A DNA stretch of 64,000 nt from an uncultured Acidobacteriia bacterium (GTDB taxonomy: Bacteria > Acidobacteriota > Terriglobia > Bryobacterales > Bryobacteraceae). Under the pieces are notes generated by a model. It ran no database searches. It was not told the origin of the DNA and saw only the letters and a list, made by a program, of their open reading frames with translations. Every line of letters begins with the position of its first letter. Within the stretch, counting starts at the first letter, position 1. Where the stretch lies: NCBI GenBank assembly GCA_903851195.1, contig CAINNJ010000010.1:62001-126000 (forward strand). The letters run 5' to 3'. A program made the position numbers and the translations under genes. This document shows, piece by piece, positions 1 through 64,000 of the stretch.

Positions 1-1818
1 GCTGAACTCCTTGAGCCGTTCGTACTCGCCGGCCTTTTCTTTCAGTGACTGGTAAAGGTTGGCGTTCTCGATCGCGATGCCGACATAGTTCGCCAGAGTC
101 AGCAGCAGTTCGACGTCGTCGCTCGACAGGAACTCGCCGGTTTCGGTTCTGCTGACGCCCAGGTGCGCGATGGTCCGGCCGCGGACCGTGCAGGGCAGGT
201 AATAGTTCAGATCGAGGTCGCCGATGGTTTGCCGGACCGATTGCGGCCAACTGCGTGAGATCGCGTCCAGGTGGTACCGCGTCCGTTCGAAAAACAGGTA
301 GGGCGTGCTGGCCGGCCAGTTCAGAAAGCTGAGATCGAGATCCTCCTCTTTCGCGAGCGGCCGCGCGCTCGAGCCCATCGACGACCGCAGCCGCCAGCGC
401 AATCGCTGCCCGGGAACGCCATCGTTCGATTCCGCAATAAAGAAAGCGACGTGCCGGATCGAAAGCGTCTGCATCAGCCGGTCCGCCACGGACTGCAGCA
501 TGTGATCGAGTTCCGTCTCCGAGTTCAGCTCCCGCGCGAACTCGATCAGCGTGCGGCGGTAATCGTAGCGGTCCCGGTAAAAATACCGGTCCAGCTGCTC
601 CTGAATCCAGTTCCGGATCGGCTGAAAAAGAAACGTGGCGATCAGCATCACCGTGATGGTGCCGGTCTTGCCCGAAAACGGCTGCGCGAAACTGCCCACC
701 GAAAGGACCACCAGATAGAACAGCGTCAGGATAAAGAGCGTCGCGAGAGTATAGGCGTAACCGCGCCGGAAAATCACATCGACATCGCCCAGCCGATAGC
801 GCAGAATCGCATACGCGATCGTCAGCGGAATCAGCGTCAGCGTCAGGACGACGTAATTCAGATACGGGCTGAACTGCAGATCGAAAACATAAGGCACGGC
901 ATAGACCAGACCGAACGGCGCGAAGCCGAACAGCATCCCGTTGCGGAGCCATTTCAGCTGCTGCCGGATGATGGTGTCCTCGGCATGCCGATAGCCGTTT
1001 TGTAAAACGAAGCCACTCAGAAGGTAGGAGAGCGTCAGCAGGCCCATCCAGATACGGTCGATGGTGTAGCGCACATCGAGGAGCGAGTTGCCGGGCGAGA
1101 ACAGAACGCCGGTCGCGAAGCCGGCGGCGGTAAGGACCAGAATGCCGCCGGGAACGTAGACGGCGGGTGCCATCCACTTGCGGAACCAGGTGCGCGGCTC
1201 GGGAAACGTCATGCTGAAGTGGAGCAAAAGGACCGGCGCCAGCCAGCCCGCCACCAGATTTCCCCAATCCACCACCTGATCGAACGAGTTGAGCTTTCCG
1301 GTCCGGTGGAAGCAGCAGAAAATAAAGGACGTCAGACAGAACAGGTAGAAATGCCGGGCCTGTGCCGCGCTGCCCCGGCGAAAATAGATGAAAACGCCGA
1401 TCGCGAGGTAGCAGACACCCACAAGATACTGATACGAAAGGGCCACGCCGCGCGCGGCTTCGCCCACGATGACGGTTGCCTTAACGTCGTCTACCCCCGC
1501 GCGGCGCACCAGATACAGCGCTTTGGTCCACGCGCCTCCCGAGGCCAGCAACTTCGGCACATCCTCGGTGGAATGGACGGCGGATCCCTGAATCGCCTTC
1601 AGCGTGTCGCTTTCCCGGATGCCCGCCCGGTCGGCCGGGCCGTTCGGAATGACCTTCACGGCGACCACGCGACCGCCCCGGTCCCGCCACACGACGCCGT
1701 CGTCGGGCAGCCGGAACTTCCCCAACTGCTGGTAATTCAGGCCAGCCGTGATCGCGGCAGCGATCGTCAGCACCGTCAAAATGGCGGTGGAAAGCTGGAA
1801 TTTGAGTTCCTGCAGCAT
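1..1818 (-). CDS. PDZ-membrane-GAF sensor protein, probable histidine kinase (3' part missing)
   Basis: The frame is open from an ATG at 1818 to the window edge (606 codons), so the C-terminus is missing. An N-terminal membrane anchor (about residues 8-24) is followed by a PDZ-like domain (about 40-115, with NGPADRAGI as the ligand-loop signature). Seven or eight hydrophobic segments (about 125-375) come next. A helical linker (QEQLDRYFYRDRYDYRR) leads into a GAF domain (about 420-595) ending in the IAIENANLYQSLKEKA signalling helix. In known proteins this helix leads into a HisKA/HATPase or SpoIIE phosphatase output; a histidine kinase is my inference because the output domain lies outside the window. 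AGG nine bases upstream is a weak ribosome site. The preceding minus-strand gene ends 210 bases upstream. PDZ-plus-membrane sensors suggest envelope or peptide sensing, but no ligand can be named. Confidence 0.8.
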   Translation of the reverse strand, partial: MLQELKFQLSTAILTVLTIAAAITAGLNYQQLGKFRLPDDGVVWRDRGGRVVAVKVIPNGPADRAGIRESDTLKAIQGSAVHSTEDVPKLLASGGAWTKALYLVRRAGVDDVKATVIVGEAARGVALSYQYLVGVCYLAIGVFIYFRRGSAAQARHFYLFCLTSFIFCCFHRTGKLNSFDQVVDWGNLVAGWLAPVLLLHFSMTFPEPRTWFRKWMAPAVYVPGGILVLTAAGFATGVLFSPGNSLLDVRYTIDRIWMGLLTLSYLLSGFVLQNGYRHAEDTIIRQQLKWLRNGMLFGFAPFGLVYAVPYVFDLQFSPYLNYVVLTLTLIPLTIAYAILRYRLGDVDVIFRRGYAYTLATLFILTLFYLVVLSVGSFAQPFSGKTGTITVMLIATFLFQPIRNWIQEQLDRYFYRDRYDYRRTLIEFARELNSETELDHMLQSVADRLMQTLSIRHVAFFIAESNDGVPGQRLRWRLRSSMGSSARPLAKEEDLDLSFLNWPASTPYLFFERTRYHLDAISRSWPQSVRQTIGDLDLNYYLPCTVRGRTIAHLGVSRTETGEFLSSDDVELLLTLANYVGIAIENANLYQSLKEKAGEYERLKEFS

Positions 1819-2028
1819 AGCGAGACCTGTCGTGGCGAGTCGTCTGACGACCCCGGACCCACACCCTTGTTTCCAGTGTAAGTGCAGTTACCGTGCCACA
1901 AAAACTTCCTGATTTCGAATTTTCTCTGTTGAAAACAAAAGGGAAAGCGTTTCGCCAACCGACTGCTCTTCCATTTCTGGAATTGCCGTGGTCCGCGCGC
2001 GGTGAGATACGGGAAACGGGATGGCCGC

Positions 2029-2448
2029 TCAGATCCCGGCGTGCGGCCGTAACAGGCGCGCCCACTTCACGAATTCGTCCGGAACCGTCATGGTGGACAG
2101 TCGGCTCTGCCTCACCAGAGCCCAGTCGGCGAAGGACCCGTCGCTTTTGATTTCCTGCAGCGTGATGGGCGGGTCGATTCTCGCGTGAAAACGAAAATCC
2201 GCCACCGCGAGCTTCGGATTAGCCGGATCCGGCCGCCCGTCTCCGACAATGTCGGCCAGTCCCACAATCGCCGCCTTGCCCATACTGTGATAGATAAAGA
2301 CCCGGTCTCCGGCCTTCATCTCGCGGATGGCGCGCAAAGCCTGTGCGTTCGTGACCCCGTCCCAGACAGTCTGTCCGTCGCGCTCCAACTGCTCGAAATC
2401 GTACGTTTCCGGATCCGTTTTGGCGAGGAAATAACGGCGTTTGGACAA
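2029..2448 (-). CDS. EVE domain protein
   Basis: A small protein of about 140 residues built from one EVE domain, a PUA-like fold that reads modified bases in nucleic acids and is often found alone in bacteria. Visible signatures are YFLAKTDPETYDF at the start, WDGVTNAQALRAIREMKAGDRVFIYHS in the middle (quoted here only to locate the pocket strand), and the end WARLLRPHAGI. I prefer the TTG start at 2448 because AGAGG lies eight bases upstream and the protein then begins SKRRYFLAKT as its relatives do. An in-frame ATG at 2487 would add 13 residues with no family similarity. The gene is divergent from the exopolysaccharide export gene at 2523, so the 74 bases between must hold both promoters. 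Substrate and partner are unknown. Confidence 0.85.
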   Translation of the reverse strand: MSKRRYFLAKTDPETYDFEQLERDGQTVWDGVTNAQALRAIREMKAGDRVFIYHSMGKAAIVGLADIVGDGRPDPANPKLAVADFRFHARIDPPITLQEIKSDGSFADWALVRQSRLSTMTVPDEFVKWARLLRPHAGI

Positions 2449-2522
2449 TTGCTGTACCTCTCTGTTACCAGAAGTATATTCTTTCATCCACGCTATCTTG
2501 CTACGATCTTAAATAAAGACTC

Positions 2523-3380
2523 ATGAACTTGCCGCTCAGGACCGTTTTCGTGCCCCTCTCCGTGATGTTGTGGGCAGCGGCGTGGTCCCCCGCGCAGTCG
2601 GTCGGGGATCCAGCGCCGGCTCCTCCCGCCGCCGCCGCTCCTCAGGGTGTGCGTTCGCCCGCCGGCACGCAGGAGACGGCCCCGTCCGTTCCGCCGACAG
2701 TCGCTCCCGCCGTCGCGCAGGAAGCCACTACTCCGTCTGCGCCGACGGGAGATCCGGCTTCCGTCACGAGCGCTCCGGCTCCGGCGGCGCCGAAAGCCGT
2801 CCCGGCGCAGGCCGCAGCCACCCCACAGTCCCCGTCCAAGGGCAAAAAGCGGGGAAAAGGTGCCGCTCCGGAGTCCCTGCCGGAACCAGTATCCGAGGAA
2901 CAAAAACCGTATGTGATCGGATCTCTGGACATTCTTCAGGTCAGTGTATGGAATGACCCAAAACTGAGCGGGATTTTCGACGTCCGTCCGGACGGCATCC
3001 TGTCGCTTCCCCTGATCGGCGAGATGAAAGCGGACGGGCTGACGGTGGCAGATCTGACACAGTTGATCCGGACGAAGCTGGCTGCTAGTGTAATGGAAGA
3101 CCCGGAGGTAAACATCCAGGTTGTCCGGATTAACAGTAAAAAGTTTTATATTTTCGGAGGCTGCCTCAAGCAGGGCGAATTCCCGCTGGTTACTCCCATG
3201 ACCATTCTGGATGCGTTCGCCAATTGCGGAGGTTTTAAAGATTTCGCGAACCTCAAAAAAATCTACGTTTTGCGGGGCGCGGAGCGGCTTCCCTTCAATT
3301 ACAAAGAAGTTAGTCAGGGCAAGCATATGGAACAAAACCGGATGATACAGAACGGGGACCGTATTTTTGTTCCGGAGTAA
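2523..3380 (+). CDS. Polysaccharide export protein, Wza/GumB-like
   Basis: Likely outer-membrane or periplasmic channel component for exopolysaccharide export. A signal peptide (residues 1-25, ending SPAQS) is followed by a Pro/Ala-rich linker with a Lys-rich end (about 26-120), then a Poly_export domain (about 128-210: YVIGSLDILQVSVWNDP, FDVRPDGILSLPLIGE) and one SLBB-like domain (about 211-285: FGGCLKQGEFPL, NGDRIFVPE). No lipobox cysteine follows the signal peptide, so unlike E. coli Wza it does not look like a lipoprotein, and it has one SLBB domain rather than two. The proline-rich linker could span peptidoglycan (inference). The Wzz-like gene starts 15 bases downstream and the autokinase follows, so the three form one operon. 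No flippase, polymerase or glycosyltransferase for the pathway is in the window. Confidence 0.88.
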   Translation: MNLPLRTVFVPLSVMLWAAAWSPAQSVGDPAPAPPAAAAPQGVRSPAGTQETAPSVPPTVAPAVAQEATTPSAPTGDPASVTSAPAPAAPKAVPAQAAATPQSPSKGKKRGKGAAPESLPEPVSEEQKPYVIGSLDILQVSVWNDPKLSGIFDVRPDGILSLPLIGEMKADGLTVADLTQLIRTKLAASVMEDPEVNIQVVRINSKKFYIFGGCLKQGEFPLVTPMTILDAFANCGGFKDFANLKKIYVLRGAERLPFNYKEVSQGKHMEQNRMIQNGDRIFVPE

Positions 3381-3395
3381 TGGATTAACAGCCGT

Positions 3396-5105
3396 ATGAC
3401 AGCAACAGCAGGTTCCGGTTACATTGCCATTTCCCGCAGAGCTCTCGATCTCGAGGATTACATCGACGTTGCCCGGCGCCACGTCGGCTGGATTGTCGGC
3501 CCCCTTTACGCCGGCCTGGTGCTTTCGATAGCGATCGCTTTTCTGTTGCCCAATGTGTATAAATCGGAAGCGGTTATTCAGATTACACCGGCGCAGATTT
3601 CCGAAGATCTGGTCAAAAACACCGGCAATCAACTCCTGACCGACCGCATCATTCAGATGGAAGGCGCGATTCTGAGCCGCACCAGTCTTTCCAATCTGAT
3701 TCAGTCTCCCGACCTCAACCTGTATCCCTCCGATCGCGCCAAGCTGCCCATCGAAGACGTGATCGAAGTCATGAAGGCCAAAGATCTCCGCATCGACATT
3801 ACCTCGGCGGCGGCGGCCTCGCCGGGTAAACACGTGTCGGCCTTCAAAATCAGCTTTCAGTACCAGAACCGCTTCAAAGCGCAGCAGACCGTACAGAAGC
3901 TGATCACCCGCTTCATCGACGAAAATCAGAATTCCCAGCGCACGCAGCAGACTCTTCTCCATGACTTTTTCGGAGACGAACTGGCGCAGGCAAAAGCCAA
4001 TCTCGACAAGTGCAACGAGGAACTGACCAAGTTCCGGACGGAAAATCAGGGCCGCCTTCCGGAGCAGAGTCAGATGAACCTGCAGACACTGTCTTCCCTG
4101 CAGACGCAGGTCAACGGAATCAACGATCAGCTGAATCGTCTCGCGCAGGACAGAATCCAGCTGGAAGCGCATCTTTCCACGCTGAAAAGCCAGCTCGATC
4201 TCACCGCCCTGATGGCGCAGGAGCCGGATACTCTGCTTCCCAGCAGCCCGATGGCCCGCCAGAACTCCGAACTCGAAAATCTGAACCGGCAAATCGAAGC
4301 CGGCGATACCAAACTGTCTCAGTTGCTGCAGTCCTATAAAGACACCTATCCGGATGTGAAAGAACTGCGGAAGAGCCTTCTGGTTCTGAAAAAACAGCGG
4401 GACGCTCTCCAGCTCAAACAGGAGCGCGAGCAGGCCGACGAAAGCGCGAAACCGAAAGACGCGCCGAAGAAGACGACGAACTACCGCATCGCACAGTCCC
4501 AGACCTCCCTGCAGGGCGACATCGACCGGACCAACGCGTTGCTCAAGAGCAACGACTCCGATCGTCTCTACAAGCTCAAAGAGCAGGAAAAGATCAACAA
4601 ACAGATCGACGATTACCGGGCGAAACTGGCCGCGACTTCCGGAATTGAAGCGAGGTCGGTCGATCTGCTCCGGGATCAGGCGAACGCAACGGAAAAATAC
4701 CAGTCGATGCTGAAAAAGCAGGAACTGACGGCGCAGAACGGCGATCTGATTCAGCGCAAAGCGGGCGAAACGCTGGATGTGCTCGATCCCGCGTCTCTGC
4801 CCACCACACCCGCGAGCCCGAACCGGTTCCTGATTGTGGGCGCGGGACTCGCGCTTTCCCTCATTGTCGGAGTCGCCATGGCGGGCGTCCATGAAGCGAA
4901 GGACGCGTCGCTGAAGAATCTGAAGGACGTACGGGCTTACACAAATCTGCCGGTCCTCTGCAGCATTCCGCTGCTGGAGAACACTCTGTTGGTGAAGCGC
5001 ACGAAGCGAATCACTTATCTCGCCTGGTCGGCGGCGGTGATTGTCGGCATCATCGCTGTGTGCGCGGCGCTTTTTTACTACTACTCGTACACCATCAACC
5101 AATGA
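3396..5105 (+). CDS. Polysaccharide chain-length/co-polymerase protein, Wzz/GumC-like
   Basis: Inner-membrane polysaccharide co-polymerase that sets chain length and partners the export channel and the tyrosine kinase. An N-terminal cytoplasmic stretch (ALDLEDYIDVARRHVG) leads to a first membrane segment (about 32-52), a Wzz domain, long coiled-coil helices (about 185-450, rich in Gln, Leu and Lys), then the proline motif LDPASLPTTPASPNRF before the second membrane segment (about 478-500). A short cytoplasmic loop and a third hydrophobic segment near the C-terminus (about 539-565, ending FYYYSYTINQ) follow; the third segment is extra compared with the usual two-segment Wzz layout but is seen in some GumC-type proteins. 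At 569 residues it fits the long PCP-2a/GumC class. The gene ends 43 bases before the kinase start. Confidence 0.88.
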   Translation: MTATAGSGYIAISRRALDLEDYIDVARRHVGWIVGPLYAGLVLSIAIAFLLPNVYKSEAVIQITPAQISEDLVKNTGNQLLTDRIIQMEGAILSRTSLSNLIQSPDLNLYPSDRAKLPIEDVIEVMKAKDLRIDITSAAAASPGKHVSAFKISFQYQNRFKAQQTVQKLITRFIDENQNSQRTQQTLLHDFFGDELAQAKANLDKCNEELTKFRTENQGRLPEQSQMNLQTLSSLQTQVNGINDQLNRLAQDRIQLEAHLSTLKSQLDLTALMAQEPDTLLPSSPMARQNSELENLNRQIEAGDTKLSQLLQSYKDTYPDVKELRKSLLVLKKQRDALQLKQEREQADESAKPKDAPKKTTNYRIAQSQTSLQGDIDRTNALLKSNDSDRLYKLKEQEKINKQIDDYRAKLAATSGIEARSVDLLRDQANATEKYQSMLKKQELTAQNGDLIQRKAGETLDVLDPASLPTTPASPNRFLIVGAGLALSLIVGVAMAGVHEAKDASLKNLKDVRAYTNLPVLCSIPLLENTLLVKRTKRITYLAWSAAVIVGIIAVCAALFYYYSYTINQ

Positions 5106-5148
5106 TCACGGCCGGCAAACTGTTCCACCTGAAAAAGAACCCTACCTC

Positions 5149-6114
5149 ATGAGCCGAGTGCACGATGCCCTTCGACGGGCTGAACAAATGCTGGAAGCTC
5201 CCCCGTCCGAGGAGAATCCCGAATCCGCGGAGCGACTGGCGGAGGAATCGCATCCTCTGGTGGTTTCCGAGGAGAGTCCGCTTTCCGAACCGGAAGAACC
5301 GTATGGAATGCCGTACCTTTCGGGCCAGCCGAGCGGTCTGATCCGGTCGGAATCCAAGGGCATTCAGGTGGACTGGAGAAATTTTCTCTCCAAATGCCGG
5401 GTCATTCCCTTTCATCCGGCCCCGGAAGCCCACCTGATCGATATCGAGCGGCCGCACGAAGTGCCGGGCGAAGAATTCCGCAGCCTTCGTACCCGTCTGA
5501 ACCACATGCAGAGTCAGCAGGATCTGCACTCCATCGTGGTGACCAGCGCGTCGCCCGCCGAGGGCAAAACCTTCAGCGCCATCAACCTCGCTCTCGCTCA
5601 GGCGCAGCTCGAATTGCCCGTCCTGATCGCCGATCTCGACCTTCGGCGCCCGGTGGTTCACAACATGTTCCAGTGCGAAAAGTCGCCGGGCTTTTCCGAT
5701 TTTCTGTTGGCCGAAAAGCCGCTCGAGGAGTGCGTCCGCCGGATTGAAGGCACGAACCTCTACTTCATGCCGGCCGGCACGCAGGTGAAAAACCCGCTCG
5801 AACTGCTGAACATGCGGCAGGTGAAATACACCATCGACGCGTTCCGCAAGGTTTTCAACTGGGTGATTCTGGATACGCCTCCGCTGCTCTTCTCCGCGGA
5901 CGCCAACCTTCTGGCCACGCTGACCGATGGCACGCTGATCGTTGTCCGCATCGGCTCCACCACCTACGACAACGTGATCCGGGCCATGCAGTCGCTCTGC
6001 GAAAACAACGTCCTCGGCATTATCGCCAACGGCGCCCGCGCCGGCGAGCTCTACAGCAAGTACACGTATTACTACACTAAGGCTGAAGGTAATCCAGGCG
6101 GCGAAGAGGCGTAA
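5149..6114 (+). CDS. CpsD/CapB-type tyrosine autokinase
   Basis: Cytoplasmic BY-kinase that works with the co-polymerase encoded just upstream; phosphorylation cycling of its C-terminal tyrosines controls polymer assembly in known systems. The start at 5149 gives MSRVHDALRRAEQ, the usual beginning of this family; an upstream in-frame start at 5041 would overlap the previous gene. In the 321-residue product, the Walker A motif is ASPAEGKT (134-141), Walker A' is VLIADLDLRRP (158-168) and Walker B is WVILDTPP (238-245). The C-terminus has a tyrosine cluster (Y302, Y305, Y307-309), the expected autophosphorylation tail. Walker A carries Thr then Phe where most relatives have Ser-Thr, a small deviation. 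The stop codon lies in the loop of a hairpin (6101-6124). Confidence 0.9.
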   Translation: MSRVHDALRRAEQMLEAPPSEENPESAERLAEESHPLVVSEESPLSEPEEPYGMPYLSGQPSGLIRSESKGIQVDWRNFLSKCRVIPFHPAPEAHLIDIERPHEVPGEEFRSLRTRLNHMQSQQDLHSIVVTSASPAEGKTFSAINLALAQAQLELPVLIADLDLRRPVVHNMFQCEKSPGFSDFLLAEKPLEECVRRIEGTNLYFMPAGTQVKNPLELLNMRQVKYTIDAFRKVFNWVILDTPPLLFSADANLLATLTDGTLIVVRIGSTTYDNVIRAMQSLCENNVLGIIANGARAGELYSKYTYYYTKAEGNPGGEEA

Positions 6115-6124
6115 GCCTCTTCGC
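6101..6124 (+). terminator. Hairpin terminator enclosing the autokinase stop codon
   Basis: A perfect 10-base-pair stem (GCGAAGAGGC at 6101-6110 with GCCTCTTCGC at 6115-6124) has a GTAA tetraloop, and the TAA stop of the tyrosine kinase is in that loop. A short AATTTT tract follows about 11 bases later, so the fit to a classical intrinsic terminator is imperfect. It sits between two convergent genes (the YfiT-like gene ends at 6145). Confidence 0.65.
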
Positions 6125-6144
6125 ACTTCCTGCCAATTTTCGCT

Positions 6145-6687
6145 TTACCAGCCCATCCGGCTCCGCAGCGCCGTCACGTGCCCAATGTGGTGCTCGCCGT
6201 GCCACGCATAAAGAGCAGTATTGGCATCGAGCCGGACCAGTCCGATTTCCGGATGCCGGAACGTGCGCGTCCAGTCCGCTTCGCTCATCCCCCGCAGGAG
6301 TATCACCCACCGCGCGTGCAGGTTATCCAGCAGGCTTAACGACACTTCGATCGGCGTCTCCGCATTGTCGGGAAGTTCTGCCCAAGCGGCTTCGTCGTAG
6401 GGCTTGATCACCGGCTCGTCTTCGGTGAGCGCCAGTTTGAACCGGATGTAGCTGTTCATGTGGCTTTCCGGCACGTGGTGAATCACCTGCCGCACGGTCC
6501 AGCCGCCATCGCGGTAAGGCGTGTCGAGTTGCTCTTCGCTCAGTCCCGCCACCGCGGCCCGCAGCCGCGCCGGTGCAGCCGCAATCGTGTCGATATACCG
6601 CGCGCGGTCTTCCGCCGAAACCGCGACCGGCCAGACGAATTTCCCGACCGGAAAGCGCGGGTCTGCATTGAGCTGGGTCTCGTTCAT
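6145..6687 (-). CDS. YfiT/DinB-like metal-dependent hydrolase or thiol transferase
   Basis: A 180-residue four-helix-bundle protein of the DinB/YfiT superfamily. The three metal-binding histidines of the family appear as H71 (VIHHVPESHMN), H166 and H170 (WHGEHHIGH). The N-terminal PRFPVGKFVWP matches YfiT-type proteins. Characterised relatives include bacillithiol S-transferases, but many members have no known substrate, and Acidobacteriota are not an obvious source of a bacillithiol pathway in this window. The start codon overlaps the lysA stop by four bases (ATGA), so translation is probably coupled to lysA and the gene is last in the deoC-phosphatase-lysA-yfiT operon. Thiol transfer is a family-level inference only. 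Confidence 0.85.
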   Translation of the reverse strand: MNETQLNADPRFPVGKFVWPVAVSAEDRARYIDTIAAAPARLRAAVAGLSEEQLDTPYRDGGWTVRQVIHHVPESHMNSYIRFKLALTEDEPVIKPYDEAAWAELPDNAETPIEVSLSLLDNLHARWVILLRGMSEADWTRTFRHPEIGLVRLDANTALYAWHGEHHIGHVTALRSRMGW

Positions 6688-7925
6688 CGGGTCTCTCCCC
6701 TCACCAAATCCTCAAAACTCTCTCTTTCGCGAACCACCCGCCAACCGCTGCCATCGATCAGGACTTCCGCCGCCCGGGGCCGCGAATTGTAATTCGAGGA
6801 CTGCGCGAATCCATAAGCTCCGGCCGAAGCGATGGCCAGGTATTCGCCCGGTTGCGCGTCCGTCATTTCGCGATCCCGTGCCAGAAAATCGCCCGTCTCG
6901 CAAACCGGTCCCACCACATCGGCGACAATCGCGCCGCCCCCGGCGCGCCGCAGCGGCAGGATTTCGTGGTGCGCCTTATAAAGCGCCGGCCGGATCAGGT
7001 CGTTCATCGCGGCATCCACGATCACGAACTTCTTCGCCGGGCTCTGTTTGCGATACAAGACCTTCGTAAGCAGCACCCCGGCCGGGCCGACGATGGAGCG
7101 CCCCGGTTCGATCATCACAGTCAGTCCATAACGCCCGATACGGTCCCGCAAAGCGGCGATGAACTCGTGAATCGCCGGCGCCTGTTCGCCAGGCTGGTAC
7201 GCGATGCCGAGCCCGCCGCCCAGATCCACGTGGTCGATGCCCAGCCCGTCCGCCTGCAGCTGCCCGATGAGGCTCAGAACCTTTCCTGCCGCTTCCAGAA
7301 TCGGCGAATAATCCAGAATCTGCGAGCCGATGTGGCAACTGACGCCGGAAGCGCGCAGATTGCGGAAATCCCGCGCCCTCGCATAGACCGCCGGGGCATC
7401 CGCGATGTCGATACCGAATTTATGGTCCCGCAGCCCGGTGCTGATGTAAGGGTGCGTCACGGCGTCCACATCGGGATTCACGCGCAGGGAAAACCGGGCC
7501 GTGACGCCCAGCGCGCCCGCCACCCGGTCGATCTCCGCCAGTTCCCCTTCCGATTCGCAATTGAAGTTGCGAATGCCGCTGCGCAGGGCGAACCCGATCT
7601 CCTCGGTCGTCTTGCCGACGCCCGAGAACACGACGCGCCCGGGATCGCCGCCAGCCTGCAGAACCCGATACAGCTCGCCTCCCGAAACGATATCGAAACC
7701 GCAGCCGGCTTTAGCGAGCAGCGAAAGCACCGCCAGCGAGGAGTTGGCCTTAACGGCGTAGCAAATTACATGGGGCAGGGAACCCAGCGCTGCATCGTAA
7801 GCCTGATACGCGGCGACAATCGACCGCGAGGAATACACGTAACAGGGCGTTCCCGCTTCGCGCGCCACCGCCTCCAGTTCGACCCCTTCACACAGCAACC
7901 TCTCGTCTTCGTAGTGGAATGTCAA
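6684..7925 (-). CDS. lysA: Diaminopimelate decarboxylase
   Basis: Catalyses the last step of lysine synthesis, meso-diaminopimelate to lysine, with pyridoxal phosphate. The 413-residue product has the fold-III alanine-racemase-like barrel with the PLP lysine in YAVKANSS (K59), the phosphate-binding glycine-rich HVDLGGGLGI segment, the EPGRS motif and the catalytic cysteine in GPVCETGD. Length is normal for the family. The start is a TTG directly abutting the TGA of the upstream phosphatase gene (TGATTG), with AAGGA six bases ahead inside the phosphatase coding end, which points to translational coupling. Other lysine or diaminopimelate pathway genes are absent from the window. Confidence 0.95.
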   Translation of the reverse strand: MTFHYEDERLLCEGVELEAVAREAGTPCYVYSSRSIVAAYQAYDAALGSLPHVICYAVKANSSLAVLSLLAKAGCGFDIVSGGELYRVLQAGGDPGRVVFSGVGKTTEEIGFALRSGIRNFNCESEGELAEIDRVAGALGVTARFSLRVNPDVDAVTHPYISTGLRDHKFGIDIADAPAVYARARDFRNLRASGVSCHIGSQILDYSPILEAAGKVLSLIGQLQADGLGIDHVDLGGGLGIAYQPGEQAPAIHEFIAALRDRIGRYGLTVMIEPGRSIVGPAGVLLTKVLYRKQSPAKKFVIVDAAMNDLIRPALYKAHHEILPLRRAGGGAIVADVVGPVCETGDFLARDREMTDAQPGEYLAIASAGAYGFAQSSNYNSRPRAAEVLIDGSGWRVVRERESFEDLVRGETR

Positions 7926-9674
7926 TCAGTCCTTCACTCTCATCACAATCAGCGTCTGGTCGTCGAACCGTTCGGTGTTGAAGTGGTCCAGATCCGCGAA
8001 GATCTGGTCAACGATCTCGCGCGTGCTCAGACCGCAGCACTTCTTCAGAATCTGCGCCAGCCGCGCGCTGCCGTACTCCTCGCCGGCGCCGTCCAGATGG
8101 TCGGACACGCCGTCGGAGTAGAGCACCACCAGGTCGCCGCGTTGCGCCTGGAATACTCTCTCCTCGTACTCGCGGTCGGGCAGCAGCCCCAGCGGCACGC
8201 CTTCCAGCTGCGCGCTCAGAATCTCCCCGCCCCGGCATGTCATGGGCGCGGAACCGCCCGCGTTGGCCACCGTGAAGGTCTGCGTCTCCGGATGCCAGAC
8301 CACCACCAGCAGGGTGACGTAACGCCCTTCCACCTTGCGATGCACCAGCGCGTCGTTCAGGGATTTCATCAGCGCGGCGGGCTGCTTCTGGCGCGGCACC
8401 AGCGTCCGCATCAGCCCCGTCACCATGGCGCCGTAGAGAGCCGCCGCGGCGCCTTTGCCGCTGGAATCGCCGAACGCGATGGCCACGTCGGAACCGGCGA
8501 GCGGGAAAAAATCGTAGAGGTCGCCCGAAATCTGCCGCGCCGGCCGCAGCCCGATCGCGATATCCAGGCCTTCGATCGCCGGCGCCTCCTGCGGCAGAAG
8601 AATGGTCTGCAGTTCGAAGGCGGCCTGCAAATCCTGCTGCATTTTGCGCTCGCGCTCGCCGATCTCTTCGTAGAGCCGGGCGTTCTCCACCGCGATGGCG
8701 ACCGACGGCGCCAGCACGCTCAGTGTCCGCGAGTGGTCTTCCGTGAAGTAACCGATGCGCTCGCTTTCCAGATCCATCACGCCCACCACGCGGTGCTGCA
8801 CCACCAGCGGCACGGCAATTTCCGAGCGCACGCCCGGATGGGAAGCGATGTAACGCGGGTCCGTGCCCGTATCGTGTACGCGCACGATCTCGCGGGAGGT
8901 GACGGCCGCGCCCGTGATCCCTTTTCCCAGTGGAATATTGTCGATATTCACGCGCTGGTCGTAGCGGATGCTGAAGCGATGCCGCAGCGCGGTCTGCTCC
9001 GCGTCCACCAGCAGAATGCTGAACGCGTCGTAATTGATCAGACCCCGCACACTCGCGGCAATTTTGGAAAGAAGCTCGTCAATATCCAGAATCGAGGAAA
9101 ATTCCTGCGAAATTCTCGACAGCGTGCGAATCGTCCGGTATTGGCGCTCCGCGCGCCGGTACAACTGCGCGTTGTCGATCGCCGCCGCCACCCGGCCCGC
9201 GATCAGCCCCAGCATGGCGCGGTCGTAATCCTTGAAAGCGCCGATGCGCGCCGACTGCACGTCGATCACGCCCACCAGGCGGTTCCGCGCGATCATCGGC
9301 ACGCTCAGTTCGCTGCGCACCACGTCGGACGTGCTGAGGTACCGTTCTTCGCTCTCCACGTCCGGCACCAGGATCGGTTCCCGTTTCGCGGCGGCGTTTC
9401 CCACAATGCCTTCGCCCAGCGGAATCGCCAGATTGCGGATCACATCCTCGCGGTGGCCCACGGCGTAGCGAATCCGCAGATCTTTGCGCTTTTCGTTGAA
9501 GAGCAGAATGGCGAACAGATCGTAGGGAACCACGCGCCGGACAATCTGCGCGACGCTGGTGAGCAACTCATCGAGGTCCAGCGTTTCGGAGGTAACGGCC
9601 GAAATCTCCAGCAGGAAGTCGAGCAGATCACTGCGTTCGCGGAACCGTATGGGCGGTTTTGCGCGCGGCGGCAT
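7926..9674 (-). CDS. Tandem-GAF SpoIIE-type serine phosphatase
   Basis: A cytoplasmic sensor phosphatase of RsbU type. Two GAF domains (about residues 15-170 and 190-340; each has the PLGEGI/PLGKGI strand motif and the VPMIARNRLVGVIDVQS/VPLVVQHRVVGVMDLES pattern) are joined by signalling helices to a PP2C/SpoIIE domain (about 375-580). Metal-binding motifs are visible: ISGDLYDFF, GDSSGKGAAAALY, YSDGVSDHLD and FDDQTLIVM. Such proteins dephosphorylate anti-anti-sigma factors and so switch partner-controlled regulation on, but no sigma regulator gene is adjacent. The two closely similar GAF domains probably arose by duplication. The gene is two bases downstream of deoC and directly abuts lysA, an odd setting for a signalling enzyme. 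Confidence 0.9.
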   Translation of the reverse strand: MPPRAKPPIRFRERSDLLDFLLEISAVTSETLDLDELLTSVAQIVRRVVPYDLFAILLFNEKRKDLRIRYAVGHREDVIRNLAIPLGEGIVGNAAAKREPILVPDVESEERYLSTSDVVRSELSVPMIARNRLVGVIDVQSARIGAFKDYDRAMLGLIAGRVAAAIDNAQLYRRAERQYRTIRTLSRISQEFSSILDIDELLSKIAASVRGLINYDAFSILLVDAEQTALRHRFSIRYDQRVNIDNIPLGKGITGAAVTSREIVRVHDTGTDPRYIASHPGVRSEIAVPLVVQHRVVGVMDLESERIGYFTEDHSRTLSVLAPSVAIAVENARLYEEIGERERKMQQDLQAAFELQTILLPQEAPAIEGLDIAIGLRPARQISGDLYDFFPLAGSDVAIAFGDSSGKGAAAALYGAMVTGLMRTLVPRQKQPAALMKSLNDALVHRKVEGRYVTLLVVVWHPETQTFTVANAGGSAPMTCRGGEILSAQLEGVPLGLLPDREYEERVFQAQRGDLVVLYSDGVSDHLDGAGEEYGSARLAQILKKCCGLSTREIVDQIFADLDHFNTERFDDQTLIVMRVKD

Positions 9675-9676
9675 GC

Positions 9677-10345
9677 TTACGTCGCGGTCGCCTCGACGAT
9701 TTTCACGCTCGAACTCGAACCGATGCGCGTCGCCCCCGCGGCCACCATCGCGCGCAGATCGTCCAGCGTGCGGATCCCGCCCGACGCTTTCACGCCCATC
9801 TCAGACCCCACCGCGCGGCGCATCAGCGCGATGTCCTCGACGGTAGCGCCCGACTTGCTGAAGCCCGTGGAGGTCTTCACGAAGTCCGCCCCGGCGCGTT
9901 TCGAAATCTCGCACGCGATGACCTTTTGCTCGTCGGACAGCAGGCAGGTTTCGAGGATGACTTTGACGATCGCGCCGTGCTCATGACTCGCCGCCACCAC
10001 GGCCCGGATATCCGCTTCGACCACGCTGATCTCGCCCCCGCGCAGCGCGCCGATATTGATCACCATGTCGATTTCCCGCGCGCCTTCCGCGAGCGCGCCC
10101 AGCGTTTCGGCGACTTTCGCGGCGGTGCTCGACGCGCCCAGCGGAAACCCCGCTACGGTGCACGCCTTCACGGCGGACCCGCTCAGTTCCGCGGCCACCA
10201 GCGGCACCCAGAACGAGTTGACGCACACGCTCGCGAAGCCGTACCGCAGCGCCTCGGCGCAGATTTGCCGCACCTCGGTCCGGGTCGCGTCCGGCTTTAG
10301 AATGGTGTGGTCGATCAGGCTCGCGATGTGAGGGTCGAAATTCAT
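9677..10345 (-). CDS. deoC: Deoxyribose-phosphate aldolase
   Basis: Splits 2-deoxyribose 5-phosphate into glyceraldehyde 3-phosphate and acetaldehyde in deoxynucleoside salvage. The start at 10345 gives [19 protein letters not shown], matching the family; a longer open frame to 10519 adds unrelated sequence. In the 222-residue product the Schiff-base lysine is K157 (DFVKTSTGF), the second active-site lysine is K186 ([10 protein letters not shown]) and the proton-relay aspartate is D93 ([10 protein letters not shown]). It is the first gene of a four-gene minus-strand operon with the phosphatase, lysA and the YfiT-like gene; no functional link between these is obvious. The upstream 134 bases are shared with the divergent metal-exporter gene. 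Confidence 0.95.
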
Positions 10346-10479
10346 GATTGACGGGTTCTTCGGCAACGCCGGTGAAGAAGCTGAAAACACTACCCTAGCA
10401 TACGCCGGGAAAGGGATTTGGAATGCGGACCATCCAATTGAACCGCCGTTTCGTAAGTTGGTTCGTAAGGTGGAATGAC

Positions 10480-12051
10480 ATGAGAGTTCTGCGTTCGCGG
10501 CCAGTTCGGGCCCTGGCAAGCCTTGCGTTCAGCCTTGTTGCACTCGCGCATCCCATGGGCAACCTGAGCGTGAACCACTACGCGCGCCTGGAGCCGGGCG
10601 CGAAGGGCGTGGATGTTACGTATGTTCTGGACCTCGCCGAGATCCCGACTTTTGAGCTGACGCAGACGTGGGGCGTGCCGAAAGACGCTCCGAAAGAAAC
10701 GCTGCAGGCGAAGGCAGCGGAGCAGGCAAAGGTCTGGGTCGGGGCGCTGTCTTTCACCGAAGCCGGAAAGAAGTTGACCCCGCGTATCGCCGGTACGGAA
10801 CTCGCCGTGCTGGACGGCGCCGGCAATCTGCCGGTGTTCCGCATCACGACAAAATTGCACGTCCCGGCTGCCGGCGGGCGTTTCGAATTTGAGGACGGCA
10901 ACTATCCCACCCGCACCGGCTGGCGTGAAATTGTGATCCGGCCCGCGGCGGGCGCGGATGTAGCGAAGGCCTCGAAGGGCGATACCGATCTCAGCCAGGC
11001 GCTGACGTCGTATCCGCAGGATCCGACCAAAGCGCCGCCGCAGGATTTCAAAGGCTGGTTCGAGTGGACGCCCACCGCCGCGCCGGTTTCACAACTGCGC
11101 AAGCCCGTGGTGCCCACAGCATCCGTTGCGCCCGCGCCCGCGACCATGGCCGAGATTCCCGCGCCGGCCGCGCCGCCGGTGCCATCAGCCGCCGCGCGCG
11201 ATGTGCGGCCACCGGAAGCACCGTCCGGTGGCACCGTGAAACGCAATGACGAGATCTCCCGAATCCTGCGACTGAAAGAAATCCCCTGGCCGCTGATGAT
11301 CACGCTGCTCGGCCTGGCGTTCTGGTTCGGCGCGCTTCACGCGCTGGAGCCGGGCCACGGGAAGACCATGGTTGCGGCTTACCTGGTCGGCGAACGCGGC
11401 ACCGCGAAACATGCCGTGATTCTGGGGAGCACGGTGACGTTCACCCATACCGTGAGCGTATTTTTGCTCGGCCTCGCGACGATGTTTCTCTCGCGCTACA
11501 TCATGCCGGACCGGATTTCGAAAGTACTGGGCGTGGTGTCCGGACTGACGATCGTCTGGATCGGCGCGATGATGCTGTGGCGCCGCGCGCATAAGCTGAG
11601 CGTGGATCCGGCACACGGTCACCAACACGCGCACTCACACGGCGGCCACGCGCACACGCACGACGGCCTCACGCACACACACGACGGCCACACACACTCC
11701 CACGTCCCCGAAGGCGACATCTCCATCGGCAGCCTGATCGCGCTCGGCGCCAGCGGAGGCCTGGTTCCTTGCCCCTCCGCGCTGATCCTGCTGCTCAGCG
11801 CGATCTCTATCGGAAGGATCGGACTCGGCCTGATTCTGCTGCTGGCGTTCAGTCTGGGTCTCGCGATCGTTCTGACCGCGACCGGAATGCTGGTCCTTTA
11901 CGCGAAGAATCTCTTTCCGAACCGCCGGACTCAACACGGCGTTTTCTTCCGCTATATGCCGGTCGTTTCCGCCGCCGTGATTCTTCTCATCGGCGTCGTC
12001 ATGACGAGCGTGTCGCTCGGCTGGATTCCCGCCGGCCGCTTTATCGGCTGA
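10480..12051 (+). CDS. Nickel/cobalt exporter-like membrane protein with N-terminal periplasmic domain
   Basis: A membrane protein of the NicO/RcnA group. The chosen ATG at 10480 has AAGGTGG six bases upstream and gives a signal peptide ending LVALA before [17 protein letters not shown]. An in-frame ATG at 10423 also has a purine-rich upstream tract. A roughly 230-residue extracytoplasmic region with a proline/alanine-rich tail precedes the transporter. The core contains [17 protein letters not shown] and [13 protein letters not shown], typical of the family. A loop of about 35 residues between membrane segments is nearly half histidine (11617-11705), and [19 protein letters not shown] begins the second half. 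Six membrane segments are likely. Metal efflux is the family role; the actual metal is unknown, and no metal regulator is next to it. Confidence 0.85.
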
Positions 12052-12053
12052 GG

Positions 12054-12461
12054 CTAGACTGCGGGCTGCTGTACCGCGCAGAAGGCGCAGCGTTTGGCCT
12101 GAATGGGGATCTCGCTCAGGCACTCGGGACACTTCTTCGTCGTCGGATCGGCGGGTGGTTCTCTTCGCGCGCGTGACACCAGTGCGTTGATCGGCAGCAC
12201 CACCAGATAGTAAACGGCGGTGGCGATAATCAGGAACGAGACGACGGCATTCACGAAGTCCCCCACCAGAAACTTGCTGCCATTGATGGTGAACTGAATC
12301 GCGGAGAAGTCCGGTTTCCCCACGATCGCCGCAATCAGGGGCGTGAGCAGATCCTTCGTGAATGCCGTGACCACCCCGCCAAACGCCGCGCCGACCACCA
12401 CGCCGACCGAGAGATCCACTACATTGCCGCGCAACAGAAACTGCTTGAAACCACCTGCCAT
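12054..12461 (-). CDS. mscL: Large-conductance mechanosensitive channel with zinc-ribbon tail
   Basis: Homopentameric inner-membrane channel that opens on hypo-osmotic shock. The start at 12461 gives MAGGFKQFLLRGNVVDLSVGVVVG, the conserved N-terminus and first membrane helix; GAGG lies about seven bases upstream. An in-frame upstream start at 12536 would overlap the neighbouring gene and is unlikely. The second helix is around residues 68-95. The 135-residue product has CPEC (111-114) and CAFC (125-128) near the C-terminus, which resembles a zinc ribbon in place of the plain helical bundle seen in E. coli. The gene converges with the exporter gene, leaving two bases between their stop codons. 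Confidence 0.93.
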   Translation of the reverse strand: MAGGFKQFLLRGNVVDLSVGVVVGAAFGGVVTAFTKDLLTPLIAAIVGKPDFSAIQFTINGSKFLVGDFVNAVVSFLIIATAVYYLVVLPINALVSRARREPPADPTTKKCPECLSEIPIQAKRCAFCAVQQPAV

Positions 12462-12522
12462 CGCCTGCCTCGCTTTCCTGTCTATGTCGCCTTCTTGTCT
12501 ATGTCGAAGATTAAGCTGCGCG

Positions 12523-13749
12523 CTAAACCTTGTCAAGGAAGCTTTGTAAGCGTTGCATAGCTGGTTCCAGGATCGACCGGTCCGCCGCGTAACAGATCCG
12601 GATCGAGCCCTCGCCGCCCGCGCCGAACGCTACGCCCGGCGCCAGCCCGACTTTCGTCTCCGTCAGCAATCGCCGGCAGAATTCGAACGAATCGGTAAGG
12701 CCCTCCACCCTCGGAAACAGATAGAAAGCGCCCTGGGGCCTCGGCGTCGTGATGCGAGGCATATTTCTCAGCGCGTCCATGCAGAAATCGCGATTGCTCT
12801 TGAGCCGCTGCAGCATCGACGCGAGTTCCTCTTCCCCGTCCGCCAGCGCCGTTTCCGCGGCTCTCTGCGTGAAACTTGGCGCGTGAGAAATGATGAACTC
12901 GTTCAGTTGCGTGGCCTTTGCCGCCAGGTCCGCCCGCGCCACCACCCAACCGATCCGCCATCCGGTCATGCAGTAACTCTTGCTGAACGAATGCACCACA
13001 ATCACCGCGTCGTCCCGCGTCGCTTTTTTCAGAATCGAGGGCACCGGCGTGCCCAGCGTCTCCGTCTCGAACCAGAGCCTGTCGTAGACCTCGTCCGCCA
13101 AGAGCCACAGACCGTGCTTCCGGCAAAACGCCAGCAGGCGCTCCTGATCCTGCTCCGTCGCGACCCAGCCAAGCGGATTCGAGGGCGACGTGTAAACCAG
13201 CAGTTTGGTCCGGGGCGACACCGCCGCCTCCAGCGCCTCCCAGTCGATCTCATAGGCTTCGCCCCGCAGCGGCTGCGCAATCTCGATCGCCCGCGCGTTC
13301 GACATCGCCACAATGGAGGCTCCGTTCGGCCATGCCGGTGTCAGCACCAGGGCTTCGTCCCCGGGATCGAGCACGCACCGGATGGTCACGTTCAGTGCCT
13401 GGACTCCGGACGCCGTAATCACGATCTCGCGCCGCGGATCGAGCGTCACGCCCTGCATGCGGACGTAGTAATCTGCCAGTGCTTCGCGCAGGGACAGCAG
13501 CCCCGCGTTCTCCGTATAGAACGTGTAGCCGTCCTGCAGGGCTTTGATTGCCGCGTTTTTGATGTAAGCGGGAGTCGGCTGATTCGATTCGCCGAAATAG
13601 AGTTTCAGGACGCCGTCCATGCGGAAAGCGATCTCCGCCAGTTCGCGAATGCGGGAGTGCGGGACGGCCCGGACGGATTCCGCCAGGCCGATCGTTTCAG
13701 TCAGTGAAGAAGCCACACGCGCATTTTCGCACTGTGCTGCCGCGCGCAC
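12523..13749 (-). CDS. Class I/II PLP-dependent aminotransferase, aspartate-aminotransferase-like
   Basis: A fold-type I aminotransferase. With the GTG start at 13749 the product has 408 residues: the PLP lysine is K257 (SFSKSYCMTGWRIGW), the PLP pyridine-nitrogen aspartate is D219 (LLADEVYDRLW), and SPSNPLGW holds the conserved asparagine. The C-terminal arginine region is GSIRICYA. The family transaminates aspartate, aromatic amino acids or related compounds, and substrate cannot be assigned from sequence alone. A second GTG at 13716 would remove 11 residues that are not conserved, so the exact start is uncertain. The divergent TonB-like gene starts 94 bases away. mscL lies downstream on the same strand. 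Confidence 0.88.
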   Translation of the reverse strand: MRAAAQCENARVASSLTETIGLAESVRAVPHSRIRELAEIAFRMDGVLKLYFGESNQPTPAYIKNAAIKALQDGYTFYTENAGLLSLREALADYYVRMQGVTLDPRREIVITASGVQALNVTIRCVLDPGDEALVLTPAWPNGASIVAMSNARAIEIAQPLRGEAYEIDWEALEAAVSPRTKLLVYTSPSNPLGWVATEQDQERLLAFCRKHGLWLLADEVYDRLWFETETLGTPVPSILKKATRDDAVIVVHSFSKSYCMTGWRIGWVVARADLAAKATQLNEFIISHAPSFTQRAAETALADGEEELASMLQRLKSNRDFCMDALRNMPRITTPRPQGAFYLFPRVEGLTDSFEFCRRLLTETKVGLAPGVAFGAGGEGSIRICYAADRSILEPAMQRLQSFLDKV

Positions 13750-13842
13750 ATCTGTGGCGCGCGCAGGGCGCTCCGGAGACTTCTCCGAGTTGCATCCACG
13801 ACACTTATACGCTGGCCACGAAGCTGCGCCTCATCTCGCCAA

Positions 13843-14613
13843 ATGACAAGCCCGCGTTCCCAATCCACGCTGATTTCCCTGACACTGCACTCGGGCGCGA
13901 TCGCACTCCTCCTGATGGCATCGCAACAACTCACTCCCTCGCATCTGCAAAAGGCATCCGCCACGCTGACGCCGTTAATTGCTCCCTATTTACCGCGTCC
14001 CGAAACAACGTCCACGGGACTGTCCGCGGGCGGGGGAGGCGCGCGGCAGCAGTTGCCGGCCACGGCCGGAAAGCTCCCTAAAATCGCGCCTCGTCAGTTT
14101 GTTCCTCCCACTCTGGAAGTCCTCAACCTGCATCCGAAACTCGCCCGTGAAATGACGATCGAAGGCCCGCCTGAAGCGATGCTTCCCGCCAGCTTCGGGG
14201 ACCCGCTCAGCACCCTGATCAACGGCAGCGCCGGACAAGGTGGACCGCTCGGCATCGGTAACGGTCCGGGCACCGGGATTGGCAGCAATCGCGGGGCAGG
14301 CGGCGGGGACGGCGGTATCGGCACGGTGTATCGGGCAGGGCAGGGAGTTACCGCGCCGGTCCTGCTTCGCAAAGTGGAACCCGAGTTCAGCGAAGAGGCC
14401 CGGCGCGCGAAGTACTCCGGTATCGTCACGCTGCGGGCCGACGTGGATACGGCAGGCAGGCCGCGAAACATCCGCGTGGTGCACAGTCTCGGCATGGGCC
14501 TTGACGAAAAGGCCGTGGACGCCGTCACGCGCTGGTACTTCCGGCCGGGCACCAAAGACGGCAAACCGGTCGCGGTCTCGGCGCTGATCGAGGTGATGTT
14601 CCACCTGCTGTGA
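13843..14613 (+). CDS. TonB-like energy transducer
   Basis: A 256-residue periplasmic protein anchored by an N-terminal membrane segment (about 11-27). A variable Gly-rich spacer (GQGGPLGIGNGPGTGIGSN) precedes a TonB C-terminal domain (about 165-256), recognised by YRAGQGVTAPVLLRKVEPEF, SGIVTLRADVDTAGRPRNI and the AVDAVTRWYFRPGTKDGKPV pattern ending in a hydrophobic strand. The domain normally contacts TonB boxes of outer-membrane receptors; the receptor at 16341-19856 is a possible partner, but this is inference. No ExbB or ExbD gene is nearby, and this may be one of several TonB paralogues. The spacer is glycine-rich rather than the Pro/Lys-rich type of E. coli TonB. Confidence 0.8.
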   Translation: MTSPRSQSTLISLTLHSGAIALLLMASQQLTPSHLQKASATLTPLIAPYLPRPETTSTGLSAGGGGARQQLPATAGKLPKIAPRQFVPPTLEVLNLHPKLAREMTIEGPPEAMLPASFGDPLSTLINGSAGQGGPLGIGNGPGTGIGSNRGAGGGDGGIGTVYRAGQGVTAPVLLRKVEPEFSEEARRAKYSGIVTLRADVDTAGRPRNIRVVHSLGMGLDEKAVDAVTRWYFRPGTKDGKPVAVSALIEVMFHLL

Positions 14614-14896
14614 TTCGCGGGTTCTGACCACTTCGCAGGCCGCCAGCCCGGACGCAGCGGCAGGCGAAATCCGGCGGTCCGGTTCCGTTTCCCTAAAGCG
14701 CAGGGGCCGCCGGACGCGGCGCCAAATGAGCCAAAACACCCGCAAAGCCGCTGTCGGCGGCCAGGTCCTGCGAGTGTTCCTTGGAAGCTCGGGAGCCGGC
14801 GGGCGCGGCGCCGTAAGGCCGAGCAACCACCCGTTCAGCCGCGCCCGACGGCTGCAACCCGAGCGGTTTCTCAAAAGAGACTCCGGCCCGCCGCTT
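14614..14896. other. GC-rich intergenic region between convergent genes, nothing identified
   Basis: No ORF here has family-like sequence. Two similar GC-rich tracts (GCCGCCGGACGCGGCGCC near 14707 and GCCGGCGGGCGCGGCGCC near 14795) could be diverged copies of one element. I see no terminator with a T tract and no known RNA gene. Confidence 0.4.
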
Positions 14897-15631
14897 TCAG
14901 GCCTGAAAATACTTCGGCACCATCTGGCGCCAGTACTTCGCGCAGTGCGCCCGGCCGTCCCAGATATCGAGCGAGTGCCAGACGCCCTTGTCCCATAGGG
15001 ACTGGCTCAGTTCCCGGTTGCTGTCGCCGAAAGGATCGGCCTCGCCCACCGCCAGAGCGATGCGCATCTGCCGCAGACTCTCGATAATCGCCGAATCGGA
15101 AAGATTGGGCAGAAAATGATTCGGAGTATGGAAGTAAATATCGGTGTCGTAATGGCCGCAGAAGAGATCGGGAAAAGGGCCAACGGGGCGGGTGAGGTCA
15201 TACCGGCCGCTGAGCGCGATCACCCGGCGGAAAAGGCCCGGATTGCGAAATGAAATATTGACGGCATGATACGCCCCGATGCTGCAGCCATGCGCTACCA
15301 GTTCGGAATTCGGATTCTTCCACGCCGTAAAGGGCACCACTTCCTGCAGAATGTAGGTTTCGTATTCCTTGTGCCGGGCGATCCGGTCTTTCGGATGCTT
15401 CTCCCAGCCATACAGGCTCTCCGAATCCAGACTGTCCACGCAGAAGAGCTGGATCTGCCCGTTCTGAATCTGATCTCGCAGCGCGGCGGTCAGACCCCAG
15501 TTCTCGTAGTCGAAAAAACGCCCCTGCCGCGTGGGAAAAACAAGAACCCGGGCGCCGCCATGCCCGAATACCAGCAATTCCATATCGCGTTGCAGGGAAT
15601 TACTGAACCACCGATGATATTCCCGATTCAC
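14897..15631 (-). CDS. Esterase family alpha/beta hydrolase
   Basis: A 244-residue hydrolase of the esterase/PHB-depolymerase-like clan. The GTG at 15631 gives VNREYHRWFSNSLQRDMELLVFGHGG, which resembles the start of this family (often NREYHRWWSPSL). The serine nucleophile is most likely in AHGCSIGAYHA, where the motif is G-C-S-I-G. A candidate aspartate follows in VGEADPFGDS, and a histidine near the C-terminus in WDGRAHCAKYW. No signal peptide is seen. The first 32 bases overlap the end of the SGNH-hydrolase gene, so the two are probably translated from one message. Start-site evidence is weak because no clear ribosome site precedes the GTG. Confidence 0.78.
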   Translation of the reverse strand: MNREYHRWFSNSLQRDMELLVFGHGGARVLVFPTRQGRFFDYENWGLTAALRDQIQNGQIQLFCVDSLDSESLYGWEKHPKDRIARHKEYETYILQEVVPFTAWKNPNSELVAHGCSIGAYHAVNISFRNPGLFRRVIALSGRYDLTRPVGPFPDLFCGHYDTDIYFHTPNHFLPNLSDSAIIESLRQMRIALAVGEADPFGDSNRELSQSLWDKGVWHSLDIWDGRAHCAKYWRQMVPKYFQA

Positions 15632-16271
15632 TCTGTTCGGAGGATAACGCTTTCCCGTTACAGCCTTCGGACTCCGGCATGAAGATTGTGTTGCGCCACG
15701 GTTCCAGCAGTTCGGTCCAGAGCCGGTAACCGGCCGGTGCGAGGTGCAACCCGTCTTCGAGGTACAGTTCCGGCCTCGGCTTTCCGTCGCGAAGCATGGC
15801 TTCGAAAACGGAAATATAGTGCGCGCCGGGATAACCCGCCGCAGCCTCGCGGACCAGTTCATTGGCGCGGCGAATCCGGTCGACGATGCCGAAGCGCGCG
15901 GGACTCGGCTTGATGGAAACGAAGCTGAAGGGGACACCCGGAAGCTGCCGGCGGATCTTGTCCGCAAGCCGCCGATACGAATCGAGGACGTGCTCCGGTG
16001 GGCGCCCGTCTCCCAGATCGTTATCCCCGGCATAAAGAACGATTGTCGAGGGATTTTCCGGAGGCACCAGACGTTCGAAGAAGTGCGCGCAGGCCTCCAG
16101 GGTGGAACCCCCGAAAGCGAGATTCAGAGCCCGGGGATCGCGCAGGTCGTCCGCAAGGTTCGTCCAGAGGCGAAACGTGGAGCTTCCATAAAACACGGCC
16201 GGTTTCGCGATCGGCGCCCGCGTCGCGCGCCGGCGTTCGAGTTCCCGGACTTCCTCTTCGTACCAGTACAT
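15600..16271 (-). CDS. SGNH/GDSL-family hydrolase
   Basis: A 223-residue lipase/esterase-like hydrolase. The four blocks are visible: the catalytic serine in VFYGSSTFRLW (S30), the glycine in FGGST (G53/G54), the asparagine in YAGDND (N84) and the Asp/His pair in LEDGLHLAPAGY (D173, H176). No signal peptide is apparent, so it may act in the cytoplasm; substrates in this superfamily range from lipids to acetylated sugars. It begins 13 bases downstream of a strong hairpin (16284-16311) and has no clear ribosome-binding site. Its end overlaps the esterase gene by 32 bases, which suggests the two hydrolases act together. Confidence 0.85.
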   Translation of the reverse strand: MYWYEEEVRELERRRATRAPIAKPAVFYGSSTFRLWTNLADDLRDPRALNLAFGGSTLEACAHFFERLVPPENPSTIVLYAGDNDLGDGRPPEHVLDSYRRLADKIRRQLPGVPFSFVSIKPSPARFGIVDRIRRANELVREAAAGYPGAHYISVFEAMLRDGKPRPELYLEDGLHLAPAGYRLWTELLEPWRNTIFMPESEGCNGKALSSEQSESGISSVVQ

Positions 16272-16283
16272 CTACAAAAGTAT

Positions 16284-16311
16284 AAGGGCCGCCCGTTGCC
16301 GGGCGGCCCTT
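16284..16311 (-). terminator. Intrinsic terminator downstream of the large receptor gene
   Basis: A perfect 12-base-pair stem (AAGGGCCGCCCG at 16284-16295 with CGGGCGGCCCTT at 16300-16311) with a TTGC loop. On the minus strand it is followed by TATACTTTT. It lies 30 bases after the receptor stop codon and just ahead of the SGNH-hydrolase start. Confidence 0.85.
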
Positions 16312-16340
16312 GGTACAACGATCCGGTTTGAAGCGGCGAT

Positions 16341-19300
16341 TTAAAAGAAGAACCGAACGCCCAGCTGCAGCTGCCGGGGCAGGTTCGCCTGATAGGTCAC
16401 CTTGCCGAAACTCGCCGAGCCGAACTGCGTGTTCGGATTGGCAAACAACGGCGAGTTGAACAGATTCAGCGCCTCCGCGCGGAACTGGCCCGTGAACTTT
16501 TCATAGATTTTGAAATTCTTGAAAAGCGAGGCGTCCCAGTTCTTCATGCCGGGTCCGCGAGTATCGATGGACCGCGACACGTTGCCGAATGTGAACGCCG
16601 GAGCCTGCGAGAACGCCGCCGGATTCAGGTAAGAATTCAGCCGCTGTTCCACGCTGCCGGAAGTTGCGGGGCTGATGCCCGTGGCGTTAGGCCGTTGCTC
16701 GCCCGTGCCAATGGTGGAGTTCAGGTTCTGCTGGAAGACGAACAGCGGGAAGCCGGTCTGGTAAACCATGGTCCCGTTGACCTGCCAGCCGCCGACTGCG
16801 TAATCGAGCAGTTTGTTGCTGCCAAGGAACTTCTTGCCCTTGCCGAACGGCAGCTCATAGGTGAACGTGTTGGTGAAGCGCAGCGGCGTGTCCACCGAAG
16901 ACAGCGCCCACTCCGCATTCAGGTCATAGTAATTCTGGGGCTGCGAAGCCGGGGAACTGCCGGAGAATCCGTTGAACGAGTTGGAACTGCCGCCGCCGAA
17001 TTCGTTATCCCGGTTCTTCGCCCACGTGAAGGTGGAGAGGAACGTGAAGCCGGCGGAAAGCCGCTTCTGCGCTTTGGCTACCAGCGAATCGTACTGGGCC
17101 GAAGACGGATTCGTCACTTCACCGATGGTGCTGTACTGCGGATACGGCAGCAGCAACTGCGCCTGGGAGACTTTCGCCGAACCGATGACGCCCGCGCCGC
17201 CGTGTCCGAAGAACGGATTGTTCACCGAAGCGCTGAGCGCCGAACCCATCGAGAGGTACTGGCTGGGCAACTGGTTGATATTCAGGTTGCCGTTGCCCGT
17301 GGGCGAGGGCTGCAGGTGCGCCGAACGGGACCCGATATACCCGACTTCGGCCGCGATGCCGAACGGCAGCTGCTGCTGCACGTCGGCCGAGAACTGCTGG
17401 ATGATTCCCGACGTCCGGCCCTTGTCGAGATAGTTGAACGTGGACCCGATCGCCGTCAGCGCGCCGAGCGAGTTGCCCACCGGCTGCAGAACGCCGGACG
17501 GGAACGGGTTGCTCAGCGAATTCGCCGGTGTCGAGTTGCCGTCGTTGCTGGCCACGTAGGTGGTGGTCTGCGTGTAACCGGGGGCGATAGACGCGTCCGT
17601 CGAGAAGATGGTCGGGTTGTAGAAGATTCCCCAGCCGCCGCGGAAGGTGGTCTTGGGAGTGATCTGGTAGGCGAGACCGAAGCGCGGTCCCAGCTTGGTC
17701 TTCGAAGGCGAGCAGCAGGCGGATGCCGCGCCACCGACGCCGGCATACTGCAGCACGCCGACCGGCAGAACACCGGTCACGTTGGCCGCCAGCGGATTCG
17801 GAGCGGTCTGGTTAAAGCCCGTCACAATGTGGTTGTTCGATTCCCCGAGGCCCGTCTCATACTCGTAACGCAGCCCGAAGTTCAGCGTCAGTTTGCTGTT
17901 GACGCGGAAATCGTCCTGCACATAACCGGCGTAGTAGCGGACGAAATCATAGAACTTCGTCGAGGTGATCACCGAACCCGACGAGGGATAGCCGAGCAGA
18001 AGATCGGCGAAATCGGCGCCCGTGCCGTTCGTGGTGGTCGGATACTGGCGGCTGAAAACGCCGTTGAAGCTGAAGTTGCCGGCCGAACTGGAAAGGCTGG
18101 TGAAATCCGTGTGGATCAGGCGGTAATCGAAGCCCGCCGTGATGTTATGCCGGCCGATATATTTCGATACCGCGGCCGAAAAATTCTTCGAATGGAAAAC
18201 TGAAATGCTGGGGGAAGTGGAACTGATGGTGTTGTTCAGCAGGCCGATGGTGGGGAAGTAATTCGCCTGAATGCCGCCCGTGAAACTGGCCGGAAGTCCC
18301 AGCGAGCCCGGGTTGAAACCATAGCTGACACCTTCGGTGAAATTCGGGAAGCGGTTGAAACCGTAGCGAAGCGTCACCACCGTGGTCGGATTCAGAGTAA
18401 GCGTGCTGTTCACGGCCGTTGCGTCGGCCTTGCGGAACAGCAGGTAAGGTCCGTTGCTGCTGCCGCCGGGAAGCGTGCCCAGCGTGTTGCCGCCCGGCTC
18501 CCGGCTCTTGTAGTGGAGGTAGGAAGCACTCACGCGCCACCAGTCCCGAATGGTGTGGTCCAGCTTCGAAGTGTATTCGTCCGCACGATCGGTCAGGGTG
18601 TCGGTGCCGGTGTAGTTGACGGAATCCGTTTTCGTGGAAGCGGCCGTCGGGATGTACGAGAGAATCGCGGCGCCCACCGGGTTCACCATGCTGGCCGGAA
18701 TCACGTTGCCGGGGAACGGATTGCGCACCACGCTCACGCCGTTCGGGCAGTTGTCCGACGCCACGCAGGCGCGGGCCGAATTCGGCATGAAGATGGCTGC
18801 GGAACTTTTGGAATAATCGCCCTTCGCTTCGAGCGCGGTAGGCAAAGCGTAGGAATCGGCGAGCGGAGACTGCTGGCGATAACTTTCCGTCGCCACCCAG
18901 AAGAACGTCTTGTTCTTACCGTTGTAGAGTTTCGGAATTTCCACCGGTCCGCCAAATGCGGCGCCCCAGGTATAGTAGGGCGTTTCCGGCCGCTGCCGTC
19001 CGGCTGCGTTGTAGAAGAAATTGTTCGCCACGAAGTCCGTCTGGCGCGTGTAGCCGAAAAGCGCGGCGTGGAAGTCGTTGGTGCCCGATTTCAGCAGCGT
19101 ATTGAACACGCCGCCGCCGGTCCGGCCCATCTGCGCGTCATAGGTGCCCGTCTGCAGCTTCATCTCCGACGTCGCCTCAATCGAAGGGATGATCACCGCG
19201 CGGTTCGTGGAGTCCGTGATCGGAATGCCGTCGATCAGATAGTTGTTACCGCGCACCGGGCCGCCCGCAATCGAGATCGCGGAAGAGCCGCTCTGGTCCT

Positions 19301-19856
19301 GAAACCGGTTGAAACGGGGATCGCCCGCCGCCACCACGTTCGTGGAAAGCTTGGAAAGCAGAAACGGGTTGCGGCCCAGATTCGGAAGATCCGTCATCTT
19401 CTGCGAATCGAGCACCTGGCCGTTCGAGGCGTTGGAGGTCTCGATCAGCGGCACTTCTTCGGTGACCTGGACGCTGCTGGTCACGTCGCCAACTTCCAGT
19501 TTCAGATCGACCGTCAGCTGTTGCTGCGTGTCGATAATGATGCCCTTCTTTTCCGTCTTCTTGAAGCCGGGGGACTCCACGACGAGCATGTAGGTCGCCG
19601 GGTCCACCTGCGAAAACACGTATTCGCCCTGCGCGGAGGTGACGGTGGCGCGCGATGTCTGTTTTTCCTGGTTGACCAGCGTGACCTTCGCGTTCACCAG
19701 AACGGCGCCGCCGGAATCCTGCACGGAGCCGCGAACGCCTCCCAGATAAGACTGCGCGAACAGTGTCGCCGCGCCGGCCAGAAGTAAAAATGCCGGAATC
19801 AGCGTCCTGGCGGGGACGGCCGGGTTTTCACGTAGCGAGTTGGATTTTGCCTTCAC
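16341..19856 (-). CDS. TonB-dependent receptor with carboxypeptidase-regulatory-like domain (Oar-like)
   Basis: A 1171-residue outer-membrane protein. A signal peptide (about residues 1-35, ending LFAQ) is followed by a carboxypeptidase-regulatory-like beta-sandwich (about 38-120: GGVRGSVQDSGGAVLVNAKV, GEYVFSQVDPATYMLVV). A plug domain follows (about 130-260, with GGPVRGNNYLIDGIPITD), and a long beta-barrel ends in the aromatic terminus QLQLGVRFFF, as expected for recognition by the BAM complex. The GTG start at 19856 has AGGAG seven bases upstream. Acidobacteriota encode many such receptors; the ligand is often a polysaccharide or peptide product, but none can be named here. A terminator follows at 16284-16311. 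Energy would come from a TonB protein such as that at 13843. Confidence 0.93.
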   Translation of the reverse strand: MKAKSNSLRENPAVPARTLIPAFLLLAGAATLFAQSYLGGVRGSVQDSGGAVLVNAKVTLVNQEKQTSRATVTSAQGEYVFSQVDPATYMLVVESPGFKKTEKKGIIIDTQQQLTVDLKLEVGDVTSSVQVTEEVPLIETSNASNGQVLDSQKMTDLPNLGRNPFLLSKLSTNVVAAGDPRFNRFQDQSGSSAISIAGGPVRGNNYLIDGIPITDSTNRAVIIPSIEATSEMKLQTGTYDAQMGRTGGGVFNTLLKSGTNDFHAALFGYTRQTDFVANNFFYNAAGRQRPETPYYTWGAAFGGPVEIPKLYNGKNKTFFWVATESYRQQSPLADSYALPTALEAKGDYSKSSAAIFMPNSARACVASDNCPNGVSVVRNPFPGNVIPASMVNPVGAAILSYIPTAASTKTDSVNYTGTDTLTDRADEYTSKLDHTIRDWWRVSASYLHYKSREPGGNTLGTLPGGSSNGPYLLFRKADATAVNSTLTLNPTTVVTLRYGFNRFPNFTEGVSYGFNPGSLGLPASFTGGIQANYFPTIGLLNNTISSTSPSISVFHSKNFSAAVSKYIGRHNITAGFDYRLIHTDFTSLSSSAGNFSFNGVFSRQYPTTTNGTGADFADLLLGYPSSGSVITSTKFYDFVRYYAGYVQDDFRVNSKLTLNFGLRYEYETGLGESNNHIVTGFNQTAPNPLAANVTGVLPVGVLQYAGVGGAASACCSPSKTKLGPRFGLAYQITPKTTFRGGWGIFYNPTIFSTDASIAPGYTQTTTYVASNDGNSTPANSLSNPFPSGVLQPVGNSLGALTAIGSTFNYLDKGRTSGIIQQFSADVQQQLPFGIAAEVGYIGSRSAHLQPSPTGNGNLNINQLPSQYLSMGSALSASVNNPFFGHGGAGVIGSAKVSQAQLLLPYPQYSTIGEVTNPSSAQYDSLVAKAQKRLSAGFTFLSTFTWAKNRDNEFGGGSSNSFNGFSGSSPASQPQNYYDLNAEWALSSVDTPLRFTNTFTYELPFGKGKKFLGSNKLLDYAVGGWQVNGTMVYQTGFPLFVFQQNLNSTIGTGEQRPNATGISPATSGSVEQRLNSYLNPAAFSQAPAFTFGNVSRSIDTRGPGMKNWDASLFKNFKIYEKFTGQFRAEALNLFNSPLFANPNTQFGSASFGKVTYQANLPRQLQLGVRFFF

Positions 19857-19999
19857 AATGCGTCTCCTGAGTGTCGGGAATTTGACAGTGCCCTGTCTCC
19901 GGGCAGATGTCGTTTGCTAAAAGTCCCACGGGGGCAATAAAGGCGGCTGGGCTTTGTGAGGATCCGGTAACAAACCGGTCCGGGGCGCATTCTGGGCGC

Positions 20000-20037
20000 G
20001 TTTACGAGCGGGGGAAAGTTGTATAAGTATCGTAAAC
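20000..20037. promoter_or_regulatory. Inverted repeat in receptor upstream region, possible operator
   Basis: GTTTACGA at 20000-20007 and TCGTAAAC at 20030-20037 form a perfect 8-base inverted repeat with a 22-base spacer that contains TATAAG. A regulator site is possible, but no regulator gene is adjacent and chance cannot be excluded. Confidence 0.35.
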
Positions 20038-20389
20038 CGCCGCGAATGTCCATGCAGCAAAAAGTTATGTCTGCCCGCTATTCAAACTTTCTATGACAAA
20101 AAACTTCCTTGACAGCGCCGCGCGTTTCAGGTAACCGAAACGTTGACTTTCTGTTAAAGATTGCGGTAACGTAGGCTCGATCCCGGTTGTATTTGGAAAG
20201 GGCGCGCGGAAGGGTTCCTGCGCCCCGGATTGACCGGTGAGACGCCCCGATGCGCCCACATTCTCCACGTCCGGAGAAACATAACCCCAAAAAATTTTCG
20301 TCCGTTGCGCAAGGCCGGTTGCATTCCGTTGGGATCTGCCTTCGCTTCGATATGATTTTCGCGTCCACTTTGCACGAAAGCGCAAAGGC

Positions 20390-20445
20390 CGCCCGTCGCG
20401 GCGGCGAACGAAAGGGGAACTCGGCGGACCTGGCCGCGACGGGCG
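20390..20445 (+). promoter_or_regulatory. 13-base-pair hairpin in the aminotransferase leader
   Basis: CGCCCGTCGCGGC at 20390-20402 pairs perfectly with GCCGCGACGGGCG at 20433-20445 across a 30-base loop. It lies 40 bases ahead of the GTG start at 20485, with the AAAGGAG ribosome site after it. It could be an RNA leader structure or a protein-binding site. There is no T tract, so a simple terminator is unlikely. Confidence 0.4.
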
Positions 20446-20484
20446 AGTCCGTTTTGCGCGAGTTCATCAAAAGGAGACCCATAC

Positions 20485-21627
20485 GTGTCACTCACCACAC
20501 AAGAGCAGAAAGAATTCCTGACGCGCGGTTTTACCCGCCGCAATCTCGGCAAGATCGCCGCCATGGTAACCGCCGGCGCGTCTCTTCCCTTCTATAACGA
20601 GTCTGCGCTCGCGCAGTTGTCGAAGGTCGACAACGTTCCCGCCGACGCCGTCCTCATCAATGCGAACGAAAACCCGCTGGGCCCCTCCATGGCAGCCCGC
20701 GAAGCCGTCGCGAAGATCATTTCGCAGGGCGGCCGCTACATGTATGGTGAGACCGACAAGGTCGTGAAACTCCTTTCCCAGCAGGAAGGCGTCAAAGAAA
20801 GCTACATCCGGATCTACCCCGGTTCGAGCGGCCCGCTGCACCAGGCCGTGCTCGCTTTCACCTCGCCGGAAAAGCCGCTCGTCATGGCGGATCCCGGTTA
20901 TGAAGCGGGTGGCCGCGCGGCGCAGTTCATTGGCGCCAAAACGATCCGCGTGCCCCTGACCTCCGATTATCGTCACGACGTGAAAGCGATGCTGAAGGCG
21001 GGCGGCCCGAATGCCGGTCTCTTCTACATCTGCAATCCGAACAACCCCACCGGCACGCTGACCCCGAAATCGGAAATCGAGTGGCTGGTCGCGAACAAGC
21101 CGAAGGGTTCCATCGTGATGGTGGACGAAGCGTACACCCACATCTCGGAAGCGCCGTTCAACACCGACCTCGTCGCGCAGGACAAAGATGTCGTCGTCCT
21201 CCGCACCTTCTCGAAGATCTACGGTATGGCTGGCCTCCGCGCCGGCGCCGCGATCGCCCGTCCGGACCTGCTCGACAAGCTCGCGGGCTTCAGCGCCGGC
21301 ATGCTCCCCATCACCGGTATGGCCGCGGCCAGCACCAGCCTCGCGGAAAAGAACCTCATTCCGGAACGCCGCAAGCTCATCGGCAACGTCCGCAATGATA
21401 CCTTCGAGTTCCTCGAAAAGAACAAGTTCACCTACGTGCCCTCCGTGTCGAACTGCTTCATGATCGACGTGAAACAGCCCGGCAACAACATCGTCAGCGC
21501 GATGCGCAAAGAGAAGATCTACATCGGTCGCGTCTGGCCGGCTTGGCCGAATCACGTGCGCGTCACCGTTGGAACCGCCGAAGAAATGAAGCGCTTCCAG
21601 GCGGCGTTCCTGAAAGTGATGGCGTAA
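20485..21627 (+). CDS. PLP-dependent aminotransferase, HisC-like, with N-terminal Tat-type signal
   Basis: A 380-residue fold-type I aminotransferase related to histidinol-phosphate aminotransferases. The PLP lysine is K244 (RTFSKIYGMAGLRAG), NPNNPTG is at 184-190 and the aspartate is D214 (MVDEAYTH). Ahead of the catalytic part is FTRRNLGKIAAMVTAGASLPF with the pair R18-R19, followed by a hydrophobic stretch and ESALAQ, which resembles a twin-arginine export signal with an AXA-type cleavage site. The GTG start at 20485 is backed by AAAGGAG nine bases upstream. If exported, the enzyme would act in the periplasm on free amino acids or peptidoglycan precursors (inference). Biosynthetic HisC enzymes lack such a leader, so I do not name it hisC. 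The SulP gene follows 36 bases downstream. Confidence 0.85.
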   Translation: MSLTTQEQKEFLTRGFTRRNLGKIAAMVTAGASLPFYNESALAQLSKVDNVPADAVLINANENPLGPSMAAREAVAKIISQGGRYMYGETDKVVKLLSQQEGVKESYIRIYPGSSGPLHQAVLAFTSPEKPLVMADPGYEAGGRAAQFIGAKTIRVPLTSDYRHDVKAMLKAGGPNAGLFYICNPNNPTGTLTPKSEIEWLVANKPKGSIVMVDEAYTHISEAPFNTDLVAQDKDVVVLRTFSKIYGMAGLRAGAAIARPDLLDKLAGFSAGMLPITGMAAASTSLAEKNLIPERRKLIGNVRNDTFEFLEKNKFTYVPSVSNCFMIDVKQPGNNIVSAMRKEKIYIGRVWPAWPNHVRVTVGTAEEMKRFQAAFLKVMA

Positions 21628-21663
21628 AAAGAAGACCAGGGCAGGGCGAAGGGACCCCGATTG

Positions 21664-22941
21664 ATGCTCCGCGCAAAACTACTCCGCACCCGAGGCAAGT
21701 ACAACTGGGAACGCTTCGTGGGAGATTGCGCGGGAGGCCTGATCGCGGCTCTCATTGCCCTGCCTTACGGCCTTTCGATGGCCGCGCTGATGCACCTGCC
21801 GCCCATTCTGGGCGTGGTCACTTCCATTCTGACGGCGCCCATTACCGCGCTGCTGGGAAGGAATCCCGTGCTGATTGGCGGCACGGCCAGCGCGACCGTT
21901 CCGTTTATTGCCAACGCGGTCCGATCCCAGGGCATTGGCGGGGCCGCGAAGGTTTCCATTGTCGCGTCCGTCTTCATGATGGTGTTTTGCGTCATGCGGC
22001 TGGGACGTTATGTTTCGAAGGTGCCGCCCACCGTGGTGGCAGGCTTCTCCGCCGGCATCGGCGGCATCATGTTTATCTCGCAGCTAAACGTCTTACTGGG
22101 CGTGAAAGCGCCCGGCGGTGCCAACTCTCTGGTGCAACTGGCCACGGTTCTGGGGGAAATTCCCTCGCTCCGTTTCGCCCCGCTGCTTCTGGGCGGTATC
22201 GTGATTATCACGGCGGCGCTGGTGATGCGCTGGACGCCCCGGGTTCCCGCTCCCCTTGTCGGCGTTGCATTCGCGGGGCTAGCCGCTTATTTCTTCCGCC
22301 TGCATGAGCCCGAAGTCGGGTCGCTGCAGCTGACGCTCCCTCCCTTCATCGGTTTCTCCTGGACTCCTCAGGATGTTCTCAGCGTCATTCCCACCGGCCT
22401 GACTCTGGCCTTTGTCGCGTCGATCAATATTCTTCTGACTTCCCGGGCCGTGGAGCATTTCCGCGGCCGCCACAATCACCACAAGAGCGCCGACGCCGAT
22501 GCGGAACTTGGCGCCTACGGGATTGCCAATCTGGCTGCCGGAATCTTCGGCGCGCCGATGAGTGTCGGCATCCCGGCCCGCAGCGTGGCGAACGTTCGTT
22601 GCGGCGGCACCACGCGGCTTTCCAACATCATGCACGCCGTCTTTCTTTTCGCGCTGGTCAGCCTCGGGTCGGGCGCTCTCGCCCACATTCCGCTGGCGGC
22701 ACTGGCGGGCGTCACGGCCTGGATGGGACTTTGTCTCCTGGATGTCAGCACTTGGCGCCGCCTTCCGAAAATGCGCAACGTGGATGCGAGCGCCTTCCTG
22801 GTCACCGCCGTGAGCGTGCTGATGGTCAACGCGGTAGCGGCCGTTCTGGCGGGCTGCTCACTCTATGTGGTGCAGCACTTGTATGATCGGTATCTCAGTT
22901 CGCACTCCGGCCTGACCGGCGTTCCCAGCATCGCGAAATAA
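21664..22941 (+). CDS. SulP-family anion transporter lacking a STAS domain
   Basis: A 425-residue polytopic inner-membrane protein. The N-terminal GDCAGGLIAALIALPYGLSMA matches the first helix of SulP transporters, and about ten to twelve hydrophobic segments follow. The family moves sulfate, bicarbonate or dicarboxylates. Typical members continue into a cytoplasmic STAS domain of about 100 residues; here the protein ends at HSGLTGVPSIAK just after the last helix, so that domain is missing. A His-rich loop (HFRGRHNHHKSADADAE) precedes a segment resembling the conserved FGAPMSVGIPARSVANVR region. Start is either this ATG or the TTG directly before it (21661); GAAGGGA lies upstream of both. Confidence 0.82.
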   Translation: MLRAKLLRTRGKYNWERFVGDCAGGLIAALIALPYGLSMAALMHLPPILGVVTSILTAPITALLGRNPVLIGGTASATVPFIANAVRSQGIGGAAKVSIVASVFMMVFCVMRLGRYVSKVPPTVVAGFSAGIGGIMFISQLNVLLGVKAPGGANSLVQLATVLGEIPSLRFAPLLLGGIVIITAALVMRWTPRVPAPLVGVAFAGLAAYFFRLHEPEVGSLQLTLPPFIGFSWTPQDVLSVIPTGLTLAFVASINILLTSRAVEHFRGRHNHHKSADADAELGAYGIANLAAGIFGAPMSVGIPARSVANVRCGGTTRLSNIMHAVFLFALVSLGSGALAHIPLAALAGVTAWMGLCLLDVSTWRRLPKMRNVDASAFLVTAVSVLMVNAVAAVLAGCSLYVVQHLYDRYLSSHSGLTGVPSIAK

Positions 22942-22993
22942 GCCCGATCGTTTCCCTTTCCTCGGTTGTCATCCTCGGTTATGATGAGGGTCC

Positions 22994-23335
22994 ATGCGTC
23001 ACTGGCTCATTCACTGGCTTCTGAAAGCGGTTTCCCTGTTGATCGTCGCGCAGATTCTGCCCGGTATTCAGGTGGACAGCTTCGGCTCCGCTTTCATTGC
23101 GGCTGCCGTGATCGGGCTCGTCAGCGCCGTTCTGGGCCTGATCCTGAAGATCATTCTGCTGCCCTTTATCTTCCTGACGCTGGGCCTTGTTTACTTCCTC
23201 ATTAACGGCCTGATGCTGAAACTCGCTTCCGAAATGGTGTCCGGCTTTCGCGTGAACGGCTGTCTGCCCGCGGTGCTGGGCTCCATCCTGCTGACCGTCG
23301 TCGATTTCGTGCTGAACCGGCTCGCCGGACTATAA
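22994..23335 (+). CDS. Small membrane protein of the PF04020 (phage-holin-like) family
   Basis: A 113-residue protein with four hydrophobic segments. RHWLIHWLLKAVSLLIVAQILPGI at the start and FIFLTLGLVYFLINGLMLKLAS in the middle (given only as location) match the PF04020 family, a group misnamed after a phage holin and common on bacterial chromosomes. Its function is unknown. GAGGG sits six bases before the ATG. The stop codon overlaps the end of the convergent hydrolase gene by six bases. No lysis or phage genes are nearby, so a prophage remnant is not supported. Confidence 0.8.
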   Translation: MRHWLIHWLLKAVSLLIVAQILPGIQVDSFGSAFIAAAVIGLVSAVLGLILKIILLPFIFLTLGLVYFLINGLMLKLASEMVSGFRVNGCLPAVLGSILLTVVDFVLNRLAGL

Positions 23336-24373
23336 ATTCCGCTTCAGAAAAGAACAGATCTGGTAGCCGGCGATGAACTTGAATGGCGACTCGCCCAGCG
23401 TGTAGTGCCCGCACGGCATCACCACCAGTTTCTGCGCGGCGCCCCGGCGCTGGATATGCTCCACAATGCGGCGCGACAACTCCAGGGGAAACGTCGTGTC
23501 GTACGTCGCGTACAGGAAAAAAGAACGCTTCCCGTGATCCGCGTACTTGTCCATGTAGTGCACCGGGCTCACGCAATCCCAAACCTTGCGAAGCCGTTCC
23601 AGGCTGATCTCGTCTTCGATGCCCTGCCGGATGTGCCGCGTGGAAAGCCCGCTCCAGACCACGTCTCCGAAATACGTGGAGCAGTGGTTGAAGACGTTCA
23701 CCTTGATACGCTTGTCATGCGCGCTTGCGAGGAACGCATAGCAGGAACCGAGGCTCGTCCCCACCACGCCCAGATCTTCGTAACCCTTGCTCTGCAGCCA
23801 GTCGAAGCAGGAACGCACATCGATCACCGCCTGCCGGGTCGCGTCGATGGTGCGCCCGATATTGGCCGACACCGCGTAATCGGCCCGCGTGAGTTCCGGA
23901 GGCATGCGCCGGTCGTGGTAGGGCAGGCTCAGGCGCAGCACGGTAATGCCGAGTTCCGCGATTCCGCGGCACAACGCCACATGCTGCCCGGCGCTCGAAT
24001 TCCAGTGCGGCAGCAGCACCACGGCCTTCTTCCCCCGCCGGAAACGCGGTTTGGCCGGGAAATACCGCGCATGAACCACATTATTTTCCGGATAAGGCGT
24101 CTCCACGGCGGACTTAAACTGCACCTCTTCCCCGTTGAACCGGAAATCGTCCGGCGCCCGGTAGGCGAAGAAGGCATCGCTGTCCGCCATCGCCAACCGG
24201 TTTAGTTCGATCAGCTTTGTTTCCGGATCCGTCTCCGCCGACTGGACCGGCCAGCGCTCCGCCCATTCCGTGCCCCAGTCGAACGGGCGAACCACGCGAT
24301 CCGTCGAGCGGAACGCGAGTTCGTGCTCCCAGGCCTGCATGCGGCGTCCGTACCAGTTTTTAACTAATTCCAT
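23330..24373 (-). CDS. Alpha/beta hydrolase family protein
   Basis: A 347-residue hydrolase with the nucleophile elbow in VGTSLGSCYA (G-T-S-L-G). An N-terminal segment (MELVKNWYGRRMQAWEHEL) with no signal peptide is followed by VVLLPHWNSSAGQHVALCRGI, which contains the oxyanion-hole region, and the C-terminal histidine is probably in PCGHYTLGESPF. Candidate aspartate residues are in YATYDTTFP. A start at 24373 is chosen because it gives a natural N-terminus and stays clear of the DUF2461 gene; the ribosome site is weak. Substrate is unknown. The gene is downstream of DUF2461 in the same direction, 32 bases apart. Confidence 0.82.
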   Translation of the reverse strand: MELVKNWYGRRMQAWEHELAFRSTDRVVRPFDWGTEWAERWPVQSAETDPETKLIELNRLAMADSDAFFAYRAPDDFRFNGEEVQFKSAVETPYPENNVVHARYFPAKPRFRRGKKAVVLLPHWNSSAGQHVALCRGIAELGITVLRLSLPYHDRRMPPELTRADYAVSANIGRTIDATRQAVIDVRSCFDWLQSKGYEDLGVVGTSLGSCYAFLASAHDKRIKVNVFNHCSTYFGDVVWSGLSTRHIRQGIEDEISLERLRKVWDCVSPVHYMDKYADHGKRSFFLYATYDTTFPLELSRRIVEHIQRRGAAQKLVVMPCGHYTLGESPFKFIAGYQICSFLKRNL

Positions 24374-24405
24374 GTGATTCGAGCGGGCCTGCTGATTCCA
24401 GGTTA

Positions 24406-25113
24406 TCAGAGCAGCGGCTGTTTGGCCCGGTCCGCGAGCGGCTGGTTGAGGAAATCGACGAACGGCGCCATTGCCTCGAACCGTTTGACGATCTCCGGCA
24501 GCAGCTTCGGCGTTGTGGCCAGAGCGGGATCCGCGCTCTTCATCAGCACGTAGTGCTTGCGCTTGAGCAGATCCATCGCCGGATGCTCCGGATCGAAGCC
24601 CTTCGGCGCCCGCGACGAACTCTCGCCATGCAGGTCGCCCATCAGTTTCCGCACCGCGGCTGTCTCGAAAGTCTTTCGGAAGTCCACAGCATGGTCCGCA
24701 ATATGCCGCCGCACGGCCAGCAAAGCATCCGGTTCCGGACTGTACAAACCGCCGCCGATCTCCAGGGCTTCGGGCGAGATCGAAAAATAGTACCCGGAGC
24801 CGGTATTCTTGTCCGCGCCGCCGCGCCACATCGCCGCCGCGACGTGCGTCTTATACGGTGTTTTATCCTTCGCAAACCGCGTATCGCGATAGATGCGGAA
24901 GACGCATTTCTTCGGTTCGCCCACATAAGCCGGCGCGAAGCGCAGCATCTCCGCATGCACCGCGCTCACCAGTTCCAGCATGGGCTCCTGGACCTTTTCC
25001 TGGTAGACCGCCTTGCGCGGAGTGAACCATTCGCGGTCGTTATTTTCCTTCAAATCGCGCAGAAACTCCATGCCTTCCGGCGGAAACCCCTTGAACGTAC
25101 TTTTGCTGGCCAT
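24406..25113 (-). CDS. DUF2461 family protein
   Basis: A 235-residue cytoplasmic protein of the DUF2461 family (TIGR02453). Signatures are FPPEGMEFLRDLKENNDREWF near the N-terminus (split here by family convention at LKENN), KKCVFRIYRDTRFAKDKTPYKTH in the centre, and YYFSISPEALEIGGGLY. Family members are widespread and of unknown biochemical function. The start at 25113 lies only 9-18 bases from the divergent murB start, so the two promoters must overlap or transcripts must be leaderless. It is probably cotranscribed with the alpha/beta hydrolase at 23330. Confidence 0.9.
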   Translation of the reverse strand: MASKSTFKGFPPEGMEFLRDLKENNDREWFTPRKAVYQEKVQEPMLELVSAVHAEMLRFAPAYVGEPKKCVFRIYRDTRFAKDKTPYKTHVAAAMWRGGADKNTGSGYYFSISPEALEIGGGLYSPEPDALLAVRRHIADHAVDFRKTFETAAVRKLMGDLHGESSSRAPKGFDPEHPAMDLLKRKHYVLMKSADPALATTPKLLPEIVKRFEAMAPFVDFLNQPLADRAKQPLL

Positions 25114-25118
25114 ATCCC

Positions 25119-25124
25119 TATAAT
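25119..25124 (+). promoter_or_regulatory. Perfect TATAAT -10 candidate for murB
   Basis: TATAAT at 25119-25124 sits seven to eight bases before the murB ATG at 25132. A transcript starting at the usual distance would begin at or near that A, so it would be leaderless. No good -35 hexamer is found at 16-18 bases, which weakens the call. Confidence 0.4.
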
Positions 25125-25131
25125 GAGACCA

Positions 25132-26118
25132 ATGCCTCTCGCCGGGAAGACCGTTGAAGCCGAGGTTTTCGAAACTCTGAACGCTCTTCCGGGCCTCACG
25201 GTGCTGCGGGATGCGCCGCTCTCCCGCTACACGCGTTTCGGCATCGGCGGACCGGCCGATCTCTTCGTCGAAGCCGGCGATCCCGAACGGTTCGCGCAGG
25301 CTCTGCAACTCGCCAAAGCCAGCGGTCTCGACACGGTCGTGATCGGCGGAGGCACCAATCTCATCGTGGCCGACGAAGGCTTCCGCGGAGTGGTCCTCAA
25401 GCTTATCAATCATGAAATCCACGCGGAGGGCGTCTCCATTTATGCCGAAAGCGGCGCCACCCTCCAGACCCTGGTCGATTTCACCGTTGACCTCGGCCTG
25501 CGCGGCCTCGAAACCATGACCGGCATCCCCGGTTCGGTTGGCGCGGCTATTTATGGCAATGCCGGCGCCTACGGGCACGCCATCGCGGAACGGATCCACA
25601 CCGTTCGTTTCTTCGACGGCGCCGGCACCCGAACTTTCGACAACGCGGAGTGCGGCTTTCAGTACCGGGAAAGCGTCTTCAAGCGCCATAAGGACTGGAT
25701 CATCATTTCCGCGGATCTGACGCTCGAAAACGGCGACGCGGCGGAGTTACGTTCCGCGGCGGACCGAATCCTCACCGTTCGGAACAAAAAATACCCGCCC
25801 ACCATGAAGTGCGCCGGCAGCATCTTCAAGAACTACCTTTTCGCCGGTCTTCCCCGGAACGTCGCCGAACAGGTGCCGGCCAGCGTCGTGATCGAAGGGA
25901 AGGTTCCCTCCGCCTGGTTCCTCGAACAGGTGGGCGCCAAGGGCATGCAGCAGGGTGATATCCACGTCGCCGACTACCACGCCAACCTGATCTACAACGC
26001 CGGAAACGGCACCGCGCGCGAACTGACGGCCATCATTTCCGAACTGAAGCGGCGCGTCGAAGACCGCTGGGGCATGCCGCTCGAAGAAGAAGTGCAATAC
26101 GTCGGGTTTTCGAAATAA
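25132..26118 (+). CDS. murB: UDP-N-acetylenolpyruvoylglucosamine reductase
   Basis: Flavoprotein that reduces the enolpyruvyl group to make UDP-N-acetylmuramic acid in peptidoglycan synthesis. The 328-residue product has the FAD-binding motifs GIGGPADLFVEA, VIGGGTNLIVAD and GIPGSVGAAIYGNAGAYG. FQYRESVFK has the YRxS pattern, GSIFKN holds the active-site serine and EEEVQYVG the C-terminal glutamate. The ATG at 25132 and an in-frame ATG at 25123 are both possible; I choose 25132 because of the TATAAT at 25119. Other mur genes are not in the window. An inverted repeat (26171-26213) follows the gene. Confidence 0.93.
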   Translation: MPLAGKTVEAEVFETLNALPGLTVLRDAPLSRYTRFGIGGPADLFVEAGDPERFAQALQLAKASGLDTVVIGGGTNLIVADEGFRGVVLKLINHEIHAEGVSIYAESGATLQTLVDFTVDLGLRGLETMTGIPGSVGAAIYGNAGAYGHAIAERIHTVRFFDGAGTRTFDNAECGFQYRESVFKRHKDWIIISADLTLENGDAAELRSAADRILTVRNKKYPPTMKCAGSIFKNYLFAGLPRNVAEQVPASVVIEGKVPSAWFLEQVGAKGMQQGDIHVADYHANLIYNAGNGTARELTAIISELKRRVEDRWGMPLEEEVQYVGFSK

Positions 26119-26170
26119 TTCCGGGAACTAACCCCGAGCCCGCCATCAATACCGGACAGAAGTACGCGGA

Positions 26171-26213
26171 CCACCGGACGTTTCCGAGTCCCTCACACCC
26201 TCACGTCCGGTGG
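26171..26213. other. 11-base-pair inverted repeat downstream of murB
   Basis: CCACCGGACGT at 26171-26181 pairs with ACGTCCGGTGG at 26203-26213 across a 21-base loop. There is no T tract after it, so it is not a classical terminator. It may stabilise the murB 3' end or serve as an operator for the LolA-like gene that starts 64 bases later. Confidence 0.4.
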
Positions 26214-26277
26214 CCGCCACCAATTTGGAACTTCTCCCGCACGGGCGCCCGAATCAGGCGTTAAGATGAGGTTTCCG

Positions 26278-27015
26278 ATGAGACTCCTTCCCGCCCTGTT
26301 TCTGACTGCGTTTTCGCTCACCGCCGCCAACCTGCCCTCCGGCGAGAGTATTCTGGCGCGCAGCCTCGCCAAAAGCGGTGGCGCCCAGGCGTTCGCCAGG
26401 GTCAAGAGCGCCATCATGACCGGCACTGTTGAAATGGTCGGCCACAACCTGAGCGGCCCGGTAGCCGTCTATCAGCAGGGCGAAAAGACGTACACGTCTA
26501 TCGAGTTGCCGGGCATTGGCAAGGTGGAAGAGGGGTTCGACGGTGAAACCGCCTGGGAAGTGAACGCCCTGACCGGCGCGCGCATCAAAGAGGGCGAAGA
26601 AAAATCCGCCACCGTGCGCGCCTCGAAACTGGGCCTGCTGAACTCCTGGCGCGACGATTACAAAGAGGCCACCACCCTGGGCGAGGAAGACGTCGAAGGC
26701 AAGCCCGCCTGGAAGGTGCAAATGCTCCCGAAAGAAGGCAAGCCCGAGATCTTCTATTTCGACAAAACCACCAGCCTGCTGGTGCGTATGACCCAGACCA
26801 TCGCCAGCGCGCTCGGCGAAATTCCCGTGGATGCGCTGCTGGGAGACTACCGGACCGTCGGAGGCGTCCTGGTCCCGTTCTCCATGACCCAAAAGGCCAT
26901 GAGCCAGGTCATGACCATGCATTTCGACAAAGTCGAGTGGAATCCCGCCATTCCGGCCGGACGTTTCGACCTGCCCGAAGCCGTCCGGATTCTGGCCGCA
27001 CGCGCCAAGCCCTGA
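26278..27015 (+). CDS. Secreted LolA/DUF4292-like protein
   Basis: A 245-residue exported protein with a signal peptide (MRLLPALFLTAFSLTAA, cleaved before NLPSG). The ATG at 26278 has GAGG six bases upstream; an ATG 12 bases earlier is in frame but lacks a site. The mature part looks like the LolA/LolB or outer-membrane-lipoprotein-sorting fold: repeated beta strands (VYQQGEKTYTSIEL, KVEEGFDGETAWEVN, KPAWKVQMLPKEGKPEIFYFDKTT) with the DYRTVGGVLVPFSM segment common in these proteins. No lipoprotein cysteine is present. Role in lipoprotein handling is a fold-level guess. The gene converges with rpoD, separated by six bases. Confidence 0.7.
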   Translation: MRLLPALFLTAFSLTAANLPSGESILARSLAKSGGAQAFARVKSAIMTGTVEMVGHNLSGPVAVYQQGEKTYTSIELPGIGKVEEGFDGETAWEVNALTGARIKEGEEKSATVRASKLGLLNSWRDDYKEATTLGEEDVEGKPAWKVQMLPKEGKPEIFYFDKTTSLLVRMTQTIASALGEIPVDALLGDYRTVGGVLVPFSMTQKAMSQVMTMHFDKVEWNPAIPAGRFDLPEAVRILAARAKP

Positions 27016-27021
27016 CGGGCT

Positions 27022-27022
<1 letters not shown>
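27007..27022. terminator. Short hairpin around the LolA-like stop, weak terminator candidate
   Basis: AAGCCC at 27007-27012 pairs with GGGCTT at 27017-27022 with a TGAC loop containing the TGA stop of the LolA-like gene. A TTT tract follows on the plus strand. The stem has only six base pairs. It lies between two convergent genes. Confidence 0.35.
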
Positions 27023-28638
<1,616 letters not shown>

Positions 28639-28741
28639 AGGAAGAAGCCCTCGTCTCTTACCACTAACTATCTACCTGGTGATGCGAAATATCGAGGCGT
28701 TACAGGACAGAAATTCTCAGAAAATTTTGTGGGGAGTGAAC

Positions 28742-30502
28742 TTACTCACCGAGCTCGGACATGAGACGAAGCGCATCCTGCATGCGCCCCTCGCGCTCGG
28801 CCTGCCGGATCCGGACCTTCAGTTCGCGCCGGCGGGCCTCGCGTTCGTCGCGGAGCAGGGCATTGAGGCAGGCGCGCCCGTTCTCCAGCCCGGCGCCGTC
28901 TTCGCCGGAATCGGGGACCGCGGCGGGATCGAGAACAATCGAAGCCAGTCGTTCCTGATCTTCCGGAGCAAGCCGTTCATGCACGGAGTTAAAACCGATG
29001 GGATCTCCCGCTTCGTGCATCGCCATGAGCGTGGCGTAGATTTTCGCGGTGGGCCCCTGTTGCAGGGCGGCGATCTCGCGAAGCCCCCCGATCAGTTCCC
29101 CGCGCGCGTCCGCGTTGCTCAGCAGCAGAGGCAGCAGGATGCGGTCGGTGGCTTTGGCGGGATCGGCCTGCGCGGGCGCGATATTCCTCTCCACGCGGTC
29201 CGCCGCCATCTTGCGGAACTGCTCCAGCACGCTGCCCGAATCCACCCCGAGGTAGGACGCCAGATCGCTCGCCACCGCCGCCCGCTTCAGCTTGTCGTTC
29301 AGTGTCTGAATCGCGGGCAGCAGGAACTGAAAGACTTCGATTCGGCCCTGCGGCTCCCGCATGTTGTAGCGCGCCCGCGCGCGGTCGGCAAGCCAGTAGA
29401 AGTAGTCTTTCGCGCCGGCCACGCGGGCCCGGTACACGTCGGCGCCGTGCTCTTTACAGAACTCGTCGGGGTCGAGGCCGCCCTCCAGTTCCACCATCCG
29501 GACGTGCATGTTCTCATCGAGCAGCAGCGAAATCGAGCGCTCCGAAGCCTTCGCGCCCGCCGCGTCCGGATCGAAATTCAGGTGTAGATTCTGCGAATGC
29601 CGCTTCATCGCCCGGATCTGTTCCGTCGTCAGCGCCGTGCCGCAGGACGCGACCACTTCGGTCACCCCCGCCTGCGCCGCCCCGATCACGTCCATGTAGC
29701 CTTCCACCAGAACGATCCGGTCCTGCTTGCTCGCCGCCAGTTTCGCGCGGTTCAGATTATAAAGAACACTGCCTTTTTTGTAGATCTCCGTCTCGATAGA
29801 GTTGATGTACTTGGCTTTGTCCTCCGGATCGAGAGCGCGCCCGCCGAACGCAATGATCTTGCCCGATTCGCTGTGAATCGGAAACATCACGCGGTTGCGA
29901 AAACGATCATACAGAGACCCGTCTTCTCCCCGCCCGATCAGACCGGAGGGCACCATCTGATCCGGCTTGAAGCCCCGCTGTTCCAGCAATCGCAGCAGCG
30001 TCCGGCCGGTCTTATCGGAAAGACCCAGCTGAAACTGCTCCGCGGAATCCTGGGTCACGCCTCGCTGTTTCAGGTACGCGCGGACCGGCGCCGCGTTGTT
30101 GGCTCCCAGATTCGCCTGAAAATGCGCGGCGGCAATCTCATGGATCTCGTACAGCGCCGCGCGCAGCCGCGTCTTGTCGTCGCTCGCCTGGGACTGCTTC
30201 GGCAGCGGAATCCCGTGCTGCTCGGCGAGTTTTTTGAGCGCTTCCCAGAACGTCAGACCTTCGATGGTCATGACGAAGTTGAACACGTCGCCCTTCGCAT
30301 CGCACCCGTAGCACTTGTAAAACTGGTGCTCGGCGTAGATGGAGAACGAAGGCGTCTTCTCGTTGTGGAACGGGCACAGTCCGGAGTAGCGGTTGCCGAA
30401 ACGGCGCAGCCGGGGCACGTAGTCCGAGATCACCCGAACAATGTCGATCTGCGATTTCAGGTCCTGAGCGAAATCCATGGCGCCGCGCGGGCTCAGCTTC
30501 AT
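28742..30502 (-). CDS. dnaG: DNA primase
   Basis: Makes RNA primers at the replication fork. The 586-residue product has a CHC2 zinc finger (C43, H46, C64, C67: CPFHNEKTPS, YKCYGCD), a primase core beginning near residue 130 and a TOPRIM domain with VLVEGYMD (E in the catalytic position) and FDPDAAGAKA. The C-terminal helicase-interacting part is short, as in several non-enteric primases. Two starts are possible: 30502 (MKLSPRGAMDFAQ) and an internal ATG at 30478, the family-like MDFAQDLKSQIDIV, and neither has a clear ribosome site. The globin gene starts 23 bases away in the other direction. rpoD follows downstream. Confidence 0.94.
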   Translation of the reverse strand: MKLSPRGAMDFAQDLKSQIDIVRVISDYVPRLRRFGNRYSGLCPFHNEKTPSFSIYAEHQFYKCYGCDAKGDVFNFVMTIEGLTFWEALKKLAEQHGIPLPKQSQASDDKTRLRAALYEIHEIAAAHFQANLGANNAAPVRAYLKQRGVTQDSAEQFQLGLSDKTGRTLLRLLEQRGFKPDQMVPSGLIGRGEDGSLYDRFRNRVMFPIHSESGKIIAFGGRALDPEDKAKYINSIETEIYKKGSVLYNLNRAKLAASKQDRIVLVEGYMDVIGAAQAGVTEVVASCGTALTTEQIRAMKRHSQNLHLNFDPDAAGAKASERSISLLLDENMHVRMVELEGGLDPDEFCKEHGADVYRARVAGAKDYFYWLADRARARYNMREPQGRIEVFQFLLPAIQTLNDKLKRAAVASDLASYLGVDSGSVLEQFRKMAADRVERNIAPAQADPAKATDRILLPLLLSNADARGELIGGLREIAALQQGPTAKIYATLMAMHEAGDPIGFNSVHERLAPEDQERLASIVLDPAAVPDSGEDGAGLENGRACLNALLRDEREARRRELKVRIRQAEREGRMQDALRLMSELGE

Positions 30503-30525
30503 TATCGCCGGAGTACCATAACGCT

Positions 30526-30921
30526 GTGCTCCCCGATGACCAGGATGTTTACTCGCTGATCGGCGAAGACGGCTTTCACCGTCTGATCGCCGCCTTTTAC
30601 CGGCAAGTGCCGGGGGACGACATTCTCGGCCCCATGTACCCGCCGGCCGATATGCAGGGCGCCGAAGACCGCCTCCGGGAATTTCTGATCTTCCGCTTTG
30701 GCGGCCCGCCCCGCTATCTGGAACAACGGGGACATCCCCGGCTTCGCATGCGCCATGCGCCCTTTCCGGTCACTGCCGCCGCGCGCGACCGCTGGATGCA
30801 GATCATGAACAAAGCTCTCGAAGAGACCGCTCTGCCGGCCGGCGTCGATACCGTGCTGCGGACGTTCTTCGAATCCACCGCGACCTTCATGATCAATCGC
30901 GGGCCGCTGCCTTCTGCATAA
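30526..30921 (+). CDS. Truncated hemoglobin, GlbO type (group II)
   Basis: A 131-residue globin that would bind haem and oxygen or NO. The proximal histidine is in LRMRHAPF (H77). The family pattern DDILGPMYPPADMQGAEDRLREFL begins about residue 31 and FRFGGPPRYLEQRGHPRLRMRH is typical of the group (described by position, residues 57-77). ARDRWMQIMNKALEE follows. The start is a GTG at 30526; the upstream tract (GGAGTACC) is a poor ribosome site. It is divergent from dnaG with 23 bases between start codons. The Rpn-like gene begins 11 bases after its stop, so the two are probably on one transcript. Confidence 0.88.
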   Translation: MLPDDQDVYSLIGEDGFHRLIAAFYRQVPGDDILGPMYPPADMQGAEDRLREFLIFRFGGPPRYLEQRGHPRLRMRHAPFPVTAAARDRWMQIMNKALEETALPAGVDTVLRTFFESTATFMINRGPLPSA

Positions 30922-30932
30922 AACGCCCGGCC

Positions 30933-31787
30933 ATGCAGGAATACGATGTCACGCTGAAACTGATTCTGCAGGAACCCGCGGCGAAGGCGACGCAAGCTCT
31001 CACAGGAGTGAAGATCGAGCGCTGGCTCAACGTGGAACTGCCGGAGGTGCAGCAGACGCGCGTGGATTTGCTGGGTGAAACCGCGGAAGGCGGCCTTGTT
31101 CACATCGAACTACAGAGCAGCAACGACGCGAACATGGCGCTGCGAATGCTGGAGTACAGCGTTCGCGTCTGCCGGCGTTTCGGCCGTTTTCCGCGCCAGA
31201 TTCTGGTGTACGTCGGTGAGCCCGCCATGCGGATGAGTTCCGCGCTGGAGGGAGAGCGTCTGCGGTTCAGCTATGATGCCATCGACATCCGGGACCTCGA
31301 TGGCGAACCGCTGCTGGCCAGTCCGCATCTGAGCGATAATGTGATTGCGATCCTGACGCGGCTGCGGAACCGAAAGGCCGCGGTACAGCAGATTCTGACG
31401 AGAATCGCGGATTCCGAGCCCGAGCAGCGCGAGATCGCTCTGAAAGGGTTCCTCATCCTGGCGGGACTGCGGGGGATGGAAGAATATGCGGGGGAGAAGG
31501 CGAGTCAAGTGCCCGTTTTGAACGACATCATGAATCACCGGCTGTTCGGGCCTGCCATCCGGCAGGGTCTCGAGAGAGGCCGTGAAGAAGGCCGTGAAGA
31601 AGGCCGCGAACAGGAAGCACTGGCGATGCTGCGCCGGATGATGATCAAGAAGTTCGGTTCGGCGCCCGAGTGGGCGACCGCGCTCCTCGCAAACCGGTCC
31701 ACCACCGAGTTGGAAGAGCTTAGTGAACGGCTGTTCGATGTGAAGAGTGTGGAAGAACTGTTCGGACAGTATTCGCCGGGAGCCTGA
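30933..31787 (+). CDS. Rpn-family PD-(D/E)XK nuclease/transposase-like protein with DUF4351-type tail
   Basis: A 284-residue protein of the Rpn (recombination-promoting nuclease/putative transposase) group. The catalytic core appears as RVDLLGETAEGGLVHIELQSS: the aspartate is in VDLL and the second acidic/polar pair is ExQ rather than ExK, a variant that occurs in this clan. A highly charged linker with three 12-base DNA repeats (31578-31613, encoding GREEGREEGREQ) leads to a C-terminal helical DUF4351-like tail (ALAMLRRMMIKKFG, STTELEELSERLFD). Rpn proteins in E. coli promote recombination or act in phage defence; no role can be assigned here. No terminal repeats flank the gene, so it is not annotated as an insertion sequence. 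Confidence 0.75.
   Translation: MQEYDVTLKLILQEPAAKATQALTGVKIERWLNVELPEVQQTRVDLLGETAEGGLVHIELQSSNDANMALRMLEYSVRVCRRFGRFPRQILVYVGEPAMRMSSALEGERLRFSYDAIDIRDLDGEPLLASPHLSDNVIAILTRLRNRKAAVQQILTRIADSEPEQREIALKGFLILAGLRGMEEYAGEKASQVPVLNDIMNHRLFGPAIRQGLERGREEGREEGREQEALAMLRRMMIKKFGSAPEWATALLANRSTTELEELSERLFDVKSVEELFGQYSPGA
31578..31613 (+). repeat. Three tandem 12-base units in the Rpn-like gene
   Basis: GGCCGTGAAGAA at 31578-31589 is repeated exactly at 31590-31601, and a third diverged copy (GGCCGCGAACAG) follows at 31602-31613. They encode a GREE repeat in the linker of the nuclease. Copy number could vary by slippage. Confidence 0.8.
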
Positions 31788-31804
31788 AAGGCCATCGGCA
31801 TAGA

Positions 31805-32695
31805 ATGGATCTCAATCCTATGAAATCCACTCTGCTGCTCCTGGTGCTGGAAACTCTTGCCGCCGCTCAGTCTCCGAACTGGACCGCCGAATTCGCGAAC
31901 CACTACGCGACCCAGCCCAACATCACCTACCTGGTGGCGAACAATTACGAAAATAAGCTCGACCTGTACGAGCGTCGGGACGTGCCCGACGCGCAGCCGA
32001 CCCTGATCTACATCCACGGCGGCGGCTGGACCGGCGGCACCAAAGAGGCCGGCTTCAATAAAGTCCTGCCTTATCTCGAAATGGGCTGGAATGTCGTGAA
32101 TGTGGAATACCGGCTGGCGAGAGTATCCGAAGCGCCCGCCGCCGTGGAAGATTGTCTTTGCGCGCTGCGCTGGGTCGCGGCCAACGCCAAGGCTCACCAC
32201 ATCGATGTGAATCGTCTGGTGCTCACGGGCGACTCCGCCGGCGGCCACCTGGCGCTGACAACCGGCATGATTCCGGAAAGCGCCGGGCTGGACCGGGAGT
32301 GTCCCGGTGTGCCGCTCCCGAAAGTAGCCGCGATTGTCGACTGGTACGGGATCACCGACGTAAACGATCTGCTGGACGGCCCGAATCTCCGTAACTACGC
32401 CGTGCAGTGGCTGGGCTCTTCTCCCGCGCGCGCGGAAACCGCGAAACGCCTCTCGCCGCTCGAATACGTGCGTCCCGGCGTGCCGCCCGTCCTGATGATT
32501 CACGGCGATGCGGATCCCACCGTGCCCTACCAGCACAGCATCCGCCTGAAAGCGGCTCTGGACAAAGCCGGTGTGCCCAACGACTTCTTCACCGTGCCCG
32601 GCGGCAAACACGGCGGTTTCTCCGCCGAAGAAAACGTCAAAGTTTACGCCGCCATCAAGCAGTTCCTGAAGAAGCAAAATCTGCCCGTCCGGTAA
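31805..32695 (+). CDS. Secreted alpha/beta hydrolase (carboxylesterase-like)
   Basis: A 296-residue esterase/lipase of the hormone-sensitive-lipase/carboxylesterase clan. The oxyanion-hole motif is YIHGGGWTGG, the nucleophile is in LTGDSAGGHLAL, and the aspartate and histidine are in IHGDADPTVPY and GGKHGGFS. The first 20 residues contain a signal peptide (KSTLLLLVLETLAAAQS); the in-frame ATG at 31820 directly before it may be the true start. The Rpn-like gene ends 17 bases upstream, so it may share its transcript. A bidirectional terminator (32714-32750) follows. Polymer or xenobiotic ester hydrolysis is a family guess only. Confidence 0.85.
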   Translation: MDLNPMKSTLLLLVLETLAAAQSPNWTAEFANHYATQPNITYLVANNYENKLDLYERRDVPDAQPTLIYIHGGGWTGGTKEAGFNKVLPYLEMGWNVVNVEYRLARVSEAPAAVEDCLCALRWVAANAKAHHIDVNRLVLTGDSAGGHLALTTGMIPESAGLDRECPGVPLPKVAAIVDWYGITDVNDLLDGPNLRNYAVQWLGSSPARAETAKRLSPLEYVRPGVPPVLMIHGDADPTVPYQHSIRLKAALDKAGVPNDFFTVPGGKHGGFSAEENVKVYAAIKQFLKKQNLPVR

Positions 32696-32713
32696 ACGTC
32701 CGCTAGAACGCAA

Positions 32714-32750
32714 AAAAGGCGGCCCGTGTCGAAGACACCGGCCGCCTTTT
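32714..32750. terminator. Bidirectional intrinsic terminator
   Basis: AAAAGGCGGCC at 32714-32724 pairs with GGCCGCCTTTT at 32740-32750. After one mismatch, five more pairs close around a GAA loop at 32731-32733. A-rich and T-rich flanks are present on both sides. It lies between the convergent esterase and rpsA genes and can serve both. Confidence 0.9.
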
Positions 32751-32768
32751 CCACTTACTTCGCCAATC

Positions 32769-34502
32769 TTAACCGACGATCTCGATCTCGATTTTCTTCT
32801 TTTCCGCGTCCAGCTTCGTGATTTTGAAGCTGCGTACCTGGCCGGTCTTCGGAACTTCCCGCCGCGGCCCGGGGTCTGCCCCCGCCTGCGCTCCGCCGCC
32901 GCCCGCGCCTTTCCACTTGCTGGCCAGCATGGAAGAAAGCGCCGAAACATCCACCGAAGCCACCCGCTGCTCCTGTTTCTGCTCCGCCTGCGCCATGTTG
33001 AAGTGCGCCGAAACGCCTTCGCCCAGTTCCACCGTCACGCGATTACCCTTCACGTCGGCCACGCGCCCGGTCACCACTTCGCCTTCCTTGTGCTCGGCGA
33101 TGTACTCATCGAGCGAAGTCGGCTGCAGTTGCTTCAGACCCAGACGCAGACGGCGCTTCTCGCGATCGTTTTCGAGCACGACCGCGCGCACCACCTGGCC
33201 CACTTTCAGCTCATCCTGCGGATGGTTGATACGCTTCTCATGCACAATGTCGCCGACATGAATCATGCCTTCGACCTCTTCGGTCACCTGAACAAAAGCG
33301 CCGAACTGCTTGAGTTGCGTCACCGGACCTTCCACAATGGCCCCGACCGCGTACTTCTTCTCGACCTCTTCCCACGGATCGCCCAGCGCCTGCTTCAGGC
33401 CCAGCGAAATGCGCTTATCGGCCGGATTCACCGCCAGCACCACCACATCCACCGTATCGCCCGGTTTCAGCATGTCGCCCGGCTTGCGAACCTTCTTCGA
33501 CCAGGACATCTCCGAAAGATGAATCAGCCCGTCGAGACCCGGCTCCAGTTCCACGAAGGCGCCGAAATCGGTCACCCGCGCCACTGTCCCTTTGACCCGG
33601 TCGCCCGTATTGTACTTCTCCGATGCCGTGGTCCAGGGATCCGGCGCCAGTTGCTTCAGACCCAGCGAAACGCGCTTCTTGCCCGCGTCCACCTTGAGGA
33701 TCTTGACATCCAGTTCCTGACCGACCGTGAGTACGTCGCCCGGCTTGTTGACACGCCCGTGCGAAATATCCGCCACGTGCAGCATGCCATCCACGCCTCC
33801 GATATCGATAAAAGCGCCGTAATCCAGCAAACTCCGAACCGTGCCGTGCACCACCGTGCCCGCCTGCAGTTCGGAAAATCTGGATTCCTTGGCTTTCGCG
33901 CGTTCTTCTTCCAGAACCACGCGCCGATCGACGACAATATCTTCTTTTTCGGTATCGAGTTTGATAATCCGGCAGGAAATTTCCTGCCCGACCAGCGTCT
34001 GCATCTCCGGCACATCGCGCGCACCGCTGCGCGACGCCGGCATGAACGCTCTCATCCCGATATCGACGGAAAGGCCACCTTTGATTACCTGTGTAACGAC
34101 ACCGGCAATCGTCAGTTTCTCGTCAAACGCTTTCTGCAGGCCCGACCAGTCCTTCGGCCGTTCCACGCGGATCAGCGAAAGCTCGAAGTAGCCCTCTTCA
34201 TTTCGCCCGTTGACAGCAACCTGCACGACATCTCCCGGCCTGACTTCGATGAGACCTTTCTCATCGCGCAGGACCGTAGCCGGCAAGACCCCTTCGGTCT
34301 TCTGGCCAATGTCGAAAAACACCTTATCGGCGCTTACTGTGACAACTGTGGCTTCGACACCCTTTTCGCCGGGTGCCTCGTGCGTGTGACTCTGTTCGAA
34401 CTGGTTGAGGATGTCGCCGAAAGAACTCTCCGCTTCAGGCGGAGTCTGCCCTTCCTGTTCGCGTACGTCTTCCTCGCGAAGCGACGTAATGGAATTGGAC
34501 AT
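32769..34502 (-). CDS. rpsA: 30S ribosomal protein S1
   Basis: Ribosomal protein that binds mRNA and helps initiate translation. The 577-residue product shows six S1 (OB-fold) domains in series at about residues 48-115, 132-200, 217-285, 302-372, 389-460 and 475-545, with repeats such as YGAFIDIGGVDGMLHVADIS and FGAFVELEPGLDGLIHLSEMSW. The central domains are the best conserved, as in other S1 proteins. The N-terminal 45 residues are acidic and low in complexity, and the last 30 residues are glycine-rich before a final basic segment. Upstream, the divergent lipA starts 101 bases away. Confidence 0.93.
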   Translation of the reverse strand: MSNSITSLREEDVREQEGQTPPEAESSFGDILNQFEQSHTHEAPGEKGVEATVVTVSADKVFFDIGQKTEGVLPATVLRDEKGLIEVRPGDVVQVAVNGRNEEGYFELSLIRVERPKDWSGLQKAFDEKLTIAGVVTQVIKGGLSVDIGMRAFMPASRSGARDVPEMQTLVGQEISCRIIKLDTEKEDIVVDRRVVLEEERAKAKESRFSELQAGTVVHGTVRSLLDYGAFIDIGGVDGMLHVADISHGRVNKPGDVLTVGQELDVKILKVDAGKKRVSLGLKQLAPDPWTTASEKYNTGDRVKGTVARVTDFGAFVELEPGLDGLIHLSEMSWSKKVRKPGDMLKPGDTVDVVVLAVNPADKRISLGLKQALGDPWEEVEKKYAVGAIVEGPVTQLKQFGAFVQVTEEVEGMIHVGDIVHEKRINHPQDELKVGQVVRAVVLENDREKRRLRLGLKQLQPTSLDEYIAEHKEGEVVTGRVADVKGNRVTVELGEGVSAHFNMAQAEQKQEQRVASVDVSALSSMLASKWKGAGGGGAQAGADPGPRREVPKTGQVRSFKITKLDAEKKKIEIEIVG

Positions 34503-34603
34503 GGGGATTACGTTTCACTATTGTGGCACATGGCATGCGGCCCCACCGCGCTGCGTGCTCGCGCACACCGACCGGACGCCGGGAAGTTACAATTGAGGAA
34601 GTG

Positions 34604-35482
34604 ATGCTCACTATTCAACCGTCAGCGCCGCAGCGTCCCTCCTGGCTCCGCGCGCCCGCTCCGGTGGGGCAAAATTACCGGGATCTCAAGACGTTAATCT
34701 CCGATCTCCGCCTCCACACGGTCTGTGAGAGTGCCGCCTGTCCGAACGTCGGCGAATGCTGGAACCGCCGCACCGCCACGTTCATGATTCTCGGGAACGT
34801 CTGCACCCGGCGCTGCGGCTTTTGCGCCGTGCAGAAAGGCGGCCCGCTGCCGGTCGATTACGATGAGCCTCGCCGCGTCGCCGAGGCCGTGTCGCTGATG
34901 GGCCTCGATTATGCCGTGGTCACCAGCGTCAATCGCGATGACCGCAAGGACGGTGGCGCCGAACTCTTCGCCAAAACCATTCGCGCGATCCGCGATCGCA
35001 TCCCTGGCTGCAAAATCGAAGTTCTGGTGCCGGATTTCCAGGGCAATCGCGACGCCATGAAAATTGTGATGGATGCCGGCCCCGACGTCCTGAACCACAA
35101 CACCGAAACCGTTCCGCGCCTTTATCGGCAGGTCCGGCTCGGCGCGCGTTACGAACGTTCGCTGGACATGCTGTCATGGGCGAAGGAACTCCGCCCCGAA
35201 ACGCCGGTAAAGTCCGGACTCATGCTCGGCCTGGGAGAATTACAAGAAGAAGTGCTCCAGGTCATGCAGGATTTGCGCGACCACAAAGTGGATATCCTGA
35301 CTCTCGGCCAGTACCTCCGCCCCTCTCCGAAGCACCTGCCGATTGTGCGTTATGTACCGCCCGCCGAGTTCGACGACCTGAAACGCGCCGGCATGCGGAT
35401 GGGCTTCGCTCACGTGGAAGCCGGCCCGCTGGTGCGCAGTTCGTACCACGCCGACGACTCCCACGCCGCCGCCCGCTGCTGA
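34604..35482 (+). CDS. lipA: Lipoyl synthase
   Basis: Radical SAM enzyme that inserts two sulfur atoms into octanoyl-protein to make lipoate. In the 292-residue product the auxiliary cluster cysteines are C41, C46 and C52 (CESAACPNVGEC), the radical SAM triad is C67, C71 and C74 (CTRRCGFC), and the C-terminal RSSYHAD supplies the serine ligand. The ATG at 34604 is preceded by GAGGA; an upstream frame from 34523 adds unrelated residues. It stands apart from lipB, which is not in the window, so lipoylation genes are not clustered here. Confidence 0.95.
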   Translation: MLTIQPSAPQRPSWLRAPAPVGQNYRDLKTLISDLRLHTVCESAACPNVGECWNRRTATFMILGNVCTRRCGFCAVQKGGPLPVDYDEPRRVAEAVSLMGLDYAVVTSVNRDDRKDGGAELFAKTIRAIRDRIPGCKIEVLVPDFQGNRDAMKIVMDAGPDVLNHNTETVPRLYRQVRLGARYERSLDMLSWAKELRPETPVKSGLMLGLGELQEEVLQVMQDLRDHKVDILTLGQYLRPSPKHLPIVRYVPPAEFDDLKRAGMRMGFAHVEAGPLVRSSYHADDSHAAARC

Positions 35483-35533
35483 CCGCTTAACGACTTTTCC
35501 GTCGGCCCCGTGTTTGCTGGGTCAGAGGCGCCA

Positions 35534-37144
35534 ATGCTCCGTCGCACACTTTTCCTTATCGGTATCATTTCGCTCGGCTCCGCCGCTCAACAGCCCGAAG
35601 TTGTCCTGAAATCCACCACGCGCCTTATCCAGATGAATGTCGTTGTCCACGACAAACATGGCCAGCCCGTCAGGGATCTGAAGAAAGAAGATTTCACCAT
35701 CCTCGATAACGGCAAGCCGCGCCCCGTCTCGGTCTTTTCGATGGACTCCAACGCCGTCCTGCCGCAGGCCCCCAAACTTGCGCCCAACGTTTTCACCAAC
35801 CGCCTTCAGCAGAAAAGCGAAGTGCCCGCGGGCGTGACCGTAATTCTGATTGACGAACTGAACACCAAATATCAGGACCAGGCATGGGCGAAACAGCAGG
35901 TAGTGAAATACCTGAAAACCATCCACGCGGAAGATCGTGTGGCCATTTACGTTTTGGGCCGCGGTCTGCGCGTCCTGCACGACTTCACCACGGATTCCTC
36001 CGATCTTCTCCGCAAACTCGCGAAATACACGGGCTCCGCGCTGCCCGAAACCACCGTGGCTGAAAACTCCTTCGACTCCGGCGACAACGGGCAACTCGAT
36101 TCCTGGATGCGCGGCGCCGGTGGCGCCAGTGGCCAGGAGGCGGATTTCTACACGATCAACCGCGTGCAGGGCACGCTCCACGCCATCGAATTCATCGCCA
36201 ATCACCTCACCAGCCTGCCCGGCCGCAAGAATCTGATCTGGGTGTCGGGCGGCTTTCCTCTCCAGATCGGTTTCGAAAGTATCGAGGCCATGCACGATCC
36301 CTCGCGCCAGCAGCGCACCTTCGGCCCCGAAGTGGAACGAACGGTGAATGCGCTGAACGACGGCAATGTCGCCATCTATCCGGTGGACGCGCGCGGCCTG
36401 GTCGCTCCCGCGCAGTTCAGCGCGGCAAACCGCAAGATCGATCTGGCGCCCAAACTCTCCATGGGCCCCATCGTCGAACACCAGCAAACCATGTCTCTGC
36501 TGGCGGACCGCACCGGCGGGCGCGCGTACTACAACACCAACGATCTGGCCAGCGCCATCCGTGACGCCGTGGACGACTCTTCTCTCACCTACACGCTCGG
36601 CTTTTATCCGTCGGACGGCGATCACGACGGGAAATTCCACAAGCTCCAGGTGAAGACAAGCGTGGCCGGTCTGAGTATTCGTTCCCGCAAAGGCTACTTC
36701 GATACCGAAGAGAAGCCGCAGGACGTGAAGGCCCGCCGCGTCGAACTGCGGGATGCCGTCTGGAGTCCGCTCGATTCCTCCGCACTCGGCTTGCTGGTGC
36801 AGGTAGCGCCTTCCGATGCCGCACACCCTGGCGATCTCAATGTTTACGTGAAAGTGGATCCCGCCGCAATCGGGCTGACTCTGAACGGAGAACTTCGCGA
36901 TGGCCTCGTCGATTTTCTCTTCATTCAGCGAAACGAGCACGGCAAGCAGTTCAGTGGCGAAGACGACACCGTCACGCTCACGCTGAAGCCGGAATCCGCG
37001 CAGAAACTGCAGAAGGACGGCCTGACTTTCCACAAGTTCGTGAAAAAAGCGGCGCAGGCTACTCAGCTTCGCATCGTCGTGCGCGATGCGTCCTCCGGAA
37101 CGCTGGGCTCGGTGACGGTGCCCTTTGACCAGTTGAAGCTGTAA
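35534..37144 (+). CDS. VWA domain protein of the acidobacterial type
   Basis: A 536-residue exported protein. A signal peptide (MLRRTLFLIGIISLGSAAQQ) follows the chosen ATG at 35534, which has AGAGGCG just upstream; an in-frame start at 35510 precedes it. RLIQMNVVVHDKHGQPVRDLKKEDF (residues about 26-50, located rather than quoted in full) marks the N-terminal domain of the VWFA-related acidobacterial family. A von Willebrand A-like domain follows, with VTVILIDELNTKYQDQ in the metal-site position, GRKNLIWVSGGFPLQ and RTGGRAYYNTNDLASAI. The C-terminal third is a beta-rich domain. These proteins are abundant in Acidobacteriota, and their ligands are unknown. lipA lies upstream with 51 bases between. 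Confidence 0.88.
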   Translation: MLRRTLFLIGIISLGSAAQQPEVVLKSTTRLIQMNVVVHDKHGQPVRDLKKEDFTILDNGKPRPVSVFSMDSNAVLPQAPKLAPNVFTNRLQQKSEVPAGVTVILIDELNTKYQDQAWAKQQVVKYLKTIHAEDRVAIYVLGRGLRVLHDFTTDSSDLLRKLAKYTGSALPETTVAENSFDSGDNGQLDSWMRGAGGASGQEADFYTINRVQGTLHAIEFIANHLTSLPGRKNLIWVSGGFPLQIGFESIEAMHDPSRQQRTFGPEVERTVNALNDGNVAIYPVDARGLVAPAQFSAANRKIDLAPKLSMGPIVEHQQTMSLLADRTGGRAYYNTNDLASAIRDAVDDSSLTYTLGFYPSDGDHDGKFHKLQVKTSVAGLSIRSRKGYFDTEEKPQDVKARRVELRDAVWSPLDSSALGLLVQVAPSDAAHPGDLNVYVKVDPAAIGLTLNGELRDGLVDFLFIQRNEHGKQFSGEDDTVTLTLKPESAQKLQKDGLTFHKFVKKAAQATQLRIVVRDASSGTLGSVTVPFDQLKL

Positions 37145-37155
37145 TATGTTCGGGT

Positions 37156-37617
37156 ATGCAGCTGATCGCCGCGAAATCGGTAGACGAATATCTTGCGCAG
37201 GTTCCCGAACCGGGCCGCACCACATTGCTGAAGATCCGTTCGGTTATCCGTTCCGTGGTGCCGCCCGAAGCCACGGAGGCGATCAGTTACCAGATGCCCG
37301 CGTTCAAATACAAAGGCGGCCTGGTCTGCTACGCGGCATTCTCCGACCACTGCAGTTTCTTTCCGATGAATTCGACGCTTATCGCGGAATTCAGCCACGA
37401 ACTCCGCAACTATTCCACGGATAAAGGAACCATCCGCTTCCCGCTCGACAAGCCTTTACCAGCCACTCTTGTGAAGAAGCTGGTAAAGGCCCGCGTGGCC
37501 GAGAACGAAGCGAGGCAGGCTTCCAAAAAAGCCGCGCCTTCCAAAAAGTCGGCGCCGAAAAAAGCCGCCGCCGGAAAAACTACGGGGTCTCGCCGGGGGG
37601 CGGCGCATTCGGATTGA
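37156..37617 (+). CDS. DUF1801/YdhG-like protein with basic tail
   Basis: A 153-residue cytoplasmic protein. Residues 1-115 match the DUF1801 fold (VDEYLAQVP, LLKIRSVIRSVVPPEATEAISYQMPAFKYKGGLVCYAAF located at 23-62, FPLDKPLPATLVKKLVKAR). The family includes YdhG-type proteins, some reported to bind iron or act in frataxin-like roles; no function can be given here. The last 30 residues are Lys/Ala-rich (KKAAPSKKSAPKKAAAGK), resembling a nucleic-acid-binding tail. The final 38 bases overlap the convergent aldolase-like gene. Confidence 0.8.
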   Translation: MQLIAAKSVDEYLAQVPEPGRTTLLKIRSVIRSVVPPEATEAISYQMPAFKYKGGLVCYAAFSDHCSFFPMNSTLIAEFSHELRNYSTDKGTIRFPLDKPLPATLVKKLVKARVAENEARQASKKAAPSKKSAPKKAAAGKTTGSRRGAAHSD

Positions 37618-38461
37618 CCCGCTGCCCGTTGCGCGCCGGCGGCAGCCAGCCATCGTTTGACGGGCCGTTCTGGAAGAACTTCGCGTCGCCGCTCAGCCGG
37701 TGGCCCTTCGCATACAGCGCCGCATTGGCCTGGCCGAAAATCTTCCCCGCCTTCAGCACGTCGTCATGAACCTTCTGCATGAGCTGCTCGTACTTATCGT
37801 CGCTCTGCTTAAAGCCGGAAAACGAACTCAGATCGTTGTTGCCGATCAGCACCACATCCACGCCCGGCACGGATGCGATATCGAACGCGTTCGCCACGCC
37901 CGTGGGCGTTTCGATCATGATCGCCACCAGCATGTTGTCGTTGATGGTCTGGCGATACGGACCGAACCCGCCCCAGATGCTCATGGCCTGGCCGGAACCC
38001 GCGCTGCGGCGTCCGAACGGCGGATACTTCGCCCATTTCACGCCTTCCCGCGCGCGATCCACATCGTCCACCGTCGGGATGATCACCCCGAGCGCCCCGA
38101 TATCCGTGGCGTGCTGAATATGCCATTCCTGCGCGTCCGGCAGCCGGATCATCGGCGTGGCGGCCACCTTCGGACAGGCCGCGATCATCGCCTCCACGTC
38201 TTTGAACTCCAGCGTGCTGTGCTGCATTTCGAACCAGGTGTAATCGTAGTGTTTCGCGGCTTCGCAGTACGCGGCGGGGTCGGCCTTCGACTGCGTGAAA
38301 CTGAACACCTGCTTGCCTTCGAGTAACTTCTGTTTCGTCGTGTTATAAAGCTTAGGCTTTGCGGCGGACGGGCTTTGCGCGCCTGCCGGGCCGGACAAAG
38401 CGAGGCCGCACAGCAGCGCTGCGCCGGTTGCAAATCCAATGGTGATTTTGAGGGGGCTCAT
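37580..38461 (-). CDS. Exported HpcH/HpaI aldolase-family protein
   Basis: A 293-residue protein with a clear signal peptide (about residues 1-28, ending GPAGAQS) ahead of an HpcH/HpaI-type class II aldolase domain. Family features are FEMQHSTLEFKDVEAMI, PMIRLPDAQEWHIQHATDIGALGVIIPTVDDV (located about 104-135), PFGRRS, the metal-ligand glutamate in IMIETPTGVANAFDIA and GNNDLSSF where GPxDLS is usual. Normal members split 2-keto-3-deoxy acids in the cytoplasm, so export is unusual. The C-terminal tail is Pro/Asn-rich. The 3' end overlaps the DUF1801 gene by 38 bases. The cytochrome fusion is divergent 118 bases away. Confidence 0.8.
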   Translation of the reverse strand: MSPLKITIGFATGAALLCGLALSGPAGAQSPSAAKPKLYNTTKQKLLEGKQVFSFTQSKADPAAYCEAAKHYDYTWFEMQHSTLEFKDVEAMIAACPKVAATPMIRLPDAQEWHIQHATDIGALGVIIPTVDDVDRAREGVKWAKYPPFGRRSAGSGQAMSIWGGFGPYRQTINDNMLVAIMIETPTGVANAFDIASVPGVDVVLIGNNDLSSFSGFKQSDDKYEQLMQKVHDDVLKAGKIFGQANAALYAKGHRLSGDAKFFQNGPSNDGWLPPARNGQRVNPNAPPPGETP

Positions 38462-38579
38462 GCCCGCGAAGTATATACCAAATAACCCGGCCCCGAATCC
38501 GGAGCCATTGACTTTGGCGCTTCACCGGGATCTAATCACATCACCCGGCGCCTCAACGCCCGGGTTCCCGGAGGGTGTG

Positions 38580-40838
38580 ATGCGCGTGACGACGTTTGTG
38601 CTTCTGTGTGTGCCGGTGGCCGCTTTCGCCGCGTCCGCCGACGGATCTGCCGATGCGCGGGTGGACTTCCAAAAGCAGATCCAGCCCCTCCTGGCTCAAC
38701 GCTGCCACTCCTGCCACGGCGAGGACGTGCAGCAGTCCGGCCTGCGTCTCGATAAGCGGCAGAACGCCATGCTCGGCGGCGATTACGGCCCCGTCATCAT
38801 CCCAGGCAAGAGCGCTGAGAGCAAGCTGATTCGCCGCGTCGTGAATGGCGATGGCGGCCTGCAAATGCCCCCAACAGGCCCTCTGTCGAAAGAGGAAATC
38901 GCGCTCCTGAAAGCCTGGATCGATCAGGGCGCCGACTTCCGCACCGAGATCAAAGAGGAAGCCCCGCCGCCTCCCGTCGACCCGAAAGTCACGGCCCTCA
39001 TCTCCGCCGTTCGCTCCGGCGCCGCCGCTGACGTCGAGAAACTTCTGAAAGCCGACCCCGCTCTCGTCAACTCCAAAGACCGCGCGGGTTCCACGCCACT
39101 GCACCACGCCGCCGGCTTCGGCTCGCTCGCCACCATGAGACTTCTGCTCGACAAAGGCGCCGACGTGAACGCGAAAAACCGCCGCGCCTCCACGCCCCTG
39201 CACTGGGCGATTCGCGATGAGGCCAAGGTCCGGCTCTTACTCGATCGCGGCGCTTCTGTAAACGCCAAACAGGCCGATGGCCGCACGCCGCTCTACCAGG
39301 CCGCCTCGCTCGGCAACGGCGACGCCATCCTGCGGCTGCTTCTCGACAAGGGCGCCGATCCCGCCATCGCTACCGCGAACGGCCAGACCGCTCTGATGGC
39401 GGCCTCCGGACGCGGCAACGTCGACGCCATGCGCCTGCTGCTCGAAAAGAAAGCGGACGTGAACGCGAAGAGCGGCACCGGCGCGACGGCTCTGATGGGC
39501 GCGGCGGGAAGCCGCAATCCCGCGGCGGTCCGTCTTCTGCTCGACAAAGGCGCGGACGGGAACGCGCTCACGAAGAAGAACGAATCCGCCCTCGCCAATG
39601 CGGCCACCGCCGGCGTCGAGGAATCCGTGAAACTGCTGCTCGACAAAGGCGCGAACGTCAACGTTGCCGACGACCGCGGCTACACGCCCCTGATGTATGC
39701 AGCGGCCTCCGAACTGATGCCGGCCGGCATCGTGAAACTTCTTCTCGCCAAAGGCGCCGATACCAACGCCACCGGTGAAGGCGAAACACCCCGCACGCTC
39801 GCGGCGAAACGCGGTGACACCGAAGTCGCGCGCCTGATCGGCGTCTCCGCCGACGAACGCAAGCGCGGCGGCGTGGCTCCTCTTCCGGAAGTCGCGAGTC
39901 GCGAAACATCCATTCCGCACGCCGTGGAGAAAGCTCTCGCGCTTCTCGAAAAACAGAGTCACAACTTTATCCGCATCGGCGGCTGCAACTCCTGTCACGC
40001 GCAGGATCTGCCCTCTTCCGCCGCCGCCATCGCGCGCGATCGCGGCATTCCGGCGCCCAAAGAAATTCCCCAGCTCACCGAAGCCATGAACGGCGAGACG
40101 CCCGAACGCATTATGGATTTCGGCGCCGCCAACCCCACCAGCATGGGCTGGGAAATGTTTGATCGCATCGCGAACCACACCCCGCGAGACCAGTACACCG
40201 ATGCGACCGTCTGGTATCTGAAAGCCAACCAGTCCGCCGAAGGCAACTGGAAGAGCCCCGAAGGCCGCCGCCCGCCCATGAACACGGGCGATCTGCAGAC
40301 CACGGCGCTGGCCGTCTACGCCCTGAAGAATCTGGCGCCGCCCGCCGAAAAAGCCGAGACCGCGCGGGATCTGGCCCGCGCCGCCGCGTGGCTCGAAAAA
40401 GCGCAGCCCGCGAACACGCAGGAACGGGCTTTCCAGTTGCTCGGACTCGCCTGGGCCAACGCCTCGAAGTCCGCCACCGAACAGGCCGCCCGCGCCCTCG
40501 CCGCCTCGCAGCGCGAAGACGGCGGCTGGAATCAGTTGCCCGGCATGCTGTCCGACGCCTACGCGACCGGCCAGGCTCTGTTCGCGCTGAACACCGCCGG
40601 CAACATGCGCCCCGCCGACGCCGTTTATCAGAAAGGTATCCGCTACCTGCTCCGCGCCCAGGCGACCGACGGCTCCTGGCACGTGATGTCGCGCTCCATC
40701 TGGATCCAGCCCTACTTCGACAGCGGCTTCCCCTACGAGCACGACCAGTGGATCTCCGCCGCCGGCACTGCCTGGGCATCCATGGCCCTCTCGCTCGCAG
40801 TCGAGCCCACAGCTGTCCAGGCTCTGGCGAAACGCTGA
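38580..40838 (+). CDS. Fusion of Planctomycete-type cytochrome c, ankyrin repeats and QW-repeat (cyclase-like) domain
   Basis: A 752-residue exported protein. The ATG at 38580, with GGAGGG just upstream, starts a signal peptide (MRVTTFVLLCVPVAAFAA). A PSCyt1-like cytochrome c domain (residues 28-125) has the haem motif C42-HSC-H46 and the downstream QMPP methionine region. Seven or eight ankyrin repeats cover residues 135-425 (STPLHHAAGFG, ALMAASGRGN, RLLLDKGAD). A second CNSCH motif (469-473) lies between them and a C-terminal alpha-helical region with QW-type motifs (QSAEGNW 551, QREDGGW 644, QATDGSW 694), as in squalene-hopene cyclase and prenyltransferase barrels. The catalytic DXDD of true cyclases is not seen. 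The combination suggests a periplasmic redox protein scaffolded for protein contacts. DUF4159 follows 52 bases downstream. Confidence 0.85.
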   Translation: MRVTTFVLLCVPVAAFAASADGSADARVDFQKQIQPLLAQRCHSCHGEDVQQSGLRLDKRQNAMLGGDYGPVIIPGKSAESKLIRRVVNGDGGLQMPPTGPLSKEEIALLKAWIDQGADFRTEIKEEAPPPPVDPKVTALISAVRSGAAADVEKLLKADPALVNSKDRAGSTPLHHAAGFGSLATMRLLLDKGADVNAKNRRASTPLHWAIRDEAKVRLLLDRGASVNAKQADGRTPLYQAASLGNGDAILRLLLDKGADPAIATANGQTALMAASGRGNVDAMRLLLEKKADVNAKSGTGATALMGAAGSRNPAAVRLLLDKGADGNALTKKNESALANAATAGVEESVKLLLDKGANVNVADDRGYTPLMYAAASELMPAGIVKLLLAKGADTNATGEGETPRTLAAKRGDTEVARLIGVSADERKRGGVAPLPEVASRETSIPHAVEKALALLEKQSHNFIRIGGCNSCHAQDLPSSAAAIARDRGIPAPKEIPQLTEAMNGETPERIMDFGAANPTSMGWEMFDRIANHTPRDQYTDATVWYLKANQSAEGNWKSPEGRRPPMNTGDLQTTALAVYALKNLAPPAEKAETARDLARAAAWLEKAQPANTQERAFQLLGLAWANASKSATEQAARALAASQREDGGWNQLPGMLSDAYATGQALFALNTAGNMRPADAVYQKGIRYLLRAQATDGSWHVMSRSIWIQPYFDSGFPYEHDQWISAAGTAWASMALSLAVEPTAVQALAKR

Positions 40839-40890
40839 CAAATCGCCCGGCGTTCGTCCGCCCGGATCTATAATGGACCGCGTGAGCGGA

Positions 40891-41721
40891 ATGCGAAAAA
40901 CTCTGCTGATTGTCGCGGCGGCAGCCATTGTCATGGGAACTGCCCTCGCCCGCCAGATGCCCTGGCGCGAGTATCCCGGCCAGGACAACATCGAAGTCCC
41001 GCCCGACTACCAGGAAAAGACCGAGTGGGTTTTCGCGCGCCTCATGTACCCGCCCTACCCCGGCGCCATCAACGGCCGCGGCGGCTTCCGGCGCTTCGGC
41101 GGCAACTGGAAACAGGGCCGCTCCAGCTGGACCACCGACTACAGCGCGGCCGACCGCCACGTCGCCCAGGCCGTCCGCCGTCTCACGCGCCTCCACGTCC
41201 GTTCCGTCGAACAGCCTGTCGATCTCGACGACGAAGACGACGTCTTCAACTACCCGTGGCTCTACGCCGTCGAAGTCGGCCACTGGCAATTAACCGACTC
41301 ACAGGTCAAACAGATGCGCGAATTCTTCGATCGCGGTGGCTTCTTCATGTGCGACGACTTTCACGGCACCCAGGAATGGGCCGTCTTCATGCAAACCATG
41401 CAGCGCGTTTTTCCCGACCGCCTGGTCGAAGACATCCCGAAGAACGATTCCATCTTCCACGTCCTCTACGATCTCGACGACAAATACCAGGTGCCCGGCG
41501 CGCAGTATCTCCGCAGCGGCCGCACTTACGAATTCGACGGCTACGATCCGCACTGGCGCGGCATCTACGATGACAAGCGCCGCTTAATGGTTGCCATCTG
41601 CCACGACATGGATCTGGGCGACGCCTGGGAGTACGCGGACTGGCCCACTTACGACGAAAAGTTCTCCGCCCTGGCGCTTAGAATCGCCACGAATTACATC
41701 ATCTATTCGATGACGCACTGA
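40891..41721 (+). CDS. Exported DUF4159 protein
   Basis: A 276-residue exported protein. The ATG at 40891 gives a signal peptide (MRKTLLIVAAAAIVMGTALA), and GAGCGGA is just upstream. The mature protein carries DUF4159 features: FARLMYPPYPGAINGRGG, SSWTTDYSAADRHVAQAVRRLTRL (located at about 79-102), NYPWLYAVEVGHW and FFDRGGFFMCDDFHGTQEW. In other Acidobacteriota the family is found next to MoxR-type ATPases and BatA-like proteins, but here it follows the cytochrome-ankyrin fusion and could be its partner. Biochemical function is unknown. Confidence 0.82.
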   Translation: MRKTLLIVAAAAIVMGTALARQMPWREYPGQDNIEVPPDYQEKTEWVFARLMYPPYPGAINGRGGFRRFGGNWKQGRSSWTTDYSAADRHVAQAVRRLTRLHVRSVEQPVDLDDEDDVFNYPWLYAVEVGHWQLTDSQVKQMREFFDRGGFFMCDDFHGTQEWAVFMQTMQRVFPDRLVEDIPKNDSIFHVLYDLDDKYQVPGAQYLRSGRTYEFDGYDPHWRGIYDDKRRLMVAICHDMDLGDAWEYADWPTYDEKFSALALRIATNYIIYSMTH

Positions 41722-41722
41722 T

Positions 41723-42445
41723 TCATTTCCCCGCCGGCCGCAGCGTTCCCAGCCCGCCATCCACCCCGAACACCTGCCCGGTGACCCAGTCGTTCTCCGG
41801 ATCCAGCAGCCAGGCAATCGCCGACGCCACATGCTCCGGCTTTCCCACGCGCCCCAGCGCATGCATTCCCAGGGAGGCTTTCATCGCCAGTTCATGCGAC
41901 GTGATCTTCGCTGTCAGAGGCGTTTCCACCAGCCCCGGCGCCACGCAGTTGACCCGAATATTTCGCCCCGCATAGGACGCCGCCGCGGACAGCGTCAGCC
42001 CGATCACGCCCGCTTTCGCCGCCGCGATCGCTTCGTGATTCGCCAGACCCACCCGCGCCACCGCCCCCGAACACAACACGATGGAGCCGCCCGTCTCCAT
42101 CATCAGCCGCACTCCGGCGCGAACCACGTGGAATGCCGTGGTGAGGTTCGCCTGGATGGTCGAGGCCCACTCGCTGTCACTGGTCAGATGCGCCGGTTTC
42201 AGCAGCACGCTGCCCACGCAATTCACCACGCCCTGCAGCGGACCCGCCCCGCGCAGCACCTGCTGCAGCGCCTCCGGTTGTGTCGCATCCGCCACCGCGA
42301 AGGCACAACTCAGCTCACTCGCAAGGGCCTGCAATCGCTCCGCCGACCGCCCCACCAGCAACACCTCATCGCCCCGCGCTCGTAACCTCCGGGCGAGCGC
42401 CGACCCGATCCCTCCGGCCCCGCCAACAATCGCAACATGACTCAT
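41723..42445 (-). CDS. SDR-family protein lacking the catalytic tyrosine
   Basis: A 240-residue Rossmann-fold protein with the nucleotide motif GGAGGIGSA (8-16), the active-site asparagine N100, the serine S126 (VLCSGAVA) and the lysine K144. The tyrosine expected four residues before that lysine (YxxxK) is isoleucine (I140: HEAIAAAK). Without it the usual hydride-transfer mechanism should be impaired, so the protein may bind nucleotide or substrate without normal turnover, or use another residue, for example H137. The start codon overlaps the photolyase stop by four bases, so it is translationally coupled and could serve in photolyase cofactor handling (inference). The canonical SDR at 44024 is a separate gene. 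Confidence 0.85.
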   Translation of the reverse strand: MSHVAIVGGAGGIGSALARRLRARGDEVLLVGRSAERLQALASELSCAFAVADATQPEALQQVLRGAGPLQGVVNCVGSVLLKPAHLTSDSEWASTIQANLTTAFHVVRAGVRLMMETGGSIVLCSGAVARVGLANHEAIAAAKAGVIGLTLSAAASYAGRNIRVNCVAPGLVETPLTAKITSHELAMKASLGMHALGRVGKPEHVASAIAWLLDPENDWVTGQVFGVDGGLGTLRPAGK

Positions 42446-43965
42446 AGACTCCTCCTGAAACTCTCTGCCTGCACCTGAATCAGCGCCTTCTGCTCCGGAC
42501 GCAATCTATCCATATTCCGCACCTGCATGATCATGCGCGGATTCGCCCGCAGCCGTTCTTCATGGCGCATCAGAAAATCCCAGTACAACGTCGTGAACGG
42601 GCACGCCTTCGGCCCTGTCGAAAGCGCCGGATCATAACGGCATCCCGCGCAGTAGTTACTCATCCGCTGGATATACTTACCGCTCGCCACATACGGCTTG
42701 GACCCCATGATGCCGCCGTCCCCGAACTGCGACATGCCGATTGTGTTGGGCAGTTCCACCCACTCCACCGCGTCCACGTACACGGCCAGATACCACTCGT
42801 GCACCAGCCTCGGCCGCACGCCCAGCAACAGCGCGAACAACCCCGTTACCATCAGCCTCTGGATGTGGTGCGCGTACCCATACTCCAGCGTCTGCCCCAC
42901 CACCTCCCGCAGGCACCGCATCTCCGTCTCGCCCGTCCAGTAAAACGCCGGCAGCTTTTCCTGGGCGCCCAGAGCATTCATTTCGAGATAGCCGGGCATG
43001 TGCAGCCAGTAAAGCCCGCGGACGAACTCCCGCCATCCCAGGATCTGCCGGATGAAGCCTTCCACCGCCGCGAGCGACGCCTTTCCGGCGCGGTAACGCT
43101 CCTCCGCCGCCGTGATCGCGCGGCGCGGATGCAGCAGCTTCAGATTCAGCGCCACAGACAGCCGCGAATGATAAAGCCACGGCTGGTCCGTCCACATGGC
43201 ATCCTGAAACTCACCGAACATCGGCAGGCGGTGACTGAGAAAATCTTCCAGAACCTGTTCGGCCTCGGCGGGCGTCACCGGCAAGTCGAAGTGACGCAAC
43301 TGACCCGGATGCCCGGGAAAAATCTCCTCCACCCGCGCGATCACTTGCCGCGTGAGAAGGTCGGGCGGGGGACCGGAAGCCGCCGGTATCAGCCCCGGCC
43401 CTTTCTTCCCGAAAGCCCCGCGATTCTCGGCGTCATAATTCCACTCGCCGCCTTCCGGTTTGCCGGTCATCACCGTGTCCATCAGCACGCCGTGCCGCTT
43501 CCGCATCTCGCGGTAGAAGAACTCGAGGCGCATCTGCCCGCGCCCTTTGGCGTACTCGCGAAACCCCTGCCGCGTGCAGAGAAAATGCGTGTCGGTCAGA
43601 ACATCGAGCTCCGGGCACACCGCGCGCAGGCTCTGCTCCAAACGGTATTCGCCCGGTTCCACCACGCGCACCCGCTCCGGCCGCAACCTCCCGATCGCCC
43701 CGTGAAGCTCCTCCGCCAGGCTCGCCGGGCGCTCGTCCAGTTCCCGGTACTCCACCTTCCAGCCCTGCGCCCGCAGTTCGTCGCGAAAATGACGCATCGC
43801 GCTCAGAAACACCGCGATCCGCGCCTTATGGCTCCAGACATGGGTGGCTTCCTCGCGTACTTCCGCCATCCAGATGCAGTCGCGAGCCGGATCGGCGCCG
43901 CTGAACAAAGGCGACTCGCGGTCGAGCTGATCTCCGAGAATCACCAACAGGTCGCGTACAGCCAC
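42442..43965 (-). CDS. phrB: FeS-type (6-4) photolyase/cryptochrome, PhrB-like
   Basis: A 507-residue flavoprotein of the bacterial FeS-BCP group that repairs UV (6-4) photoproducts with FAD, a lumazine-type antenna and a [4Fe-4S] cluster. The four cluster cysteines are C351, C439, C442 and C455, at an offset of one from those of Agrobacterium PhrB. The catalytic His pair is H366-H367 (EYGYAHHIQRL), and the tyrosines corresponding to PhrB Y424 and Y430 are Y425 and Y431 (KPYVASGKY). The N-terminal LLVILGDQLD belongs to the antenna domain. A GTG start is used. The gene overlaps the next (Tyr-less) SDR gene by four bases. Confidence 0.92.
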   Translation of the reverse strand: MAVRDLLVILGDQLDRESPLFSGADPARDCIWMAEVREEATHVWSHKARIAVFLSAMRHFRDELRAQGWKVEYRELDERPASLAEELHGAIGRLRPERVRVVEPGEYRLEQSLRAVCPELDVLTDTHFLCTRQGFREYAKGRGQMRLEFFYREMRKRHGVLMDTVMTGKPEGGEWNYDAENRGAFGKKGPGLIPAASGPPPDLLTRQVIARVEEIFPGHPGQLRHFDLPVTPAEAEQVLEDFLSHRLPMFGEFQDAMWTDQPWLYHSRLSVALNLKLLHPRRAITAAEERYRAGKASLAAVEGFIRQILGWREFVRGLYWLHMPGYLEMNALGAQEKLPAFYWTGETEMRCLREVVGQTLEYGYAHHIQRLMVTGLFALLLGVRPRLVHEWYLAVYVDAVEWVELPNTIGMSQFGDGGIMGSKPYVASGKYIQRMSNYCAGCRYDPALSTGPKACPFTTLYWDFLMRHEERLRANPRMIMQVRNMDRLRPEQKALIQVQAESFRRSL

Positions 43966-44023
43966 TGCTGTTACGATGACCGCCCGCCCCGCCCGAATCT
44001 AAATATCCGGTACCGTAGTCGGT

Positions 44024-44758
44024 ATGGGTGTACTCGACGGAACCACGGCGCTGATTACCGGAGGCTCTCGCGGCATCGGACGCGCCATCTGCCTTCGTCT
44101 GGCGAAGTACGGCGCCGCGATTATCCTGCACTACCACCGGAACCGCGAAGCCGCCGAAGAGACCGCTGCCCTGATCGATGGCCCGGTGACCCTCGTCCAG
44201 GCCGATCTCGCCTCCGCCGCCGAAATCGAGGCCCTCTTCCAGTCCCTCGCCGGACGCCGTCTCGATCTCCTGATCAACAACGCCGGCGTCTGGAAAGGCT
44301 CGCCTGTCGGCTCGTCGCCCGTGGAACTGATCGACGAGCTTCTCGCCACGAACCTGAAAGGCCCGTTCCTCGTCACGCAGGCCGCCTTGCCGCTGCTGAA
44401 CGACGGTGCCCGGATCGTCAACATCTCCTCGGTCGCCGGCCGGACGGGCGTGGCCGGCGGACGCAGCCTCTACGGGGCAACGAAAGCCGCCATGGACTCG
44501 CTGACCCGCAACTGGGCGCTCGAACTCGCCCCGCGCCGCATCCTCGTCAACGCCGTCGCGCCCGGCTACATCACCACCGACATGACCGCCGCCTACCTGG
44601 CCGACCCCGCCAATCTCGAACGCGCCCTCATCCGCCACCCTCTCGGCCGTCTCGGCACGCCGGAAGACATCGCGGACGTTGTCGCGTTCCTCTGCTCGCC
44701 CGACGCCCGCTTCATCACCGGCCAAAGCCTCAACGTGAGCGGCGGATTTGTGATTTAA
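44024..44758 (+). CDS. SDR-family oxidoreductase, FabG-like
   Basis: A 244-residue canonical short-chain dehydrogenase/reductase. The motifs are present in order: TGGSRGIGRA for NAD(P) binding, NNAG in DLLINNAGV, the catalytic serine in NISSVAG, Y and K in SLYGATKAA (YxxxK intact), and the C-terminal [11 protein letters not shown]. The FabG-like N-terminus (MGVLDGTTALITGGS) suggests a 3-oxoacyl-ACP or polyol reductase, but the substrate cannot be set. It is divergent from the photolyase and its last four bases overlap the convergent DUF1080 gene. Confidence 0.9.
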   Translation: MGVLDGTTALITGGSRGIGRAICLRLAKYGAAIILHYHRNREAAEETAALIDGPVTLVQADLASAAEIEALFQSLAGRRLDLLINNAGVWKGSPVGSSPVELIDELLATNLKGPFLVTQAALPLLNDGARIVNISSVAGRTGVAGGRSLYGATKAAMDSLTRNWALELAPRRILVNAVAPGYITTDMTAAYLADPANLERALIRHPLGRLGTPEDIADVVAFLCSPDARFITGQSLNVSGGFVI

Positions 44759-46155
44759 TTCAGCTTCTTTACCAGAATATTGCGCACGGAAACCTTCGTG
44801 GTCGCCTCGATTTCGATCCCGAACAGCCCGGACTGATTGTTCGACGACGCCGGATCGTCGTCCACCATCACCGCCATCAGCTGTCCGTTAACAATATGCA
44901 TGCACGTCCCGCCCCGCGCGATCACCGTGTACTCGTTCCAGTCGTTCATGCGCACCACGCTGTTCAGCGCCTGCCGGTCGCCGATATTCCCCATCAGCTG
45001 TTTCCGCGCCAGCCCCGCGCCTTCCACCACCTGACCGCGCCACGCCAGGATCCGCATCGGCGTATTCTCCGAATAAAACTGCCCCGTCCAGTCCCGCGAA
45101 CTCGGCCAGAAATCCGCCTGCGGACCCGTCATCATCCAGTTCAGATTCACCGGTCCCACGTTCGCCGTCACGTTGTCCGCGATATTCGCGAGCCACGGCA
45201 GCCCGGTCTTGCTGCGGTACTGAAATCCGCTGCCGCCGCTGCCTTCCACCTTGATCTCGAATTTCAGCGTGAAATCCTTCGCCTCCATATCGCGATACAC
45301 GATATAGCTGTTTCCGCTGGGATTCTGCGGCGTCGATTCGCCGACAATCGCATGATCCTCCACGCGCCAGAACTTCGGATTGCCGTCCCAACCCTTCAGA
45401 CTCACGCCGTCGAAGATCGGCACGAAGCCCTCGCGATCGGCGAACTGCATCGGGTCCGGCTGCGTGAACCCGATTCCCGCGAAACTCCCGCCCATTTCGA
45501 GAAATCTCTCCACCTGATTTCGCGCCAATTTCAAAGAAGACGCCTGGATTTTCGCGAATGCCGCCGCCCGCGTTTTCGCCACCGCCAGTTCCGCCGCCGC
45601 CACGGCATCCGCCTTCGCGCGCAACGCCGACGGATCCGGCGATTCCGTCAGTGCCGCCGCGCCCAGCGCCGTCCGCGCGCTCGCCACGTTTTTCGTCAAC
45701 GGCATCACGTCCGTCGTCAGCCGGGTGAGCGCCGTCACCTGCGCCTCCGTGATGTTTGGAATGGAACCGTGCGCCAGCGCCGCGCCGCGTCCCCCGCCGC
45801 CAGCGGACGCCGCCAGCGCCGCCACCTGATTCGCGGCCAGTTTCCCGGGCGAAGCCTGCAATTTGGCGAACGCTTCCGCCCGAGCCTGCGCCAGCGCCAG
45901 TTCCGCTGCCCGCAAAGACTCCGCTTTCGCCGACAAATCCCGCGCATTTCCCGGCTCCGCGAACGCCGCCGCGATCATCGCCGTCCGCGCCGCGCCGGCA
46001 GCCTCCAGCGGTTTCGCGAGCTCGGCATTCGTTCGACCCAGCGCCGCCGTCTGCGCTTCCGTCGCGCCCGGCACTCCACCCCGGCCCGGACCCTGTCCAT
46101 AAACGCCGGCGATGCAAAGGGCCGCGGCCAACAGGCCACCACGAAAATGTCTCAT
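44755..46155 (-). CDS. Exported DUF1080 (3-keto-disaccharide hydrolase-like) protein with duplicated helical module
   Basis: A 466-residue exported protein. The chosen ATG at 46155 starts a signal peptide ([21 protein letters not shown]) with AAGAG about seven bases upstream. Residues 32-114 and 136-218 are two copies of one 83-residue helical module, each beginning TEAQ and ending in [20 protein letters not shown], joined by a Gly-rich linker. The TEAQ-type start recalls Spy/CpxP-like periplasmic sensors. Residues 230-466 form a DUF1080 domain ([36 protein letters not shown]) of the type that degrades 3-keto sugars in relatives. Role here is unknown. Its first bases lie 120 bases from the sulfatase-TPR end, and it could be the last gene of that operon. 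Confidence 0.82.
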
Positions 46156-46275
46156 CCTGAGTCTCTTCCTTCTCCGGTTCGTTACTGCGGCCACTTGCCA
46201 CCCCACCTTCGAACTAAGCTGGTCCGCGGGATCCGACGCCCCCAAACATCGAAGGCTCATTCGAGATCAAGGCTA

Positions 46276-47904
46276 TCATCGAATCGCGCTCCGCACGCGT
46301 TCCAGAGCCTCTTTCGCCTGCACCGCTTCGGGCGCCAGCCGGACCGCCGCTTCGAACTGATCCGCCGCCTCCCGCAGCCGCCCCGCCTGCTCGGTCGCGA
46401 TACCCAGTTCGAAGCGCGTCACGTAATCGTCCGGCGCCGCCGCCGCCACCCGCTGCAGTTCCGGAATCGCCTTCGCGAAATCTTTCCGCTCGATCAGCGC
46501 CACCCCCAGATCCCGCCGCGCCAGCAAATTCCCCGGATCCGCCCCCAGAATGCCGCGCAGCTTCACGATCGCCGCCTCCGGACGCTTCCGTGACAGCAGG
46601 TCCACCGCCTCTTCATAATCGAGCAGCAACGGCAGCCGGTCTTTCGGATCCGCCGAAGCCTGCTTCCCCACGCCTCGCGGACCCGGCGCCAGATACCCCA
46701 AAGACTCCAGCACCTCTTTCTTCCGCTGCGGATCGCCCGTGTTCGCCGCAGCACTCACCGGAGCAGTCGCCGGAGCCGCCGAAAACTTCGCCAGTTGCGC
46801 CCGCATCGTAGCCGCCTGGGCCGCATTCGCCGTCACCAGATTCCGGCGTTCCCCTGGGTCTTTCGACAGATCGTACAGTTCCGGCTTCGGCGCATCGATG
46901 AACTTCCAGCCGCCGGACCGCAGACTGCGCAGCGCCGCCCACCCGAAGCTGTCCCGCGCGTAAACGCTCTCCGAAAACACCACCCGCGCCGACCCGTCCA
47001 GCACGCTCTTTCCCTGAAAGCTCGCTGGCGCCGGAATCTTCAAAAAATCGAGGACGCTCGGCGCGATTTCCACCAGCCCCACCGGCTGCTCCACCCGCGC
47101 CGGAAGCTTTGCGGCGCCCTGCGGCCAGTGCACGATCAGCGGCACATGCAGTGTGCTCTCGTAGATGAAATACCCGTGGTCGGATTCGCCGTGATCCCCC
47201 AGCCCCTCGCCGTGATCCGACGTCAGCACCACCAGCGACCGGTCCCACCACCCCGCCTTCCGCAGCGTCTCCTGAAACGCCCCCAGCAGTTGATCGACAG
47301 CCCCCACCTGCGCGTCGTACGAGCCCAGCGTATACGGCTTATGCACATCGAACAGATGAATAAACACGAACACCGGCTGATTCGGATGCGCGACGAGCCA
47401 CTGATTCGCCGCCCGCAGCACCAGCGCCCCGGGCCGCCGTTCCCGCGCCGAATAGCTGTTGCCGTTCCCGCCCGACAACATCTCCCCGGAGAGCCGCGAA
47501 AACGCGCCGAACCGGAACGGACTGTCGTAAGTATCGAACCCGCGATCGAGCCCCAGTTCCCGCTCCAGAAAAATACTGCCGATGAACGCCGCCGTCTGAT
47601 AGCCGCGCGCCTTCAACACGGACGCCAGCGTCACCGCGCTCTTCGGTACGCTCCCCGCGTTTTCTTCCACGTGATTCGCATACGGATACGTGGACGTGAA
47701 AAGCACCGTGTGGGAAGGCAGCGTGAGCGGGATCTGCGACTCCGCCGCCGTGAATAGCGTCCCGCCCTGCGCCGCCCAGCTCATCAGATGCGGCGCTCGC
47801 CGCGTGTCCACATGATCGGCACGCAGCGTGTCCACCGAGATCACGAATACCGGCGTCTGCGCAGCACAAAACGCCGCCCCCGCGAAGAAGAGAGCGAGTC
47901 TCAC
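46276..47904 (-). CDS. Sulfatase/alkaline-phosphatase superfamily protein with threonine nucleophile and C-terminal TPR
   Basis: A 542-residue exported protein. A signal peptide (MRLALFFAGAAFCAAQ) leads into a sulfatase-type domain (about 18-400). Metal ligands are D25 (SVDTLRADH) and the pair in LTSDHGEGLGDHGESDHG. The nucleophile position reads T61-L-P-S-H instead of the CxPSR or SxPSR of formylglycine sulfatases, so the protein probably uses threonine directly, as phosphoethanolamine transferases and alkaline-phosphatase relatives do. TPR units cover about 425-540 (NLLARRDLGVALIERKDFAKAIPEL). Substrate is unknown. Its start overlaps the redoxin gene by four bases. Confidence 0.86.
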   Translation of the reverse strand: MRLALFFAGAAFCAAQTPVFVISVDTLRADHVDTRRAPHLMSWAAQGGTLFTAAESQIPLTLPSHTVLFTSTYPYANHVEENAGSVPKSAVTLASVLKARGYQTAAFIGSIFLERELGLDRGFDTYDSPFRFGAFSRLSGEMLSGGNGNSYSARERRPGALVLRAANQWLVAHPNQPVFVFIHLFDVHKPYTLGSYDAQVGAVDQLLGAFQETLRKAGWWDRSLVVLTSDHGEGLGDHGESDHGYFIYESTLHVPLIVHWPQGAAKLPARVEQPVGLVEIAPSVLDFLKIPAPASFQGKSVLDGSARVVFSESVYARDSFGWAALRSLRSGGWKFIDAPKPELYDLSKDPGERRNLVTANAAQAATMRAQLAKFSAAPATAPVSAAANTGDPQRKKEVLESLGYLAPGPRGVGKQASADPKDRLPLLLDYEEAVDLLSRKRPEAAIVKLRGILGADPGNLLARRDLGVALIERKDFAKAIPELQRVAAAAPDDYVTRFELGIATEQAGRLREAADQFEAAVRLAPEAVQAKEALERVRSAIR

Positions 47905-48473
47905 TGCTTCTTGAACGCGGAAAGATCGGGGATATAGCAGCCCACCGACGGCACTTCCGGCTTCGCGACAGGCCGCCCGCTCAGCACGGCGTCCAGCGAA
48001 TCCCGCAGATCGCGCTCCGTCACCACGCGCCGCGGCTTCCCCAGACGGGCGTAAAAATTGTCGATGCGCCCGCGATACGCAATCGACTCATCGTCCCGGA
48101 TCACCACTGCCTGCGGCGTGATCGTCGCGCCCGCCGCCGCCACCAGCGCATGCGTGCGATCCACGATCTTCGGATACGCGCCGTGCCCGTAATCCGCCGC
48201 GTGCTTCCGCGCCTCGGCATCGGACAGCGTGGGGTCCGTGTAGACCAGCGCGCAACTCACGCCCCGCGAGCCGAACTCATCGCAGATGCGCCGGATCTCA
48301 TGCGAGTAATAATTGGAAATCGGGCAGTCCTGCGTCACGAAAAACAACGCCTGGATGTGCCCCTTTTCCACCTGCAGCGGACGCCGCTCCACGCCCTCCA
48401 CATCCGGCACCTGGATACCCGGATGCGCGATCCGCGAAAGAGCCGCCAGCGCGAGCGTAAGGAACCAGATCAT
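47901..48473 (-). CDS. Exported redoxin (AhpC/TSA or thioredoxin-like) protein
   Basis: A 190-residue thioredoxin-fold protein with an N-terminal hydrophobic leader (MIWFLTLALAALSRIA), so it is probably periplasmic. LFFVTQDCPISNYY contains the single redox cysteine C50, and the cis-proline region is TITPQAVVI. Only one active-site cysteine is present, in contrast to the CxxC of TlpA-type redoxins. C179 (VGCYIPD) might be a resolving cysteine. Both ends overlap neighbours by four bases, placing it between the copper monooxygenase and the sulfatase-TPR protein in a coupled operon. It may protect or supply electrons to the monooxygenase (inference). Confidence 0.85.
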   Translation of the reverse strand: MIWFLTLALAALSRIAHPGIQVPDVEGVERRPLQVEKGHIQALFFVTQDCPISNYYSHEIRRICDEFGSRGVSCALVYTDPTLSDAEARKHAADYGHGAYPKIVDRTHALVAAAGATITPQAVVIRDDESIAYRGRIDNFYARLGKPRRVVTERDLRDSLDAVLSGRPVAKPEVPSVGCYIPDLSAFKKQ

Positions 48474-49816
48474 TGCGCGAGCAGCGCCTGCACCTTCGCT
48501 GCCATCGACGGATCTTTCATGATCCGCTCACGTGCCCTGTCGGTCGTGTGCTTCCGGTAATCGCGCCGAACCGTGTTCAGATCCGCCTCCTCATGGGGCA
48601 CCGCAATCAGGGTCAGGCTCCCCATTTCATCCTTCGACTGCTCGCCCCACGCCACCGGAATCGGCGGACTCGACGGATTTCGCGGATTTCCCGCCGAATT
48701 ATCCCAATGAATTTCGGCCTCGAGTTTCGTCCCCTTCGGCAGCGACACGAAATCCTGGAAGAAATACCGGTCCTGCCACGCGAAATCCCAGTCCGTGATG
48801 TGCAGCAGCGTTTTCGTCTCGCCGGAAGGCAACGTCGCCGTCATCTGCATGACCTTGCCGATATAGTGCGCATGAGCCGAGATGCCGACCGCATCCACGG
48901 CCGCGGGCAGCGTATACGAATCCCGGATCACGAAATCCTTCTCGCCCGCCGGAATGTCCAGGCCGGAGAACAGGGAATACACCGGCGGCAACTGAATCGC
49001 CGTGAGTGTCCGCTTCGGGGCTTCCTTCGCGAAATACAGCCCGATCAGGGACTTCTCCGCCTCCGCCTTGCCGTCCGGATGGAAGTGATACTGAATTACC
49101 AGGTCGGAGCCTTTGGTCACGCTCATCGCCAGGCCTTCCGGAAAGAAATGCGGTTGCGCGCCCAGCGCCCAACCACCCAGCGGAACCGACGCGCCGCCCG
49201 CCCGCATGCCCGCGAATCCCGGTTCCGTGCCTTCCTGCTGCCGCTCGTGAACCTTCCCCACCGGATCCGCAAAGTACAGAACGTGGTGCACCACCGCCCG
49301 CGCCGTGAGCCGCATGTCGATCGCTGTGACCCACTTGTCTTCCGTCAGGCCGAGCGGAATCGCGATATTCCGGTAAATATCCGCTCCGTCCGCCGGAATA
49401 TGATAAGCGGCCGGCATCTCGACCACCAGATCCGGTTCGCCCAGCCGCCAGCCCGACTTGAACTCCGGCGGCGCGGTCTTATCGGCAGGCGAGCCTTCCG
49501 GCATCCCCGCCTTCACCCACTCCTGCAACAGCGCGATCTCGCTGTCCGTCAGCCGCCGCTCGTCGCGGTACGGAAAGGAAGCCGGCACCGCCTTCCACGG
49601 CGGCATCTGCCGGCTCGCCGTCACCGCAGCGATCAGCTTCGCTTTCTTCGCAACGTCCTGATAGGAGAGCAGCGAAAACGGCGCCGCCTCGCCTGGCCGG
49701 TGGCAGGACGAGCAGTTCTGGTAAATGATGGGAGCGATCTGTTTATTGAAACTCACCCGCTGTGCGCCGAGCACGCCCGGCAGACACACCAACGCCAACA
49801 CCAACCGAAGTTGCAT
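48470..49816 (-). CDS. Cytochrome c-fused copper type II ascorbate-dependent monooxygenase-like protein
   Basis: A 448-residue exported protein. The ATG at 49816 starts a signal peptide (MQLRLVLALVCLPGVLGAQ). A haem motif C35-SSC-H39 forms a short cytochrome c domain with the MPPWK loop typical of such proteins. The C-terminal two-thirds resemble the copper monooxygenase domains of PHM/DBM: H177-H178 in AVVHHVLYF, H244xH246 in IQYHFHPDG and H315xH317 in ISAHAHYIG with nearby methionines are candidate copper ligands. Haem could feed electrons to copper within one chain in place of ascorbate (inference). The substrate is unknown. The stop overlaps the redoxin start by four bases, and the outer-membrane barrel gene ends 23 bases before its start codon. 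Confidence 0.88.
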   Translation of the reverse strand: MQLRLVLALVCLPGVLGAQRVSFNKQIAPIIYQNCSSCHRPGEAAPFSLLSYQDVAKKAKLIAAVTASRQMPPWKAVPASFPYRDERRLTDSEIALLQEWVKAGMPEGSPADKTAPPEFKSGWRLGEPDLVVEMPAAYHIPADGADIYRNIAIPLGLTEDKWVTAIDMRLTARAVVHHVLYFADPVGKVHERQQEGTEPGFAGMRAGGASVPLGGWALGAQPHFFPEGLAMSVTKGSDLVIQYHFHPDGKAEAEKSLIGLYFAKEAPKRTLTAIQLPPVYSLFSGLDIPAGEKDFVIRDSYTLPAAVDAVGISAHAHYIGKVMQMTATLPSGETKTLLHITDWDFAWQDRYFFQDFVSLPKGTKLEAEIHWDNSAGNPRNPSSPPIPVAWGEQSKDEMGSLTLIAVPHEEADLNTVRRDYRKHTTDRARERIMKDPSMAAKVQALLAQ

Positions 49817-49839
49817 ATTTGTCTTTAGAATAACGTCGC

Positions 49840-51639
49840 TCAGAATACGAAAGCGAGTCCGCCCCGCAGGCTGCGTGGCGCGTTCACCAGCAGTAACTGT
49901 CGGCCGCCCGGCATATTCACCGGCAGATAGCCCTGCGCGAGCAGGTTCCGCATCTCCGCTGACGCCTCGATGCGCCACGGCACGCCTGGAATGGAAGGAA
50001 TTTGCTGGCGAACCATGAAGTTCAGCCCCGGCCCCGGCCGCGTCGATTGCGTCAGGAACTGCGGGCCCGGCAGCGCCGACGAGTAATCCGCCCACTGGTA
50101 GCTGGCCACGAATCTTGAACCGGTTTCCTTCACCGTTCCGGATGCCCGCAGCGTCACGGCCGGGCGCTGCTGCGATTCCATGAACTGCCGCAGATCGTCC
50201 GCGCTCGACACCGCCGGACCACCCGTTCGGACCGCCATGACGCCGACCGTGCCGTAGGTCGCCGTCAGCTTGTAATTCTCGCCCAGATCTTGGGTCACCG
50301 AAGCCGTGTACCCGGTCGTTTCGAATCGCCCGGCGTTGAACAGCGCGCTGCCCGAGAACAGATCCGGCAGCAGGTCGCCCGGAAACAGACTCCCGTCGGG
50401 ATGCGCGATCGTCAGCGTATTGTTGCTGACGCTCTCGTTATAGACCGAAACCCGGTACTCACGGGATCCGAACTTCTCCGTGACACCCACTTCATAATCG
50501 TCGCCGCGCTGCAGGCGTGTCCGTCCATTGTCGAGCGTGACCCGGGGGATGAGCGAAAGCGCCGTCACTTCGCGCTGCAGATCCGCATTCTGATCCGAGG
50601 CGTTCAGTCCCAGTTCCGGCCGCGCATTGCCGGATGTGTACGTGACATCGAGGAATCCGCGCGGCAGCGCATAGGTCAGCCGCGCATAAGGACTGAAATA
50701 ATGAAGCCGTTCGAGGAACGAGACCATGTCGATCTGCGCTCCGTACTCCACGCTGAGCGAATCGCTGAGCTGTGTCTTGTCCGCCAGACTCACCGCGATC
50801 GAGCGAATTGCGGGCAGGGAACCGTCGGCTCCGCTGGCGCTTCCGGTCACCCCATGAAACGGCAGGAAAATCTGCCGCATCGTCACCGAAACCGCGGGGC
50901 TGGCACTGCCGATATCTCGCTGAAAAGTCGTCCGAATGGCCGCCGTGGGCGATCCCGACGCCGTTCCATACCCCACGTTGCCGCTGAACTTGAGATGCGT
51001 CCCGCCGTAGACCGAAGTCGCAAACGCGAACTGCGTACCCAGATCCGCTTCACCGATGCTGCCTGCCGTCTCCCCGCCGTCGCTGGCGGAAATCCGTACC
51101 AGACCGCGCGAGTCGCTGAATAAAGACGCCCGTTCCAGACTCCCGGCCGCCCGCGCTCGCTGCGAGTTCAGTTCCGGCAGCATGCGCAGAATCGGACGCA
51201 GTGCCGAATCGGCCCGCAACGTCCACTTCCAGTCGTCGCTCATCAATCCGGAAGGCGTGGGCGACGTCGCGACCAGCTGAATCGAACTGAAAACGCGGGA
51301 AAGATTGACCTCGAGCAGGCTCCGCATCCCTGGCCGGACTGCGACAAATTCTTTAACAGCGGGAACGAAACTGGCGAAGCTGACTCGGACGGAATACAGA
51401 TCGGGAAGAAGATCGTCGAACGTGAAGTTGCCGGCAAAATCGGTGCCGGACCGCTGCAGCACCTTGTCCTGCTTGTTGTACAACATGACGATGGCGCCCA
51501 CTTGTGGACGCCCCGCCGAATCGGTCACCAGGCCGCTGAGTTGTCCCGCGATCCGAACGGGTCCGCCAGCGAGCAGAGGGGACACGGGCAGCAGCGCCGT
51601 GGTCACCAGACCGACGATCATCGCCTTCGCGCCTCGCAT
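49840..51639 (-). CDS. Outer-membrane beta-barrel with carboxypeptidase-regulatory domain, no plug
   Basis: A 599-residue outer-membrane protein and apparent first gene of the monooxygenase operon. A signal peptide (about 1-24, ending LLAGG) is followed by a carboxypeptidase-regulatory-like domain (about 30-115: LSGLVTDSAGRPQVGAIVML, GNFTFDDLLPDLYSVRV). The barrel of alternating beta strands runs to the terminus SLRGGLAFVF with the C-terminal aromatic. Unlike the receptor at 16341, I see no TonB plug domain with a LIDG-type motif, and it is about half as long. It might be a porin-like exporter or adhesion scaffold, or a receptor partner for the monooxygenase substrate. The gene ends 23 bases before the monooxygenase ATG. 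Confidence 0.8.
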   Translation of the reverse strand: MRGAKAMIVGLVTTALLPVSPLLAGGPVRIAGQLSGLVTDSAGRPQVGAIVMLYNKQDKVLQRSGTDFAGNFTFDDLLPDLYSVRVSFASFVPAVKEFVAVRPGMRSLLEVNLSRVFSSIQLVATSPTPSGLMSDDWKWTLRADSALRPILRMLPELNSQRARAAGSLERASLFSDSRGLVRISASDGGETAGSIGEADLGTQFAFATSVYGGTHLKFSGNVGYGTASGSPTAAIRTTFQRDIGSASPAVSVTMRQIFLPFHGVTGSASGADGSLPAIRSIAVSLADKTQLSDSLSVEYGAQIDMVSFLERLHYFSPYARLTYALPRGFLDVTYTSGNARPELGLNASDQNADLQREVTALSLIPRVTLDNGRTRLQRGDDYEVGVTEKFGSREYRVSVYNESVSNNTLTIAHPDGSLFPGDLLPDLFSGSALFNAGRFETTGYTASVTQDLGENYKLTATYGTVGVMAVRTGGPAVSSADDLRQFMESQQRPAVTLRASGTVKETGSRFVASYQWADYSSALPGPQFLTQSTRPGPGLNFMVRQQIPSIPGVPWRIEASAEMRNLLAQGYLPVNMPGGRQLLLVNAPRSLRGGLAFVF

Positions 51640-51691
51640 CCTGCTCCTTTCCCCCGCCCGTGACTCCGCCGGACAGAAAGAGGTACCCGCT

Positions 51692-53371
51692 CTAGTTTAC
51701 CGTAAAGTTGGTCTGCTGCTGCAGCGTCTGATTGCCCTTCTTATCGGTCGCTTTCACCTTGAGGGTGTACGCGCCGGGCGCCATGGCTTTCAGCGGCAGC
51801 AGTTTTTCAATGGTGACCTGGTTGGCCGAAGCGTTCGGAATCTTCGACAAATCTTCCGTAAAGTTCAGCACCGGCTCCGGCGTGCCTACCTTATTAATCT
51901 CGTAGGTGATCTCCCCGCTGGGCTTCTGCGTCTTCTCGTCCGGAGCGAAATTGTAGACCTGCAGATAGATCCCCATCTTTTCGTCGCGGTTGAACTTGTC
52001 GCCCAGCCGCGGCCGCACTTTCGTGTCGCCGATGGAGAACATCCCGCCGCCAATGCTTTTGGTCGGCAGCTTTTCAATCGTATCGGCCAGAATCAGGCTG
52101 CTCGACGCCAGTTTCTCTTCGTCGAAGTGCGGAACGTCCAGCGCCACTTCGTAGTTGTTCACGTTGCCGCCGACAATGTCCTTCGCCACGATGTTCAGGC
52201 GATACCGGCTCGGCGCCAGCGGAATCGACTGCTGATAAATCGAGCGCTGCGCCGTCAGTTTCTGCAGCATCTCCGGCGCGATGGTGATTTCGAGCGGCTT
52301 TTCGAACGTCGTCACCGGCCGGCGCGTCATCGTCGTCACGCGGCCGAACAGGTTAATGACGGATTTCTGCACGCCGTCTTTCTGCTGGAACTGCAGGTCC
52401 TTGTTCTCGAACTGCACCGTGACGTTCGCCAGCACGGACGATTCGGTCACGCGCACATAATCCACGCGAACCAGCATCGGCAGCACGTTGAACGTAATGC
52501 GCGTATTGACCAGCGCTTCCAGATCTTTGAACTTGACCGGCGGCGCTTTCTGCAATTTAGCGAACTGTTCGAGACGCGTGAACTCATCCATACTGGCCGG
52601 CGTTCCGCCCAGCGGCGTGCCGAGGTGCGTGCCGTCGGTGCGCTGGAAGCGGGCGGTCTTGGTGCTGAGACCCATCTGTTCGGACAGCGTCAGACCGGCG
52701 TTCGGAACATAAAGAAGGGCGTCTTTTTCCGACGGATCCATCGTCATGCGGTACTCGCCCGTCATCGTCGGATCGACGAACTCGATATTCACGTCGTTGC
52801 CGATGCCTTCGATATACCGGTAACGCCAGTCTTCGAACGGATACGTCGAGGTTTCACCGCCGCCTTCCGCCGAGGGGCGCTGATAGCTGCCGCCCGAGGG
52901 ATGCGAATCGATTTCATCGGGCGGCCCGAAAGTAATATAGATACGGCCGCGGTCGCTCTTCCAGCCCGGAATACCGGACGCGTAATGCTCGTTGGCATAC
53001 GCAATCCGGCGGTAATGCTCTTCTTTATACTCGTTTTCCACCGTGTCCGGCGTCGGGTCGCGGCGCAGCCAGAACTGCTCCACGAACTGCTCGCGCTCTT
53101 CGTCGGTGGCGAACTGCTTGAAGGCTTTGCGCTCTTCTTCCGTGATGATGTACGAGACGTCCTCGTTCAGCCACTTCTTCCACGGTGTCTCGAGTTCTTT
53201 CTTGAGACGCGCTTCCTTCTGTTTGCGCTGCTTATCGGTCAGCGGCTTCGCCACGGTTTCCCGGGGAGCCGCCGCCGCGGACTTCTTTTTTGAGTCCTGG
53301 GCAATGGAGGGCGCTACAGCAAGAAGGAGAGTCAGGCCAAGCGACGAGACCCAAAGACCCTTTGTACTCAT
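51692..53371 (-). CDS. GWxTD domain protein, exported
   Basis: A 559-residue exported protein of the GWxTD family. A signal peptide (MSTKGLWVSSLGLTLLLAVAPSIAQ) and a Lys/Ala/Pro-rich linker are followed by LETPWKKWLNEDVSYIITEEERKAF, where WLNEDV corresponds to the family's namesake region (about residues 62-85), and by FVEQFWLRRDPTPDTVENEYKEEHYRRIAYANEHYASG, located at about 95-132. GWKSDRGRIYITFGPPDEID and the repeated beta-sandwich domains up to residue 559 are typical. The family is frequent in Acidobacteriota and Bacteroidota and has no established biochemical role. The gene is separated by 72 bases from the small membrane protein upstream. Confidence 0.88.
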   Translation of the reverse strand: MSTKGLWVSSLGLTLLLAVAPSIAQDSKKKSAAAAPRETVAKPLTDKQRKQKEARLKKELETPWKKWLNEDVSYIITEEERKAFKQFATDEEREQFVEQFWLRRDPTPDTVENEYKEEHYRRIAYANEHYASGIPGWKSDRGRIYITFGPPDEIDSHPSGGSYQRPSAEGGGETSTYPFEDWRYRYIEGIGNDVNIEFVDPTMTGEYRMTMDPSEKDALLYVPNAGLTLSEQMGLSTKTARFQRTDGTHLGTPLGGTPASMDEFTRLEQFAKLQKAPPVKFKDLEALVNTRITFNVLPMLVRVDYVRVTESSVLANVTVQFENKDLQFQQKDGVQKSVINLFGRVTTMTRRPVTTFEKPLEITIAPEMLQKLTAQRSIYQQSIPLAPSRYRLNIVAKDIVGGNVNNYEVALDVPHFDEEKLASSSLILADTIEKLPTKSIGGGMFSIGDTKVRPRLGDKFNRDEKMGIYLQVYNFAPDEKTQKPSGEITYEINKVGTPEPVLNFTEDLSKIPNASANQVTIEKLLPLKAMAPGAYTLKVKATDKKGNQTLQQQTNFTVN

Positions 53372-53443
53372 TTAATTATGTGTCCTCGGGAAAACTTAAG
53401 TATCTTCCAGTGTAACTCAGACGCGAGGCACGGAAAAAGGGTT

Positions 53444-53896
53444 TCAGGCCGCCTTTCCCCGCGCGAGCGGAGCCGGAGCGGACCGCACCAGCCACGCGGC
53501 AACCCCCGCGCAAACCGTGATCAGCGCCGAAAAAGCCACCGGAGCGGCGAAAAAATAAACCCGGCTGAGCACCAGACAAGCCAGTTGCACCGCGAAGAAA
53601 CTCCAGCCCAGACCCCCGATCGCTTCCGGCGCCCGCCGCGCCATTCCCGCCAGATGCCAGGCCACCAGCGCCGCGAACAGCAGATAGGCGCTCACAAACA
53701 GGCCGAAACCGGCGTAGAAGCCGTAGAAAGTAAAGTTGCCGCCGTTGGCGGAGAATCGGACGGTATGCATCGCATCCAGCACCGCCCGCGATTCCACGGT
53801 CGGCGGCGCGAAGGTCAGAAATCCCATGGTGTGACCCGCGGCGAAAAGAACCAGAAGCACGGCGGCGATTCGATAAAGATTACTTGCGTAAGTCAT
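53444..53896 (-). CDS. Small four-helix membrane protein (LIC_13387-like)
   Basis: A 150-residue membrane protein with four hydrophobic segments (about 8-28, 55-80, 92-112, 117-138). The first starts YRIAAVLLVLFAAGHTMGFLTFAPP, and FYGFYAGFGLFVSAYLLF follows a polar loop; this matches the uncharacterised LIC_13387 family. Function is unknown. Its ATG lies inside one of two matching inverted repeats (53888-53920), which indicates tight regulation at the gene start. It precedes the arsS-like gene on the same strand direction but is read away from it, with ArsS ending 37 bases upstream. Confidence 0.72.
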   Translation of the reverse strand: MTYASNLYRIAAVLLVLFAAGHTMGFLTFAPPTVESRAVLDAMHTVRFSANGGNFTFYGFYAGFGLFVSAYLLFAALVAWHLAGMARRAPEAIGGLGWSFFAVQLACLVLSRVYFFAAPVAFSALITVCAGVAAWLVRSAPAPLARGKAA

Positions 53897-53920
53897 AGCT
53901 TACGGTAAGTCTATGCTTAC
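53888..53920. promoter_or_regulatory. Tandem palindromic operator overlapping a start codon
   Basis: GTAAGTCATAGCTTAC at 53888-53903 and GTAAGTCTATGCTTAC at 53905-53920 are two palindromic copies, each GTAAG-N6-CTTAC, with a 17-base period. The ATG of the small membrane protein (53894-53896 on the minus strand) is inside the first copy. A dimeric repressor, for example of TetR/PadR type, is likely; the regulator is not identified. Confidence 0.75.
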
Positions 53921-53933
53921 GGATTGCCCGCCG

Positions 53934-54902
53934 TCAACTGGTTTCCAGAGCCCCGCCGCAACTCGACCCCGCCCCCGCCGTGCACCCGAAACAATGCGCC
54001 GCCGTCGCGATCCCCTCACCGGTCAGGCCGCTGAAATCCTGAAAATCCCACACCGTGCGCCTGCGCCCGCCCAGCCCGATCTCCAGCATCTGATTGAAAT
54101 CGCAATCGTAGAGCGTCCCGTCCCAGCCCACGCTGACCAGGCTCCGGCACATCAGCCCCGGCACGGTCGCAGGATTGAAGTGCTCATCGAGCAGCTTCAT
54201 GTAACCCGGCAGTTTGCCGCTCCGCTCCAGGTCGGAACGGAACCGGCTGATCGGCATATTGGTAATCGTGAACAGCCGGTTGAACTCGATGCCGAACCCG
54301 TCCCGCAGTTGCCTCTTGTAATCCGCCTCCAGCCTCCCCTGTTCCGGAGGCAGCGATCCGCCCAGCGGATTGTAGACCAGATTCAGTTCGAGCGACGACC
54401 CCGCCTTCCCGTACCCGAGCGCATTCAGTTCCCGCAACGCCCGGATGCTCTTGTCGAACACCCCGCGTCCGCGCTGCGCATCCACATTGTCCGCCGTGTA
54501 ACAAGGCAGACTCGCCACCACCTGCACCCGATGCGCCGCCAGAAACTCGCCCAGGTCCTCACACCCGCGCTCGAACAGCACCGTCAGATTGCACCGGTCG
54601 ATCACCGCCCGCCCCAGTTCCCGCGACCGCCCCACCAGCCGCCGAAAATTCGGATTCAGTTCCGGCGCCCCGCCCGTAATATCCACCTGCATAATCGAAG
54701 GCGTCGCCTCCAGCAACTCCAGCAGCCGCTCCGCCACCGCCTCCGTCATGATCTCCGTGCGCTTCGGACCCGCGTCCACGTGGCAATGGAGACAAGCCTG
54801 ATTGCACAGCTTGCCGACGTTGATCTGCAGCGTCGCAGTCGCCCCGCGACGCAGCGGCTCCAATCCGTGCCGCAGCAGCGCGGCCTCAAAGTCGAAACTC
54901 AT
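53934..54902 (-). CDS. arsS: Arsenosugar-biosynthesis-type radical SAM protein
   Basis: A 322-residue radical SAM protein of the ArsS group. The triad is C33, C37 and C40 (LCNQACLHCHVDAGPKR). ITGGAPELNPNFRRLV and SLELNLVYNPLGGSLPPEQ are family signatures. The C-terminal SPASM-like region has LMCRSLVSVGWDGTLYDCDFNQM and CFGCTAGAGSSCGG, giving auxiliary cluster cysteines. ArsS enzymes transfer an adenosyl group to methylated arsenic during arsenosugar synthesis in cyanobacteria and other bacteria; no arsM methyltransferase is in the window, so I infer rather than prove the pathway. The start overlaps the MerA-like gene by four bases. Confidence 0.88.
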   Translation of the reverse strand: MSFDFEAALLRHGLEPLRRGATATLQINVGKLCNQACLHCHVDAGPKRTEIMTEAVAERLLELLEATPSIMQVDITGGAPELNPNFRRLVGRSRELGRAVIDRCNLTVLFERGCEDLGEFLAAHRVQVVASLPCYTADNVDAQRGRGVFDKSIRALRELNALGYGKAGSSLELNLVYNPLGGSLPPEQGRLEADYKRQLRDGFGIEFNRLFTITNMPISRFRSDLERSGKLPGYMKLLDEHFNPATVPGLMCRSLVSVGWDGTLYDCDFNQMLEIGLGGRRRTVWDFQDFSGLTGEGIATAAHCFGCTAGAGSSCGGALETS

Positions 54903-56338
54903 AACGCGGCCGACCCCTTCCTGGTCCCGCGATACCGCAGCACTTTCCCCAGCAGCCCGAGCAGCGGCGAATCCAGTTGGCGCGCGCCGAACTGATCCGC
55001 CACTCGCCGGTTCCCCAGCGTAAACGTTGGGTAGGGATGAACCGTATCCGAAATATTCTGCATGCGGATATGATTCCGCATCGCCAGCGCATAGTGCGAA
55101 ATCATCTCGCCGGCCTGCGCCCCCACGATCGACGCCCCCAGAATCCGACCCGCCGGATCCCCAAAGACTTTAATCTCCCCCGCCGTCTCGCCTTCCGTGA
55201 TCGCCCGGTCGAGACGGTCGAAAGGCAGCCGAAATACCCCATACTTCGCCCCGCGCCGCCGCAAGTCCTCTTCCGACTCGCCCAGCGTCGCCAGCTCCGG
55301 GTCCGTAAACGTGCACCAGACCACATGCTTCTCATCGAGACTCTTCGGCCACCGCAACAGCGCGTTCGTCACCGCGACTTTGGCCATATGCTCGGCCATA
55401 TGCGTGAACTGGTGCCTCCCGGTCACATCCCCGGCGGCATAAATGTGCCGCTGCGAAGTCCGGCAGCGCGTGTCGATCCCGACCCCCTTCTCGCCAACCC
55501 GCACGCCCGCCTTCTCCAGTTGCAGCCCGTCAACGGAGGGCCGCCGCCCGGTGGCCGCCAGCACCGCATCGCACGCCAGCACCTCGCCGTTATCCAGCCG
55601 CGCCTTGCCTTGTTCCACCCCGGTCACCCGGCGCCCGAAACGAAACTTCACGCCTTCCCGGGCAAGACAGTCCCGCAAAATGGCGGCATGCGCCGGATCG
55701 TCCCGCCGCAAAATCCCCTCTCCCGGCGCGACCACCACCACTTCCGACCCCAGACGCCGGAACGCCTGCGCCATCTCGATCCCCACCGGACCCGCTCCCA
55801 GCACCAGCAGCCGCCGCGGCCGTTCCGTCAGCTCGAACAAACTCTCGTTCGTGAGCGCAGGCTCCGCAAATTCGGGCTTCTTCGGCCGGCTGCCCGTCGC
55901 AATCACAAAGAACCGCGAGCGCAACCGACGCGTCCCGCTCCCGTCCGTCACTTCCACCGTGTGCGGATCCAGGAACCGCGCGCTCCCCGGCACCACCTCC
56001 ACGCCCAGCCGTTCCATGTTCGGCGGCGCATCTGCCTCTTCATAGACATGCTGCCGGACACTCCGCACGTGCTCCATCACCCGGGCGAAAACGATCTCCG
56101 GCTCGGTCGACGCCAGTCCGAACCGATCCGCGGTACGGATCTGCTGCGCCGCCCGCGCCGCTCCCAACAGCGCCTTACTCGGGATACACCCCGTCCACGT
56201 GCATTCGCCACCCAGCCGGCCCCGCTCGATCAGCGCCGTCTTCGCCCCTAAAAGGGCGGACATCCCGGCGCTCGTCAGCCCCGCCGCGCCCCCTCCGATC
56301 ACCACCATGTCGTATTCCAGTCGCATCATGTCGGACAA
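54899..56338 (-). CDS. FAD-dependent pyridine nucleotide-disulfide oxidoreductase, MerA-like
   Basis: A 479-residue flavoprotein. The FAD-binding GGGAAG (15-20), the redox-active disulfide C46-TWTG-C51 (GGECTWTGCIPSK), the NAD(P)-binding GAGPVGIE and the second FAD motif YAAGDVTG are present. The C-terminal interface reads VHPYPTFTLGNRR with the conserved histidine, and there are no vicinal C-terminal cysteines, so mercury reduction is unlikely. Such proteins are often next to ArsS genes. The longest start is a TTG at 56338, with ATG alternatives at 56329 and 56326; no ribosome site is clear. The divergent glycosyltransferase gene starts nine bases away. Confidence 0.87.
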   Translation of the reverse strand: MSDMMRLEYDMVVIGGGAAGLTSAGMSALLGAKTALIERGRLGGECTWTGCIPSKALLGAARAAQQIRTADRFGLASTEPEIVFARVMEHVRSVRQHVYEEADAPPNMERLGVEVVPGSARFLDPHTVEVTDGSGTRRLRSRFFVIATGSRPKKPEFAEPALTNESLFELTERPRRLLVLGAGPVGIEMAQAFRRLGSEVVVVAPGEGILRRDDPAHAAILRDCLAREGVKFRFGRRVTGVEQGKARLDNGEVLACDAVLAATGRRPSVDGLQLEKAGVRVGEKGVGIDTRCRTSQRHIYAAGDVTGRHQFTHMAEHMAKVAVTNALLRWPKSLDEKHVVWCTFTDPELATLGESEEDLRRRGAKYGVFRLPFDRLDRAITEGETAGEIKVFGDPAGRILGASIVGAQAGEMISHYALAMRNHIRMQNISDTVHPYPTFTLGNRRVADQFGARQLDSPLLGLLGKVLRYRGTRKGSAAL

Positions 56339-56347
56339 TCGGACTCG

Positions 56348-57640
56348 GTGCCCGATTCAGCTCCAATCCCCGTCTGTATCTTCGCAAAGCCCCCTGTCCC
56401 GGGCGAGGTGAAAACCCGCCTGATCCCGGCGCTCGGCCCCCAGGGCGCCGCCGGCCTCGCCCGCCGCATGCTGCTCAAAACCTGGCAAAGCGTCGAAGCC
56501 TGCCCAGGCGTCCGCCCGGTCCTCGCCACCACTCGCGCCGGCGATTTCCCCATGCTCGTGCCATTCGAAGATCTCTGGCTGCAGGGCGAAGGCGACCTCG
56601 GCAACCGCATCGAGCGGATCCTGACTCGCGGTTTGAGGGAAGCCAAGGTCGCCATCGCGCTCGGCGCGGACACCCCTTCACTCACCGTTGCTCACCTGCA
56701 AACGGCGGTCGAACTCACTCAAACCCATGACGCCGTCCTCGGCCCTTCTCCCGACGGCGGCTTCTATCTTCTCGCCCTGCGCCGTTGCCCTGTCGGCCTC
56801 TTCACAGCCCTCCCATGGAGCGCCCCGAACACCCGCGACGCTCTCCTCGAACGCCTGCGCCATCACCACATGACCGTCGCGCAGCTCGAATCCCTGCCTG
56901 ACATCGACACGCCCGAAGACCTTCGCCACCTGAGACCTTCGCCACCTGCCATGCTGATCAGCATCATCGTTCCCGCCCTCAATGAAGCGACCGGCATCGC
57001 CTACACCCTGCGCGCCCTGCGTGCACTCGAAGGCGAGAAAGAACTGATCGTGGTGGATGGAGGCAGTGCCGACGCCACCATGGCCATTGCCGCCGCCGAA
57101 GGTGCCCGTGTTCTGCAGTCCGCCCCGGGCCGGGGTTCCCAGATGCATGCCGGTGCGCTCGTGGCCTCCGGCGACGTGCTTTGGTTCGTCCATGCCGACA
57201 CCATCCCACCCCCGCACGCCACGCTCGAAATCCGCCGCACCCTCGAAGACTCGTCCGTCACCGGCGGGAACTTCGGCCTCGTCTTCGACGGCCGTAGCCG
57301 CGCCGCGCGCCAACTCACCGCCATTTATCCGGCCCTGCGCTGGCTCGGCCTCTGCTACGGCGATTCCGGCATCTTCATCCGCCACGCCGACTACCGGACT
57401 ATCGGTGGATTCCGCCCGATTGCCCTTTTCGAAGACCTCGACATCCTCCGCCGGATGCGCAAGACCGGGCGCTTCGTCCACATTGAGGCGCGCATCCTGA
57501 CCTCCTCTCGCCGCTTCGAACAACGCAACTTCGCCCTGGTCTGGCTCCACTGGACCACTCTCCAGATCCTCTATTGGTGCGGCGTCTCGCCCAACTGGCT
57601 CGCCCGCTGGTACCGCCACGTCCGCCGGACTACCGGCTGA
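56348..57640 (+). CDS. Fused two-domain glycosyltransferase, TIGR04282 plus TIGR04283 types
   Basis: A 430-residue protein that joins two families usually encoded by separate genes. Residues 1-205 match the DUF2064/TIGR04282 nucleotidyl- or glycosyltransferase (FAKPPVPGEVKTRLIPALG, LGADTPSL, GPSPDGGFYLLAL). Residues 206-430 match a TIGR04283 family-2 glycosyltransferase (ISIIVPALNEA, ELIVVDGGSADATM, FVHADTIPPP). Both families are annotated for arsenosugar biosynthesis because they neighbour ArsS genes. A GTG start at 56348 is used. Its 3' end overlaps the convergent desaturase gene by 11 bases. The fusion suggests sequential or channelled sugar transfer (inference). Confidence 0.87.
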   Translation: MPDSAPIPVCIFAKPPVPGEVKTRLIPALGPQGAAGLARRMLLKTWQSVEACPGVRPVLATTRAGDFPMLVPFEDLWLQGEGDLGNRIERILTRGLREAKVAIALGADTPSLTVAHLQTAVELTQTHDAVLGPSPDGGFYLLALRRCPVGLFTALPWSAPNTRDALLERLRHHHMTVAQLESLPDIDTPEDLRHLRPSPPAMLISIIVPALNEATGIAYTLRALRALEGEKELIVVDGGSADATMAIAAAEGARVLQSAPGRGSQMHAGALVASGDVLWFVHADTIPPPHATLEIRRTLEDSSVTGGNFGLVFDGRSRAARQLTAIYPALRWLGLCYGDSGIFIRHADYRTIGGFRPIALFEDLDILRRMRKTGRFVHIEARILTSSRRFEQRNFALVWLHWTTLQILYWCGVSPNWLARWYRHVRRTTG

Positions 57641-58403
57641 ACGGCAGCAGCAGCGCCCACCGGAGCGTCTGGTCCTCGTCCCCTCGCATCCCCTCAACCC
57701 CAAGGACCGGCGAGTCTTCCGGAAGTTCTGCCCGCCAGTCCGCCCGGAACGTCCCGTGCAGCCGGTCCCAAACGGTCAGCCCGCTCGACCAGTTCGAGTT
57801 CACTTCCTCCCGCACCACCGAATGGTGGATCCCGTGCAGCCGGGGCGTCACCAGCACCGCCGCCAGCCGCCGCTCCCAAACCAGCGGCAGCCGGATATTC
57901 GCGTGATGAAACAGGATGCACAACATTAAGAAGCCCTGCCACGCCGCGTACTCCCGCGGTTCCACCCCAATCACCCGGATCTGCGCCGCCCGATACCCCA
58001 CCGACAGCGCAATCTCCCCGAAATGGAATCGCACCGCCGTCGATGCATCCATCTCCCGATCCAGATGATGCACCCGATGAAAGTTCCACAGGAACGGAAC
58101 CCGGTGCGTCAGCCAGTGCCAGCCGTAGAGCGAGTAGTCGAGCAGCAGAATCGCCGCCACCGGTTTTGCCCACGGCGGCAGCGGCAAAATCCGCAGCAAA
58201 CCCTGCCTCCTCTCGGCTCCCCGGCCCGCGATCGCAAGTGCCACCGGTACCTCCAGCACCTGCGTGACTGCCGCCGCCAGCCCGGCCACGGCCAGATTCC
58301 GCCGATCCCGCGTCCATTTGTCATCCACCACCGGCCGAAGGGCCCGCTTGCACTCCCAAAGCAATAGCCCGGCGACCCAGCCGACCACAAGTAGCGCCCT
58401 CAT
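57630..58403 (-). CDS. Sterol-desaturase/fatty-acid-hydroxylase family membrane protein
   Basis: A 257-residue membrane enzyme of the fatty-acid-hydroxylase superfamily. The histidine clusters are HWLTHR, HRVHH and HGIHHS, which would bind a di-iron centre, with hydrophobic segments between. The ATG at 58403 has GGGAGG about ten bases upstream; an in-frame ATG at 58460 adds 19 residues that lack a site. The family hydroxylates or desaturates lipids, sterols or carotenoids, and the substrate is unknown. It may modify hopanoids or fatty acids (inference). It converges with the fused glycosyltransferase gene. Confidence 0.87.
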   Translation of the reverse strand: MRALLVVGWVAGLLLWECKRALRPVVDDKWTRDRRNLAVAGLAAAVTQVLEVPVALAIAGRGAERRQGLLRILPLPPWAKPVAAILLLDYSLYGWHWLTHRVPFLWNFHRVHHLDREMDASTAVRFHFGEIALSVGYRAAQIRVIGVEPREYAAWQGFLMLCILFHHANIRLPLVWERRLAAVLVTPRLHGIHHSVVREEVNSNWSSGLTVWDRLHGTFRADWRAELPEDSPVLGVEGMRGDEDQTLRWALLLPFSR

Positions 58404-58504
58404 CGCGTTACTGACCTCCCGCTCCAAAATAGCAATTGCTGAAACTTTAGCCTCATACACTCATCTTTTATGATGAAAGCTGTATGATAAACACTGAGGA
58501 GCAT

Positions 58505-60850
58505 ATGAGCGAGCAACTTCACACCCTACCCGTACTACCCATCAAGAACACGGTTCTCTTCCCGAACCTCCTGATGCCGCTCTCCGTCGGAAGACCTCGG
58601 TCCATCGCCGCCATCCAGGCCGCCCTAGCCACCGAAGCCAAGGAAATCCTCGTTGTCACGCAACGCGACTCCTCCGTCGAAGTTCCTTCACCCGAAGACC
58701 TCTTTCCCACTGCAACCAAAGCAGTTATCAAGCGCTCCGCGCGCGGCGGAGAGAACAAATACGAACTCCTGGTCGTGGGCGTCGAACGCGCCACCCTGGT
58801 GAACTTCGAACAGGGCGAATACCTGACCGCGACCTACAAGTCGACCGCCGTTCCCGCCGAGAACACACCGGAGCTCGAAGCTCTGCATCTTGAAGTCGTC
58901 GAACTCGCCGGCCGCGTCCTGAAACACGCCAACATCGAGCTTCCCGCGGAATTCGCCCGCATGATCACCGACGCGGCCGATCCTCTACAGATGTCCTACC
59001 TGATTGCCAGCGTGCTCAGCATGGACGTGAATCTCGAACACACCCTGCTCGCCGCCGAAACCCGGGTCGACGCCCTCCGCGTGGTCCATGCGCACCTCTC
59101 GCACGAAGTGCAGATTCTCGAAATCCGCGGCAAAATCGCCAGCCAGGCCCAAAGCGAGATGGGCAAAGAGCAGCGCGAGTATTTCCTGCGCCAGCAACTG
59201 CGCGCCATCCAGCAGGAACTGGGCGGCAAGGAAGGCGAATCCGAACTCGAACTCCTGCGCGAACGCCTGAAAGCCGCCGCGCTCCCCGACGACGTCCGCA
59301 AAGAAGCGGATCGCGAAATGTCGCGTCTCGACCGGCTCTCCCCGCAGGCGCCCGACTACAACGTCGGCCGCACGTGGCTTGAACTGATCCTCGAACTTCC
59401 CTGGACCACCGCCAGCGAATCCGTCATCGACATCGCCGGCGCCCGCCAGATCCTGGCCGACGACCACTACGGTCTCAAAGAGGTCAAGGAGCGCATCCTT
59501 GAACATCTCGGCGTGCTGCGCCTCAACGCGAGCGCGAAAGCTCCCATCCTCTGCTTCGTCGGACCTCCCGGAGTCGGCAAAACTTCGCTAGGCCAGTCGA
59601 TCGCCCGCGCCCTGGGCCGCAAATTCGAACGCCTTAGCCTCGGCGGCATGCATGACGAAGCGGAACTGCGCGGCCATCGCCGCACGTACATCGGCGCCAT
59701 GGCCGGACGCGTCATCCAGGCGGTCCGCCGCGCCGGGGTCAACAACCCGGTGCTGATGCTCGACGAAGTCGATAAACTCGGCCGCGACTTCCGGGGCGAT
59801 CCCGCCGCCGCGCTGCTCGAAATCCTCGATCCCGAACAGAACAAAACCTTCCGGGACAACTATCTCGACCTCCCGTTCGACATCTCGAAGGTCTTCTTCG
59901 TCATGACCGCGAACACGCTCGACACCATCCCGCAGCCTCTGCTGGACCGTATGGAAGTGGTGCGCCTCGCCGGCTACAGCGAGGAAGAAAAGCTGGAAAT
60001 CGCGCGCCGCTACCAGGTTCCGAAGCAGCTCAAAGAAGCCGGCCTCTCCACCGACATCTGCGCCCTGAGCGACGACGTGCTGCGGGTCATCATCTCCCGC
60101 TACACCCGGGAAGCCGGGGTGCGCCAGCTGGAGCGCGCGATTGGACGCGTCATGCGCAAAATCGCGCTGAAAGTGGCCGAGGGCAACCACGGCGCCGTCG
60201 AGATTCGCCGCGAAGAACTGGCGGACCTGCTCGGTCCCGAACGCTTCTCCCCTGAGGAAGCCCGCAAAGATGTGCCCGCCGGCGTGGCGACCGGCCTCGC
60301 CTGGACCGAAGCCGGCGGCGATGTGCTCTACATCGAAGCGGCCCTTTTGAAAGATGGCAAAGGGCTCTCCCTCACCGGCCAGCTCGGCGACGTCATGCAG
60401 GAATCCGCCAAAACGGCCCAGAGCTACATCTGGTCACACGCGAGCGATTTCGGCATCGACCAGACCATGTTCCGCCGCTACGGCATCCACGTCCACGTGC
60501 CTGCGGGCGCTATTCCGAAGGACGGCCCGTCCGCCGGCGTCACCATGACCACCGCGCTGACCTCGCTCTACACCGGCCTGCCGGTCCGCAGCGACACCGC
60601 CATGACCGGCGAAGTGACGCTCTCCGGCCTGGTGCTCCCGGTCGGCGGCATTAAAGAAAAGATGCTGGCGGCCCGCCGCCTCGGCATCAAACGCGTCATC
60701 ATCCCGAAGCAGAACGAGAAGGATCTGCGGGATCTCCCGGCCGACGCCCGTGCCGAGATGGAATTCATCTTCGCCGGACACGTGCACGAAGTCCTGCGGG
60801 CGGCCATCCCCGGCATCGGCGAGAACGGCCGTCTTCGCATCGCGGCCTGA
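58505..60850 (+). CDS. lon: ATP-dependent protease Lon
   Basis: Cytoplasmic AAA+ serine protease that degrades damaged and regulatory proteins. The ATG at 58505 has GAGGAG five bases upstream. The 781-residue product has an N-terminal LON substrate-binding domain ([21 protein letters not shown], located about 6-26), a coiled linker, Walker [10 protein letters not shown], Walker B-type [11 protein letters not shown], and a protease domain with the Ser-Lys dyad (serine in [10 protein letters not shown]; lysine in [10 protein letters not shown]). The length is normal. Two TATGAT sequences (58469 and 58483) upstream are -10 candidates without clear -35 partners. clpB lies 50 bases downstream, an arrangement consistent with joint stress regulation. 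Confidence 0.96.
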
Positions 60851-60900
60851 ACTGGATGTCGGCGTGCACCAAAAACAAATTCACATGAGGTAACACCGTA

Positions 60901-63501
60901 ATGGATATCAATCGGCTCACAGAAAAGACACAAGAGGCGCTGCAGGCGGCTCAAAGCGAAGCCGTGCGCCGGAGCAATCAACAAATCGACGTCGAGCATC
61001 TGCTCGCGGCCCTGCTCGCTCAGGAGGGAGGCCTCGCCGCCTCCATCCTGAAGCGCGCGGGCATCAACACCGAAACACTCGCCGCGCGTCTCAATCAGGA
61101 CCTCGACCGTTACCCGAAGGTCACCGGTTCGGCCGGCGCGCCGGACCAGATCTACGTCACCCAGCGGCTGAACAAAATGTTCACCCGCGCCGAAGACGAA
61201 GCGAAAAAGCTCAAAGACGACTTCATCTCCGTTGAACACTTTCTGCTCGCCGCCGCGGACGACTCGAAGGCCTTCCAGGAGTTCGGTGTCACCCGCGACC
61301 GCCTGATGCAGGCCCTGCGCGAGGTGCGTGGCAGCCAGCGCATAACGACTAAAAATCCCGAAGCCACCTACGAGGCGCTCGAAAAGTACGGCCGCGATCT
61401 CACGAAGGCCGCCGCCGCGGGCAAACTCGACCCGGTCATCGGCCGCGACGACGAAATCCGCCGCGTCATCCAGGTGCTCTCCCGCCGCACCAAAAACAAT
61501 CCGATCCTCATCGGCGAACCCGGCGTCGGCAAGACCGCCATCGTGGAAGGCCTCGCCCAGCGCATCGTGCGCGGCGACGTCACCGAAGGTCTGAAAGAAA
61601 AGAAAATCGTCTCGCTCGACATGGGCGCGCTGATCGCCGGCGCGAAATTCCGCGGCGAATTCGAAGAGCGTCTCAAGGCCGTTCTCAAAGAAGTGCAGGA
61701 CGCCAACGGCGAAATTATCCTCTTTATCGACGAAATTCACACCGTCGTCGGGGCAGGGAAGGCCGAGGGCTCCATGGACGCCGGCAACCTGCTGAAACCC
61801 ATGCTGGCCCGCGGCGAACTGCACTGCATCGGCGCCACCACGCTCGACGAATTCCGCAAATATATCGAAAAAGACGCCGCTCTTGAACGCCGCTTCCAGC
61901 CCGTCATGGTGGACCAGCCCACCGTGGAAGACACTATTTCCATCCTGCGCGGCCTGAAAGACCGTTACGAACTCCACCACGGCGTGCGCATCAAAGACGC
62001 CGCTCTGGTGAGCGCCGCCGTCCTTTCCGATCGTTACATCTCCGACCGCTTCCTGCCCGACAAGGCCATCGACCTCGTCGACGAAGCGGCCGCCAAGCTC
62101 CGCGTGGAAATCGACTCCATGCCCGCCGAACTCGACGAAATTCTCCGCCGCACCATGCAGCTCGAAATCGAGCGCCAGGCCTTAAAGAAAGAAAAAGATT
62201 CGGCCTCGCGCGAGCGGCTGCAGAAGATCGAAGTCGAACTCGGCAATCTGCGCGCCGAAGGCGATGCCCTCAAAGCCCGCTGGCAGCTGGAGAAGGAATC
62301 CGTCCAGGGCGTTCGCACTCTGCGCGAGCAGATCGATCAGGTGAAAATCGAGATCGATAAAGCCGAGCGCGCCTACGATCTGAACCGCGCCGCCGAACTG
62401 AAATATGGCAAACTCCTCGAACTCAACCGGAAGCTCGCCGAGACCGAAACCGTTGCCGCGTCGCCCAACAAACTCCTCAAAGAGGAAGTCGGCGATGAGG
62501 ATATCGCCGCTGTAGTGAGCCGTTGGACCGGCGTCCCCGTCTCGCGTCTGCTCGAAGGCGAGATGCAGAAACTCCTGCACCTCGAAGAAGACCTGCACCA
62601 CCGCGTGATCGGTCAGGAGGAAGCGGTGACCGCCGTCTCCGAAGCCGTGATCCGCGCCCGTGCCGGCCTGAAAGATCCGAACCGCCCCATCGGCAGTTTC
62701 ATCTTCCTCGGCCCCACCGGCGTCGGCAAAACCGAACTCGCCCGCGCGCTCGCCGAGTACATGTTCGACGACGAGCACAACATGATCCGCATCGACATGT
62801 CCGAGTATCAGGAGAAGCACACCGTCGCCCGGCTGCTCGGCGCGCCTCCCGGATACGTGGGCTTCGAAGAAGGCGGCCAGCTCACCGAAGCCGTGCGCCG
62901 CAAACCCTACTCCGTCATCCTGTTCGACGAGATCGAGAAAGCGCACCCCGACGTCTTCAACGTCATGCTGCAGATTCTCGACGACGGCCGCCTGACCGAT
63001 GGCCAGGGCCGCACCGTGAACTTCCGCAACACCATCCTGATCATGACCTCCAACGTGGGCAGCCACCGCATTCTGGAGTTCAAGGGCAGTTACTCCGGTC
63101 CGGGATACGAACGGATGAAGGAAGCGGTGCTGGGCGAACTCCGCGCCGGCTTCCGCCCCGAGTTCCTGAACCGCATCGACGAGATCATCGTCTTCCACGC
63201 CCTCGGTGAAGAGCACCTCAAACAGATCGTGGAAATCCAGCTCGACCAGCTGCGCAAACGGCTCGCCGAACGCCACATCGGGCTCACTTTGACCGAAGCC
63301 GCGCGCGACTTCCTGGTGACAACCGGCTACGATCCGGTCTACGGAGCGCGCCCGCTGAAGCGCGCCATCCAGAAGCAGGTGGAAACCCGCCTTGGCCGCC
63401 TGATCATCGCCGGCAAGATACACGACGGCGACGACGTCACGGCGGACCTCGATCCCGAACGGGCCGAACTCACGTTCGGGCCCGTTCCGGTGGCCGCTTA
63501 A
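60901..63501 (+). CDS. clpB: Protein disaggregase ClpB
   Basis: Hexameric AAA+ chaperone that solubilises aggregated proteins with DnaK. The ATG at 60901 is preceded by GAGGT. The 866-residue product has an N-terminal Clp domain ([18 protein letters not shown]), AAA1 with GEPGVGKTA, a middle coiled-coil domain (about 410-525), and AAA2 with GPTGVGKTE and the arginine-finger region. The middle domain distinguishes it from ClpA and ClpC. The length matches E. coli ClpB. It follows lon, so a heat- or stress-regulated pair is likely. The gene ends three bases before the stop of the convergent right-edge gene. Confidence 0.96.
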
Positions 63502-63504
63502 CCG

Positions 63505-64000
63505 CTACCCCGGGCCGCAAAGGCTGGAGGGCTGACGGAACAGTCCGTTCACCGAATACCAGCCGTTCGCGGCGGGCGAAGGGCTGGTGTGCAGATACCA
63601 CCAGAGGGTTGCGACATCCTGCAAATGGTAGGTCACGCCGCCAATTGTCTGCGCGAAACTGCCGCCCGCGACAGCCTCGGCCGGGTCGCCCGTCTCGAAG
63701 TTGATAATGCACGCGCCCTGTCCGGGCAGGACCGCGGGCGGAATCACGTTCAGCGTCGAGAAATCCCCCACGAAGGGATCGTTCGCCCATTCCGTGAGTT
63801 CATGACTCAATCCGACGGCATCGTCGAAAGACGCGCCGAACGTGTTGGTCCGCACCCACGCCGAGTAAACCCATGTCTGCGCGGTTGCGGGCGAACCGCT
63901 CTGAGAACTGTGGTAGCCGATGACGCAGCAGCCGGCGCTGTCATACTGCAATACGTTGTCCGTCACAATCAGCGGCAGTTGATTCGGCGCAAACGCCCCG
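63505..64000 (-). CDS. Secreted protein of unknown family with HELTEW motif (5' part missing)
   Basis: The frame is open to the right edge, so the N-terminus is missing; about 165 residues are seen. It contains VIGYHSSQSG, DDAVGLSHELTEWANDPFVGDFSTLN (located about residues 60-85 of the fragment) and the terminus LFRQPSSLCGPG. The HELTEW segment resembles the HExxx metal-binding start of secreted metalloproteases, but the third ligand is not visible and the fragment is too short to prove it. Two adjacent cysteines (GCCVIG) and a C-terminal cysteine suggest an exported protein. It converges with clpB. I do not recognise the family with confidence. Confidence 0.55.
   Translation of the reverse strand, partial: GAFAPNQLPLIVTDNVLQYDSAGCCVIGYHSSQSGSPATAQTWVYSAWVRTNTFGASFDDAVGLSHELTEWANDPFVGDFSTLNVIPPAVLPGQGACIINFETGDPAEAVAGGSFAQTIGGVTYHLQDVATLWWYLHTSPSPAANGWYSVNGLFRQPSSLCGPG

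Follow-up and report, generated by a model that had tools for sequence, protein, structure and literature searches.

A Tat-type leader on an acidobacterial aminotransferase linked to genes for a SulP transporter and an Oar-type receptor

A PLP-dependent aminotransferase (AT) with a Tat-type leader was encoded at positions 20485-21627 on the + strand of the window, the 64,000-nucleotide stretch of an uncultured Acidobacteriia bacterium (Bryobacteraceae) analysed here, and its gene was linked to those of a SulP-type transporter and an Oar-type TonB-dependent receptor. Judged from the sequences of its relatives, the leader is real and the AT is very probably exported by the Tat pathway. The reading that we favour is periplasmic deamination of imported amino compounds, with the keto acid entering via the SulP, to which we assign a probability of about 0.45. 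The arrangement of AT, SulP and receptor in acidobacteria appears to be new and the kind of enzyme was already known; searches of the open-licence literature listed neither an acidobacterial Tat aminotransferase nor the trio.

Family placement of the aminotransferase

The AT gene ran from a GTG start to a stop at 21627 and encoded 380 aa, exactly the limits given in a preliminary description of this DNA, with a ribosome-binding site (AAAGGAGA, 20470-20477, + strand) 8 nt upstream of the GTG. Aminotran_1_2 (PF00155) matched residues 56-372 in Pfam (E = 1.3e-39). On the NCBIfam models the protein scored 499.6 bits for PRK09105 (NF006580), over the curated cut-off of 444; 396.4 bits for PtaA (NF051461), below the curated cut-off of 500; and 199.2 bits for HisC (TIGR01141), below the curated cut-off of 276.55. 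The domain had been called HisC-like, which holds for the fold but not for the family. The best PDB match was 3ly1 (30% identity, TMq 0.81), itself named only a putative HisC, and the solved structures gave no hint of a substrate. The AT also differs from HisC in carrying a leader, whereas two other genes of the same genome (L004 and L005) scored over the HisC cut-off and were leaderless by eye; L005 adjoined genes read as hisD and hisB. A HisC function for the AT was rejected on its sub-cut-off score together with the presence of these two separate HisC genes.

Relatives were collected by a contig scan with six peptides, none of them holding the RR pair; 125 were found and the best 80 were kept. 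Alignment A1 comprised 74 rows, namely the window AT, its own-genome paralogues L002 (54% identity) and L003 (50%), both with an RR leader, and 71 of the 80 loci. Three incomplete loci (L062, L069 and L070), L025 (leader identical to that of L011) and five close Pseudomonas rows (L079, L083, L085, L086 and L087) were left out. Residues N184, N187, D214, Y217, K244, R252 and R359, which we take to be PLP-site residues of fold type I aminotransferases, were invariant in 74/74 rows, and K244 (21214-21216, + strand) is, from its family, the predicted PLP-binding lysine. Beyond the Acidobacteriota, one of 14 control genomes had a gene over the PRK09105 cut-off, as did the Pseudomonas locus L080, which reached 680.6 bits on the PtaA model.

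In a maximum-likelihood tree, built by a quick method with the leaders removed, the 67 acidobacterial rows were split from the seven Pseudomonas rows by one branch (support 100), far from HisC. The window AT fell inside a nine-row group (support 99), every member of which was SulP-linked. The nearest characterised relative of the AT is PtaA. According to section 9 of the review PMC6206403, Tat exports PtaA of P. fluorescens together with the bound PLP, and the substrate of the enzyme is the glutamate of pyoverdine; its genes lie mostly outside pyoverdine clusters and are present in species making no pyoverdine, and a role in other periplasmic pathways was suggested. The idea in the preliminary description that Tat could export PLP enzymes already folded and carrying their cofactor therefore has a precedent. 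The same description had regarded a periplasmic aminotransferase as non-standard; such an enzyme is indeed unusual, but PtaA precedes it. Both proteins have a Tat-type leader, belong to the PLP transaminases and exceed the PRK09105 cut-off, and they have in common K244, W351 and R359 (74/74 rows) and R349 (73 rows). However, the AT was only 44-45% identical to the seven Pseudomonas rows, did not reach the PtaA cut-off and, unlike PtaA, was linked to a SulP and an Oar-type receptor. Pseudomonas PvdN, likened here by description and not by sequence, is Tat-exported, PLP-dependent and periplasmic, as predicted for the AT, but catalyses a decarboxylation in which the amino group is retained (PMC6206403).

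The Tat-type leader

The predicted signal peptide covers residues 1-43 (20485-20613, + strand) and reads MSLTTQEQKEFLTRGF-TRRNLGK-IAAMVTAGASLPFYNESALA followed by Q, or in one piece MSLTTQEQKEFLTRGFTRRNLGKIAAMVTAGASLPFYNESALA before that Q. It holds the twin arginine R18-R19 (20536-20541, + strand), a weakly hydrophobic stretch and a putative cleavage site between ALA and Q, matching the RR, hydrophobic stretch and AXA-type site noticed earlier. RR followed by a hydrophobic stretch was present in 79/80 relatives (the best 80 of 125); the sole exception, L062, is truncated, its sequence starting within the domain at the first base of the contig. In A1 the arginine pair was invariant (74/74 rows) and A43 was kept in 73 of the 74, so that the comparison of homologues suggested in the preliminary description as a check on the arginine pair bore it out. 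One Tat rule was passed by 79/80 ATs, compared with 34/546 other genes of those loci as called by a simple script of our own; among those 34 were five amine oxidases and some additional aminotransferases from these very neighbourhoods. The window genome encodes both TatC and TatA, with one match to TatC and two to TatA/B/E scoring over cut-off. Ten-residue pLDDT means in the AF2 model were 48-63 in residues 1-50 and 78-98 beyond.

E39 (20599-20601), five residues before the predicted cleavage site, was kept in 66/74 A1 rows, and an acid (D or E) stood at a like distance in 11 of 12 Pseudomonas leaders read by eye. It is odd for the c-region of a signal peptide to hold a conserved acid, and residues 1-50 of the AlphaFold model were too uncertain for Glu39 to be placed.

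Uncorrected pN/pS in seven pairwise comparisons was 0.31-0.59 for codons 1-26, 0.05-0.16 for codons 27-43 and 0.11-0.20 for the rest, indicating purifying selection in the leader codons and therefore that the leader is translated. If the in-frame ATG at residue 27 were instead the true start, for which the presence of that ATG and the use of GTG in the longer frame could be cited, the AT would be cytoplasmic and the RR leader an artefact. However, a ribosome site precedes the GTG, RR is invariant in Acidobacteriota and Pseudomonas alike, codons 1-26 are under purifying selection, and the paralogues L002 and L003 have such a leader. A leaderless product of the downstream start was rejected on the ribosome site, the RR conservation and the pN/pS of codons 1-26, and we regard it as highly improbable.

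Linkage to SulP, receptor and other neighbours

A STAS-less SulP/SLC26-type transporter of 426 aa (21661-22941, + strand; PF00916, E = 3e-54) was encoded 33 bp downstream of the AT on the same strand. A C-terminal STAS domain is usual in SulP proteins but not universal; none was matched in the 426-aa window SulP, and PF00916 was its only Pfam match. On the NCBIfam models of sulfate permease, BicA and DauA the protein stayed under the cut-off, and its closest solved chains were named sulfate transporters. Besides the window, 19 of the 80 loci (the best 80 of 125 relatives) had a SulP-type gene directly downstream of the AT on the same strand; the SulP-type gene of L025 was cut by the contig end. 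The linkage was counted across 150 genomes of the window's family against 150 listed ATs among a larger number, so that linked counts are lower bounds. Of 70 SulP matches with ≥50% identity, at least 61 came immediately after a listed AT in the same orientation, and none of the 28 matches with <50% identity lay behind any AT among those listed. Gaps between AT and SulP were 3-225 bp, apart from one of 447 bp that belonged to the second piece of a G058 gene giving two matches. Among the nine remaining matches with ≥50% identity, two adjoined an AT piece truncated by a contig end and one had such a piece 1.6 kb off, four were themselves cut by a contig end, and two (G102:C162 and G083:C134, the latter an incomplete SulP) showed no AT over the 6.0 and 4.4 kb covered. 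AT and SulP were thus linked for at least 64 of 66 testable SulP matches. Five loci (L026, 3585-4190; L030; L031; L032; L076) also encoded, close to the pair, a protein of roughly 200 aa whose start looked signal-like, and the two members scanned, from L026 and L032, gave no family match.

The Oar-type TonB-dependent receptor (16341-19856, - strand; PF25183 and PF13620) was divergent from the AT. Neither this linkage nor that to the SulP figures in the preliminary description. A window-like receptor (48-54% identity) was also present in 13 of the 19 SulP loci. L009, the closest sister locus (91% identical), and L027 had AT and SulP but no receptor within 6 kb on either side, and the remaining SulP loci (L011, L017, L019 and L021) had short upstream flanks. 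Across the 150 family genomes, at least 51 of 79 matches to the receptor subfamily (E ≤ 1e-220) had a listed AT no more than 3 kb away. The subfamily was within 3 kb of at least 36 of 60 SulP-linked ATs, a figure lowered in part by contig ends and by the E-value limit, and at least 13 ATs had a receptor without a SulP. The window receptor had 147 matches in its own genome, some being fragments of a single gene, and only two other full-length matches exceeded 35% identity. A 51%-identical receptor paralogue stood beside the AT paralogue L002, and a 58%-identical one (L110, contig C20:26497-29901) had no AT in 19 kb. The neighbours of L110, read by eye, were an APC-like transporter and a planctomycete-type cytochrome protein. 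Extra aminotransferases with an RR leader were seen beside the AT in L072 (3193-4548), L074 (4313-5629 and 7453-8721) and L075 (3584-4876), loci that also had an Oar-type receptor; Pfam was run on two of these four extra proteins.

Most relatives outside the Bryobacterales set had other neighbours, which counts against uptake by deamination. Six acidobacterial loci (L043, L055, L058, L061, L065 and L067) had an FAD amine oxidase near the AT, and all but L043 grouped together in the tree. PF01593 was found in the four oxidases scanned, and five of the six had a Tat leader by rule. A RidA homologue was beside the AT in 6/6 of these loci by tblastn, with PF01042 in the one scanned, and four of the six sequences began with a signal peptide as judged by eye. 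The oxidase and RidA frames of L058 looked broken. L043 additionally had an M19 dipeptidase and a receptor, L038 had an M28 peptidase beside the AT, and L002 was divergent from an amino-acid permease; other relatives had neighbours of no such kind, such as pyruvate kinase or a VWA protein. A comparable oxidase-RidA pair is described in the accessible part of PMC5053998 for the LAAO-cytochrome c-RidA cluster of Gluconacetobacter diazotrophicus, which comprises an FAD amino-acid oxidase with a Tat signal and RidA and for which a periplasmic location was proposed. However, no aminotransferase, SulP or Oar-type receptor is named for that cluster in the same part of the source, and no such oxidase was found in the window genome at E ≤ 1e-15 in a search run without a positive control. 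A single weak RidA match lay 12.6 kb outside the window. Together these neighbourhood links suggest deamination outside the cytoplasm as the most economical theme, but they are drawn from other acidobacteria.

Proposed periplasmic deamination and its rivals

Under the reading that we favour, the AT would fold and bind PLP in the cytoplasm and then pass by Tat to the periplasm. An amino acid or similar compound may enter via the linked TonB-dependent receptor, the AT would probably strip the compound of its amino group once in the periplasm, and the STAS-less SulP would carry the resulting 2-oxo acid, an anion, across the inner membrane into the cytoplasm. A second periplasmic keto acid could convert PMP back to PLP, and the SulP, if an exchanger, might be what brings that acid out, although this step is speculative. 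The parts given to the receptor and the SulP were inferred from linkage and family. Deamination is favoured because of the conservation of the leader, the Tat genes, the PtaA precedent, the SulP and receptor linkage, the oxidase-RidA loci, the M19 dipeptidase of L043 and the amino-acid permease divergent from L002. The reading is weakened because L009 and L027 are without a receptor and because one is near at least 36 of 60 SulP-linked ATs only; because the amine oxidase was not found, and RidA matched weakly, in the window's own genome; and because the window SulP sits below all three NCBIfam SulP-family cut-offs. A dedicated route of uptake by deamination, in which an Oar-type receptor brings the compound in, the Tat transaminase acts on it, and the SulP imports the keto acid or exchanges it for the amino acceptor, is somewhat less probable again and is put forward tentatively.

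Siderophore or peptide tailoring, as with PtaA, would make the AT a periplasmic modifier of an amino group on a secreted siderophore, the linked receptor being that of the siderophore. The score of 396.4 bits on the PtaA model, the position of most PtaA genes outside pyoverdine clusters (PMC6206403), the linked TonB-dependent receptor and the NRPS condensation domains of the window genome (15 matches on contigs C58 and C64) are consistent with this. However, that score is under the PtaA cut-off of 500, and the dedicated SulP is left unaccounted for. Condensation domains were present in 20 of the 57 AT-SulP genomes and absent from 37, a further difference from PtaA, and were present in 29 and absent from 64 of the other 93, so the two showed no association (Fisher p = 0.72). 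NRPS-linked tailoring as a general role was thus unsupported, a result that concerns NRPS siderophores only; siderophores made without NRPS are possible, and tailoring as a whole appears unlikely. The AT might also serve the turnover of the cell's own wall or protein amino acids, for example D-amino acids from peptidoglycan, and not uptake. Its predicted exported location and the M19 dipeptidase (L043) and M28 peptidase (L038) beside two relatives would fit, but each peptidase was seen in just one of the scanned neighbourhoods and the linked outer-membrane receptor would be unexplained; we consider this turnover doubtful, to the same degree as tailoring. Equally improbable is an exported AT acting on a sulfur- or phosphorus-containing amino compound, such as an amino sulfonate, the anion of which would pass through the SulP. 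The SulP family and the sulfate transporters among its closest solved chains point that way, but an unsystematic look at the annotated neighbours revealed no sulfur-metabolism gene.

If the dedicated uptake route is correct, carbon would move inward as an anion and the nitrogen step would stay in the periplasm. Pyoverdine maturation is where Tat-exported transaminases have been known. The AT-SulP linkage makes a PtaA-like role outside pyoverdine testable by naming a candidate partner transporter, and it names a candidate substrate class for a SulP subtype that scores under the cut-off of every named SulP family it matched. PRK09105 genes, over the cut-off in 74 of the 150 genomes, are common in the window's family.

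Follow-up and report, generated by a model that had tools for sequence, protein, structure and literature searches.

What could a bacterial protein do with a cytochrome c domain at one end, a terpene cyclase-like domain at the other and a series of ankyrin repeats between them? The question is raised by a gene in a 64-kb stretch of DNA from an uncultured Acidobacteriia bacterium, hereafter the window. An earlier note, made from the sequence, described positions 38580-40838 as a fusion of cytochrome c, ankyrin repeats and a QW-motif domain, and Pfam and motif positions bear this description out. The C-terminal part, here called the haem-toroid, turned out to be the more general finding.

Gene and Domain Organization

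The gene lies on the forward strand, as do all features of the protein given below, and extends from an ATG at 38580 to the end of the stop codon at 40838. Its 752-aa product has the order PSCyt1, ankyrin repeats and haem-toroid, as supported by the open reading frame, Pfam and the homologue alignment. The reading frame is also open 5' of the ATG, as far as 38439. Translation from 38580 gives the N-terminus MRVTTFVLLCVPVAAFA, which was judged by eye to resemble a signal peptide (putatively about aa 1-18; 38580..38633) and agrees with the starts of the homologues. Comparison with these homologues confirmed that the product is a real, widely conserved bacterial protein that looks exported. The divergent gene at 37580-38461 encodes an HpcH/HpaI aldolase family protein that also has a signal-peptide-like N-terminus; an exported enzyme of this kind would be out of the ordinary. 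No RNA families were found within the 64-kb window.

The PSCyt1 cytochrome c domain (PF07635; aa 42-100, 38703..38879) scores 62.4 bits in Pfam against a cut-off of 22 (E 6e-17) and begins with the first haem motif, CHSCH (aa 42-46, 38703-38717). C42, C45, H46 and M96 are invariant among the 18 full-length homologues aligned, and Met96, which lies in MPP, is the likely axial haem ligand. An N-terminal PSCyt1 is common to this protein and to the Planctomycete-specific cytochromes that combine PSCyt1 with PSD. In contrast to the latter, the window protein has ankyrin repeats and a haem-toroid in place of PSD, and a Pfam scan of the 752 aa found no PSD domain. As of a 2017 paper (PMC5615132), no function was known for PSCyt proteins or domains.

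The ankyrin arm occupies about aa 135-430 (38982..39869) and is above the Pfam cut-off, with an E of 2e-53. Seven or eight repeats had been proposed; Pfam, together with the helix pairs across the arm in a full-length model (pLDDT 78.7, pTM 0.77), supports about eight, with degenerate ends.

A Terpene Cyclase-Type Toroid

The C-terminal domain (aa 443-742, 39906..40805) was predicted to be an alpha/alpha toroid of the class II terpene cyclase type. An AlphaFold2 model built on 25 homologous C-terminal domains reached a pLDDT of 84.6 and a pTM of 0.87. Its best matches among solved structures in Foldseek were squalene-hopene cyclases and drimenyl diphosphate synthases. VIA-align superposed it on a drimenyl diphosphate synthase with a Z of 22.8 over 256 residues (rmsd 3.1), compared with lower values, Z 18-20, for other alpha/alpha toroids (GH105, complement C4). 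The structure check suggested by the earlier note thus agrees with a terpene-cyclase fold for this region. At the sequence level, SQHop_cyclase_N and SQHop_cyclase_C match aa 616-741 with 34.5 and 29.9 bits, respectively, against cut-offs of about 26.

The three QW-type motifs that had been noticed are present in the sequence and the alignment as QSAEGNW (aa 551-557, 40230..40250), QREDGGW (aa 644-650, 40509..40529) and QATDGSW (aa 694-700, 40659..40679), and their Q..G.W cores are invariant. As had also been noticed, DXDD is absent from the window toroid, and it is absent from every aligned toroid row. The domain therefore shares its fold, its QW-type motifs and a weak, above-cut-off Pfam match with class II terpene cyclases and squalene-hopene cyclase (PF13243, PF13249; drimenyl diphosphate synthase). 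It differs from them in lacking DXDD, in carrying a c-type haem motif, in looking exported and in having only one toroid, about 300 aa long, instead of the two-domain beta-gamma architecture. Several toroid loops are well conserved in the alignment (R-P-P; SDAYATG; QPYF-SGFP-DQ-IS). The conserved loop SRSIWIQPYFDSGFPYEHDQWIS (aa 704-726, 40689..40757) has a lowered pLDDT in both the domain model and the full-length model and is a possible candidate for a pocket or haem contact.

The Second Haem Motif

The second haem motif, CNSCH (aa 469-473, 39984..39998), had been taken for a separate site ahead of the toroid. The alignments and model place it instead inside the toroid domain, between helices 1 and 2. 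The two cysteines and the histidine are invariant in 39 of 39 diverse toroid domains. Conservation of the haem motifs, proposed earlier as a check, holds throughout the 18 aligned full-length homologues, all of which keep both CxxCH motifs. Since the CxxCH and Q..G.W cores are also invariant in 29 aligned toroid domains, the motifs of the cytochrome and toroid are not due to chance.

The toroid profile used for searching itself included CxxCH, so the search was rerun with a second profile, built from an alignment that begins after the motif. We inspected the 60 best-hit proteins, which came from the best loci and many of which are related to one another; 26 of the 28 that match at least 130 profile positions have a CxxCH shortly before the matched part, in most cases nine residues ahead of the first profile column. 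With the same motif-less profile, 25 DXDD-bearing cyclase-like proteins matched in the repeat part only, and none has the CxxCH.

Covalent haem at both CxxCH sites is suggested by these motifs, and the window genome has three Cytochrom_C_asm matches above cut-off; ResB was not found in it. No conserved distal His or Met occurs across the 39 diverse toroid domains, which agrees with an open or variable haem site. The CxxCH loop of the toroid has low confidence in the AlphaFold2 model, as would be expected where a site is modelled without its haem. Judging from the order of the helices, the haem loop and the long conserved loops may be on opposite sides of the toroid, an arrangement that would weaken the picture of a haem at the pocket.

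Distribution of the Haem-Toroid

One scan of species genomes identified 18 close homologues (L026-L043) in Bryobacterales and other Acidobacteriota MAGs. Most of them cover the whole protein, and more distant relatives were also matched. Mean column identity is 66% in the 18 aligned full-length proteins, where the QW cores are invariant and the order PSCyt1, ankyrin and toroid is found in 18 of 18. The same domain order had been proposed as something to look for in other Acidobacteriota, and many cases were found. Among 150 Bryobacteraceae genomes, at least 38 have a near-full-length protein, counting the matches listed for a full-length profile; in this set, ankyrin-toroid proteins without PSCyt1 are commoner than the full-length form. 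In a further set of loci (L105-L134), the motifs are kept wherever the full-length gene is intact. The window genome alone has five copies of the C-terminal domain: the window protein, a second PSCyt1-ankyrin-toroid, one ankyrin-toroid and two proteins of the reversed order, toroid-ankyrin.

The domain also occurs by itself. In 297 Acidobacteriota genomes, the domain profile retrieved true cyclases together with many exported-looking proteins of 250-500 aa that lack ankyrin repeats and have a CxxCH in the same place as the window toroid. Planctomycetota have stand-alone haem-toroids, matched with an E of about 1e-85, as well as toroid-ankyrin members. Stand-alone proteins such as L144, L145, L146 and L177:4215-5177 resemble the window toroid, including the place of the CxxCH, and lack both ankyrin and PSCyt1. 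A maximum-likelihood tree separates toroid-ankyrin from (PSCyt1-)ankyrin-toroid proteins as two groups, with the stand-alone forms scattered on deeper branches; in its architecture labels, L044, L121 and L081 are given without ankyrin repeats that they contain.

The haem-toroid is found both by itself and fused in three different orders, and two phyla have it; this indicates a general module and not a one-off fusion. It is probably a redox module present in at least two phyla (Acidobacteriota and Planctomycetota). Neither Pfam nor NCBIfam has a family for it. The stand-alone proteins have partial matches to cyclase models alone in Pfam and NCBIfam, below NCBIfam's own cut-offs, and consequently may carry wrong names. 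A search restricted to open-licence papers found none that combines a c-type haem motif with a terpene cyclase-type toroid. An unnamed haem-bearing toroid module is thus broader than the earlier idea of a three-part fusion.

Possible Functions

The domains, their order, fold and conservation, and the genome's cytochrome c assembly genes, are computational observations. Our general reading of them, which we hold at about even chances, is an exported dihaem c-type protein in which an electron-transfer haem is joined by an ankyrin spacer to a haem-toroid whose ligand is a small molecule or a partner. PSCyt1 would be an ordinary His/Met electron-transfer haem that hands electrons to, or takes them from, a soluble carrier. 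The ankyrin solenoid would serve as a spacer arm between the two redox ends and as a docking site for a partner. The haem-toroid would be a terpene cyclase-type barrel whose cyclase chemistry was lost with DXDD and whose covalent haem sits at the loop ahead of the second helix. Its pocket would most likely bind a small molecule or the redox group of a partner, with which the toroid haem would swap electrons. In this scheme, we infer haem attachment as well as the ankyrin role, the substrate, the spin state and which way electrons flow. A redox relay through a protein-contact scaffold, as imagined earlier, may be drawn from the same features; redox gene clusters are seen with some relatives and not with the window copy.

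A bolder version, which we regard as tentative, makes the haem-toroid an undescribed class of haem enzyme. Here, an open-coordinated c-type haem on the barrel would carry out redox chemistry on a substrate in the old cyclase pocket; the class would have expanded in Bryobacteraceae, with the ankyrin arm wiring it to a second haem. It is comparably doubtful that the toroid is a protein-docking platform with no small-molecule chemistry, its haem merely storing or passing electrons. Fusion to a plain cytochrome and ankyrin repeats would suit such a platform, as would the finding that, beyond CxxCH, the 39 diverse domains share no universal acid, His or metal site, but the conserved loops look like a pocket and not like bare scaffold.

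The remaining explanations are less probable. The toroid CxxCH could hold no haem and instead bind a metal or form a disulphide, so stapling helices 1 and 2 together; both the missing conserved distal ligand and the poorly predicted loop would fit. We consider this unlikely: a disulphide has no use for the invariant His, the proteins look exported, the host has cytochrome c assembly genes and PSCyt1 is part of the same chain. Somewhat more unlikely is a sensor or surface protein whose haem-toroid responds to a gas or to redox state, with the ankyrin arm relaying the signal to a partner. Ankyrin repeats are usual protein-binding modules, and the haem-toroid is found on either side of them, N- or C-terminal, but neither a signalling domain nor a conserved neighbour was found. 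We give the least credence to isoprenoid handling by a terpene cyclase or prenyltransferase, whether degenerate or active, in which the haem is an accessory. Squalene-hopene cyclase is indeed nearest in fold and sequence family; yet no aligned toroid has DXDD, and one toroid of about 300 aa is not a two-domain cyclase. Terpene cyclases work in the cytoplasm or membrane, unlike the exported-looking toroid proteins. If the general reading of an exported dihaem protein is true, a redox module would have been made out of a cyclase barrel, and the haem-toroid would give a first handle on the many PSCyt cytochromes of no known function.

Gene Neighbourhoods

No redox gene lies beside the window copy, and no conserved gene neighbour was found among 28 homologue loci. 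Redox genes do accompany some relatives. On contig C23 of the window genome, three haem-toroid proteins (one PSCyt1-ankyrin-toroid and two toroid-ankyrin) alternate with three di-haem proteins on a single strand, the genes touching or nearly so (L017:181-10686). The di-haem proteins have a distant match to the superfamily of MauG, cytochrome c peroxidase (CCP) and RoxA, and are the only strong matches of their subfamily in the window genome. As a general partner, this di-haem type was rejected: a haem-toroid is nearby at only 1 of 40 other di-haem loci, so the pairing is local. Elsewhere, the stand-alone haem-toroid L177:4215-5177 starts 3 nt past genes for Mo-hydroxylase FeS and FAD subunits and CoxG (L177:2383-5177). 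Some relatives are next to PSCyt/DUF1552 genes: a stand-alone haem-toroid of Planctomycetota is flanked by two DUF1552 plus PSCyt/DUF1592 pairs (L173:1605-12198), and the homologue L043 adjoins one such pair. Two homologues have a convergent gene beside them for an exported-looking protein of about 840 aa (L026:10172-12691, L033:10194-12716); the L026 copy, when scanned, had no Pfam match.

A DUF4159 gene (40873-41721) begins 34 nt downstream of the window gene, and its product had been put forward as a partner. The suggestion fails as a conserved association, as DUF4159 adjoins none of the 58 homologue genes for which 500 nt or more of downstream sequence is present. Of the eight DUF4159 genes in the window genome, only the one in the window is beside a haem-toroid; two of the eight sit next to each other on contig C66. 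In Planctomycetota, a terpene cyclase-like toroid is linked to DUF4159 in another way: in L172:1-2097, a toroid without CxxCH is followed by a C-terminal DUF4159-like domain, fused and not neighbouring. A second Planctomycetota protein (L136:1489-3558) also ends in a DUF4159-like domain, and the rest of it appears toroid-like by eye only.

Follow-up and report, generated by a model that had tools for sequence, protein, structure and literature searches.

Do the four tightly packed genes of an acidobacterial locus encode one dedicated system, or does a smaller functional unit lie among unrelated neighbours? The question arises from a window of 64,000 nucleotides, the whole stretch of DNA analysed here, from an uncultured Acidobacteriia bacterium (contig CAINNJ010000010.1). 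On its minus strand an outer-membrane barrel protein, a putative copper monooxygenase with a haem domain (mox), a redoxin and an alkaline-phosphatase-superfamily/TPR protein (the 'sulfatase') are encoded one after the other. In a dedicated four-gene system, the barrel and the sulfatase-type enzyme would help mox to process one exported substrate. We favour another reading, which we regard as moderately probable: mox would be a cytochrome-fed monooxygenase of the PHM/DBH type with a dedicated redoxin, and the barrel, the GWxTD-domain protein encoded further upstream and the 'sulfatase' would be mere neighbours.

Layout of the locus

The features of the locus are listed in Table 1. The first-pass annotation had described a 23-base gap and two four-base overlaps, and the coordinates agree: 23 bp separate the barrel gene from mox, mox and the redoxin gene share four bases (48470-48473), and so do the redoxin and 'sulfatase' genes (47901-47904). 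Tight spacing and overlaps of this kind speak for a four-gene system. The export signals that had been claimed for all four products could also be recognised, as judged by eye from their hydrophobic N-termini. The barrel, mox, redoxin and TPR-protein genes are real genes, with homologues in many genomes. A promoter scan gave 1 hit against 1.5 expected from shuffles, and a terminator scan gave 11 against 7.6 in shuffles.

The GWxTD gene, the barrel's conserved partner, had been overlooked in the first-pass annotation. At the other end, a 3-keto-disaccharide-hydrolase-like protein is encoded at 44755-46260, 15 bp downstream of the TPR protein; tblastn found no counterpart of it in related loci.

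Table 1. Genes of the locus, with the domains and conserved residues of their products
Feature	Position	Strand	Description
GWxTD-domain protein gene	51692-53371	minus	fifth gene; 52 bp upstream of the barrel gene
Barrel gene	49840-51639	minus	599 aa
Barrel architecture			carboxypeptidase-regulatory-like N-terminal domain; barrel from about residue 172
Mox gene	48470-49816	minus	448 aa; start ATG at 49816
Mox domains (predicted)			signal peptide; mono-haem c-type cytochrome, about 20-110; PHM/DBH-fold dicopper domain, about 125-424; C-terminal helices
CSSCH haem-attachment motif (C35, C38, H39)	49700..49714	minus	invariant in 35
M71 in MPPW motif	49604..49606	minus	invariant; probable second haem-iron ligand, a role we infer
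H177-H178	49283..49288	minus	aligned with PHM VHH (H107/H108, CuH site)
H244	49085..49087	minus	aligned with PHM LQVH (H172, CuH site)
H315-x-H317	48866..48874	minus	aligned with PHM HTH (H242/H244, CuM site)
M398 in invariant EM pair	48623..48625	minus	probable CuM methionine (PHM M314); place fits the structure ranges
Redoxin gene	47901-48473	minus	190 aa
Redoxin C50-P51	48321-48326	minus	invariant
Redoxin G178-C179	47937-47942	minus	invariant
Alkaline-phosphatase-superfamily/TPR protein ('sulfatase') gene	46276-47904	minus	542 aa

Mox is predicted to join a cytochrome to a PHM/DBH fold

The mox of the window gave a weak cytochrome match in Pfam, below the cut-off, and no Cu2_monoox_N/C match above the curated cut-off, which is a cut-off of the library and not a structural criterion. 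Among 35 mox homologues, Cytochrome_CBB3 matched 21 and Cu2_monoox_C matched 8 (both at E <= 0.01), and no NCBIfam model matched the family. When the single sequence was compared with the PDB by phmmer, nothing relevant was found, whereas the family profile (alignment A1) matched rat PHM with E 0.0016, so that a profile was needed to find PHM.

The AF2 model of mox (pLDDT 89, pTM 0.85) was then compared with known structures. Foldseek returned PHM at 1.8e-13 and DBH at 3e-13. With VIA, the model was superimposed on PHM with Z 20.5 and rmsd 3.1 over 269 residues and on DBH with Z 19.6; the next unrelated fold followed at Z 7.8. Judging from the model, the dicopper domain is of the two-jelly-roll PHM/DBH fold. 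PNGase F, viral capsids and other jelly rolls were also returned by Foldseek and VIA, at Z of about 8 or less, and were set aside as a merely common arrangement. For the N-terminal domain, the CxxCH motif and the candidate distal ligand M71 identify a predicted c-type cytochrome. The profile, the AF2 fold and the invariant motifs thus agree with the earlier proposal that a haem domain and a copper monooxygenase domain lie in one exported chain.

Haem and copper ligands are conserved together

Residue conservation was followed in the 35 homologues, which come from four phyla. C35, C38, H39, M71, H177, H178, H244, H315, H317 and M398 were invariant in all of them. In the first-pass annotation the copper histidines had been given as H177/H178, H244/H246 and H315/H317. 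Five of these are invariant and aligned with PHM, but H246 varies: it is His in 29 of the 35 homologues and V, Q or G in the other six, and we reject it as a copper ligand. M398 was absent from that earlier list. It is likely the sixth copper ligand, although the sequence alignment does not confirm its match to M314 of PHM, as the C-terminal profile search gave no match. In PHM the CuM ligands are Met314, His242 and His244 (PMC6123673).

The conservation of the haem motifs bears on what the haem domain is for. It could be a sensor, a structural part or an electron drain, with ascorbate, a quinol or a similar small molecule still serving mox as the reductant. We consider this quite unlikely, since the haem motifs are as invariant as the copper ligands (35 of 35) and since c-type haem with His/Met ligation is typical of electron carriers. 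A role of the haem domain in feeding electrons to the copper sites is the reading that we follow here.

Mox differs from PHM at one further position. R240 of PHM, which we take to be the anchor of the peptide carboxylate, is aligned with mox column 313, which is never Arg in the 35 sequences and holds S, G, T, Y, F, A or V instead. A peptidylglycine substrate is therefore not expected, and the alignment argues against peptidylglycine as the substrate of mox.

The redoxin is a recurring partner of mox

The redoxin is the most frequent companion gene of mox. Of 43 database loci, 28 contain a redoxin no more than 700 bp from mox (on the opposite strand in 2 of the 28), and across the order 35 of 58 redoxin places have a same-strand mox at a distance of up to 300 bp. 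Shared descent links these loci, so the counts are not independent events. The remaining 540 kb of the 43 mox loci contained no redoxin. Both gene orders occur, with the redoxin first in 25 of the 35 order-wide pairs and mox first in 10. Outside the order, 16 of 40 Acidobacteriota genomes have the redoxin next to mox or fused with it, in 3 of them in one frame. Fusions of mox and redoxin occur in three phyla. Same-frame fusions were found in Acidobacteriota (L220, arranged mox-TPR-redoxin, as well as L238 and L240), in L051 of the Nannocystaceae (redoxin-mox-TPR) and in L056 of the Planctomycetales.

A single ancestral arrangement is insufficient to explain several phyla, both orders and differently ordered fusions. 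We conclude that the recurring unit is mox plus redoxin, a transferable module, and that the redoxin is supported as a genuine partner. Its adjacency to mox across phyla and the fusions bear out the partnership that the first-pass annotation had proposed. The module ranges over Acidobacteriota, Myxococcota, Planctomycetota and Bacteroidota; the mox of Verrucomicrobiota has no adjacent redoxin on the same strand. The mox family itself (E <= 1e-60) was present in 66 of 297 sampled genomes of the phylum, often in several copies per genome. Many mox genes, in-genome paralogues included, have no adjacent redoxin, and in four relatives described below a redoxin stands without mox, so that adjacency is not a strict requirement for either of them.

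The redoxin resembles thiol-disulphide proteins and has no CxxC

By homology the redoxin appears to be an exported protein of the thioredoxin fold. In the family alignment A2 (26 sequences) C50-P51 and G178-C179 are kept, R136 and R148 are invariant and there is no CxxC. When a profile was run against the PDB, 2ywi and 3u5r were the nearest solved structures and ResA-type proteins were more distant. Homology suggests that the redoxin shares its fold with the 2ywi/3u5r group, and the C-terminal G-C-x-I motif occurs in both. The ResA-type thiol-disulphide oxidoreductases differ from the mox-linked redoxins, which lack the CxxC, keep C50 of it as the N-terminal active-site Cys and carry the C-terminal C179 in addition.

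Peroxiredoxins typically carry T or S three residues before the active-site Cys, and the redoxin of the window has this T-x-x-C spacing at C50. The redoxin could thus be a peroxidase that clears H2O2 from substrate-free copper turnover, and not a maturation factor. Its Pfam matches to Redoxin and AhpC/TSA (both just above the cut-off), the invariant C50-P51 and R136/R148 would fit such a role, as would the leakage of H2O2 from copper monooxygenases in amounts that depend on the donor (PMC8981238). However, the position three residues before C50 varies in A2 between T, S, R, Q and G, so a conserved T/S-x-x-C active site is missing from the family, and the PDB profile matches are of the thiol-disulphide type (ResA) and not peroxiredoxins. 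We hold a plain peroxidase to be unlikely. A broader role in keeping mox usable is the reading we retain for the redoxin.

The GWxTD-barrel pair stands without mox across the order

The first-pass annotation had proposed to look for a conserved order of the four families; a comparison of 60 barrel loci shows no such unit. Of 120 genomes from the order, 119 carry a barrel gene (E <= 1e-30), each as a single copy, which is split into two pieces in one genome. The GWxTD gene lies directly upstream of it in 60 of 60 regions, or 61 with the window, and mox is mostly not nearby. As the GWxTD-barrel pair is order-wide, it presumably has a role of its own and is not an accessory of mox.

The barrel model (pLDDT 80.6) shows no plug, residues 126-168 being of low confidence, and the protein has the C-terminal aromatic signature. 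The best VIA rows were OprD-type porins (Z 16.8). In Foldseek, TonB-dependent transporters lead with a TM of about 0.3, and for this reason we claim no transporter family for the barrel.

Mox and the redoxin have come to stand beside this pair in different ways. In genus g1, mox follows the barrel in most sampled members, and several of them have the order GWxTD-barrel-mox-redoxin. In genus g17 (L183-L185), the pair is joined by the redoxin and then mox. We read the two arrangements as separate joinings, at least two in number and with opposite gene orders. In L158, of a third genus, mox lies upstream of GWxTD. These cases count in favour of the four-gene system; since a genome may hold several mox paralogues, some adjacency to the pair is expected by chance. 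Taken with L158, the two joinings may hint at a preference for the pair, and mox may be loosely linked in function to the barrel.

In four g1 genomes (L133, L135, L136 and L137) the redoxin directly follows the barrel and mox is absent between them; the 'sulfatase' is often kept. In a tree of GWxTD and barrel, these genomes are scattered among the mox-bearing ones, with some forks weak. At its N-terminus the L137 redoxin carries a signal peptide and a TFNGKIA start that resemble those of mox and run on in frame into the mature protein; this fusion directly supports a loss of mox. No mox remnant was found in L133, L135 and L136, mostly fragmented assemblies, and for these a loss is presumed. 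Repeated loss of mox in the four relatives is the simplest reading, and a probable one. The mox of Verrucomicrobiota-labelled contigs sits inside the g1 mox clade, a placement that points to horizontal transfer or to mis-binning of the contigs.

The 'sulfatase' is an optional passenger

The window protein has a sulfatase-family domain, a conserved DHGEGLGDHGE stretch and a C-terminal TPR. The domain and the stretch are shared with type I sulfatases and with Thr-nucleophile members of the alkaline phosphatase superfamily. In place of the C/S-x-P-x-R of type I sulfatases, the window protein carries T61-L-P-S/A-H65 (T-L-P-S-H in the window), and T61, P63 and H65 are invariant in five homologues. 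No formylglycine is expected from this motif, and sulfatase activity is unsupported because the formylglycine signature is missing. A better name is Thr-type alkaline phosphatase superfamily member. The gene follows the redoxin in some g1 genomes only; its product is a hydrolase or transferase and an optional passenger in one genus.

Together with the order-wide barrel in mostly mox-free surroundings, this confinement of the 'sulfatase' to part of one genus argues against a dedicated four-gene system. So do the four relatives that keep the barrel and the redoxin without mox, and the mox-redoxin pairs elsewhere, whose neighbours are quite different (PQQ dehydrogenase, FG-GAP, PSD-type cytochromes). 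We regard the four-gene system as very unlikely and return to the mox-redoxin module.

Discussion

For this module we infer copper and haem binding, the electron path, the reaction, the role of the redoxin and the location in the cell along the following lines. Mox would be exported and act in the periplasm or at the surface. Its haem domain would accept electrons one at a time, from cytochromes of the periplasm or from a different donor, and hand them to the CuH site of the PHM/DBH-fold domain, CuM (H315, H317, M398) would then activate O2, and a C-H bond of some exported substrate would be hydroxylated. The redoxin would most likely keep mox usable, by maturation of thiols or of the copper site or by clearing oxidant from uncoupled turnover. 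Most known PHM/DBH enzymes come from eukaryotes, and they have been studied with ascorbate as the donor. Each copper of PHM receives one reducing equivalent from ascorbate (PMC6123673), and in mox the haem domain would stand in for the ascorbate of the animal enzymes. That haem could replace ascorbate as the donor is plausible.

The copper type II ascorbate-dependent monooxygenases (PF01082/PF03712) have the fold and the His motifs in common with mox, and the invariant Met of mox lies in the matching region. They differ in that mox has a fused c-type cytochrome and a redoxin partner, at about 18-19% identity. LPMOs have a single copper and a different fold. Those with c-type cytochrome donors (Cellvibrio Cbp2D/X183; PMC8981238) offer a functional analogy, as exported bacterial copper monooxygenases of a separate class that a c-type cytochrome, in the place of ascorbate, can reduce and so activate. 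X183 sits on a protein separate from the LPMO, whereas the predicted cytochrome of mox is in the same chain.

No account of the mox family was found in the full-text literature searched, which mostly leaves out subscription journals, so that an earlier description is possible. Taken together, the family may tentatively be seen as a widespread, undescribed and self-wired bacterial branch of PHM/DBH, with its own cytochrome, a dedicated CxxC-less redoxin and ascorbate-free hydroxylation of exported C-H bonds; we hold this broader view to be slightly less likely than not. If it is true, the route of electrons into the PHM/DBH class could be tested directly within a single polypeptide, thanks to the built-in cytochrome, and the redoxin could show by what means these copper sites are assembled or protected.

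Genes flanking the barrel and TPR genes

Beyond the gene for the alkaline-phosphatase-superfamily/TPR protein, the window encodes a 3-keto-disaccharide-hydrolase-like protein, in which a pair of similar alanine-rich repeats was recognised by eye at the N-terminus. A tblastn search of the related loci found no counterpart of this protein. On the other side, beyond the GWxTD gene, the genes for the radical SAM protein and the flavoprotein share a 4-base overlap. In family f3 (L179, L182, L186-L189), two genes come after the barrel gene: one for a small carboxypeptidase-regulatory-like protein, the other for a LigT-type phosphoesterase.

Coordinates of the features described
Feature	Position	Remark
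3-keto-disaccharide-hydrolase-like protein	window 44755-46260	15 bp past the TPR gene
LIC_13387-family protein	window 53444-53896	
ArsS-type radical SAM protein and mercuric-reductase-like flavoprotein	window 53934-56338	TIGR04167 match above cut-off (ArsS-type)
Redoxin reading frame of L137 (G085)	about 4751-5374	locus oriented with barrel = +

The haem-dicopper gene (mox) in other loci

In L223 (G387 C44), three mox genes form a tandem run on the same strand, one of them adjoined by a redoxin gene. In L030, a Cas10/Cmr2 palm-domain protein is encoded at 11849-13324, following a mox-redoxin pair by about 0.9 kb.

The mox proteins of four loci on contigs labelled Verrucomicrobiota (L019, L021, L022 and L028) are 64-72% identical to that of the window and fall inside the mox clade of the window genus, which either mis-binned contigs or horizontal transfer could explain.

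In L137, a relative from the window genus that has the redoxin without mox, the first part of the redoxin frame encodes a signal peptide resembling that of mox, together with TFNGKIA, and the frame continues into the mature redoxin. This locus looks like an in-frame mox deletion in which the mox export signal was retained.
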